Shown in pieces: positions 1 through 28,210 of a DNA stretch of 28,210 nt. The notes beneath the pieces were generated by a model. That model did no database searches. It saw nothing but the letters and a program-made list of their open reading frames with translations, and was not told the DNA's origin. The stretch covers positions 1 to 28,210 of the IMG/VR virus record IMGVR_UViG_3300017917_002014; one strand, 5' to 3'. Each line of letters begins with the position of its first letter. Positions within the stretch are counted from its first letter, which is position 1. This stretch comes from a virus. The position numbers were made by a program, and so were the translations under genes.

Positions 1-1
1 A

Positions 2-151
2 CCTACAAGTGATAGAATAGTTGGTGATACATATAAAAGAACTTATGCTACAAAATTACCAGCTGGTAAAACAATAGGTATTGCATATAACAAAGGTGCT
101 TATCAAGTTGTAGATAGTAGCGATTTTAAAACAATGGGAAGGAAAGTATAA
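2..151 (+). CDS. C-terminal end of an unidentified protein (5' truncated)
   Basis: The frame is open from the first base of the window to TAA at 149-151 and encodes the last 49 residues, ending FKTMGRKV. The start lies outside the window. The stretch is rich in Lys, Thr and Gly with no motif I recognise. The next gene starts two bases after the stop, so the two probably share a transcript. Confidence 0.55.
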   Translation, partial: PTSDRIVGDTYKRTYATKLPAGKTIGIAYNKGAYQVVDSSDFKTMGRKV

Positions 152-153
152 TA

Positions 154-303
154 ATGACAAATAAAGATTTATTTAAAGACGTGAATAAAAAAAGAAAAGG
201 TAAAAAATCCGTAGATGGTTATTATTATGATGGTAAAAATTCATTTACCTTATATAAAAATGAAAGTGGTAAATTATCAATGAAAAAAAGAGGTAAAAAA
301 TGA
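154..303 (+). CDS. Small basic protein, 49 aa, unknown
   Basis: ATG at 154 follows the previous stop by two bases and the frame ends at TGA 301-303. The product begins MTNKDLFKDVNKKRKGKK and is strongly basic, with a KKRKGKK patch near the N terminus and KKRGKK at the C terminus. A nucleic-acid-binding role is possible but nothing proves it. The ATGA at 300-303 couples it to the next gene. Confidence 0.55.
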   Translation: MTNKDLFKDVNKKRKGKKSVDGYYYDGKNSFTLYKNESGKLSMKKRGKK

Positions 304-404
304 TTTGGTTTATGTTTTTTCTAGGCCTGATTGTAGGAGTATGGGCTGGTTGGAAATATGAGCACGTGGTGAATGATATTATTGAGTCTTGGAAAAGCTA
401 TTAA
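300..404 (+). CDS. Single-span small membrane protein, 34 aa
   Basis: The start overlaps the stop of the upstream gene as ATGA. The product opens MIWFMFFLGLIVGVWAGW, one hydrophobic helix filling most of the N-terminal half, followed by a charged tail ending WKSY. It is followed at once by a hairpin terminator. The function is unknown; the ATGA coupling and helix make it a credible gene despite its size. Confidence 0.55.
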   Translation: MIWFMFFLGLIVGVWAGWKYEHVVNDIIESWKSY

Positions 405-408
405 AATC

Positions 409-431
409 AGTGGCTTCAAGTCATTGTTTTT
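409..431 (+). terminator. Rho-independent terminator (hairpin plus T run)
   Basis: AGTGGC (409-414), loop TTCAA, GTCATT (420-425) form a six-pair stem that uses two G-U pairs, followed by GTTTTT. It ends the small operon that enters from the left. A near copy with a fully Watson-Crick stem lies at 6278-6294. Confidence 0.6.
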
Positions 432-457
432 AAATACTTATTTCTTTGACTTGGGGG

Positions 458-486
458 TTGATTTAGACACAAAAAAGTATTATATT
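458..486 (+). promoter_or_regulatory. Sigma70-type promoter for the gene at 519
   Basis: TTGATT (458-463), 17 bases, TATTAT (481-486). The predicted start is near 493, giving a leader of about 26 bases. The surrounding sequence, including the downstream ATAAACAAC, matches the promoter at 6328-6356. Confidence 0.65.
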
Positions 487-518
487 ATATAAACAACTAA
501 CTAACTAAAATATACATT

Positions 519-848
519 ATGATAACATATGATAAAGACACTCTTTTTAAAGAGTTTAAAGACGCAAAACAAAAAGATATATCACTTTCAACTAAAAAAC
601 TATTAGAAGATAAAGAAACTGATATTTACGTTAATCGTATTCAATTCTTTAAAGACCACATTAAAAACAAAAAACTCAATCCTAAAGTGTATGACTTATT
701 AGATATAAATTTTGATGAATTGTTAAAAGCTTATGAAAGTGAAAATCCTAGAGATTACTTTTATTTGTCAGTATTTGGTAAAACTTATGACCAAAAAATG
801 TGGGAAGAAGAAGCTGAATTGGAAAATGAAAAACTTGCGAATATTTAG
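519..848 (+). CDS. Unknown protein, 109 aa
   Basis: First gene after the 458-486 promoter. The product is soluble, charged and probably mostly helical, rich in Lys, Asp and Glu, with an acidic end (WEEEAELENEKLANI). I see no signal peptide, membrane span or known motif. The end overlaps the start of the lipoprotein-like gene at 826 by 23 bases, so the two are probably co-translated. The upstream region lacks a good Shine-Dalgarno sequence. Confidence 0.7.
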   Translation: MITYDKDTLFKEFKDAKQKDISLSTKKLLEDKETDIYVNRIQFFKDHIKNKKLNPKVYDLLDINFDELLKAYESENPRDYFYLSVFGKTYDQKMWEEEAELENEKLANI

Positions 849-1299
849 TTTACTTGCGATTTTGTTGTTAGTTAATCAGTGTGCGAACAATCGTTCTCAC
901 ACTGGTGCCTTTTTAGGTGCTGCAACTGCAACTGCTGCTTGTTTACAAGTTGCAGACAATCCTATTCTTGTCGCAACTTGTGCTGTCACTGGTGCTTTTG
1001 TTGGTGCCGATCTAATGTATGATTCAGATTATGATGTACACAATGCTGTATTTGTTGATCACTTAAATAGAGGGTCATCTTCATCTTATACAAATTGGTA
1101 TAACGAAAAGACACAAAATTCTGGTAACATTAAAACCTATAGTACATATATGGAGGGTCCTTTCAAATGTAAAGATTACGATGCAACAATAGATATAACA
1201 AGTCAATGGCCATTAATTGGTATTGGTGGTGTAAACAGAAAAGTAGTATTTGGAACTGCTTGTCAACAACCTGATGGTAGATGGATAGAAAAAAATTAA
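826..1299 (+). CDS. Envelope protein resembling the 17 kDa surface antigen (glycine-zipper type), 157 aa
   Basis: The frame is open from 733, but the start at 826 (MKNLRIFSLLAILLLVNQC) gives a signal peptide ending in Cys, as in a lipoprotein, and is preferred; the lipobox (VNQC) is not canonical. Residues about 28-62 are Gly/Ala-rich (GAFLGAATATAA, GAFVGADL), like the glycine zipper of 17 kDa antigens. The C terminus has FGTACQQPDGRW, close to the conserved C-terminal motif of the rickettsial 17 kDa antigen family as I recall it. The gene at 1508 ends in a similar motif. It probably sits in the host envelope; surface change or exclusion of other phages is a guess. Confidence 0.6.
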   Translation: MKNLRIFSLLAILLLVNQCANNRSHTGAFLGAATATAACLQVADNPILVATCAVTGAFVGADLMYDSDYDVHNAVFVDHLNRGSSSSYTNWYNEKTQNSGNIKTYSTYMEGPFKCKDYDATIDITSQWPLIGIGGVNRKVVFGTACQQPDGRWIEKN

Positions 1300-1301
1300 T
1301 T

Positions 1302-1511
1302 ATGGACGAACAAATTAAATTATTAAAAGCAAGAGAAAAAGCAATAATTGAAGAATTAGAGTTTAGTCCTCTTAGAAGTTTAGAAAACGAACTTTATGAA
1401 ATACGAGATACATTATCTAAACTTGAAAACAAAGAGCCATTAATTTATAATGAATATGATGCCTTTGATAAAGATTGGTCGGCAAACATAATAAAATATG
1501 GATCAGAATGA
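1302..1511 (+). CDS. Short coiled-coil-like protein, 69 aa
   Basis: I chose the ATG at 1302 (MDEQIKLLKAREKAIIEEL), two bases after the upstream stop; an in-frame ATG at 1281 would overlap the previous gene. The first 50 residues are rich in Leu, Glu and Lys with heptad-like spacing, suggesting a coiled coil. The gene is coupled to the next by ATGA. No family is recognised. Confidence 0.6.
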   Translation: MDEQIKLLKAREKAIIEELEFSPLRSLENELYEIRDTLSKLENKEPLIYNEYDAFDKDWSANIIKYGSE

Positions 1512-2122
1512 GTAGTCATTTAAAAAAATTACCAGAGTTTTTAAAACCATACTTTATAGAATTATTAGATACATTATTGTATATGTTAAAAAGTGTCTTT
1601 AATTTAATAATTAGTATTTTGCCTAAAAAACAATTGATATATTCTTGGAGATTAAAAAGAGTGATACCTAATATTAAAAAATATTTTTTATTTATATTCT
1701 TAATATATTTTCTAATAGCTATATTCATATCAAGAGCCACAGCTGGTGAAAAGTTTATAATGCCAAAAGGTGAAATTACGGAGGAAGAAAGAGAACCACT
1801 TAAAAGAGTGAAACAAGAACAGAATAAAGTATTATATGATACTGTAAGAGGTTACGAACCTAAAAAGGTAGATGACCAATATTGTTATGTAAAAATTGAA
1901 ATTAAACAAAACGGTGATGACATTATTAAACAAGAAATTTTGGAGTGTGCTGACGGTAGACGAGGTATTAACACACCGGGCTATTGGGAATTATTCGCAC
2001 AATTCTATTATAGAGATGTATCGGCACCCGAATATTGCCGATATTATAGTAGACCAAATCACGTCTTTAAATCGTTCGGAAAGACGTGCCTTAACAAGAA
2101 CGGTGAATGGGAGGTACAATAA
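1508..2122 (+). CDS. Membrane-anchored protein with a 17 kDa antigen-like C terminus, 204 aa
   Basis: ATG at 1508 overlaps the upstream stop as ATGA, so I take it over the in-frame ATG at 1475. Residues about 17-33 and 55-75 (KKYFLFIFLIYFLIAIFI) are hydrophobic; the second is followed by ATAGEKF, which could be a cleavage site. The rest is probably periplasmic. The C terminus (EYCRYYSRPN, then FGKTCLNKNGEWEV) follows the CR.Y ... G.tC...dG.W pattern of 17 kDa antigens and matches the end of the protein at 826. Topology and role are inferred. Confidence 0.6.
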   Translation: MSSHLKKLPEFLKPYFIELLDTLLYMLKSVFNLIISILPKKQLIYSWRLKRVIPNIKKYFLFIFLIYFLIAIFISRATAGEKFIMPKGEITEEEREPLKRVKQEQNKVLYDTVRGYEPKKVDDQYCYVKIEIKQNGDDIIKQEILECADGRRGINTPGYWELFAQFYYRDVSAPEYCRYYSRPNHVFKSFGKTCLNKNGEWEVQ

Positions 2123-2262
2123 TGTTTAAAAACATTATTATATTAATTCTCCTTTGGGTTATACTATTTGATGTGTCTAGCAAAGAGTTTTTTGGCTATA
2201 TACAAAAAGGCCTTGACAAAACACAGGAAGTAGTATATGATATTAAAAGGAGTACAAAATAA
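2122..2262 (+). CDS. Small membrane protein, 46 aa
   Basis: The start shares one base with the previous stop (TAATG). The product opens MFKNIIILILLWVILFD, an N-terminal hydrophobic helix, then a charged amphipathic tail ending KRSTK. The 3' part also holds a promoter (2213-2241), so its last codons serve two purposes. Function unknown. Confidence 0.55.
   Translation: MFKNIIILILLWVILFDVSSKEFFGYIQKGLDKTQEVVYDIKRSTK
2213..2241 (+). promoter_or_regulatory. Sigma70-type promoter inside a coding end
   Basis: TTGACA (2213-2218), exactly 17 bases, TATGAT (2236-2241). The predicted start is near 2248, followed by the lipoprotein gene at 2269. It lies inside the 3' end of the small gene at 2122-2262. 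Confidence 0.65.
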
Positions 2263-2268
2263 AACTAT

Positions 2269-2868
2269 ATGATGATAAGAACAGCAATAATAGTAGTAAC
2301 AGGTCTCTTATTAGGGGCATGTTCAACTTCAACATATCAGATAAAAGCCGAATCTGATAAAATTTTAGATACAGTGCCATCTTGGTATATGATGGACTTC
2401 AAAGAAAAGAAAGCTTGTAATGTTAATTCACAAGACGTGAATGAAAAACAATGTATCTTTGGTGTTGGAACTTCAGTATCACCAGATCTTGGTTTAGCAA
2501 TTGAGAAAGCAAAGATGATTGCAAAAGCTGAAATGGCAGATATAATTAAAGGCGAAATGAACAAACGTTCTAAACAGTTTATAACAGAACTGGGTAAGAA
2601 TGAAACTAAGAGTGTAGTAACAGATGTTGAATCTACCTTAGTAAATATTATAGAAAATACACCTGTAAGAGGTTATGAAATATTTGCTCAAGAAGTAACT
2701 TCAACTACTAAAGGTTATTATAGAGCTTGGATAGGTTTAAGATTGCCTTTAGGTGAATTTAATAAGATGTATAACTATACAATTAATGAAGTAGTTGACT
2801 CTTATAATTTAAAACAAAAAGCTGAACAAGCTTTTAAAGAAACAGTAAAAGATAAAACTGTACAGTAA
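2269..2868 (+). CDS. LPP20-like lipoprotein, 199 aa
   Basis: The N terminus MIRTAIIVVTGLLLGAC is a clear lipoprotein signal with lipobox LGAC. The mature part has PSWYMMD followed by FGVGTSVSPDLGLAIEKA and a long helix (AKMIAKAEMADIIKG), the pattern I associate with LPP20-type lipoproteins, which probably attach to the outer membrane. Two ATGs (2269, 2272) are possible. It is the first gene after the 2213 promoter and leads into the glutaredoxin gene one base on. The role in infection is unknown; host surface modification is possible. Confidence 0.65.
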   Translation: MMIRTAIIVVTGLLLGACSTSTYQIKAESDKILDTVPSWYMMDFKEKKACNVNSQDVNEKQCIFGVGTSVSPDLGLAIEKAKMIAKAEMADIIKGEMNKRSKQFITELGKNETKSVVTDVESTLVNIIENTPVRGYEIFAQEVTSTTKGYYRAWIGLRLPLGEFNKMYNYTINEVVDSYNLKQKAEQAFKETVKDKTVQ

Positions 2869-2869
2869 T

Positions 2870-3142
2870 ATGAGTGATATATCTCAAATTATAATATACA
2901 GTAAAGCCAACTGTGGATATTGTGTAAAGGCCAAATCGTTATTAAATAACCTTGGCCTTACATACACAGAAAAAAAATTAGAGAATTTTTTAACAACAGA
3001 AGCATTGATTGAAGATATTGGTAAAAATGTTAAATCAATGCCTCAAATAAAAATAAATGGTGAGTTAATAGGTGGATATAATCAATTAATTGAATATTTA
3101 ATGGATAAACAATTAGTTAATTTTAAAGGCGAACCTATTTAA
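2870..3142 (+). CDS. Glutaredoxin
   Basis: A 90-residue thioredoxin-fold protein. It has the active-site motif Cys15-Gly-Tyr-Cys18 (YSKANCGYCVKAK), the cis-Pro element SMPQIKINGELIGGYNQL, and the usual length of a monothiol/dithiol glutaredoxin. Phage glutaredoxins (T4 nrdC) provide electrons to ribonucleotide reductase; no reductase gene is in this window. It starts two bases after the lipoprotein gene and ends four bases before the next. Confidence 0.9.
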   Translation: MSDISQIIIYSKANCGYCVKAKSLLNNLGLTYTEKKLENFLTTEALIEDIGKNVKSMPQIKINGELIGGYNQLIEYLMDKQLVNFKGEPI

Positions 3143-3146
3143 TATA

Positions 3147-3629
3147 ATGACTGATGATAAAGTTATTTTATTTCCAACAAATAGAATTGTTAATAAAGAA
3201 ACAGCAAAACAAAATCCTGAAGCAAGTGAACAGGTAAGATTAGACAGAACAAAAGAATTTGTAGAAGGAAATGTAGATGAAATAGCTATGAATATTCTAC
3301 GACAATTTGTAGATATGGCTATGTTAACAGATAAACCAGAATTTACAAAAGACTTTGGTTTATTAGTTGATATATTAAGAGGTATGATATATAGAGATTT
3401 TGACGTGACACACCCAGCACAAAAACTTGCAGATAAAATTGTAGATGTAAAAATGTCAAGATTCGGACCACAAGTTATTATAGATTATAATAGAGTGTTG
3501 CCTGAAGAAAATCACAAACCACATAAACCTTTAAACAAAGATATTAAAGATGAAATTAAAAGAAGAAATGATGGTTGGACAGATTTTGAACCAGATTTTG
3601 ATTTACCTGAGGAACCAGATGACAGGTAA
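3147..3629 (+). CDS. Conserved T4-like phage protein, 160 aa, unknown
   Basis: Starts MTDDKVILFPTNRIV. Similar short proteins that open with a strand VI.FP and carry a helical middle part occur in T4-like marine phages, though I know of no function. The central region (AMNILRQFVDMAMLTDKP to LVDILRGMIYRDFDVTHPAQ) looks helical; the C terminus is acidic (FEPDFDLPEEPDD). It is co-directional with glutaredoxin and the winged-helix gene. Confidence 0.75.
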   Translation: MTDDKVILFPTNRIVNKETAKQNPEASEQVRLDRTKEFVEGNVDEIAMNILRQFVDMAMLTDKPEFTKDFGLLVDILRGMIYRDFDVTHPAQKLADKIVDVKMSRFGPQVIIDYNRVLPEENHKPHKPLNKDIKDEIKRRNDGWTDFEPDFDLPEEPDDR

Positions 3630-3741
3630 ATCGCACAGAATTCCCAATGGAATCGCCTTTGCAGGTTGTAAAATAGCATTGAAACAAGGAGAAAAACATA
3701 ATGTTAAAAACATTAAAGAAAGCTTTTTCAAGAGCAGGTAA
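3619..3741 (+). CDS. Possible small overlapping gene, 40 aa
   Basis: ATG at 3619 with GAGG upstream opens a 40-residue frame (MTGKSHRIPNGIAFAGCKIA...) that fills the 71-base space between two better genes, overlapping the first by 11 bases and the second by 41. The gap is richer in G and C than its surroundings. Because the last third is out of frame inside 3701-3991, this may instead be a leader region. Doubtful. Confidence 0.3.
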   Translation: MTGKSHRIPNGIAFAGCKIALKQGEKHNVKNIKESFFKSR

Positions 3742-3991
3742 ATCAAAAACTCAAAGAGTTTTAGAATTACTAGAAACTGGTAAATCAGTATCTTGGAAAA
3801 CTTTAAGAACAAGATTTGATCTAACATCGCCAAGAGCTATGGTAGACAAATTAAGAGCAGAAGGTAATATGATCTATATTAATAAAACTGCTCAAGGTAC
3901 TTTTTATAGACTTGGTACACCATCAAAAGCGATTATCGCTGCGGGTATCAAAAAACTATATGGTACACAATACGCTTACAAAAATGCGTAA
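3701..3991 (+). CDS. Winged-helix DNA-binding protein, 96 aa
   Basis: Preceded by a good ribosome site (AAGGAG about 10 bases before ATG). Residues about 17-60 (QRVLELLETGKSVSWKTL, then RFDLTSPRAMVDKLRAEG) read as a helix-turn-helix with recognition helix SPRAMVDKLR, followed by a wing-like hairpin (NMIYINKTAQGTFYRLG). The basic N terminus (MLKTLKKAFSRAGKSK) would help bind DNA. It probably regulates phage or host transcription. A hairpin follows, ending the unit. Confidence 0.7.
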   Translation: MLKTLKKAFSRAGKSKTQRVLELLETGKSVSWKTLRTRFDLTSPRAMVDKLRAEGNMIYINKTAQGTFYRLGTPSKAIIAAGIKKLYGTQYAYKNA

Positions 3992-4004
3992 TTAGTTGTT
4001 AGTT

Positions 4005-4038
4005 ATAGAGGCGAGAAATATATAACGCTCGCCTCTAT
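4005..4038 (+). terminator. Strong hairpin, probable terminator
   Basis: Perfect 11-base inverted repeat ATAGAGGCGAG (4005-4015) / CTCGCCTCTAT (4028-4038) with a 12-base loop. No T run follows, so it may stop transcription weakly or stabilise an mRNA end. It sits between the winged-helix gene and the PP-loop gene, 7 bases before the ATG of the latter. Confidence 0.55.
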
Positions 4039-4045
4039 TCACCTT

Positions 4046-4864
4046 ATGATAGATAAACTTCTTATAAATTCACTTGACAATGAAAGCAAAGATAAAAACG
4101 TTGCAGTTTTATTATCTGGTGGAGTAGATAGTTTATCTGTTGCATTTGCTGCAAATAGATTAAACAAAAATATAACAGCATATACATTTCATTTAAAAAA
4201 TCAATTGAGTTATGACGCAGAAAAAGCAATTGAAGTATCTTCTATATTCAATTGGCCAATTAAAGTTATAGAAATTCCTACAGACAATTTAGAAAAAGAT
4301 TTTTCAACATTGACAAATGAAATTAAATGTATAAAAAAAACTCATTATGAATGTTGCTTTCCCTTTTTATATATATATCCACAAATAAAAGAAACAGAAG
4401 TTTTAAGTGGTTGGGCCGCAGATGGTTATTATGGTATAAGTAAAAAAGCAATATTACATTATACTAAAGGTAAACCAAAATCAAAATTTGATGAGTTTAG
4501 AGATATATATTTCTCAGATAACAATAGAGCTGGTTATATATGGCATAAAAGAATTGCCGACAAGTATAATAAACAATTTATAACACCCTATTTAAACAAT
4601 AGTATTAAAGAATTTTTTTATAACAAAGACTGGTATGATTTAAATGCACCATTTCAAAAACACCACGTTGTAACAGCGTTTGATGAATTTAAAAAATTTA
4701 CATTCAAAAAACATATTAACTTACAATTAGGTTCAGGTGTAGATAAATTATTTGAATCATTGTTATCAAATAAAAAAATTAATTTTAAAAACAGAAAAAG
4801 AATTATGGATATTTGTAGAGATTGGTCTCAAATGTCAACCTCAACAGGAACATTACCTATATGA
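4046..4864 (+). CDS. PP-loop ATPase, asparagine synthetase-like, 272 aa
   Basis: The N-terminal motif VAVLLSGGVDSLSVAFA (SGGVDS at residues 24-29) is the PP-loop that adenylates a substrate with ATP. VLSGWAADGYYG further on resembles the sG.gaDe.fGGY segment of the asparagine synthetase C domain. There is no N-terminal glutaminase domain, so ammonia or another protein would supply nitrogen, or the enzyme acts on something else. ATGA couples it to RNase H. A role in nucleotide or base modification is possible, but the substrate cannot be read. Confidence 0.7.
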   Translation: MIDKLLINSLDNESKDKNVAVLLSGGVDSLSVAFAANRLNKNITAYTFHLKNQLSYDAEKAIEVSSIFNWPIKVIEIPTDNLEKDFSTLTNEIKCIKKTHYECCFPFLYIYPQIKETEVLSGWAADGYYGISKKAILHYTKGKPKSKFDEFRDIYFSDNNRAGYIWHKRIADKYNKQFITPYLNNSIKEFFYNKDWYDLNAPFQKHHVVTAFDEFKKFTFKKHINLQLGSGVDKLFESLLSNKKINFKNRKRIMDICRDWSQMSTSTGTLPI

Positions 4865-5706
4865 TATTAGTCGATTTAAACCAAGTTTTAATTTCTAATT
4901 TAATGGCTCAAACAGCAGGTAAACCTGAAAATATACCTGACAAAAATATGGTAAGACATATGGTTATTAATTCATTAAGAGGTATGAATTTAAAATTCAA
5001 AGAACAATATGGAACAATGATATTGTGTGCAGACGCAGGTGAAGTTTGGCGTAGAGACGTATTTCCAAATTATAAACATTCCAGAAGAAAAGGTAGAGAA
5101 GCATCTACTACTGATTGGGTTAATATTTTTTTAGTATTATCGGAAATACGAAAAGAAATTGCTGAAAATTTTCCTTATGTTGTATTACATATTGAAAAGG
5201 CTGAAGCAGATGACATTATAGGTACACTAGTATTAAATCATACAAATAGACCTATTTTGATTATTAGTGGTGATAAAGACTTTATACAATTGCAAACAAA
5301 TCCAAATGTAAAACAATACGCCCCTATACAAAAAACTTTTATAGGAGAAGGTATAGATCCTAAAAGATTTTTACACGAACAAATTATAAAAGGTGATCGT
5401 TCAGATGGTATACCCAATATATTAAGTCCAGATGATGTTTTTTTAACAGGTGAGAAACAAAGACCTATTAATAAAAAACGACTTGAAGAATGGGCAAGTG
5501 TTGATAAGATACCACTAGGAAGTGAAACAAGTAAATATTTTGAGAGAAATAAGACATTAATAGACCTTTCTAACACTCCTAAAGAGTTACAGGAAACTAT
5601 TATAAATACATATAGAGAATATAAAATACCTAGCAGGTCCAAACTGTTACCGTACTTTATGAAGCATAAACTAAAATCGTTAATGGAAAACATTGGTGAT
5701 TTTTAA
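4861..5706 (+). CDS. rnh: RNase H / 5'-3' exonuclease, T4 type
   Basis: 281 residues from ATG 4861 (MILVDLNQVLISNLMAQ), which overlaps the upstream stop as ATGA; the frame is open further upstream. It carries the FEN-1/T4 RNase H signatures: Asp near residue 5, ILCADAGEVWRRDVFPNYK, the acidic cluster KAEADDIIGTL, ISGDKDFIQLQ, and GDRSDGIPNILSPDDVF. T4 RNase H removes RNA primers from lagging-strand fragments with gp32. In T4 it lies close to genes 33, 59 and 32; here these begin at 18684. Confidence 0.9.
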   Translation: MILVDLNQVLISNLMAQTAGKPENIPDKNMVRHMVINSLRGMNLKFKEQYGTMILCADAGEVWRRDVFPNYKHSRRKGREASTTDWVNIFLVLSEIRKEIAENFPYVVLHIEKAEADDIIGTLVLNHTNRPILIISGDKDFIQLQTNPNVKQYAPIQKTFIGEGIDPKRFLHEQIIKGDRSDGIPNILSPDDVFLTGEKQRPINKKRLEEWASVDKIPLGSETSKYFERNKTLIDLSNTPKELQETIINTYREYKIPSRSKLLPYFMKHKLKSLMENIGDF

Positions 5707-5718
5707 TATTCGAATATT
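5705..5718. repeat. 14-base perfect palindrome
   Basis: AATATTCGAATATT lies across the rnh stop codon and just upstream of the ribosome site (GGAGAT) of the gene at 5728. It could be an operator for a dimeric regulator, or chance in AT-rich DNA. Confidence 0.3.
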
Positions 5719-5727
5719 GGAGATATA

Positions 5728-6240
5728 ATGGAACAAGAAAAACCTAGGCATTCAAGCCTAATGAGTAAAAAAGGAATGGAGTCAGTTGCTCGTACGGCTA
5801 CTAACGCTAGACCTTTAGCACACGAAATATTTACTAAGGTAAATAATGCAAAAGATAAACCCAAAAAAATTGAAGTTTTAAGACAATATGATAGTCAAGG
5901 TTTAAGACAGTTATGTAAAGCTGCTTTTGATCCTAATATTATTTGGGACATTCCTGAAGGAACGCCACCATTTATACAAAATGATGTACCAGAAGGAACA
6001 GATCACACGTCTTTACTAGATGAAGCAAGAAAACTTTACCTTTTTATTAAAGGTGGTAGTAATATACCAAAAGTAAAAAAAGAAACTCTTTTTATACAAA
6101 TGTTGGAAGCTTTACATAAAGATGACGCACAAGTATTAATAGATATAAAAGACAAAAAATTGAATCTTACCTATAAAGGCCTCACAGAAAACTGTGTAAA
6201 AGAAGCCTTTAATTGGAATGACAATTTTATGAGAAACTAA
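5728..6240 (+). CDS. Conserved T4-like marine phage protein (DUF6433-like), 170 aa
   Basis: Ribosome site GGAG lies 8 bases before ATG. Segments such as EIFTKVNNAKDKPKKIEVL, DIPEGTPPF, LYLFIKGG and LFIQMLEALHKDDAQVL, then KDKKLNLTYKGL, match a family widespread in T4-like cyanophages that I believe is DUF6433. No catalytic motif is visible and the fold looks helical. It follows rnh by 21 bases and ends the transcription unit before two hairpins. Confidence 0.7.
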   Translation: MEQEKPRHSSLMSKKGMESVARTATNARPLAHEIFTKVNNAKDKPKKIEVLRQYDSQGLRQLCKAAFDPNIIWDIPEGTPPFIQNDVPEGTDHTSLLDEARKLYLFIKGGSNIPKVKKETLFIQMLEALHKDDAQVLIDIKDKKLNLTYKGLTENCVKEAFNWNDNFMRN

Positions 6241-6241
6241 G

Positions 6242-6277
6242 GTTTTTAAGGCTTTTCCTAAAAAAGCCTTTAAAAAC
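6242..6277 (+). terminator. Hairpin after the DUF6433-like gene
   Basis: AAGGCTTTT (6248-6256) pairs with AAAAGCCTT (6262-6270) around a 5-base loop, and outer GTTTTT / AAAAAC extend the stem past one bulge. It lies directly downstream of the stop at 6240. Confidence 0.5.
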
Positions 6278-6294
6278 AATGACTTCAAGTCATT
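6278..6294 (+). terminator. Second hairpin, copy of that at 409-425
   Basis: AATGAC, loop TTCAA, GTCATT: a six-pair stem with the same loop as the hairpin at 409-425. It is followed 34 bases later by a promoter, as in the other copy. Confidence 0.5.
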
Positions 6295-6327
6295 GATTCT
6301 ACACACTTAATTTTTTTAATCCACCCA

Positions 6328-6356
6328 TTGACTTCATACTTGTAAAGTGTTATATT
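6328..6356 (+). promoter_or_regulatory. Sigma70-type promoter for the gene at 6385
   Basis: TTGACT (6328-6333), exactly 17 bases, TATATT (6351-6356). The predicted start is near 6363, leaving a leader of about 22 bases containing ATAAACAACAAAC, shared with the promoter at 458-486. Confidence 0.7.
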
Positions 6357-6384
6357 ATATGTATAAACAACAAACAATAAATAT

Positions 6385-6723
6385 ATGAAAAAGTTTTTGA
6401 TTTACATTACTATACTAGGCTTACTAGTGTATGGCCTTTTAACCCTTTTTATGAAGTCGGTTAAGGCGAGTGAGTATAATACAGCAGTAATAGGCCACGT
6501 GATTACACAAAAGGTCTCTGGTCAGCCAGTTGATGCTTCTAAATTAATGGAACAAGAACTTGCACGTATTGCACATATATTTGCTATTGATTCAATAACT
6601 ATATTACAAAAGTACTTGCCAGCTATATTAGACAAAGCCGCAGCAGAATTAAGACTTGAAGCAGATAAAAATTATAAATGTAGTTTACTAAAGGATACAA
6701 AAATACAAGACGATTGTAAATAA
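6385..6723 (+). CDS. Exported or membrane-anchored protein, 112 aa, unknown
   Basis: N-terminal segment MKKFLIYITILGLLVYGLL is a signal peptide or anchor; SVKASEY may hold a cleavage site (KA-SE). The remainder is helical (ELARIAHIFAIDSITILQKYL, DKAAAELRLEADKNYKC) with two Cys near the end (C100-type and C111-type positions) that could form a disulfide in the periplasm. It is first in the unit driven by the 6328 promoter, ahead of the SprT-like and lysin genes. Function unknown. Confidence 0.65.
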   Translation: MKKFLIYITILGLLVYGLLTLFMKSVKASEYNTAVIGHVITQKVSGQPVDASKLMEQELARIAHIFAIDSITILQKYLPAILDKAAAELRLEADKNYKCSLLKDTKIQDDCK

Positions 6724-6726
6724 TGT

Positions 6727-7140
6727 ATGATAAAGGTAACAAAAAAGAAAGTTTTAACAGTTAAGAAGAAACTGATGCCATTGTTATCTTCAAAAAAAAA
6801 ATATTTAACCACATATAAAGATATTAAAAAGTTTTTCAAAATTCTCAACGAAGGATTATTTAATAACAAATTATCACCATTTAACGATATAGAAATTAAA
6901 GAACTTAAATATCAAAAGTGTATGGGACAAGTAATTCAATTTGATTATAAAAGAAAAGGCACTAGAATGCATAAATTAGAAATGGATACAAAATACGATA
7001 CTAAAAAAGATTCCCTGGACACACTAGCTCACGAAATGGTACATCTTTATCAGTTTACACTGTTAAATGATAATGGTACCCACAACAAACTATTCTATAG
7101 TTTTGCCTCAAAATTAAAGGTTGTTGGTTTAAAATTATAA
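6727..7140 (+). CDS. SprT-like zinc metallopeptidase, 137 aa
   Basis: Contains the HExxH zinc site AHEMVHLYQ (His102, Glu103, His106) and a third ligand in NGTHNKLFYSFA (His119), the layout of SprT/Spartan-like domains. The N terminus is very basic (MIKVTKKKVLTVKKK) and may bind DNA. Proteins of this type occur in T4-like marine phages; cellular relatives cut DNA-protein crosslinks. The target here is unknown. A nearby ATG choice at the N terminus is uncertain. Confidence 0.8.
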   Translation: MIKVTKKKVLTVKKKLMPLLSSKKKYLTTYKDIKKFFKILNEGLFNNKLSPFNDIEIKELKYQKCMGQVIQFDYKRKGTRMHKLEMDTKYDTKKDSLDTLAHEMVHLYQFTLLNDNGTHNKLFYSFASKLKVVGLKL

Positions 7141-7157
7141 AAAACAGAAAGTATATA

Positions 7158-7481
7158 ATGACAGAATTGAGAACTAAAAAATTTAAAGATCCGTATTTAA
7201 AATCATTAATATTAGACGCAGTAAAGAGGGTAGAAGAATTTGCTTGGTTTAATAATAAAGGTGAAAAAATTATTTACTACGAAGGAAACTTTCAGGAAGA
7301 TGTATTAAATAATTTTTCAGTAAGTCAATCAGAAAAAATCTTTAAAACTATGGAAAGATATTTAAACGACAATCGGTTATTGTTTTTACAAAAAAAAGTT
7401 AAAGTAATTTCTAAAGAAATAGAACTTACGGAACTACAATCACCTAAAAACTATTACGAATATATAGTGAGTAAAAGATAA
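7158..7481 (+). CDS. Unknown protein, 107 aa
   Basis: A soluble charged protein starting MTELRTKKFKDPYLKSL. It has a mixed helical pattern, an FAWFNNKGEKIIYYEGNF central part, and no recognisable motif. It shares one base with the glucosaminidase start (TAATG at 7479-7483), so the two are translationally linked. Confidence 0.65.
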   Translation: MTELRTKKFKDPYLKSLILDAVKRVEEFAWFNNKGEKIIYYEGNFQEDVLNNFSVSQSEKIFKTMERYLNDNRLLFLQKKVKVISKEIELTELQSPKNYYEYIVSKR

Positions 7482-8182
7482 TGAAACGTAGACCTTTAAA
7501 GTGGTATTTTAAATACAAATGGCCACGCAAAATGCGATACCATTTTAGACAGTTAATGGCAATTGCCGGTATATGTTTAATAGGTTTTGGTATTGGTACA
7601 TTTTATCCTAATTATATATCTAAAATAAACATAGAAGAAAAAGCTGCTGATAAAACTATTTTATGGGCAAAAGAAATTGGATTTGCAGAACCAAGGATTA
7701 CTGTAGGTTCAGATGAAGAATTTATAAAAACAATGCAAAAGTGTATCGCCTATCTTAATTTAGAATTACATAAAAACGAGAGAATACCAGACGATCTCAT
7801 TATTGCTCAGGCCATTATTGAGAGTAACGCAGGTCTAAGTAGATTTGCTCGTGAAGGGAATAATTTGTTTGGTATAAGAGTATGGAATAAAGAAGCAGGT
7901 ATGTTACCACACGGTTATACTGATACATTATCTTGGCGTGTTAAATCATATAATACTAAATGTGCTTCCGTCCGAGATTATATTAAAATCCTTAATACTA
8001 AACAGGCATATACTGAATTTAGAAAAATACGAGATAAACAAAATAGATGGTATGGTAAAGTTGATGCTATAGAATTAGCAAAAGGTCTTGATAGTTGGAG
8101 TACTACAAAAGACTATGAACAGCAAGTTATAAATATAATTAAAAAACTAAGACAAGATGGAAAGGTAGTTATTAAAAGATGA
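7481..8182 (+). CDS. Membrane-anchored glucosaminidase (Bax/FlgJ-like lysin), 233 aa
   Basis: A basic N terminus is followed by one hydrophobic segment (residues 24-44, QLMAIAGICLIGFGIGTF), then a glucosaminidase domain: DDLIIAQAIIESNAGLSRFA (probable catalytic Glu114), GNNLFGIRVWN, WRVKSYNTKCASVRDYI and the C-terminal GLDSWSTTKDYEQQVINIIKKL. This family cuts the glycan strand of peptidoglycan. The N-terminal anchor suggests a signal-arrest-release endolysin or a periplasmic enzyme. ATGA links it to the small membrane gene at 8179. Confidence 0.85.
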   Translation: MKRRPLKWYFKYKWPRKMRYHFRQLMAIAGICLIGFGIGTFYPNYISKINIEEKAADKTILWAKEIGFAEPRITVGSDEEFIKTMQKCIAYLNLELHKNERIPDDLIIAQAIIESNAGLSRFAREGNNLFGIRVWNKEAGMLPHGYTDTLSWRVKSYNTKCASVRDYIKILNTKQAYTEFRKIRDKQNRWYGKVDAIELAKGLDSWSTTKDYEQQVINIIKKLRQDGKVVIKR

Positions 8183-8454
8183 TAGAATTACTTTTTTTTG
8201 TTATTATAGGATTAGTTATAGGATTAAGTTATTATTTAGGATTTAATAGTGGTATTAATAAAAATTGTAAAAAAGAAGTAAGACAATTTTTAATGGATAT
8301 GACTGTATCTAAAATGTTACACGAACATTTCCAAAGAAACGCTATAAATGAAACAAAGTTATTATTACAAATGATGGGTGTTAAAGATCCAAAAAATATT
8401 AAAAGACAAAAATTAATGACACCAGAACAATTTGATTCTGAAAATAAAAAATAA
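8179..8454 (+). CDS. Small single-span membrane protein next to the lysin, 91 aa
   Basis: Start overlaps the lysin stop (ATGA). N terminus MIELLFFVIIGLVIGLSYYLGF is one membrane helix; the rest is a soluble helical tail (CKKEVRQFLMDMTVSKML and QFDSENKK). Size, topology and position would suit a holin, an inner-membrane spanin, or an anchor, but no family is recognised. Lysis function is inferred from context only. Confidence 0.65.
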   Translation: MIELLFFVIIGLVIGLSYYLGFNSGINKNCKKEVRQFLMDMTVSKMLHEHFQRNAINETKLLLQMMGVKDPKNIKRQKLMTPEQFDSENKK

Positions 8455-8458
8455 TTAA

Positions 8459-9415
8459 ATGATATTAACTATACTATTATTTCTATCTGGTATTGCAGTA
8501 TCCGTTGTAGGTGCTTATTATTCTATACTTGGACTGGCTTCTTTATTTGCTGGTGCCTATTGGGCAGTTATTACAATGGGTGTTACATTAGAGATAGCCA
8601 AACTGGTAACAGTGTCTTGGTTATATCGTAATTGGAATTTAGATTTATTACCACAATCTATAAGAGCCTATCTATTATCAGCTGTATTGATGTTAATGTT
8701 TATTACTTCAATAGGTATCTTTGGTTTTTTATCAAAGGCACATTTAGATACAGCGGCACCTAATACAGGTAATAGATTATTAGTAAAGAATATTGAAAAA
8801 CAAATAGAATCGGAAAAGAAAGCAATAGAGGGAGCTCAAAAGATAGTTGACCAGTTGGATAAAGCATTAGATAAAGTTATTGATAAAGACGCTGATAAAG
8901 GTTTAATAGAAAGACAAAAACAACAAAACGAAAGAAATAGAGCCAACAACATTATTGCCAATTCATCTAAAAAGATTACAGATTTATCAAATCAAAAACT
9001 TAAATACGACAAAGACCAATTGGCCATAGACAAAGAGATAGGGCCATTTAAGTATGTTGCCGAGATATTATTTGGTGATGCTGATGATGGTAACCTAGAC
9101 AGAGCAGTAAGGTTTATTATTATATGTTTAATATTAGTATTTGACCCATTGGCTGTATTAATGTTGGTTGCGGTTAACGTATCTATAAAAGAATATCAAA
9201 GAAGTAAAGGTGTAAAAAACAAAGAAGAAGATTTAGAAAAGAAAATTGAAAGATTACAAAAGAAAAATGATTTATATAAAGAAAAACAAGGTGTGTTATT
9301 AAAATCAATTTTTGGCGAAAATGCAGACCAAAAATCGTTAGAACAATTAGATCCTAACGAAATTAAAATTAAACTAGATCAAATAATGGAGATAAAAGAT
9401 GAAAAAAATACTTAG
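8459..9415 (+). CDS. Multi-span membrane protein with a coiled coil, 318 aa
   Basis: Three hydrophobic stretches at the N terminus (about residues 2-22, 28-50, 68-92), then a long charged helical region rich in Lys, Glu and Gln (about 105-185), another hydrophobic segment (about 220-245, FIIICLILVFDPLAVLMLVA), and a second coiled coil (EEDLEKKIERLQKKNDLY). Membrane proteins of this build occur in T4-like cyanophages and pelagiphages with no known role. The last codons overlap the lipoprotein gene at 9399 by 17 bases. Confidence 0.75.
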   Translation: MILTILLFLSGIAVSVVGAYYSILGLASLFAGAYWAVITMGVTLEIAKLVTVSWLYRNWNLDLLPQSIRAYLLSAVLMLMFITSIGIFGFLSKAHLDTAAPNTGNRLLVKNIEKQIESEKKAIEGAQKIVDQLDKALDKVIDKDADKGLIERQKQQNERNRANNIIANSSKKITDLSNQKLKYDKDQLAIDKEIGPFKYVAEILFGDADDGNLDRAVRFIIICLILVFDPLAVLMLVAVNVSIKEYQRSKGVKNKEEDLEKKIERLQKKNDLYKEKQGVLLKSIFGENADQKSLEQLDPNEIKIKLDQIMEIKDEKNT

Positions 9416-9539
9416 TATATTTCTATTGATTTTTTTGGTAAATTGTACTACTACAACAACAAGTACAAATACTACACCAAAATCACCAATAGATAATGTT
9501 ATTGATGTTTTAAAAAACATACAATTTCCAAAAATGTAA
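9399..9539 (+). CDS. Small lipoprotein, 46 aa
   Basis: MKKILSIFLLIFLVNC is a short signal with a Cys placed like a lipoprotein modification site; the mature part starts CTTTTTSTNTTPKSP, a Thr-rich tether typical of small outer-membrane lipoproteins. It overlaps the end of the upstream membrane-protein gene. Size, overlap and closeness to the lysin make it an outer-membrane spanin candidate, but there is no sequence proof. Confidence 0.6.
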   Translation: MKKILSIFLLIFLVNCTTTTTSTNTTPKSPIDNVIDVLKNIQFPKM

Positions 9540-9551
9540 TTGACAATATAA

Positions 9552-9580
9552 TTGACAATACACTTAAAATTTGATATAAT
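9552..9580 (+). promoter_or_regulatory. Consensus sigma70-type promoter, leaderless
   Basis: TTGACA (9552-9557), 17 bases, TATAAT (9575-9580): a perfect consensus, with TGA directly before the -10 box. The ATG at 9587 lies 6 bases after the -10, where the transcript should begin. A second TTGACA lies 12 bases upstream (9540-9545) as part of a direct repeat ATTGACAATA. Confidence 0.75.
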
Positions 9581-9586
9581 GATATT

Positions 9587-9733
9587 ATGATTAAGTTAAC
9601 ACCTAAAGCACAATCACGTGCTATCAAAAAAGCAGCAAAAGCATTAAATGAAGCCGAATCAGTTTGGGCCAAGAAGTATTGGTTTAAAGTGTGGAAAGAC
9701 TTGTGCCTAAAATATAAAAGAACTATAAACTAA
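9587..9733 (+). CDS. Small basic protein, 48 aa
   Basis: First gene after the consensus promoter, with its ATG at the predicted transcription start. Sequence MIKLTPKAQSRAIKKAAKAL and WAKKYWFKVWKDLCLKYK is highly basic with Trp and Tyr, suggesting RNA or DNA binding. The stop shares a base with the next start (TAATG). It may be a host-takeover protein, which is inference only. Confidence 0.6.
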   Translation: MIKLTPKAQSRAIKKAAKALNEAESVWAKKYWFKVWKDLCLKYKRTIN

Positions 9734-10314
9734 TGAATATATTTTACCTAGATAAAAATCCTATAGTTGCAGCAGAAATGTCTTGCGATAAACACGTATG
9801 TAAAATGATTGTTGAATCAGCACAAATGTTATCAACTGCACATAGATTGATTGATGGTAAAGAATATATTGACAAAACTTCTAATGGACGTAAAATAACT
9901 AGATGGAAACATTCAGATAAAAACTTAGAAAAAATATTATATAAAGCTAGTCACGTAAAACACCCTAGTACAATATGGGTAATGCAATCAGCTTATAATT
10001 ATATATGGTTATATAAACATATGATGGCACTACATTCACAATTTAAACTAAGATATAATAAATCAGTAGATCATTTAACAATTCAAAAACTAGGTAATAT
10101 ATTAAAAACACCACCTAAAAATATACCTCTAAATAAAATTGGTACTGATCCTACACCGGCAATGCCAGATGAATGTAAAATACCAGGCGATGTTGTTGGT
10201 AGTTATAGAAAATATTATATAATGAAAAAAAAAGAATTTGCTACTTGGCGAGCACCTGCAGTTATACCTGAATGGTATAAAAAAGGAATTAATGAAAACT
10301 TATATACACGTTAA
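9733..10314 (+). CDS. Conserved phage protein, 193 aa, possible DNA-lesion glycosylase fold
   Basis: Begins MNIFYLDKNPIVAAEMSCDKHVCKMIVESAQML, a pattern common in many large phages (D..p..aA.....DKH..KM..E.aQ.L..aH). HPSTIWVMQSAYNYIWL and WRAPAVIPEWYKK also fit that family. I have seen it linked to the pyrimidine-dimer glycosylase superfamily, but I cannot confirm this, and the T4 denV signature is not evident. Confidence is high that it is a gene, low for its role. Confidence 0.75.
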   Translation: MNIFYLDKNPIVAAEMSCDKHVCKMIVESAQMLSTAHRLIDGKEYIDKTSNGRKITRWKHSDKNLEKILYKASHVKHPSTIWVMQSAYNYIWLYKHMMALHSQFKLRYNKSVDHLTIQKLGNILKTPPKNIPLNKIGTDPTPAMPDECKIPGDVVGSYRKYYIMKKKEFATWRAPAVIPEWYKKGINENLYTR

Positions 10315-10519
10315 CCAACATAAAATAAGAAGTAATAAAAAAAATGGAACGAATGAACCTGTTATTACAGTTAAACAAGGAAAAAAAAATATCTATTGTT
10401 CAGAAGTTAAAATACTTGGGCCATCTACTATTATCTATGGTGGTAACGACAAGCCTATACTTTCTTGTGGCGCTAGGGTTGTTATTTGTACTGAATCGGG
10501 TGTAAATATTATAAAATGA
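10292..10519 (+). CDS. Conserved T4-like phage small protein, 75 aa
   Basis: I chose ATG 10292 (MKTYIHVNQHKIRSNKKNG), which has AAGGA upstream; the frame is open back to 10238 inside the previous gene. NEPVITVKQG, YCSEVKILGPSTIIYGG and LSCGARVVICTES match a small beta-rich protein I recall from T4-like cyanophages. Function unknown. It overlaps the upstream gene by 23 bases and the QueF-like gene by 4. Confidence 0.7.
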   Translation: MKTYIHVNQHKIRSNKKNGTNEPVITVKQGKKNIYCSEVKILGPSTIIYGGNDKPILSCGARVVICTESGVNIIK

Positions 10520-10917
10520 AATTATATAATACAATAACTAAAGATTCTTTAAAATCATTACCTAATGCCGCTAAAGGTTATGAGCAAAGGATACATATAC
10601 CAGAATTTACTTTTTTAGGTGTACACGAGCAACCAGACTTTGGTGTTATCAGAATATGGTTTTACGGAAATGAAAAAACTATAGAATTAAAAAGTTTTAA
10701 AATGTATTTGTATCAATATAGAGATACAATTTTAAGTTATGAAAGATGTATAGATTTATTATATAAACATATAAAAGAAGTTTACGAACCAACAAGAGTT
10801 AGAATTGAAATAGGATTTAGACCTAGAGGTGGTATAAGCAGTAAATTAGTTGTGGATAGTGATTGGGGTCATTTGGGTGGTACAGATAAATTGTGGCAAG
10901 CACACGAGGTTGAATAA
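10516..10917 (+). CDS. QueF-like T-fold protein without the catalytic cysteine, 133 aa
   Basis: Strong similarity to the 7-cyano-7-deazaguanine (preQ0) reductase QueF: PEFTFL (29-34), QPDFG (39-43), the QueF motif IELKSFKMYLYQYR (56-69) and FRPRGGIS (101-108). In the bacterial enzyme PEFTSL is followed by CPxTG with the Cys that attacks the nitrile; here GVHE (35-38) stands there, one residue shorter, with no Cys. The His of the usual FHE is Tyr75 while the Glu (76) remains. It probably keeps the fold and a purine site but not ordinary nitrile reduction. ATGA couples it to its neighbour. Confidence 0.8.
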   Translation: MKLYNTITKDSLKSLPNAAKGYEQRIHIPEFTFLGVHEQPDFGVIRIWFYGNEKTIELKSFKMYLYQYRDTILSYERCIDLLYKHIKEVYEPTRVRIEIGFRPRGGISSKLVVDSDWGHLGGTDKLWQAHEVE

Positions 10918-11495
10918 TGAATATAATAACTGAAAACGAAATTATAAAAAAATATGATTTCTCATCTATTATAAGAACTAACGATAATATTGAAATTATT
11001 GATACAGTAAAAAGTATTATCGACTCGGGTAATTATTTTGATGAAAAAAATTCACCCAAATATCAAACTAAAGAAAACATATTTGGTAGACAACTACCAT
11101 CATTTTTAAAGCTAAGACTTACTTTCATTATGTCTTGTTTTTTTTATTTAAATAAAGAAGTAAAAATAAAAGGTGTTAATGCGTGGTCGTTTATGACTAA
11201 AAAAAATGATAATCCTGATAGAGATAATCTTTGGCATCATCATCACTATGATAAATCTATAAAAAAATTATCAGGTATATATTACGTACATATTCCACAC
11301 GATAAAGAAAATTATAATATATCAGGTACAGAATTTACTTTAGAAGATAGTCCAGAAAAAGGCAACCATTTTTTTGTTAAACCAGAATCTTTTTCTTGGT
11401 TAATATATCCTTCACATATATGGCATAGACCAGGAATAAATAATTCAGATGAATATAGATACGTTGTTGCAGCAGATATGGGATATATAGAGTAA
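10917..11495 (+). CDS. 2OG-Fe(II) oxygenase, 192 aa
   Basis: Double-stranded beta-helix signatures are present: HHHHYD (His110-x-Asp112), SGIYYVHIP, FFVKPESFSWLIYPSHIWHRPG (distal His170) and an Arg at 181 (YRYVVAADMGY) that would hold 2-oxoglutarate. The facial triad and Arg look intact, so it should be active. Such oxygenases are common in T4-like marine phages, targets unknown. It is tied to both neighbours by one-base stop/start overlaps. Confidence 0.8.
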   Translation: MNIITENEIIKKYDFSSIIRTNDNIEIIDTVKSIIDSGNYFDEKNSPKYQTKENIFGRQLPSFLKLRLTFIMSCFFYLNKEVKIKGVNAWSFMTKKNDNPDRDNLWHHHHYDKSIKKLSGIYYVHIPHDKENYNISGTEFTLEDSPEKGNHFFVKPESFSWLIYPSHIWHRPGINNSDEYRYVVAADMGYIE

Positions 11496-11800
11496 TGCCA
11501 ATATACAGTTTTGAAAATATAAAAACAGGTAAAGAATATACAGAACAGATGTCTATGTCGGAGTTAGATAATTACTTACTAAAGAATAAAAATGTAAGAC
11601 AAGTATTTACAACACTAAATATAGTTGGTGGAGTTGCTGGTCTTACTCATAAAACTGATCAAGGTTGGAAAGAGAATATGTCTAGGATTGCAGAAGCGCA
11701 TCCTAATAGTCCACTAGCAAAAAGATATGGTAAAAAAACTATTAAACAGTCTAAAACTGAACAAGTAATAGCTAAACATAGAAAGAAAAACAAATGGTAG
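11495..11800 (+). CDS. FmdB-like phage protein without zinc cysteines, 101 aa
   Basis: MPIYSFENIKTGKEYTEQMSMSELDNYL matches the start of FmdB-like proteins found in many T4-like cyanophages, as does the rest (GWKENMSRIAEAHPNSPLAKRYG, and a basic tail KHRKKNKW). Cellular FmdB proteins have a Cys-based zinc ribbon; this protein has no Cys, so it cannot bind zinc that way. The role is unknown. Confidence 0.7.
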   Translation: MPIYSFENIKTGKEYTEQMSMSELDNYLLKNKNVRQVFTTLNIVGGVAGLTHKTDQGWKENMSRIAEAHPNSPLAKRYGKKTIKQSKTEQVIAKHRKKNKW

Positions 11801-12189
11801 ACAAAAATATTCCTGATTATATGCGTGGCTTTGATTTAGATGAAGATTTTGGGTTTACACCTGTATCAAATAAACCAACAGAAACAACTCCTTCTATAGA
11901 CCCTAAAGTTATAGAATCAAATAATGTAGAGTTATCTAAAATTAAATCAGATGTATCATCAATTAAATCTATGATGAACGAAATAATGGAAATTGTAAAT
12001 GAAAAAGAAACTATTACAAAAGAATTAGCTAATGAAGATACAATCAAAAGATTTAAAGAAATTGAAAAAGTTATATTACCTTTTCTTTACAATTTAAGTA
12101 AGAGTGATGAACCATATATTCACTGGCCCAATAGGTCTCCTATAATTAAAGCACAAATAGATAAAATATTAAAACTTACAAGAGGATAA
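11794..12189 (+). CDS. Conserved phage protein with a coiled coil, 131 aa
   Basis: N terminus MVDKNIPDYMRGFDLDEDFGF is an acidic segment I associate with marine T4-like phage proteins; residues about 45-75 form a heptad-rich coiled coil (LSKIKSDVSSIKSMMNEIMEI); the C terminus (EPYIHWPNRSPIIKAQIDKI) is probably structured. No known function. It overlaps the FmdB-like gene by 7 bases. Confidence 0.7.
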   Translation: MVDKNIPDYMRGFDLDEDFGFTPVSNKPTETTPSIDPKVIESNNVELSKIKSDVSSIKSMMNEIMEIVNEKETITKELANEDTIKRFKEIEKVILPFLYNLSKSDEPYIHWPNRSPIIKAQIDKILKLTRG

Positions 12190-12190
12190 T

Positions 12191-12652
12191 ATGAACTTAA
12201 CGGAGAATGTATCATTAAAAGAACTAACTAAAAGCGAATCAGCAACAAGATTTGGCATTTCAAACGAACCAACAGAAGAAGCTTTAAGTAATTTACAAAA
12301 ATTAGCAACACATATATTACAACCAGTGAGAGATAATTTTGGTAAACCTTTAATCATCACTTCAGGCTATAGATCGCCTGAGCTTTGTGTAAAAATAGGA
12401 AGTACCACGACCAGCCAACACACCAAAGGCCAGGCGGCCGACTTTGAAATTGGTGGTATTGCTAATAAAGATTTAAGCGATTGGATTCACCAGAACCTTG
12501 ATTATGACCAATTGATACTTGAATTTTGGAAACCAGAAGATCCTAATAGTGGTTGGGTACATTGTTCTTATAAAGGTGAAGGATTAAATAGAAAACAATA
12601 TTTAAGAGCCATAACAGAAAACGGTAAGACGAAGTACGAACCAATGATTTAG
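12191..12652 (+). CDS. Peptidase M15 (D-Ala-D-Ala carboxypeptidase type), 153 aa
   Basis: Zinc-site motifs are clear: SQHTKGQAADFEI (His77 and Asp84) and GWVHCSY (His124), with TSGYRSPELC before them and EFW (Glu111) as the likely base. M15 enzymes cut peptide cross-links of peptidoglycan, so this could be a second lysin beside the glucosaminidase. There is no signal peptide, so it would need a holin. The stop is one base before the -35 box of the next promoter. GAGG precedes the start. Confidence 0.85.
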   Translation: MNLTENVSLKELTKSESATRFGISNEPTEEALSNLQKLATHILQPVRDNFGKPLIITSGYRSPELCVKIGSTTTSQHTKGQAADFEIGGIANKDLSDWIHQNLDYDQLILEFWKPEDPNSGWVHCSYKGEGLNRKQYLRAITENGKTKYEPMI

Positions 12653-12653
12653 G

Positions 12654-12682
12654 TTGACAAACGGCCTATATTATGATATATT
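12654..12682 (+). promoter_or_regulatory. Sigma70-type promoter, near-leaderless
   Basis: TTGACA (12654-12659), 17 bases, TATATT (12677-12682) with TGA before the -10. The ATG at 12691 lies 8 bases after the -10, so the message should begin about two bases before it. Confidence 0.75.
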
Positions 12683-12690
12683 ATTAGAAT

Positions 12691-13377
12691 ATGACAAAAA
12701 AATTTAATTTTATTAACGTTGACACTTCCGTATTACCACCATTAAAAAGAAAAAATGTAGATGGACATAGATATTATGAAATAGATGGTACAGCATATCC
12801 TTCAGTAACTACTATACTTTCACTTAAAAAAACAGAAGAATTAAAAGAATGGCGTTCTAAAGTCGGCGAAGATGTTGCTAATTGGGAAATGAAAAGAGCA
12901 GCATCAAGAGGCAACTCTTTACATACTTTAGTTGAACAATATATTAAAGGCGAAACACCTACAATAAGAGATGTATTACCATTAGGAATGTTTAGATTGT
13001 TAAAACCATATATTGATAAAATTGATAACGTACATTTACTAGAAACAGTTATGTATAGTAAAAAATTAACTATTGCTGGTCAATCAGATTGTATTGCAGA
13101 ATATGATGGTAAGTTATCTGTAATTGATTTTAAATCTGCTAATAAAGAAAGACAAGAAAGTTGGATTGAAAATTACTTCTTACAAACAACAGCATATGGT
13201 ATGATGTATGAAGAATTATATAATAAACCAATTGAACAAATTGTAGTATTACTTGCAGCAGAAGATGGTACTGTAGGAGTATGGACAAAAAATCCAAAAG
13301 ATTATCAAGCTAAGTTATTAGCATCTATTGAAAATTTTTATAAACATATAAACTCAAAACTTGAAGTACAAAAATAA
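12691..13377 (+). CDS. PD-(D/E)XK nuclease (RecB/Cas4-like), 228 aa
   Basis: Nuclease core: SRGNSLHTLVEQY (residues 72-84), GQSDCIAEYDGKLSVIDFKSA with Asp133, Asp146 and Lys148, and the downstream QTTAYGMMYEE (Gln165...Tyr169) typical of RecB-like exonucleases. It also carries TAYPSVTTIL near the start, seen in phage exonucleases of this group. It probably takes part in host DNA breakdown or phage recombination. It has its own promoter with almost no leader. Confidence 0.85.
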   Translation: MTKKFNFINVDTSVLPPLKRKNVDGHRYYEIDGTAYPSVTTILSLKKTEELKEWRSKVGEDVANWEMKRAASRGNSLHTLVEQYIKGETPTIRDVLPLGMFRLLKPYIDKIDNVHLLETVMYSKKLTIAGQSDCIAEYDGKLSVIDFKSANKERQESWIENYFLQTTAYGMMYEELYNKPIEQIVVLLAAEDGTVGVWTKNPKDYQAKLLASIENFYKHINSKLEVQK

Positions 13378-13381
13378 ATGT

Positions 13382-13999
13382 ATGTATTACGTAGATTTAC
13401 CAGAACTTCCTAGTGAACTTATATATTCTATAAAAATTCAAGCCAATATTATGGCACTTGATGAAAATTGTAATTCAGGAAAAGAATACAATAAAAATAA
13501 AAATTTTGCATATACAGAAATAGAAGAATTTTTATATTCAAAACTTGTAAGTGATCTTTTATTACCAAAACTTAAAAAACCAACTACATCATATATATTT
13601 GCGTTAAGAAATAAACAAAATATACCAGCAGATTTCCCACCACATCTTGATGAGTATAGAAAATTAAGTTTAAATTATATAGTTGAAACAGGTGGTAATA
13701 ATGTACAAACTTCATTTTACGACTTAGAAAGACCTAAAGATGATAAAGAGTTTAAATCTAAAAATATTCCATATGAAGATTTAATTAAAACTCAAAAATA
13801 TGTTTTACTAAAAAACAAATGGAATTTATCTAATACACAAGTATGCCATAGTGTAGAAAATTTAGATGATTTAAGAATTATTTTATTTGTAGTATTTGAC
13901 GATAATACTGATTATGAAACTTTTACAAAAGATTATACGGAACTATTAACTGAAGTACCTAATTTATTGACAGTATTTAATTCCAATAAATTTATATAA
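13382..13999 (+). CDS. 2OG-Fe(II) oxygenase-like protein, 205 aa
   Basis: I chose ATG 13382 (MYYVDLPELPSELIY), four bases after the nuclease stop; an upstream TTG at 13361 would overlap it. FPPHLDEYRKLSLNYIVET gives His88-x-Asp90, and WNLSNTQVCHSVENLDDLRII gives His156 and Arg165 at the spacing of the jelly-roll oxygenases. The rest is divergent, so substrate and activity are open. A hairpin follows its end. Confidence 0.55.
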   Translation: MYYVDLPELPSELIYSIKIQANIMALDENCNSGKEYNKNKNFAYTEIEEFLYSKLVSDLLLPKLKKPTTSYIFALRNKQNIPADFPPHLDEYRKLSLNYIVETGGNNVQTSFYDLERPKDDKEFKSKNIPYEDLIKTQKYVLLKNKWNLSNTQVCHSVENLDDLRIILFVVFDDNTDYETFTKDYTELLTEVPNLLTVFNSNKFI

Positions 14000-14003
14000 T
14001 ATA

Positions 14004-14028
14004 GAGGTATGTAAAAATAGCATACCTC
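14004..14028 (+). terminator. Hairpin after the oxygenase-like gene
   Basis: GAGGTATG (14004-14011) and CATACCTC (14021-14028) pair perfectly over a 9-base A-rich loop. No T run follows. The late-type promoter at 14045 is 17 bases downstream. Confidence 0.5.
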
Positions 14029-14044
14029 ATATGTTGAAACCTCA

Positions 14045-14052
14045 TATAAATA
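14045..14052 (+). promoter_or_regulatory. T4-type late promoter, leaderless
   Basis: TATAAATA followed by ATATT and then ATG at 14058. The run TATAAATAATATTATG differs by one base from that at 24577-24562 on the minus strand. In T4 the start lies about six bases after the last A, here at the ATG. Confidence 0.5.
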
Positions 14053-14057
14053 ATATT

Positions 14058-14252
14058 ATGATAGAACGATTAAAAGACTTAATATCTAAAAACTATACAG
14101 ATAAACAAGTTAAAGAAAAGAACGACATTCTATTGAGAAGTAGAAAAGAAGTTGAAATTAATGGTAATGGTACGTCAGGATACACTATAAAAGAAGGCGA
14201 ACATAAAGGTACCGTATTAGGCCATATCACTAGAAGTCCTAAAGTAATTTAA
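14058..14252 (+). CDS. Small protein, 64 aa, probably late-expressed
   Basis: The start at 14058 (MIERLKDLISKNYTDKQVKEK) is preferred over the in-frame 14031 because 14031 lies right behind a terminator stem and upstream of the late promoter box. The C-terminal half (GNGTSGYTIKEGEHKGTVLGHITRSPKVI) is Gly-rich and probably beta-stranded. No family recognised. Confidence 0.55.
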   Translation: MIERLKDLISKNYTDKQVKEKNDILLRSRKEVEINGNGTSGYTIKEGEHKGTVLGHITRSPKVI

Positions 14253-14256
14253 CTGG

Positions 14257-14285
14257 TTGACAATTAATCTAAAATAGTATATATT
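14257..14285 (+). promoter_or_regulatory. Sigma70-type promoter with a structured leader
   Basis: TTGACA (14257-14262), 17 bases, TATATT (14280-14285). The start should be near 14292, right before the hairpin at 14295-14326, so the transcript would start with a stem-loop. The gene at 14356 follows. Confidence 0.7.
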
Positions 14286-14294
14286 AATATATAT

Positions 14295-14326
14295 GGAACA
14301 ATCTTAGGGAAACCTAAGATTGGTCC
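14295..14326 (+). promoter_or_regulatory. Long 5'-terminal hairpin with GAAA tetraloop
   Basis: Fourteen positions on each side (14295-14308 and 14313-14326) pair with one A-G mismatch and close on a GAAA tetraloop (GNRA type). It begins about three bases after the predicted transcription start. Such 5' stem-loops protect mRNA from decay in E. coli; that role here is inferred. Confidence 0.6.
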
Positions 14327-14355
14327 TCCATAATAAAAACTATAAAGGATATATT

Positions 14356-14559
14356 ATGAAAAACATTATAATGTTTTTAACTGCTTTACTTTTCACAGTA
14401 TCAGTATCGGCACAAACACCAGCTCCTAAAAAAGAGGAAGCTAAACCAGCTGTAAAGGCTGAAGTTTGCGTTGAAAAAGATAAAGATGGTAAAGCAATCA
14501 TAGACAAAAAAACTGGCAAACCAGTTGTTTGTCCTAAAAAAGACGAAAAGAAAAAGTAG
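14356..14559 (+). CDS. Small secreted Lys-rich protein, 67 aa
   Basis: AAAGGA lies 8 bases before ATG 14356. MKNIIMFLTALLFTVSVSAQ is a clear signal peptide with likely cleavage after SVSA. The mature part is a low-complexity, Lys/Pro/Ala-rich chain with two Cys (VCVEKD and VVCPKK) and a Lys-rich end. It is probably periplasmic; the Cys pair could form a disulfide. The leader hairpin suggests strong, stable expression. Confidence 0.65.
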   Translation: MKNIIMFLTALLFTVSVSAQTPAPKKEEAKPAVKAEVCVEKDKDGKAIIDKKTGKPVVCPKKDEKKK

Positions 14560-14570
14560 TCTAAAGAATT

Positions 14571-14591
14571 TGGAGGGCCTAAAGCCCTCCA
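14571..14591 (+). terminator. Hairpin after the secreted protein gene
   Basis: TGGAGGGC (14571-14578) and GCCCTCCA (14584-14591) pair perfectly over a 5-base loop. The late promoter box begins five bases later, so there is no room for a long T run. Confidence 0.6.
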
Positions 14592-14595
14592 GATG

Positions 14596-14603
14596 TATAA
14601 ATA
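14596..14603 (+). promoter_or_regulatory. T4-type late promoter
   Basis: TATAAATA, with a leader of about 35 bases and a strong ribosome site (AAGGAG at 14632-14637) before ATG 14644. It follows a terminator, which supports an independent late unit. Confidence 0.6.
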
Positions 14604-14643
14604 GTAATGCTATAAACAAACACACACAGAAAAGGAGATAATT

Positions 14644-14982
14644 ATGGCAACAACATCAAAAAACGGTTATGAAATCCGTTCAGACCTATTAGGCTTAGCT
14701 AAATCATTAGTTGAGTTTAATTTTCAAGCACAAGTAAAAGAGTACGAGTACAACATCAAAAAAGAAGGCGACCAAGTAGTACAAGAGTTTAAAGCTCCTA
14801 CTTATTCTGCTAACGACATTATTGAAGTAGCAAAGCAATTTAACGACTTTGTAACTAACAATGATTACACAAAAACTGTACAAGAAAATATAACTAAAGC
14901 ACAAGAAATGGCAAAACCATACGCTGAAGCATATCAAAATACAGTAAAGGCTTTCTTTCCAAATTTAAGAAACGGGAAGTAA
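14644..14982 (+). CDS. Conserved late-type phage protein, 112 aa
   Basis: A strong Shine-Dalgarno (AAAAGGAGATAATT) and a late promoter precede it. The N terminus (NGYEIRSDLLGLAKSLVEFNFQAQ) and a central AYSANDII-like segment resemble a small protein conserved in T4-like marine phages; the whole chain is helical, including TKAQEMAKPYAEAYQNTVKAF. Expression signals suggest an abundant late protein. No function is known to me. Confidence 0.75.
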   Translation: MATTSKNGYEIRSDLLGLAKSLVEFNFQAQVKEYEYNIKKEGDQVVQEFKAPTYSANDIIEVAKQFNDFVTNNDYTKTVQENITKAQEMAKPYAEAYQNTVKAFFPNLRNGK

Positions 14983-14983
14983 T

Positions 14984-15148
14984 ATGACGCCGTACAATAT
15001 TTGTGAAAACAAATGGTTAAGTAAAGTTAAAGAAAAAGCAAAAAAACATTATAACGATAACAAAACTTTATACGTTGGTTATTTTTATATAATGATTTTA
15101 GCTGTAGTAATTTTAGCTATAATAACTTCCATAGATAGTTTTTATTAA
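14984..15148 (+). CDS. Single-span small membrane protein, 54 aa
   Basis: ATG 14984 starts one base after the upstream stop. Basic N-terminal half (ENKWLSKVKEKAKKHYND) and a C-terminal helix YFYIMILAVVILAIITSI, so a tail-anchored topology is likely. Followed by the terminator at 15155. Function unknown. Confidence 0.6.
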   Translation: MTPYNICENKWLSKVKEKAKKHYNDNKTLYVGYFYIMILAVVILAIITSIDSFY

Positions 15149-15154
15149 TATAAA

Positions 15155-15178
15155 CAATGGCCACTTCGGTGGCCATTG
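15155..15178 (+). terminator. UUCG hairpin terminator overlapping a promoter
   Basis: CAATGGCCAC (15155-15164) and GTGGCCATTG (15169-15178) form a ten-pair stem with a TTCG loop, the most stable RNA tetraloop type (C-UUCG-G). Its last three bases lie in the TTGACA of the next promoter. Confidence 0.75.
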
Positions 15179-15204
15179 ACAATCCGCCTAAATTATGATA
15201 TAAT
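15176..15204 (+). promoter_or_regulatory. Consensus sigma70-type promoter, leaderless
   Basis: TTGACA (15176-15181), 17 bases, TATAAT (15199-15204), TGA before the -10. The ATG at 15210 is 5 bases after the -10. It drives the operon 15210-18666. Confidence 0.75.
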
Positions 15205-15209
15205 GTATT

Positions 15210-15824
15210 ATGAATAATTATCATAGATATATTAAATTACCTTTTACATATCCAAAACCAAAATTATTCAATACTCAACCTGATAAATGGCAAATTGTAG
15301 CCGTACCTCCAGAAGAAATATATCAACCTTTTTTAGATTGGTTTAAACCATTTGGTGATAAACATAATATAAAGATATCAAAAGTATTAGAAGCTTTTTA
15401 TACTGCACCTAATAATAAATTTCATATACATAATGATTCATTTTATCTATCGAATATGACTAAGTTAAATTTTACTTGGGGACCAACCAATAGTTTAACT
15501 AGATGGTGGAAAATAAAAAATGAAAAAAATTTAAAAACTTTACATTATCCTGTACAAGGATCACCAGAAAAACCTGATATTATACCTAATAGACCTCACG
15601 ACTATGATAATGCCACATTGGCAGAAGAAGAAGATTGTGAAATAGTATATGAAAAAGTAATAGATAAACCTAGTTTATTAAATGTAGGACACTTACATTC
15701 TGTATATAATCCAAATAAAGATCAAGGCAGATGGACATTATGTTTTATACTATTAAAAAATGATGGTAGTCTATTAGAATTTTTAGATGCTGTAGAGATA
15801 TTTAAAGATACAGTATATGAATAA
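15210..15824 (+). CDS. 2OG-Fe(II) oxygenase-like protein, 204 aa
   Basis: First gene of the operon, leaderless. NKFHIHNDSFYLSNMTKLNFTW gives His74-x-Asp76, and LLNVGHLHSVYN (His161/His163) and RWTLCFIL (Arg174) give the distal His and an Arg for 2-oxoglutarate, as in aspartyl-hydroxylase/phytanoyl-type jelly rolls. The WGPTNSLTRWWK insert is unusual. It overlaps the radical SAM gene by 8 bases, so the pair is probably translated together. Confidence 0.6.
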   Translation: MNNYHRYIKLPFTYPKPKLFNTQPDKWQIVAVPPEEIYQPFLDWFKPFGDKHNIKISKVLEAFYTAPNNKFHIHNDSFYLSNMTKLNFTWGPTNSLTRWWKIKNEKNLKTLHYPVQGSPEKPDIIPNRPHDYDNATLAEEEDCEIVYEKVIDKPSLLNVGHLHSVYNPNKDQGRWTLCFILLKNDGSLLEFLDAVEIFKDTVYE

Positions 15825-16911
15825 ATTATACAATACACATTCATTATGTCATATATGCTATAGACATATACCTGCTGAAGTATATGTAGATAATAATATT
15901 AGATATATTAAAAAAGAATGCCCAACACACGGTCCATTTAAATTTATACAAGATCCGGATGCAGAATTTTGTGAGAAGTTAAAACAAAAAACTAATAAAG
16001 TTTATCGTAGAATATTAATGTTAGAAACTACTGATAAATGCAATTTAAAGTGTCCTCATTGCTATCATATACCCAATAATGTTAAAAAAGATTTAGATAT
16101 ATTAAAAATATATGATGATATTAAGAACGCACCTAAAGATATTAAAGATATTATACTAGCTGGTGCCGAACCAACAATGAGAGATGAGATATTTAATATA
16201 ATAGATTATTGTAATACAAATAATAGAACAGCAAGTCTTTTAACAAATGGTGTTAGACTACACGATATAAATTTTGTAAAAAAATTAAAAAAACATAACA
16301 TACACGCTGTAGAGATAGGTTTAAATCATCATTCTTATCAAGGTAAAAAAATACATAATAAACAATTACAAGGTATAAAAAATTGTATAGATGTTGGAGT
16401 TAAAATTCATTACATAGGTTATACTGTAGAAAAGTATGATCATTTAGTAGATATTATAAAAGAAATAAAAACATTCCCAATATATAGAGATAATAAAAAT
16501 AAAAAAAGATATCAATTTAGAATTAGATTAGGTAGTGATATTGGTAGAATACCAAATGAGCCAACAGCATTTATTAGTACTAATTATAAAGAAATAGAAA
16601 AAGTTGCTAATGAATTGGGTCACGATTTAATAAGTGGTAATAATGAAGGCGATGATAATATGTATCATATGTTCGGTTATATAGATGGTCATAAGATTAG
16701 AATTATACAATGGCCAGATGCTAAAAACATAGATATGAGCCAATTAAAACATTCACCTTGGGCTAAATTTAACAGACAAAATTATATAACAAATTTTGTA
16801 CATCAAGTTATAACAAGAGATGCATATGTAAATAAAAAATTACCTGTATTAGATGATGTACCGGACACTTATAAATATAGTATAGTAAACGACGGAGATA
16901 TAAATGGCTAA
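15817..16911 (+). CDS. Radical SAM enzyme with N-terminal Cys ribbon, 364 aa
   Basis: The 4Fe-4S motif DKCNLKCPHCYH (Cys75, Cys79, Cys82) is followed by the GEP-type motif ILAGAEPTMRDE and LLTNGVRL, so the SAM core is complete. The N terminus has a second Cys set, LCHICYRHIPAEVYV and KKECPTHGPF, resembling the zinc-ribbon start of the MJ0619/Tes (tetraether lipid synthase) radical SAM family. The C-terminal part (VHQVITRDAYVNKKL) is less typical. It should make a 5'-deoxyadenosyl radical; the substrate is unknown. Overlaps both neighbours by 8 bases. Confidence 0.85.
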   Translation: MNKLYNTHSLCHICYRHIPAEVYVDNNIRYIKKECPTHGPFKFIQDPDAEFCEKLKQKTNKVYRRILMLETTDKCNLKCPHCYHIPNNVKKDLDILKIYDDIKNAPKDIKDIILAGAEPTMRDEIFNIIDYCNTNNRTASLLTNGVRLHDINFVKKLKKHNIHAVEIGLNHHSYQGKKIHNKQLQGIKNCIDVGVKIHYIGYTVEKYDHLVDIIKEIKTFPIYRDNKNKKRYQFRIRLGSDIGRIPNEPTAFISTNYKEIEKVANELGHDLISGNNEGDDNMYHMFGYIDGHKIRIIQWPDAKNIDMSQLKHSPWAKFNRQNYITNFVHQVITRDAYVNKKLPVLDDVPDTYKYSIVNDGDING

Positions 16912-17536
16912 TAAAAATATTGTAGTTACATTAACTAATGATATTGTTTTTGAAACAGAACAAAATTACAAAACAAATTTTGATATATATTTTAATAACA
17001 ATATATTTACTAGCAATAAAGAATTACAATTAACTTCAAACAATATACAAAAATCTATTGAAGTTGATTTTGATTTCGATATTCCAAATACAATTAGATT
17101 AATAGTGTTTGCTAAATCGTCACAAAAATTATTCAATTCTATAGAACAATATGATATAGAAATAAAACCTAATGAAAATTATATACCTAATACTAATAAA
17201 TTATTTGATTTATCTATAAACATTAATGAAAATTTTTTAACAAATAATCCTACTAATATAACTTATGATGATGTATTAAAAAATGATAGACCAGATATTA
17301 TAGATTGGAAAAAAGAATACTTGTTTAATAATGAAGTCCTTGGTGTTTACACTAAAGATACTCCTAACAATCAAAATTTAAATAATAAATTTTCAAAAAC
17401 AGCATACCTTTGGAATTTAAATGATAAATTACAATTTGATATTAAAGAAATGTATATCAGCAATAAACCAGAATTATTAGGTAAAGAGGGTTATTGTTTA
17501 CCAGGAAATAGTACTATTAGATTTGAAATTATATAA
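16904..17536 (+). CDS. Unknown beta-rich protein in the radical SAM operon, 210 aa
   Basis: GGAG precedes ATG 16904, which lies inside the end of the radical SAM gene. The chain is Asn- and Ile-rich with alternating strands (NIVVTLTNDIVF, TIRLIVFAKSSQKLF), one Trp segment (IDWKKEYLFNNEVLGVY) and a conserved-looking end (GKEGYCLPGNSTIRFEII). It has no signal peptide and no motif I know. Position suggests a partner or carrier for the enzymes on each side, but nothing in the sequence proves this. Confidence 0.7.
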   Translation: MANKNIVVTLTNDIVFETEQNYKTNFDIYFNNNIFTSNKELQLTSNNIQKSIEVDFDFDIPNTIRLIVFAKSSQKLFNSIEQYDIEIKPNENYIPNTNKLFDLSININENFLTNNPTNITYDDVLKNDRPDIIDWKKEYLFNNEVLGVYTKDTPNNQNLNNKFSKTAYLWNLNDKLQFDIKEMYISNKPELLGKEGYCLPGNSTIRFEII

Positions 17537-17544
17537 TTTTAATT

Positions 17545-18666
17545 ATGAACAATATGATGTTACAAGGTTTGATACCTGGAATACAAACTAATATAAATCT
17601 AGCTACAGATAGTTGGCAATTTGGAACTATTATTAACAATCAAAAAATTATTGACAGTAGTATAGGTCAAGGTTGTTTTACTCTTGGTTTTAAAAGACAC
17701 GATATAATAGATTATGTATGTAATAAACTAAAAACATATAAACCAGAATGCGCCGAATCATTAATAGGAAATACAGATGAAATATTATTAAATGATGTAT
17801 CTTTTGAATTATCTCAAAAATTATACAATATAAGTGGTGGTTATAAAAGTTTTTATTCTTTATCAGGTAGTGATGCAAATGAAGGTGCAATCAAATTAGC
17901 ATCTGCATATCATTATAAAAAAGGTAATAATTTTAAACATAAAATTGTTAGTTTCAAAAATAGTTATCACGGTAGTACGTTTTTAAATTACAATTTGGGC
18001 GATGCATTATTTGAAAATCCTTTTTATAGTTTATTACCATATGAACACACAATACGATTAGATAAAAATTTTGAATTAGGAGATATTGATTGGACCCAGG
18101 TTGCAGCAATTATAGTAGAAACACGATCTTGGAGTAATTGGTTAAAGAAAGAACCTACTGATTTTTGGAATAAATTAGAACAAATTAGATATACTTTTGA
18201 TGTATTAATTATTATAGATGATATTTTTATAGGTGGGGGTAAAACTGGTGAGGTAATAGGATGGAAATCTTTAGATATTAAACCTGATATATTTACATTA
18301 GGTAAATCTATCACAGCTGGATACTTTCCATTATCTATAACGCTTTATAACGATAAAGTCAATGCAATTCTTCCTAAAGACTTCAACTGGGATCACGGAT
18401 TTACTTACAGTTTTTCATTACCTGGAATATTGAGCACATTAAAATACCTTGACATATTAGAAAAAGAAAATATATTTTCAAATTTCAAAACTTTACAACA
18501 TAGAACCGAGTCTGTAATTAATACTACTAATTTTTTAATTAAAAATCAGTTTGGATTAATATATAATATAACAAATGGTAAACAAAACTTTTTGTATGTA
18601 ATACCATTAAATGCCACAGATGAGTACTTCAGCATATTAAAAAATACCCTTGACAAATACCTATAG
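17545..18666 (+). CDS. Class III PLP-dependent aminotransferase, 373 aa
   Basis: Clear fold-type I signatures: SIGQGCFTLGF, SLSGSDANEGAIKLA, FKNSYHGSTF (Tyr/His-Gly), VLIIIDDIFIGGGKTG (the Asp that binds the PLP pyridine nitrogen) and LGKSITAGYFPLS with the PLP lysine at residue 254. The family includes aminomutases, ornithine-type aminotransferases and sugar aminotransferases. It is slightly short for the family and the second half is divergent. Class III enzymes are rare in T4-like phages. The stop region also holds the next promoter. Confidence 0.85.
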   Translation: MNNMMLQGLIPGIQTNINLATDSWQFGTIINNQKIIDSSIGQGCFTLGFKRHDIIDYVCNKLKTYKPECAESLIGNTDEILLNDVSFELSQKLYNISGGYKSFYSLSGSDANEGAIKLASAYHYKKGNNFKHKIVSFKNSYHGSTFLNYNLGDALFENPFYSLLPYEHTIRLDKNFELGDIDWTQVAAIIVETRSWSNWLKKEPTDFWNKLEQIRYTFDVLIIIDDIFIGGGKTGEVIGWKSLDIKPDIFTLGKSITAGYFPLSITLYNDKVNAILPKDFNWDHGFTYSFSLPGILSTLKYLDILEKENIFSNFKTLQHRTESVINTTNFLIKNQFGLIYNITNGKQNFLYVIPLNATDEYFSILKNTLDKYL

Positions 18667-18678
18667 TTGTGATATATT
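18650..18678 (+). promoter_or_regulatory. Sigma70-type promoter, leaderless, inside a coding end
   Basis: TTGACA (18650-18655), 17 bases, TATATT (18673-18678), TGA before the -10. The -35 is made by the codons for Leu-Asp-Lys at the end of the aminotransferase. The ATG at 18684 lies 5 bases after the -10. Confidence 0.75.
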
Positions 18679-18683
18679 ATAGT

Positions 18684-18899
18684 ATGAACTCTAAAGAATT
18701 TTCACTTAAAATAGAAAACTTAGTACAATCTAAAAAGATGTTGTCTTATATGGATGCTGTATTATTTTTCTGTGAGGAAAATGATATAGACCCTAGTACT
18801 GTGGCTAATTTATTATCTAAATCTATTAAAGATAAAATAACTGTAGAGGCTCAAAATTTAAACTATATACCTAAGACGGGTAGATTACCAGGAGTATAA
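18684..18899 (+). CDS. 33: gp33-like late-transcription coactivator, 71 aa
   Basis: ATG 18684 is preferred over the in-frame 18669, which would lie inside the -10 region. MNSKEFSLKIENLVQSKK, SYMDAVLFFCEENDID and EAQNLNYIPKTG resemble the small gp33 proteins of T4-like marine phages; T4 gp33 joins RNA polymerase to the sliding clamp at late promoters. Its position directly before gp59 and ahead of gp32 is the T4 order 33-59-32, which supports the call. Confidence 0.65.
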   Translation: MNSKEFSLKIENLVQSKKMLSYMDAVLFFCEENDIDPSTVANLLSKSIKDKITVEAQNLNYIPKTGRLPGV

Positions 18900-18900
18900 A

Positions 18901-19515
18901 ATGTATGGTGGATTTGACGTATTTAAAACATACCTTGCAGTTAAATTACACTTTACAACAGATAGTTATGACTACCATAAATATTCCGGTGAAGTTAACT
19001 GTACATTAGATACATTTACTAAAAGAAATGATAGATATTTTTTTCACAAACTTAGCACCAGATACGGTAAAGATGATATATTGGGCTTTTTTGTTAGTAA
19101 TTTTCTGGTTGATAGTAACAAGTGGGTAAAGAATTTAACAAATCAAGATGGTAAAGATGTTTTTACAGATTGGAAAAAACGTAATGAATCTTTTGAATAT
19201 CATTTTAGAAATGATTGTGTCACTATTACTAATGACTTTAATGCTAAGCAGTTTTCTTTTGATAATGGTTTTAGCGTTTTTGGTGGACAGCATCCTAGGT
19301 TTTTTCAATTGGTTTTATCAAAAAAAATATCTTACGAAACTGCTGTCGTTTTTAATAAAATCTTATCTTATAGTAAGTCTTGGGACAAACAGATTGTTGA
19401 ACAAGTGGTTTGGCCAGTCCACTCCAAAAGGATAAAAAAATATACACCTTTTGTAAAGTATAATGAGACACAATGTAAATTAATAATGAAGGAGGTTTTT
19501 ATAAATGGATCATAG
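18901..19515 (+). CDS. 59: Helicase loader gp59
   Basis: 204 residues, close to T4 gp59 (217). Matches in order: FDVFKTYLAVKLHF, YDYHKYSGEV, KRNDRYFFHKLSTRYGK, FFVSNFLVDSNKWV, FFQLVLSKKISYETAVVF. gp59 loads the gp41 helicase on gp32-coated forks. It follows gp33 by one base with GGAG upstream, and gp32 lies further on in the same direction, as in T4. Two sequence-similar genes are inserted between them. Confidence 0.8.
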   Translation: MYGGFDVFKTYLAVKLHFTTDSYDYHKYSGEVNCTLDTFTKRNDRYFFHKLSTRYGKDDILGFFVSNFLVDSNKWVKNLTNQDGKDVFTDWKKRNESFEYHFRNDCVTITNDFNAKQFSFDNGFSVFGGQHPRFFQLVLSKKISYETAVVFNKILSYSKSWDKQIVEQVVWPVHSKRIKKYTPFVKYNETQCKLIMKEVFINGS

Positions 19516-19723
19516 ATTAAAAAAGTTAGTTGAAGAATTAGATAGAGTGAATTCACTTAATAACAATTTCAACCCATATATGGGTGCACCACAACAATTT
19601 AAGGAGGATCATATGGAAGTAAAAAATAGTTTAAAATCTGAATTAAAAAAAACAGGAATAAAAATATTAATTAATGTAGGAATAGTTGTTACATTAATAA
19701 CTTTATATTATATTTTTAGATAA
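19505..19723 (+). CDS. Small membrane protein with a possible internal start, 72 aa
   Basis: A strong Shine-Dalgarno AAGGAGG lies about ten bases before ATG 19505. The first 35 residues are charged (LVEELDRVNSLNNNFNPYMGAP); the C-terminal 20 form one membrane helix (INVGIVVTLITLYYIF). In frame, a second AAGGAGG (19601-19607) precedes ATG 19613, which would make a 36-residue form with only the helix and a charged head. Both forms are plausible. The two-form layout recalls phage holins, but a holin role is only a guess. Confidence 0.6.
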   Translation: MDHRLKKLVEELDRVNSLNNNFNPYMGAPQQFKEDHMEVKNSLKSELKKTGIKILINVGIVVTLITLYYIFR

Positions 19724-19724
19724 T

Positions 19725-20624
19725 ATGTCAGGCCAACCTTATGCTCCAGTTGTTGATATTAAAGACTTAGGTGATGTACAACCACCTAAAGGTATTACCA
19801 CTGCATTTTGTATCGGTAATGGAGAAAGTAGAAAAGGTTTTGATTTAAATACTTTAAAACCTCACGGTAAAATATATGGCTGTAATGCTCTTTATAGAGA
19901 GTTTACTCCTGATGTATTAGTTGCCGTTGATCCTGGAATTTCACACGAAATATATCAATCAGGTTATTGTAATAAGAACGTTGCTTATTTTAGAGAATGG
20001 ATTAAATATGAAGCTAGTCTATATGATAATATTGTTAATGTAGGTTTAAATAAAAACGATATAGAGAACTTAAAAGATAATTACATTGTAAATGAAAGAA
20101 CAGCAGAGACAAGTAAATTTGTAATGCATGGTAGTAATTTAAAACAAATTTTAGAAAATAAAAAAAACAATAATCAAAGAGCCAATGTTAAGATTAATTT
20201 TAAAGAACTTTACATTAGTTGGATAAAAGATAACGACTATTCTTTTAGTATTGATGATTTACCAATAAAAGATAAAGGTTGGTCTACCGGCGCATCATCA
20301 GGTTTAGTCGCATGTAATCAAAATCATTTTACTATCAAAGAACTATACTTGATAGGTCACGATCTTTTTAGTTATGATGATAAAGTAAACAATCTATATA
20401 AAGATACACCTAATTATGTAAGAAGTGACGAAGGAGAAACTCCTTGTGTAAATTGGATATCACAATGGGCAGGATTAATATATGGTTATCCACGTGTACA
20501 ATTCTATAAAGTAAACAGAACTAAAGAAGATAACAAAGTAGATAGACCTATTAAAGAATGGAATGTATATAATAATTTAAAGTACATTACATATGAAGAA
20601 TTAAAAGAAAAATTTAAATTATGA
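19725..20624 (+). CDS. MptE/DUF115-like protein, copy 1, 299 aa
   Basis: FCIGNGESRKGFDLNTLKPH resembles the GNGPSL nucleotide-binding start of DUF115/MptE-like and sialyltransferase-type Rossmann folds; GCNALYREFTPDVLVAVD and ELYLIGHDLF follow. The first 60 residues are nearly identical to those of the protein at 20839. A longer N-terminal lead (MSGQPYAPVVDIKD) distinguishes it. It may be a nucleotide- or sugar-nucleotide-using enzyme; the reaction is unknown. Confidence 0.65.
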   Translation: MSGQPYAPVVDIKDLGDVQPPKGITTAFCIGNGESRKGFDLNTLKPHGKIYGCNALYREFTPDVLVAVDPGISHEIYQSGYCNKNVAYFREWIKYEASLYDNIVNVGLNKNDIENLKDNYIVNERTAETSKFVMHGSNLKQILENKKNNNQRANVKINFKELYISWIKDNDYSFSIDDLPIKDKGWSTGASSGLVACNQNHFTIKELYLIGHDLFSYDDKVNNLYKDTPNYVRSDEGETPCVNWISQWAGLIYGYPRVQFYKVNRTKEDNKVDRPIKEWNVYNNLKYITYEELKEKFKL

Positions 20625-20842
20625 TAAGATGGATTGCCTGTGTTTTTGGAATTACTGCAGCAACAATACACGCTAGTGCTATTATTTCATTACAATGGTT
20701 AGGATGGTTGATATGTGTAGTATCAATTTCATTATGGTTGTTTATTGCTTTAAAAGATAAAGACAAAGCAAGAGCCACAATGCAACTCTATTTCTTAATT
20801 ATATCGATCATTGCTGTATATAACTGGTTAAAACATATATGA
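20621..20842 (+). CDS. Small multi-span membrane protein between the two MptE-like genes, 73 aa
   Basis: Linked by ATGA on both sides (20621 and 20839). Hydrophobic segments at about residues 4-22, 25-45 and 55-71 (WIACVFGITAATIHASA, WLICVVSISLWLFIA, MQLYFLIISIIAVYNWL). Size and pattern resemble half-SWEET-type or YgjV-like small membrane proteins, but I am not sure. The overlaps suggest it works with its neighbours. Confidence 0.65.
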   Translation: MIRWIACVFGITAATIHASAIISLQWLGWLICVVSISLWLFIALKDKDKARATMQLYFLIISIIAVYNWLKHI

Positions 20843-21690
20843 AAGTTTTTTGTATTGGTAATGGTGAAAGTAGAAAAGGTTTTGATTTAAATAAACTAAA
20901 ACCATTTGGAAAAATATATGGTTGTAATGCTCTCTATAGAGAGTTTACTCCAGATGTTCTGGTATCTGTTGATCACGGTATAATGCATGAAATATATCAT
21001 AGTGGTTATAGTATTAATAATAATTGTATTTTTAGAGATTGGACAAAAATACCAGATTTACATTATCAAACATTAGTATATGAGGGTATGTCAGAAGATG
21101 ATATAAACAGAATTGCAAAATGGGATATGATAAAACAAAATGATAAACCAGAAGGCAGTTGTGAATTTGTAATGCATGGTGCAAAATTAGAAGGTGTGGC
21201 TAAAATTGTAAATGGTTATAATAATGATGAAATGATTATTAAAGAAAAATATGTCAATCAAACTCAATTATATGTAAGTTGGTTACATATAAAAGATAAA
21301 GTAACTTGTATTACTGATGTATTAGGTTTTGATTATGGATATTCAGCAGGCACTACTTCATTATACATATCAGCAGTTATTGATAAGCCTAAAGAAATAT
21401 ATCTAATTGGACACGATTTAAATACTACAACTGGTAACCTAAACAATATCTATAAAGATACAAAACATTATATGGCATCTTATAATAAACAAACTGATTT
21501 TGATAAATGGATAAATCAATTAAAAACAATATTTACTAATAATCCTGATATACAATTTTATAAGGTTAATAATTCATTAAATCCTTTACATAATGATGAT
21601 AAGGTTAATATAATATGGGAAGAATTTAAAGGGATCAAAAATCTACATTATATCACATATGAAGTACTTGACAAACACCTACAATTGTGA
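20839..21690 (+). CDS. MptE/DUF115-like protein, copy 2, 283 aa
   Basis: MKVFCIGNGESRKGFDLNKL and GCNALYREFTPDVLVSVDHG are almost the same as in copy 1; FVMHGAKL, IYLIGHDLNT and NNIYKDTKHYM also align. The middle differs, so the duplication is old or one copy has been replaced. Its last codons (VLDKHLQL) contain the TTGACA of the gp32 promoter. Confidence 0.65.
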   Translation: MKVFCIGNGESRKGFDLNKLKPFGKIYGCNALYREFTPDVLVSVDHGIMHEIYHSGYSINNNCIFRDWTKIPDLHYQTLVYEGMSEDDINRIAKWDMIKQNDKPEGSCEFVMHGAKLEGVAKIVNGYNNDEMIIKEKYVNQTQLYVSWLHIKDKVTCITDVLGFDYGYSAGTTSLYISAVIDKPKEIYLIGHDLNTTTGNLNNIYKDTKHYMASYNKQTDFDKWINQLKTIFTNNPDIQFYKVNNSLNPLHNDDKVNIIWEEFKGIKNLHYITYEVLDKHLQL

Positions 21691-21696
21691 TATTAT
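21668..21696 (+). promoter_or_regulatory. Sigma70-type promoter of gp32, inside a coding end
   Basis: TTGACA (21668-21673), 17 bases, TATTAT (21691-21696). Spacer and -35 closely match those at 18650. The start is near 21703, with a leader of about 50 bases. Confidence 0.7.
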
Positions 21697-21701
21697 AAAT
21701 A
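21694..21701 (+). promoter_or_regulatory. T4-type late promoter of gp32
   Basis: TATAAATA, sharing three bases with the -10 box of the early promoter. Dual early/late expression fits a protein needed all through replication, as for T4 gene 32. Confidence 0.5.
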
Positions 21702-21753
21702 ATAATGATAGCGATTATACAGCTAACACAAATACAAACATACGGAGAATACA

Positions 21754-22644
21754 ATGGACTTTAATACATTAAAATCAAGTCACTCTAACTTTGATAAACT
21801 TACCAAAGCTTTGGAGTCTAAACTAAATCCAGAAGAATCAACATCAAAAGACAAATACGCTGACGACAGAATATGGAAACCAGAACTAGATAAAACTGGT
21901 AGTGGTTATGCCGTTATTCGTTTCTTACCTGCTTCTGAAAAAGAAGATATGCCTTGGGTAAGAGTGTGGTCACACGCATTTCAGGACAAAGGTGGTTGGT
22001 ATATTGAAAACTCATTAACTACTCTTAATCAAAAAGATCCTGTTAGTGAAGAAAATACTAGATTATGGAATACAGGTGTTGAATCTGATAAAGAGATAGC
22101 AAGAAAGAGAAAAAGAAAATTATCTTACTATTCTAATATATTAGTTGTTAGTGATCCTAAGCATCCAGAAAATGAAGGTAAAGTATTCATATTCAAATAT
22201 GGTAAAAAAATATTTGATAAGATTGCTGAAAGAATGAGTCCTGCGTTTGATGACGAACAACCAGTTAATCCGTTTGATTTTTGGAAAGGTGCAAACTTTA
22301 AACTAAAAATTAGAAAAGTGGATGGTTATTGGAACTATGATAAATCTGAATTTGAGCCTGTTGCTCCTGTTGCTGATAATGATGAAAAAATTAAAGCAAT
22401 ATGGTCTAAACAATATGCTCTTACGCCTTTCTTGGCCCCTAGTAATTTCAAATCCTATGATGAACTCAAAGAGAAACTGAATAGGGTTATTACGGGAACT
22501 AGAAATACTGCAACTGTTGAATCTGCTGACCTCCCTCAAGCTAGAACAAATGGTTCGGTAAAAAGTAATGGTAAAACTACTTCAGCTGCTAGTGATGATG
22601 ACGATACGTTATCTTACTTTAGTAAATTGGCAGATGACGAGTAA
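21754..22644 (+). CDS. 32: Single-stranded DNA binding protein gp32
   Basis: 296 residues. The N-terminal basic arm (FNTLKSSHSNFDKLTKAL), the OB-fold core (SGYAVIRFLPASEKEDMPWVRVWSH, GGWYIENSLTTL) and the acidic C-terminal tail (SDDDDTLSYFSKLADDE) are all as in T4 gp32. T4 gp32 holds zinc with a His and three Cys; here the matching stretch (QKDPVSEENTRLW) has no Cys, as I recall from cyanophage gp32. The tail binds partners such as gp59, coded nearby. GGAG precedes the start. Confidence 0.9.
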   Translation: MDFNTLKSSHSNFDKLTKALESKLNPEESTSKDKYADDRIWKPELDKTGSGYAVIRFLPASEKEDMPWVRVWSHAFQDKGGWYIENSLTTLNQKDPVSEENTRLWNTGVESDKEIARKRKRKLSYYSNILVVSDPKHPENEGKVFIFKYGKKIFDKIAERMSPAFDDEQPVNPFDFWKGANFKLKIRKVDGYWNYDKSEFEPVAPVADNDEKIKAIWSKQYALTPFLAPSNFKSYDELKEKLNRVITGTRNTATVESADLPQARTNGSVKSNGKTTSAASDDDDTLSYFSKLADDE

Positions 22645-22670
22645 TCTCTCTCTTTACTCATAACTTTGAT

Positions 22671-22690
22671 GGTGGCCAGAAATGGCCACT
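22671..22690 (+). terminator. Bidirectional terminator between gp32 and the tail genes
   Basis: GTGGCCA (22672-22678), loop GAAA, TGGCCAC (22683-22689), with an outer G-T pair. It lies between convergent genes and would stop transcription from both sides. ATTT follows on the plus strand. Confidence 0.65.
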
Positions 22691-22692
22691 AT

Positions 22693-24261
22693 TTAAACTG
22701 CTAAACTTGTTCCTATATTTCTAAAAGACCTATCATAATTATCTACTTCCATAGGAAAAGAAACTGAACTATTTTGATTTTGAGTCGACACATTATTTGT
22801 AGGAGCTATAACCATATTATTGGCCGCTTCTTTCTCTTTCTTAGCCATATTTCTTTCTTTACTCAACTGATTAATACTATTTGCTTCCTGTTGTGACATA
22901 GGTAAGAAACGTTTATCAGGTATAAAATCTGGTCTAGGTGGTACTATCTTCTTTTCATTATCATATGATTTAATAAAATCTTCTTTAGGTTCAGTCTTTA
23001 TATCTTTAAAATTAGATGAATCTTCTCTATCTACTTTAGAAGGTTCACTATCCATTTTCATTTTATCTTTTTCTGATACTTTATCAGTAGATTCTTTTTC
23101 AAGTTTCTTCTTATCATCACCAAACAACCAACTAAATTTAGATTTTATCCAATCAACTAATTTACTAATAGCCATAATAACACCCACTACAGCTAATCCT
23201 ATTAATATAAATTTGGCTGAGGCCATTAATCCTGCAATAGAGAATCTACCTAAAGCCATTGCACCTCTGGTTAATCCTGAACCTAATGAAGATAATCCTT
23301 TACCCAATAATGATATACCATTTTTTGTTAAATTGCCTAATGATGAAGTTAAACTACCAATTTCTTTACCCATTGATTTAAAATATACAAATAACTCTTT
23401 AGGTGCTTGTAATCCTTGTAACATTTGATCTTTAGCACCACGTAGTGTTTCTACGATAGGACCACCAGCGTAATTAGTTTGACCTGGTTTAACTCCTACT
23501 AAATCTTTTCTTTGTTGTAATTTTTCTTCAGCCTTAATAATTAATTGGCGTCTATTTAATATTTTTTTGTTATCGTCATCACTTAAAGTATTTTGTCTCA
23601 ACAATCTTTGTTCTTCTTTTAAAAATTGTTCTTTTCTTCTCTCTAATTGTTTTTCTTGTTCTCTAATAGATATTTTTTCTTGTTTTTCTTCCTTTAATGT
23701 TCTAATTTTTAATTGTAAATTTTCTTTATCAACATAGGTATTAATATTATTTTGTTGTAACAGGACTCTTTCAGTCTCTAATTGAGATATCTTTTCTTCT
23801 CTAATTTGTTTTTCTTCAGCACGTTTTTGTTTTTTTTCTTCTAATGCCTTTTCTAATTTACTAATACTCTCATTCAATTCTTTACTAAAGTTTTTTAAAT
23901 TAACTCCAAATTTTTGTTGTAGTGTATCTATAATATCTAATGCTTTTTGGTCGTCATCTTCTCTATTAGTTTTTAATAATTCACCAATTTTATATAATTC
24001 ATTTTCAATACTAGGAACTATAGCTTTAGTAGCAGTTACGACTGTTGTTTGAACTTTTTGAACTATTGTTTGTGTAATGTTTCTAAGTGATTTTGTAAGT
24101 GTTTCAGTGCCTAAAGGACCACCAGTAGATTGTTCTGTATAATCTTTTACAGCTTTTATAAAAGAAGCCTTTTTCATTAAGTCGCCTCTATCCATACCCA
24201 TTTCTTCAGGTCTAACACCTATTGCTAGTGATGTTGAATCGTCTATGAAATCTTTGGCCAT
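22693..24261 (-). CDS. Tape-measure / gp29-like tail protein, 522 aa
   Basis: It ends the minus-strand tail operon. N-terminal part (about residues 30-130) is soluble and helical; about 130-240 is a long charged coiled coil (KALEEKKQKRAEEKQIREEK and similar); about 300-370 is Gly/Ala-rich and hydrophobic (LGKGLSSLGSGLTRGAMAL, FILIGLAVVGVIMAI), as in tape measures; the C terminus (NMVIAPTNNVSTQNQNSSVSFP) is typical of the ends of such proteins. Its position after gp26/gp51 and a holin fits a tail-length protein of near the T4 gp29 size (590). Assignment by layout, not by sequence match. Confidence 0.6.
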   Translation of the reverse strand: MAKDFIDDSTSLAIGVRPEEMGMDRGDLMKKASFIKAVKDYTEQSTGGPLGTETLTKSLRNITQTIVQKVQTTVVTATKAIVPSIENELYKIGELLKTNREDDDQKALDIIDTLQQKFGVNLKNFSKELNESISKLEKALEEKKQKRAEEKQIREEKISQLETERVLLQQNNINTYVDKENLQLKIRTLKEEKQEKISIREQEKQLERRKEQFLKEEQRLLRQNTLSDDDNKKILNRRQLIIKAEEKLQQRKDLVGVKPGQTNYAGGPIVETLRGAKDQMLQGLQAPKELFVYFKSMGKEIGSLTSSLGNLTKNGISLLGKGLSSLGSGLTRGAMALGRFSIAGLMASAKFILIGLAVVGVIMAISKLVDWIKSKFSWLFGDDKKKLEKESTDKVSEKDKMKMDSEPSKVDREDSSNFKDIKTEPKEDFIKSYDNEKKIVPPRPDFIPDKRFLPMSQQEANSINQLSKERNMAKKEKEAANNMVIAPTNNVSTQNQNSSVSFPMEVDNYDRSFRNIGTSLAV

Positions 24262-24264
24262 TTA

Positions 24265-24564
24265 TTAGCCTATCTGTTCTTCTTCTATTTTTTTGGCTTC
24301 TAACTTTTTAGTTTCAATCTTTTCTTGTGTTCTACCATATGCTGATATACCTAATACAGCTCCCATACAAATATGAAAGAAACCAGCACCTTGTAATGTA
24401 AGTGGCATCCATTGTGTAAATACAATATTCTTTAAATAGGTTGCTTGTGCTAAATTCCATAGTATAGGAAATATAACAAAATCAAATGCACAAACAGTCA
24501 GATATAACCAACCCATTGCTGGACGCCATTTAGTATTAAAATTTGATTCTTTTTGATTATTCAT
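24265..24564 (-). CDS. Holin of the 3TM type, 99 aa
   Basis: TKWRPAMGWLYLTVCAFDFVIF and QWMPLTLQGAGFFHICMGAVLGISA are the signatures of the GTA/phage 3TM holin family (KWRP.....Y ... fDf..fP; LtLqgaG). Three hydrophobic helices (about 16-34, 40-52, 60-78) and a charged C-terminal tail. It lies directly before the tape-measure-like gene. Late box TATAAATA lies 5 bases before the ATG. It would release the endolysins coded on the other strand. Confidence 0.75.
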   Translation of the reverse strand: MNNQKESNFNTKWRPAMGWLYLTVCAFDFVIFPILWNLAQATYLKNIVFTQWMPLTLQGAGFFHICMGAVLGISAYGRTQEKIETKKLEAKKIEEEQIG

Positions 24565-24569
24565 AATAC

Positions 24570-24577
24570 TATTTATA
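24570..24577 (-). promoter_or_regulatory. T4-type late promoter, leaderless, for the holin
   Basis: On the minus strand TATAAATA is followed by GTATT and then ATG at 24564. The run TATAAATAGTATTATG is one base different from the late box at 14045-14060. Confidence 0.55.
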
Positions 24578-25232
24578 TAGATAAACCTTTTTTTCTTATA
24601 GCTACTTGCACATTATTAGGTATATTAATCACATCTAATCTAGCCCAATTACAATGAATAAATGTATCTACAGCTAGTCTAGGAGTTAAACCTATATCAT
24701 TACTTACATCTATTAATTTAAAATCGTAACTATATTTCCAAAACGTTGCATCATCTATTAACAATATACCACCAGAGTTTAATAGATTAAATGATAATGT
24801 TAAATCTTCCAACACCTTATATGAACGATGGTGACCATCTATGTAAATCAAATCAAATTTTTTATTTTCATTATACAATTTATTTAATACATTAAAAGAT
24901 ATATCTTTATGAAATGTTATCTTATTCTTATAATCACATTTAGACAAATTATTTTTCCATTTACTTTCTATATCATCAAAATATGATTGTTCTACACCAT
25001 AATTGATACCTTTAAATGGATCTATTGTATGTAATTCAAAATGTTCGTGCTTACCTAATTGTTCTGCAATCCATAATGAATAAAAACCTTCAAATGTACC
25101 TATTTCTAATACTTTATTAGGTATTATAATCTTATCAAATATGTACTGTGAATTATCTATTGCAGATGGAGACCAGTTTTCACTAAAGGTATATTTACTT
25201 ATTAGCTTGTGATTGTTCACGCTGTCTTTCAT
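24573..25232 (-). CDS. Class I SAM-dependent methyltransferase, 219 aa
   Basis: Motif I KVLEIGTFEGFYSLWIAEQL binds SAM; HTIDPFKG and the FDLIYIDGHHRSYKVLEDL region, followed by GGILLIDDATF, complete the Rossmann fold (Methyltransf_24 type). It sits inside the tail gene block, overlapping gp51 by 38 bases on its 5' side, which is unusual for a tail operon and suggests an inserted gene. Target unknown; a glycan or virion-protein modification is possible. Confidence 0.75.
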   Translation of the reverse strand: MKDSVNNHKLISKYTFSENWSPSAIDNSQYIFDKIIIPNKVLEIGTFEGFYSLWIAEQLGKHEHFELHTIDPFKGINYGVEQSYFDDIESKWKNNLSKCDYKNKITFHKDISFNVLNKLYNENKKFDLIYIDGHHRSYKVLEDLTLSFNLLNSGGILLIDDATFWKYSYDFKLIDVSNDIGLTPRLAVDTFIHCNWARLDVINIPNNVQVAIRKKGLSI

Positions 25233-25332
25233 TTTCTTCCTTAATATAAGTCACTAATAATGAAACATATATATCCCTCTCCCAAGGTAACATACTTTCT
25301 ATTTCAGTCAATGAATATTTGTGATGCTGCAT
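25195..25332 (-). CDS. 51: gp51-like baseplate hub assembly protein, 45 aa from ATG (longer by frameshift)
   Basis: The ATG at 25332 gives MQHHKYSLTEIESMLPWERDIYVSL..., matching the C-terminal part of small gp51 proteins of T4-like marine phages. In frame upstream the reading continues without stop as EAYFETNFALMQHH, which also looks like that family, up to the gp26 slip site at 25389-25395; no standard start is in that stretch. So the natural product is probably the -1 frameshift extension of gp26, with the 45-residue form possible as well. Confidence 0.7.
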   Translation of the reverse strand: MQHHKYSLTEIESMLPWERDIYVSLLVTYIKEENERQREQSQANK

Positions 25333-25356
25333 TAAGGCAAAATTAGTTTCGAAGTA

Positions 25357-25395
25357 GGCCTCTAGGCTGCTGTGGGCGAGGCCAATTCGAAAAAA
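25357..25395 (-). promoter_or_regulatory. -1 frameshift element in gp26 (slip site plus stem-loop)
   Basis: Read on the minus strand: slip site T_TTT_TTC (25395-25389) in the gp26 frame (GAT TTT TTC), 5 bases, GGCCTC (25383-25378), 15-base loop, GAGGCC (25362-25357). The stem is six G-C-rich pairs in a very AT-rich genome. The gp26 stop (TAG, 25364-25362) lies at the foot of the right arm. A -1 shift enters the gp51 frame with no stop. Confidence 0.7.
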
Positions 25396-26099
25396 TCTGC
25401 AATGCCAGATAAAGTTACTTTACTTACAACACCTGTTTTTGGATTGGTAACTTCAATTTCTTTTTGAAGTTTGGGCATTGTGTCAAAGAACTTTCTTATC
25501 TTATTGAATGCATCTTGAGGTAAATATTCTATGAACTCTTTTAATTCTTCGTTAGATGTATCCTTTGAAGGATAAATTTTATCACCTTCAAATATATGAT
25601 CTATGCAATCAATCAAAATAGCAAATATAGATTCAACTTGTAAATTATCTGTACCTTTACCTATATCGTAATTTTTAAGTGTAGGATATTTCAATACAAG
25701 TCCTAAATTCTTTTTATCATCTATTACGATTTTATTCGTATGACTATCATCTACATGCACTTCAACTTTAGTTAAATCAACTTCTGTTTCAGCATATGTT
25801 ATTCCATCATCTGGACATATTGTTCTAAATTTAACAATTTCTGATACTGATTTTGCTCTGATATTTAAAAAAATATATTCAATATCAAATATAGGTAACT
25901 TATCTACCTTTAATGTATTAAATGTACAAGCATCAACAATTTCTTTTAATGCTGATACCATTTGTTTATTGTCACCTGTTTCCAGGGCAATGTATAATAT
26001 CTTTTCTTCTTTAACTAGAAAAGGTCTATATTTGATTTTTTTATCTTCTGATGGTAACGTCAATTCATACGTAGGCACATCAACTCTTGGCAACGCCAT
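25362..26099 (-). CDS. 26: T4 gp26-like baseplate hub / tail assembly chaperone, 245 aa
   Basis: ATG 26099 has a strong ribosome site (AAGGAG) and a late promoter box upstream. YRPFLVKEEKILYIALE, VDACTF, FDIEYIFLNIRAKSVSEI and the C-terminal TLSGIADFF match the T4_baseplate family (gp26). Residues 235-237 (DFF) are coded by the slip site, so a minor fraction of ribosomes would go on to make a 301-residue gp26-gp51 fusion. gp26 acts in baseplate hub assembly. Confidence 0.85.
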   Translation of the reverse strand: MALPRVDVPTYELTLPSEDKKIKYRPFLVKEEKILYIALETGDNKQMVSALKEIVDACTFNTLKVDKLPIFDIEYIFLNIRAKSVSEIVKFRTICPDDGITYAETEVDLTKVEVHVDDSHTNKIVIDDKKNLGLVLKYPTLKNYDIGKGTDNLQVESIFAILIDCIDHIFEGDKIYPSKDTSNEELKEFIEYLPQDAFNKIRKFFDTMPKLQKEIEVTNPKTGVVSKVTLSGIADFFELASPTAA

Positions 26100-26126
26100 A
26101 ATTATCTCCTTATTATATAATATTAC

Positions 26127-26134
26127 TATTTATT
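26127..26134 (-). promoter_or_regulatory. Late promoter of gp26
   Basis: AATAAATA (a one-base variant of TATAAATA), followed by about 27 bases with AAGGAG (26111-26106) before the gp26 ATG. Variants with a free first base are typical for marine T4-like phages. Confidence 0.5.
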
Positions 26135-27116
26135 ATAGATTTAATGGCGGTAAATTACCAAATGGAGGAAACACTCTACCACCTGTAACACCACCGATTG
26201 GTATACGTCTTTTAATACCTTCTAATACTTGTGTTCCAGCTCTACGTAATTCTGGTGGTAATCTATTCATTAATCCACCAAAAGCACCATAACTACTTTT
26301 TACATCTACATTTCTGAAGTTTGGCTCACCTAATGCAATAGTGCCACGACGATCTAAGGAATAATTTACCCAATATCTAAATGTAAATGTAACGTTAAAC
26401 GTTGTTATAGTATCAGTATCAGCATATGCATAGTCAACAACTCCTATTGTCTTAGGGAAACAATCAAATAATTTTACAGCATATGTTACATCATCTCTCT
26501 CTGCCTTACTAGCATAACTTCCTAATTGAAATATGTTTATATCAGATACATAATTATCATAAAAATTAAAATTATGAGATTGAGTACTAAACGCAGCTGC
26601 TTGCCACATTTCAAAGTATGATCTTTCTCTTAAAAATTTATCACTATAGAATGTAGCTGTTATATCAGCTGATTTATAATCATATGCAATTTTACGAGCT
26701 GGACCTGCAGTTTTAACTTCTAACGTTTGTATATCTCTATCTGGCATAGATATTGCATTACAAAAAGCATTTACTCTTTTAGCATTTGAATTTTGAATAG
26801 GTATTAGATCGCTTTGTTTTTTAAATGTTTGTAATGTTTCTTCTGCACTTAAAGACGGTTCGCTTAAATCATCACCTAAGACAACTGAATTAGCACCTTT
26901 GGGTAAATAAAACTCTACATAAAATCTTGCCTTACGAGCAAATCCTTCTGCCTCATTAACATATGAGTGCATTCTACCCATTGTAGTTTCTTTTTGTGGT
27001 CCTTGAGGTCGTCTAAATCTTGAATCATTTTCTACATTATCTAATGATCGATCACGAGGTAATCCTAATCTTACATCAAACCCACCAATACGAACTCCAC
27101 CTCTTAAAATAGCCAT
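26133..27116 (-). CDS. gp54/gp48-like tail tube initiator protein, 327 aa
   Basis: RFYVEFYLP, RVNAFCNAISMPDRDIQTLEVKT, IAYDYKSADITATFYSD, FEMWQAAAF, and the C-terminal CFPKTIGVVDYAYADTDTITTFNVTFTFRYW follow the fold of gp19-type tube proteins as in gp54/gp48. The length is near T4 gp54 (320). The tail (GVTGGRVFPPFGNLPPLNL) is Gly/Pro-rich. AAGGAG lies before the ATG. I cannot choose between gp48 and gp54. Confidence 0.7.
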   Translation of the reverse strand: MAILRGGVRIGGFDVRLGLPRDRSLDNVENDSRFRRPQGPQKETTMGRMHSYVNEAEGFARKARFYVEFYLPKGANSVVLGDDLSEPSLSAEETLQTFKKQSDLIPIQNSNAKRVNAFCNAISMPDRDIQTLEVKTAGPARKIAYDYKSADITATFYSDKFLRERSYFEMWQAAAFSTQSHNFNFYDNYVSDINIFQLGSYASKAERDDVTYAVKLFDCFPKTIGVVDYAYADTDTITTFNVTFTFRYWVNYSLDRRGTIALGEPNFRNVDVKSSYGAFGGLMNRLPPELRRAGTQVLEGIKRRIPIGGVTGGRVFPPFGNLPPLNL

Positions 27117-27667
27117 TAGATAAAACTCCTTGAGGCTGCATATACTGAACTAGCAGGTCTTTTTTGAAATTGTTGTACAGGTAAGTAACAAGCAATAGCT
27201 GCTTGTGATAAATCTATTTTTAAAAAACTAGACCTTACGTGTTTATATAAGTATTTTTTAATAGTAGGTTTAATCATAGGAATATTTTTAACTCTTGCCC
27301 AGCTGACATCAAATCTAGCATCTTTTAATCTAGGACTTGTTGCCCAACGTTGCATATTTTCTAATAATCTTAATCTTAATAATGGTGGTAGATAGTGAAA
27401 ATTTAATCCACTAAATCCACCTTTGATAGTTTCCAATGGTAATACTAATGGAAACGTATCATAATATGGTAAAGTTTCTTTATACTTTGGATCATAAAAG
27501 AATAAATTTAATAAACCTAAATTAGGTCTAGCAGTCAATGTACCTTGTGCCATTAACTTATTAGCACTAATCTTCTGACCAATAGATTGTATGGCGTTTT
27601 TATACCAACTTGCTGATTTAGTAGTATCGCCTTGTTTATTAGCTAATTTATCTAGTATTGAAACCAT
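27116..27667 (-). CDS. Conserved T4-like structural protein, 183 aa
   Basis: NLGLLNLFFYDPKYKETLPYYDTFPLVLPL and GGFSGLNFHYLPPLLRLRLLE are typical of a small protein conserved in T4-like marine phages next to gp4, sometimes labelled DNA end protector (gp2); I cannot confirm that. The N terminus is helical (ILDKLANKQGD) and the C terminus basic. TATAAATA lies 6 bases before the ATG, so it would be leaderless. The stop shares a base with the next start. Confidence 0.7.
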   Translation of the reverse strand: MVSILDKLANKQGDTTKSASWYKNAIQSIGQKISANKLMAQGTLTARPNLGLLNLFFYDPKYKETLPYYDTFPLVLPLETIKGGFSGLNFHYLPPLLRLRLLENMQRWATSPRLKDARFDVSWARVKNIPMIKPTIKKYLYKHVRSSFLKIDLSQAAIACYLPVQQFQKRPASSVYAASRSFI

Positions 27668-27673
27668 TTACTA

Positions 27674-27681
27674 TATTTATA
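27674..27681 (-). promoter_or_regulatory. T4-type late promoter, leaderless
   Basis: TATAAATA on the minus strand, then TAGTAA and ATG at 27667. The distance to the start codon matches the late boxes at 24570 and 14045 to within one base. Confidence 0.5.
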
Positions 27682-28116
27682 TTAACTATAGACACCTATG
27701 TCTTTTTCAGTAAAGATTTTAAACTCTAAATCATTACCTTCACAATACACTTTAGCGGCTTGCCATTTAGCTTGGTTCTTAATATATTCTAATTGTTCAC
27801 GCATAAAAGAACGTCCTTGTTTCTTTGGTTTCTTAGGTGGAAAGCATTGGCGATATGGTTTTATTTCAACCATAAATTTTTTACCTGTTTTTAACTTGAA
27901 TATAAAATCTGGATAGTATCTGTGAATGCGGTAATCAATAGGTGAACGATAGATAATAGGTACTTCTTCACTTGCCCAAAATTCAACAGCATCATTTTTA
28001 TCCAAATATACCATCATACGTCTTTCTAATAAAGAACGATATACTATTCTATTTGGATCACCAGCGTACTTTTTAGGGTGGGTTGGTTTATAAATTCCTT
28101 TATAACTTGCTCTCAT
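27682..28116 (-). CDS. 4: Head completion protein gp4 (PD-(D/E)XK nuclease-like), 144 aa
   Basis: YKPTHPKKYAGDPNRIVYRS, EFWASEEVPIIYRSPIDYRIHRYYPDF and FMVEIKPYRQ match T4 gp4 as I recall it. Asp70 and Glu84-x-Lys86 form a nuclease-like core (TnsA-like). gp4 finishes the packaged head. It is the first gene of the minus-strand block, with a late box CATAAATA 33 bases upstream. Confidence 0.85.
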   Translation of the reverse strand: MRASYKGIYKPTHPKKYAGDPNRIVYRSLLERRMMVYLDKNDAVEFWASEEVPIIYRSPIDYRIHRYYPDFIFKLKTGKKFMVEIKPYRQCFPPKKPKKQGRSFMREQLEYIKNQAKWQAAKVYCEGNDLEFKIFTEKDIGVYS

Positions 28117-28122
28117 ATCACA

Positions 28123-28130
28123 TATAAATA
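28123..28130 (+). promoter_or_regulatory. T4-type late promoter, plus strand
   Basis: TATAAATA, about 24 bases before ATG 28155. It faces the opposite way to the box at 28150-28157, so the two promoters overlap in their outputs. Confidence 0.5.
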
Positions 28131-28149
28131 TTACTATTAAACATACAAC

Positions 28150-28157
28150 TATTTATG
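28150..28157 (-). promoter_or_regulatory. Late promoter of gp4
   Basis: CATAAATA on the minus strand. Its last bases are the ATG of the plus-strand gene at 28155, so each transcript starts within the other gene's control region. Confidence 0.45.
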
Positions 28158-28210
28158 GCACTATCAAAGGTAGCAAATTTAATTCAAAAGAATTTAGGTA
28201 ATTTAACAGG
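28155..28210 (+). CDS. Start of a plus-strand gene, truncated at the window end
   Basis: ATG opens a frame reading MALSKVANLIQKNLGNLTG to the end of the window. It follows a late promoter box (28123-28130). Too short to name; in T4-like genomes a tail or neck gene is likely here. Confidence 0.5.
   Translation, partial: MALSKVANLIQKNLGNLT

Follow-up and report, generated by a model that had tools for sequence, protein, structure and literature searches.

Transcripts that open directly at their start codon are established in bacteria. In the alphaproteobacterium Caulobacter crescentus, 375 leaderless mRNAs have been mapped and use of the Shine-Dalgarno (SD) sequence is low (PMC4117421), and in the TA-led leaderless genes the start codon follows the -10 box at a distance of about 10-12 nt (PMC3160421, PMC12340547). 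For phages of the T4 type, the late promoter box precedes the transcription start by about one helical turn (PMC2988020). A genome study of pelagimyophages attempted to predict middle and late promoters, without success (PMC7029224), and we found no description of leaderless expression in these phages in the open-licence PMC literature. Here we analyse a 28.2-kb viral record, the whole of which we call the window, in which promoters of two classes lie so close to their genes that transcription would be predicted to begin at, or almost at, the start codon.

Results

Affiliation of the window

Among isolates, Pelagibacter phage Mosig EXVC030M is nearest to the T4-like core genes of the window (76% identity in gp32 and 61% in the exonuclease), followed by HTVC008M and then by cyanophages. 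Judged by these nearest isolates, the window represents a genome fragment of a T4-like, pelagimyophage-like virus (Kyanoviridae), and its relatives point to SAR11 as the putative host. A tRNA search of the window, intended as a clue to the host, found none, and an Rfam search of the window gave no match.

Four sigma70 promoters set close to the ATG

A first-pass annotation of this DNA had listed promoters at 9552, 12654, 15176 and 18650, with -10 boxes 5 to 8 bases before the start codon and no SD at any of these starts. All four are indeed present at those coordinates, which denote the first base of the -35 box. The gap, defined as the number of nucleotides between the last -10 base and the ATG, is 6, 8, 5 and 5 nt, respectively, and the 20 nt upstream of each start are devoid of an SD. 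The four promoters are near consensus, each with a TG extended -10 and a spacer of 17 nt that has TGA at its end, and all four genes start with ATG (Table 1). In the case of the gp33-like protein, this start is ATG 18684 and not the mechanically called GTG 18669, because the homologues begin with MNSKEF.

Table 1. Promoters and associated genes of the window (gap, nucleotides between promoter box and ATG)
Feature	Position	Strand	Remarks
Extended sigma70 promoter TTGACA-17-TATAAT	9552..9580	+	Predicted +1 at 9587
48-aa ORF	9587..9733	+	Gap 6, predicted leaderless; conserved small protein WAK..YWF..LC.KY
Extended sigma70 promoter TTGACA-17-TATATT	12654..12682	+	
PD-(D/E)XK exonuclease, 228 aa	12691..13377	+	Gap 8, predicted near-leaderless
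Late promoter TATAAATA	14045-14052	+	Gap 5, ATG 14058, 64-aa ORF; element 14045..14252
Extended sigma70 promoter TTGACA-17-TATAAT	15176..15204	+	Adjoins hairpin 15155-15178
204-aa protein, no family match	15210..15824	+	Gap 5, predicted leaderless
Extended sigma70 promoter TTGACA-17-TATATT	18650..18678	+	-35 and part of spacer within upstream ORF (stop 18664-18666)
gp33-like late-transcription coactivator, 71 aa	18684..18899	+	Gap 5, predicted leaderless
Leadered gp32 case	21668..21753	+	Overlapping sigma70 and late promoters (late box TATAAATA at 21694-21701), then a covarying hairpin (21709-21725) and an SD; gp32 at 21754
Late promoter TATAAATA	24577-24570	-	Gap 5, ATG 24564, holin-like gene, 99 aa; element 24265..24577
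Late promoter TATAAATA	27681-27674	-	Gap 6, ATG 27667, DNA end protector (gp2-like, 183 aa); element 27116..27681

In Mosig, the homologue of the 48-aa ORF is the C-terminal part (52 aa) of Mosig_00156. In the latter gene (L003:17675-17872), the annotated GTG start sits at the -35 box of a TTGCCA-17-TATAAT promoter; the true start is likely the ATG located 39 nt downstream of this GTG, with a gap of 6. We also noticed that the hairpin GGCCACTTCGGTGGCC stands right against the -35 box of the 15176 promoter, and that a matching hairpin-promoter module occurs upstream of gp33 in relatives (for example, L017, L021, L024, L027 and L031).

In AT-rich DNA, strings of this kind could be random matches, and weak promoter-like matches between 5000 and 24900 are in fact not commoner than in shuffled sequence (128 vs 138.7). 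However, the strict pattern TTGAC-N15-TGNTATNNT-N5-9-ATG occurs five times in the window and 27 times over 15 phage records, against none for the reversed control in either set, and the promoter is kept upstream of orthologues while the surrounding sequence turns over. We consider an origin by random matching hardly credible. The four named promoters belong to the 11 best matches of the scan of 5000-24900 (11-12 of 12 positions). Their shared spacing had also been called unlikely to be chance, and our estimate agrees: four of five gaps within 5-9 nt gives P about 2e-4, by hand arithmetic with gaps assumed uniform over 0-60 nt. The strict short-gap pattern had no matches in six SAR11 genomes, two SAR11 podophages, HMO-2011 and T4.

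Sigma70 promoters in related phages

The relatives comprise IMG/VR homologues of five window genes and two isolate genomes, about 320 related loci in which ORFs were called mechanically, and provided 260 unique extended promoter contexts upstream of an ATG ORF. A gap of 5-9 nt is present in 150 of these 260 (10 at 5 nt, 62 at the mode of 6, 20 at 7, 24 at 8 and 34 at 9); none have gaps of 0-4 nt and 11 have gaps of 10-14 nt. An SD accompanies 6% of the starts at gaps of 4-9 nt, never within the transcribed part, and 86, 56 and 91% of those at gaps of 15-24, 25-39 and 40-99 nt, respectively. Such sequence counts are non-independent, as the loci were fetched around five genes, which is only partly answered by counting families. 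Thirty protein families have such a promoter upstream, and the gap is short in 17; any SD occurs in 3 of 17 short-gap families, and an SD majority in 7 of 14 long-gap families.

Orthologues can differ in layout. In the exonuclease family, the promoter is placed either at the ATG without SD or about 30 nt upstream together with an SD of the GAAGGTGA type; an SD is found in 0 of 16 short-gap members versus 24 of 36 long-gap members. The WAK..WF small-protein family likewise includes both layouts, with a GGAGG SD in the leadered versions. Upstream of gp33, the promoter recurs 5-8 AT-rich nt before the ATG, although the sequence farther upstream varies from one group of relatives to another. At short-gap starts, a T precedes the ATG in 85% of cases, which fits a pyrimidine at -1 and a purine at +1 of the start site. 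When ATG, GTG, TTG and CTG codons opening at least 60 codons at gaps of 5-9 nt were counted, 92 were ATG and two TTG; ATT and ATA opened long frames at short gap in 17 and 14 cases, which we take as the background of AT-rich DNA.

Bacterial start sites vary by a few nucleotides, and one could imagine that transcription starts elsewhere, or that the true start codon lies downstream, leaving an ordinary leader within the apparent coding sequence. This seems very improbable to us, since the N-termini are conserved from residue one (MNSKEF for gp33 in nearly all relatives), the Pfam Trans_coact alignment begins at residue 1, and in the longer-leader orthologues the corresponding ATG directly follows their SD.

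Late promoters with the same layout

The window also contains late promoters TATAAATA with the same short-gap layout (Table 1). They were absent from the first-pass annotation, and two of them are outside the range that it covered. The layout of the promoter at 14045 is found again in four relatives (L012, L016, L025 and L028), and the mechanical start of the 64-aa ORF at 14031 is probably wrong, with ATG 14058 as the predicted start.

Late promoters of the relatives show a mode at a gap of 5 nt that is even sharper than the sigma70 mode (79 of 351; gaps of 3-8 nt, 109 of 351), whereas five control octamers of the same composition gave 1-5 cases at this gap and no such peak. An SD is present at 2% of the late starts with gaps of 3-8 nt versus 73-88% of those with gaps of at least 15 nt. 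Counted by family, 16 have a gap of 5 and no other gap is represented by more than five families; any SD occurs in 2 of 20 short-gap families, and an SD majority in 26 of 30 long-gap ones. At the family level, the contrast in SD use is thus weaker for early promoters than for late ones, where it is clear. Late promoters at gaps of 4-9 nt number 3 of 26 in Mosig and 6 of 18 in HTVC008M, 0 of 6 in the cyanophage Syn33 and 0 of 15 in the cyanophage P-SSM2; in T4, 0 of 25 late promoters have a gap below 13 nt. Nevertheless, extended sigma70 promoters with a gap of 6 occur twice in P-SSM2, and the early layout is therefore not strictly confined to SAR11 phages.

Since the last base of the sigma70 -10 hexamer is at -7 and that of the T4 late octamer at around -6, gaps of 6 and 5 nt, respectively, both place the A of the ATG at +1. 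Gaps of 8-9 nt would leave leaders of 2-3 nt, not zero.

These modes also bear on the possibility that the promoters are real but that translation takes place mainly from upstream read-through operon mRNA, by coupling or by SD-independent internal initiation, the short gap being a consequence of genome compactness. The genes are closely packed indeed: the 18650 promoter overlaps the end of the upstream gene, the 12654 promoter begins immediately 3' of a stop codon, and some relatives of gp33 and of the small protein lie inside operons without any promoter. However, compactness alone predicts broad gaps and not sharp modes at 6 (sigma70) and 5 (late), with sigma70 gaps of 0-4 nt empty and few at 10-14 nt, and the compact genomes of T4 and cyanophages lack the late short-gap mode. 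We therefore regard this explanation as improbable, although less so than a misplaced start, and favour transcription starting at or near the ATG.

Genes with leaders

The first-pass annotation had set these units against genes with longer leaders and other elements, at 6385, 14356 and 21754. This is borne out for 14356 and 21754, which have SDs, but not for 6385, which is without a recognisable SD. Between 14257 and 14355, a promoter TTGACA-17-TATATT is followed, 7 nt past its -10 box, by a 4-codon ORF (ATG 14293), then by a hairpin and by the SD-led gene at 14356. The promoter at 21668, the fifth match of the strict pattern in the window, was considered as a further leaderless unit and rejected: the ATG at 21705 opens a 19-codon ORF that relatives do not retain, which makes gp32 (21754) a leadered gene, and the SD of gp32 itself also contradicts a leaderless unit.

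The gp32 leader carries, just past the late start site, a hairpin of the form TAGC-(9-nt loop)-GCTA. In 24 relatives its four pairs always form, and three of them show changes on both sides (covariation 0.899, against 0.189 when shuffled); it has no match in Rfam. This hairpin is possibly an autoregulatory operator of gp32, like that of T4 gene 32.

The host background

The short-gap layout is not clearly evident in SAR11 itself. The strict extended promoter occurs once in 800 kb of two SAR11 genomes. SDs precede 17-19% of intergenic starts, versus 7% in shuffled sequence. Hexamers resembling the -10 box are enriched at gaps of 5-8 nt (52 vs 22.5 expected), but reversed controls are likewise enriched (42 vs 24.7). 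We found no mapped SAR11 transcription starts in the open-licence PMC literature.

Discussion

The earlier prediction of leaderless or nearly leaderless messages gains support from the distribution of gaps in relatives, the exclusion of SDs at short gaps, the orthologues that switch layout and the late class that peaks at its own +1. We thus think it very probable, from sequence comparison, that these promoters yield mRNAs that are leaderless or have leaders of 1-3 nt, and that ribosomes initiate on them at the 5'-terminal AUG. In our opinion, leaderless messages are most strongly supported by the fact that the two promoter classes differ in register and yet each peaks at its own predicted +1. 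Both the +1 position and the mode of translation of these genes are inferred here from the DNA sequence.

According to the mechanism that we propose, the host RNA polymerase, carrying the primary sigma factor, would read the near-consensus extended -10 promoter and, about 7 nt beyond the -10 box, begin transcription at, or a few nt from, the A of the ATG. The 5' end of the mRNA would then lie at or just before the AUG, translation would proceed without SD pairing, and the terminal AUG would probably be recognised by 70S ribosomes or ribosomes loaded with initiator tRNA. In the late phase of infection, transcription by the gp55/gp33 RNA polymerase would begin likewise from TATAAATA boxes located 5 nt before the ATG, and genes with longer leaders would mostly use an SD instead.

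If so, our analysis supplies concrete models of early and late promoters with a built-in +1, and suggests corrections of annotated start codons (Mosig_00156, and 14031 in the window). The orthologues switching between leaderless and SD-led expression form a natural set in which to examine when one mode is preferred over the other. The 30S ribosomal protein S21 is annotated in both isolate pelagimyophages, Mosig and HTVC008M (L005:9932-10141 and L009:42228-42431), and phage-encoded S21 might affect the choice of messages by the ribosome. In a broader and rather doubtful scenario, this T4-like lineage would have fused transcription and translation starts, early and late, a set of its regulatory, replication and lysis genes would depend on 5'-AUG initiation, and the phage could redirect host ribosomes from SD-led to leaderless messages or back, for instance via its own S21.

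Leaderless mRNA is already known, but a T4-like lineage in which both promoter classes use it systematically appears to be undescribed in the open-licence PMC literature. The predicted messages resemble those of C. crescentus in beginning at AUG, although the latter were mapped by experiment and derive from cellular genes (PMC4117421). They also recall the TA-led leaderless genes, or -10-adjacent ORFs, of bacterial surveys and Deinococcus-Thermus, in which an SD is lacking and transcription is predicted to start at the start codon (PMC3160421, PMC12340547); those are, however, genes of cellular genomes with -10 signals only, whereas here we find full -35/extended -10 phage promoters and a second, late-sigma class. 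Phage mRNAs starting at the first codon are known for lambda cI and predicted for cluster O mycobacteriophages (PMC4351075), in both cases from isolated promoters, in contrast to the lineage-wide layout in both expression classes described here. Finally, the window shares with T4 the combination of sigma70 early promoters and TATAAATA late promoters, read in T4 by gp55/gp33 (PMC2988020), and encodes a gp33 homologue, but T4 late genes keep at least 13 nt from TATAAATA to the ATG, mostly with an SD.

Follow-up and report, generated by a model that had tools for sequence, protein, structure and literature searches.

An uncultured T4-like phage, represented by virus record IMGVR_UViG_3300017917_002014 (28,210 nucleotides, analysed over their whole length and called the window below), carries at positions 15210-18666 of the plus strand a four-gene operon that we regard, with rather more confidence than doubt, as a virus-encoded tailoring pathway and one allelic form of a modular operon found in phages, the reactions themselves being inferred. 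Directly observed are the gene families, their co-linearity, the common gene junctions and partner genes that are replaced from one related phage to another; the viruses that carry such operons appear to make an amino- or guanidino-decorated molecule of unidentified nature. The four open reading frames proposed in a first-pass annotation of this DNA were all found, on the plus strand: ORF1 (15210-15824, 204 aa), ORF2 (15817-16911, 364 aa), ORF3 (16904-17536, 210 aa) and ORF4 (17545-18666, 373 aa). They are as closely packed as had been proposed, with ORF1 and ORF2 overlapping by 8 bp (ATGAATAA, 15817-15824, plus strand), the length also found at the corresponding junctions of relatives, ORF2 and ORF3 overlapping by another 8 bp (ATGGCTAA, 16904-16911, plus strand), and ORF3 and ORF4 separated by an 8-nt spacer (17537-17544, plus strand), again the gap length of relatives. 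The same gene set and junctions are conserved in dozens of contigs, which excludes a chance arrangement and confirms that the operon is real.

A leaderless consensus promoter had been proposed to drive the operon. The motif itself stands, since a sigma70-type TTGACA-N17-TATAAT sequence with a perfect 12/12 match occupies positions 15176-15204 (plus strand), and the transcript is likely leaderless because the start codon ATG15210 lies only 5 nt past the predicted -10 box. Upstream of gp33, and likewise of the radical SAM gene in contig L019, the geometry is the same. Weak promoter-like matches were not enriched (102 found against 99.8 expected in shuffles), therefore only sites matching at 11-12 of 12 positions carry meaning. 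The promoter is not conserved, as the -10 box is lost in L004 and the upstream sequence is different in L003 and L012, and its driving of the genes is therefore inferred. A 10-bp hairpin with a TTCG loop (15155-15178, no strand assigned) lies between an upstream 54-aa ORF and the operon and overlaps the -35 box; it is retained in L004 and replaced by another hairpin in L003 and L012. The second promoter placed at the operon end is also real as a motif: TTGACA-N17-TATATT (18650-18678, plus strand) overlaps the 3' end of ORF4, with ATG18684 of gene 33 located 5 nt downstream. Identified neighbours are gp33 (PF16805) and gp59 (PF08993/4, phrog_269). The suggested position between rnh and gene 33 holds on the gp33 side, directly downstream of ORF4, whereas the upstream gene named 'rnh' matches phrog_298 'exonuclease'.

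Scattered and unlinked genes in relatives had been defined beforehand as a refutation of the proposed short biosynthetic pathway, and this refutation failed: the genes are linked, which strongly supports the pathway reading. Among 49 viral contigs containing the aminotransferase gene, with co-occurrence counted within five genes, a 2OG-FeII_Oxy_3 protein and an amidinotransferase were each encoded near it in 40/49, a member of the ORF1 family beside it in 33/49, and a radical SAM protein near it in 10/49. The complete block, found in 29 of the 49, consists of ORF1, a gene of the family that we call c5, the aminotransferase, a second 2OG oxygenase (c2) and an arginine amidinotransferase. Junctions are as regular as gene order, with an 8-bp overlap at 27 of 30 ORF1-c5 junctions and an 8-nt gap at 23 of 31 c5-aminotransferase and 4 of 4 ORF3-aminotransferase junctions; these lengths remain unchanged despite about 50% protein difference. 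The operon of the window is a variant of this block: it has a radical SAM gene after ORF1 and before the c5-like gene, lacks the final two genes, c2 and the amidinotransferase, and has gp33 in the place after ORF4. The stable core thus comprises ORF1, a beta-sandwich protein and the aminotransferase, usually with the second 2OG oxygenase and the arginine amidinotransferase, the radical SAM gene being optional. In contig L030, an ORF1-c5-aminotransferase-c2 operon lies at the equivalent site before gp59, and therefore alleles swap at one locus. The radical SAM gene is paired with a Trp-halogenase-like gene (PF04820, 2.9e-88) in L013, L019 and L015, the last of which has the aminotransferase too and carries Fe-S assembly genes (SufE and an IscA-type) adjoining the radical SAM gene. 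No amidinotransferase was detected in the window or in a 40.7-kb sister contig, both of which are fragments. Among 50,697 deposited phage records, no homologues of ORF1, ORF2 or ORF3 were found (the whole ORF1 family being absent from the phage collection), and ORF4 retrieved distant genes only, with identity <30%.

The oxygenase-like identity proposed for ORF1 (family c3) was borne out by structure prediction and fold searches. The model (AF2 pLDDT 86.4, pTM 0.84) has a double-stranded beta-helix fold resembling Fe(II)/2OG dioxygenases and matched YcfD/NO66 in Foldseek with probability 1.0; its best structural match was 7v4m, a hydroxylase from an antibiotic pathway (VIA Z 10.2, 2.6 A, 124 residues), and the protein hydroxylases PHD2, NO66 and YcfD were also retrieved. 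Residues H74, D76, H163 and R174 (HxD...H...R) are invariant across 13 homologues, and we infer from this pattern that the first three form the iron triad and that R174 is the distal arginine for 2OG. No 2OG model of Pfam, PHROGs or NCBIfam was reached, and ORF1 is predicted to be a divergent branch of the 2OG oxygenases assigned by fold and site only, its 2OG/O2-dependent activity being inferred. ORF4 is indeed a class III PLP aminotransferase (PF00202, 1.1e-35, 123.6 bits against a cutoff of 30.5), with D225 and K254, invariant across 18 phage homologues, matching by sequence the expected pyridine-binding aspartate and Schiff-base lysine. It belongs to a phage-only clade with 100/100 support and widely missed all listed NCBIfam cutoffs for named subfamilies (BioA, ArgD, omega-aminotransferases and others). 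A daptide-type aminotransferase (NF041821) was rejected, with 83 bits against a cutoff of 450, below BioA or ArgD. A genome scan with ORF4 detected just cellular relatives at 22-36% identity, including Pelagibacteraceae genes, which cluster with other cellular ones.

ORF2 is a radical SAM protein (PF04055, 4.5e-15, 56.6 bits against a cutoff of 29.5) with a CX3CX2C motif at residues 75-82, of which C75, C79 and C82 are invariant in the family. The N-terminal cysteine ribbon of Tes/MJ0619 type described in the first-pass annotation is present as a rubredoxin/zinc ribbon (15847-15930, plus strand; PF23545, 2.1e-12, 46.8 bits against a cutoff of 27) with invariant C11, C14, C35 and H38, whose C-X2-C-X20-C-X2-H spacing is exactly that of Tes (C9X2C12X20C33X2H36, PMC9433317). 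The best PDB sequence match of ORF2 is Tes itself (7tol, 1.2e-17). The cysteines of the N- and C-terminal auxiliary [4Fe4S] clusters of Tes are missing from ORF2, which rules out membership of the Tes/MJ0619 family, and ORF2 scores 60.8 bits against the Tes equivalog model NF045702, far under its cutoff of 450. C190 is the sole further cysteine invariant in the ORF2 family. Homologues were found at 41-97% identity, and a genome scan with ORF2 gave no confirmed match.

ORF3 is probably a diverged positional counterpart of c5, an all-beta sandwich protein. In hhalign, ORF3 scored 26.5 against the c5 profile, compared with at most 18.8 for unrelated proteins and 17.2 for shuffles, and only c5 and c119 were not outscored when the ORF3-c5 comparison was set against about 130 controls. 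The alignment probability (14-25%, P 0.0008-0.002) makes the homology weak in sequence, so that it rests largely on position, with which the conserved junctions agree. Homology of ORF3 to c119 of L030 was not supported. The c5 structure model is confident (pLDDT 90.8), and its best match in the fold search was a de novo designed Ig dimer (Z 10.2), with natural chains reaching Z 6 at most; no natural structural relative was found in this search, and BFVD gave nothing below 1e-3. The motifs CPK and DAEE.LP are invariant in c5 and not kept in ORF3.

The pathway that we propose would begin with ORF1 (Fe/2OG) and ORF2 (radical SAM) functionalising unactivated C-H positions of a substrate, after which ORF4, with PLP, would aminate the carbonyl so formed or one of host origin. 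Most relatives may add a further 2OG oxygenase step, and their arginine amidinotransferase may cap the new amine as a guanidine; the fold family of this terminal gene (HsvA, 3.3e-33, with SxtG, AGAT and StrB also matched) fits an amination step with guanidination after it. The window would have the radical SAM step instead of the 2OG oxygenase/amidinotransferase pair, leading to a differently finished product, and ORF3/c5 would be a partner without enzymatic activity, serving in binding, as a scaffold or as a carrier and varying along with the tailoring genes. The weakest step concerns the substrate, most likely a small molecule or sugar (a free metabolite or a surface-glycan precursor); we agree with the earlier view that it is not readable from the sequence. 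No glycosyltransferase, ligase or transporter is constant in the operon, and a glycan or exported product is therefore not directly supported. The weak ORF3-c5 homology, the optional radical SAM gene, the amidinotransferase missing from the two fragments (the window and the sister contig) and the absence of reaction data count against the pathway.

Other products can be envisaged. The same enzymes could act on protein, oxidising, aminating and, in relatives, guanidinylating side chains of ORF3/c5 or of virion proteins. The non-enzymatic appearance of c5/ORF3, its translational coupling between the enzymes, the invariant c5 motifs and the protein hydroxylases matched by ORF1 agree with this, but the motifs are lost in ORF3, the top match of ORF1 comes from an antibiotic pathway, and known relatives of the amidinotransferase use small molecules; we consider protein modification unlikely without dismissing it. 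Hypermodification of phage DNA also seems unlikely: the oxygenase or radical SAM enzyme would oxidise a base or nucleotide, the aminotransferase would yield an aminoalkyl base, and the amidinotransferase of relatives a guanidino base. Enzymes using 2OG, PLP and radical SAM chemistry are known from phage base-modification pathways, and the operon lies near replication and transcription genes (gp33/gp59, and in L032-type contigs a downstream region with helicase-like and primase-like genes). However, the thymidylate-synthase/hydroxymethylase family (PF00303) was absent from 12 records, which are fragments, while the control was positive in 9 genomes, and none of the operon proteins showed a recognisable DNA-binding domain; the lack of an HMUDK_hel match is uninformative, as the control was also silent.

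That the genes are unrelated auxiliaries sharing only a promoter and, for example, modulating the 2OG or nitrogen state of the host appears very unlikely. The radical SAM gene does sometimes lie apart from the aminotransferase, and marine myoviruses commonly encode 2OG oxygenases, for which a part in 2OG signalling has been suggested (PMC3037559), but order and junctions are conserved over a large divergence and the amidinotransferase and second oxygenase stand repeatedly beside the aminotransferase. Least credible is lipid modification, suggested by the Tes-like match and ribbon of ORF2 and by desaturase-like genes, recognised by eye from histidine motifs, two of them directly next to the aminotransferase in L059 and one in its vicinity in L028. 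The similarity between ORF2 and Tes is confined to the SAM core and ribbon, and it does not make ORF2 a lipid enzyme because both auxiliary Fe-S sites are missing.

The nearest described kinds of system are a radical SAM/amidinotransferase module of Campylobacter phages and the halogenase/2OG clusters of cyanophages. The former, a parallel that speaks for the proposed pathway, consists in CP220/CPt10 of five radical SAM genes and a putative glycine amidinotransferase, which form an interchangeable module (Timms et al. 2010, PMC2853527). Like the operons studied here, it combines radical SAM and AGAT-like amidinotransferase genes in a phage block, and its amidinotransferase is 27.7% identical to that of the relatives over 98% of the CP220 protein length. 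Unlike them, it has five radical SAM genes, and CP220 has no match to the ORF4 family; the window, a fragment in which a single radical SAM gene but no amidinotransferase was found, does not qualify as a member. The cyanophage S-SSM6a cluster of halogenase, 2OG and carbamoyltransferase genes, described as a secondary-metabolite or capsule-decoration cluster and predicted to build or decorate a small molecule or a glycan (PMC7824862), likewise contains phage-borne hydroxylases and a halogenase, comparable to the halogenase pairing in L013/L015, but its described core consists of carbamoyltransferases and a HemK-like methylase, and neither an aminotransferase nor an amidinotransferase nor a radical SAM protein is mentioned in its description. 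We found no paper on a phage amidinotransferase, aminotransferase and radical SAM protein together in a literature search of partial coverage, and the operon type, which dozens of environmental phages share, is apparently undescribed.

It is possible, as a tentative extension, that these genes represent a biosynthetic system that is new, specific to viruses and widespread among environmental T4-like phages. Its tailoring enzymes (radical SAM, halogenase, amidinotransferase and 2OG oxygenases) would be exchangeable and c5/ORF3 would be its dedicated carrier or substrate, the amino- or guanidino-bearing product being a free bioactive molecule or else a novel surface-glycan decoration, DNA base or protein modification. 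Lytic phages are usually viewed as borrowing metabolic genes singly from their hosts. The operon described here is a tailoring unit of several genes known only from viruses; its order and junction lengths persist at about half protein identity while late-step enzymes are exchanged, and it gives a testable function to ORF1, c5 and ORF3, which belong to no database family. If the pathway is true, these phages would run their own chemistry during infection, and a gene set for oxidation, amination and guanidination would make the product searchable by mass spectrometry.

The four genes (ORF1-ORF4) that the first-pass annotation had read as a short biosynthetic pathway are linked, not scattered, in other viruses. 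Profile scans for the radical SAM enzyme and the aminotransferase in viral contigs, followed by all-against-all clustering, revealed a recurrent gene order: the ORF1 family, a beta-sandwich protein family (c5), the aminotransferase, a second 2OG oxygenase (c2, a 2OG-FeII_Oxy_3 protein) and an amidinotransferase (profile matches to HsvA, 3.3e-33, SxtG, AGAT and StrB). Among 49 contigs with the aminotransferase, c2 and the amidinotransferase each lie at most five genes away in 40, ORF1 in 33 and c5 in 31, and the full block occurs within five genes in 29. Every one of these relatives is an environmental contig, usually a fragment, whose host is unknown; the contigs are partly redundant (23 aminotransferases are left once those >93% identical are removed), and operons were counted with a simple ORF caller. 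ORF1 overlaps c5 by 8 bp in 27/30 cases, and an 8-nt gap separates c5 from the aminotransferase in 23/31. In the window, ORF1 (15210-15824) overlaps the radical SAM gene ORF2 (15817-16911) by 8 nt, ORF2 overlaps ORF3 (16904-17536) by 8 nt, and ORF4 (17545-18666) follows after 8 nt; such values characterize about 1-4% of 593 same-strand pairs outside the operon. The simplest reading is that a radical SAM gene lies precisely at the junction of ORF1 with the gene in the c5 position. Contig L030 shares the window's gp59 and downstream genes and carries, at the equivalent site, an ORF1-c5-aminotransferase-c2 version plus a methyltransferase-like gene; the two versions are alleles of one locus. No homologues of ORF1, ORF2 or ORF3 were detected among 50,697 deposited phage records at the sensitivity used and we found no paper describing this gene set; tailoring clusters carried by phages are, as a general kind, already known.

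ORF1 matches none of the sequence families searched. Its homologues in viral contigs (42-53% identity) keep H74-x-D76...H163...R174 invariant, and its confident AlphaFold2 model (pLDDT 86.4, pTM 0.84) retrieves the double-stranded beta-helix oxygenases YcfD and NO66 with Foldseek and, with VIA-align, 7v4m (Z 10.2), a non-heme hydroxylase from the pathway to a nucleoside antibiotic, as well as proline 3-hydroxylase, PHD2 and KanJ. ORF1 is best read as a putative Fe(II)/2OG oxygenase that represents a new sequence branch, its activity being inferred. Two other oxygenase-like genes occur in the window, one (13394-13999, HxD...H...R) without a family and likewise upstream of the operon in L030, the other (10917-11495) encoding a 2OG-FeII_Oxy_5 protein; an Asn_synthase/QueC-like ATP-pyrophosphatase gene (PF00733, 1.7e-9) lies at 4046-4864.

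ORF2 (Radical_SAM 4.5e-15, Zn_ribbon_HMPTM 2.1e-12) bears the predicted Tes/MJ0619-like ribbon: C11-X2-C14-X20-C35-X2-H38 has spacing identical to that of the rubredoxin domain, C9X2C12X20C33X2H36 (PMC9433317), and Tes is its best PDB match. However, ORF2 lacks cysteines for the two auxiliary Fe-S clusters of Tes (beyond ribbon and core, only C190 is invariant in the family) and falls far short of the Tes equivalog model, which rules out Tes itself; judging from sequence, it is therefore a ribbon-bearing radical SAM enzyme of another kind. Searches of 24 entire contigs at E <= 0.001 detected the gene in 11 (10 strong matches); it is therefore optional in the operon. In other ARRANGEMENTS, L013 (2174-4821) and L019 (8001 onward), a same-family radical SAM gene directly precedes a tryptophan-halogenase-like gene (PF04820, 2.9e-88); L015 (3645-7427) combines it with a halogenase and a class III aminotransferase, and in L014, L016-L018 and L062 it faces an amidinotransferase-aminotransferase-2OG-oxygenase operon. 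Genes for SufE and an A-type Fe-S protein (3244-3648 and 7444-7779; Pfam matches) surround it in L015, and a SufB-like ORF, named by eye, lies upstream in L017 (2172-3614); these represent a phage-encoded Fe-S supply. L028 (2806-4649) encodes a 382-aa radical SAM homologue adjoining a 229-aa protein without Pfam match, several genes away from the operon.

ORF3 is probably homologous to c5 (178-184 aa, immediately upstream of the aminotransferase in relatives), though this is not proven. Its score against the c5 profile is 26.5, compared with at most 18.8 for about 130 other locus proteins, excluding c5 itself and c119 of L030 (33.5), and at most 17.2 for 60 shuffles. The confident c5 model (pLDDT 90.8) is an all-beta sandwich whose fold search returned no clear natural relative. 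The c5 model from L030 (3162-3716) has its best match in 8bl6, a single-chain immunoglobulin dimer designed de novo (Z 10.2); natural chains score far lower (Z 6 or less).

That ORF4 is a class III aminotransferase was borne out (Aminotran_3 1.1e-35; D225 and K254 invariant). Other phage members share 48-57% identity with it and the nearest cellular genes found 22-36%; a branch with 100/100 support separates 18 phage homologues from 14 cellular genes. In L059 (4663-7349), two desaturase-like membrane enzymes precede the aminotransferase, with glycosyltransferase-like ORFs further upstream and a ketoacyl-synthase-like gene ~4 kb downstream, all named by eye from translations.

The proposed leaderless promoter is present in the 28.2-kb record (TTGACA-N17-TATAAT, 15176-15204, ATG 5 nt past the -10 box), but it is not conserved in relatives 97-98% identical, where a hairpin at that place is kept or replaced; the region's weak promoter-like sites are no more frequent than in shuffles. 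Beyond ORF4 lie genes 33 (Trans_coact, PF16805) and 59 (PF08993/PF08994, phrog_269). The anticipated second promoter, TTGACA-N17-TATATT (18650-18686 including the ATG), is present and overlaps the ORF4 end. Since its geometry equals that at the operon start, gene 33 (18669-18899) probably starts, leaderless, at ATG18684 and not at the upstream GTG (18669). TTGACA-N17-TAT(A/T)(A/T)T recurs at 9552, 12654, 14257, 15176, 18650 and 21668, often with TG before the -10 box and ATG 5-8 nt downstream, suggesting that this phage commonly makes transcripts with little or no leader.

Around the operon of L032, a porphobilinogen deaminase gene (HemC, PF01379, 3e-59; 4827-5690) lies immediately upstream and, as in similar contigs, a carbamoyltransferase (PF02543; 13063-14064) downstream, between helicase-like and primase-like genes. 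The annotated glycine amidinotransferase of Campylobacter phage CP220 (15001-16062) is distantly homologous (27.7%) to the amidinotransferase in the operon of the environmental phages.

Families, order, junctions and allele exchange are observed, whereas the chemistry is inferred: ORF1 and ORF2 would perform C-H functionalisation and ORF4 transamination, with guanidination in relatives and ORF3/c5 as a partner protein. The operon might instead modify DNA, but a PF00303 search of 12 records, all fragments, found none and lends this no support. The Campylobacter module has been left open as metabolic (PMC2853527). Although the substrate class is unresolved, we favor by analogy a small molecule or sugar, because the relatives of the amidinotransferase and the nearest structural match of ORF1 act on small molecules and because a like cyanophage cluster has been so interpreted (PMC7824862).
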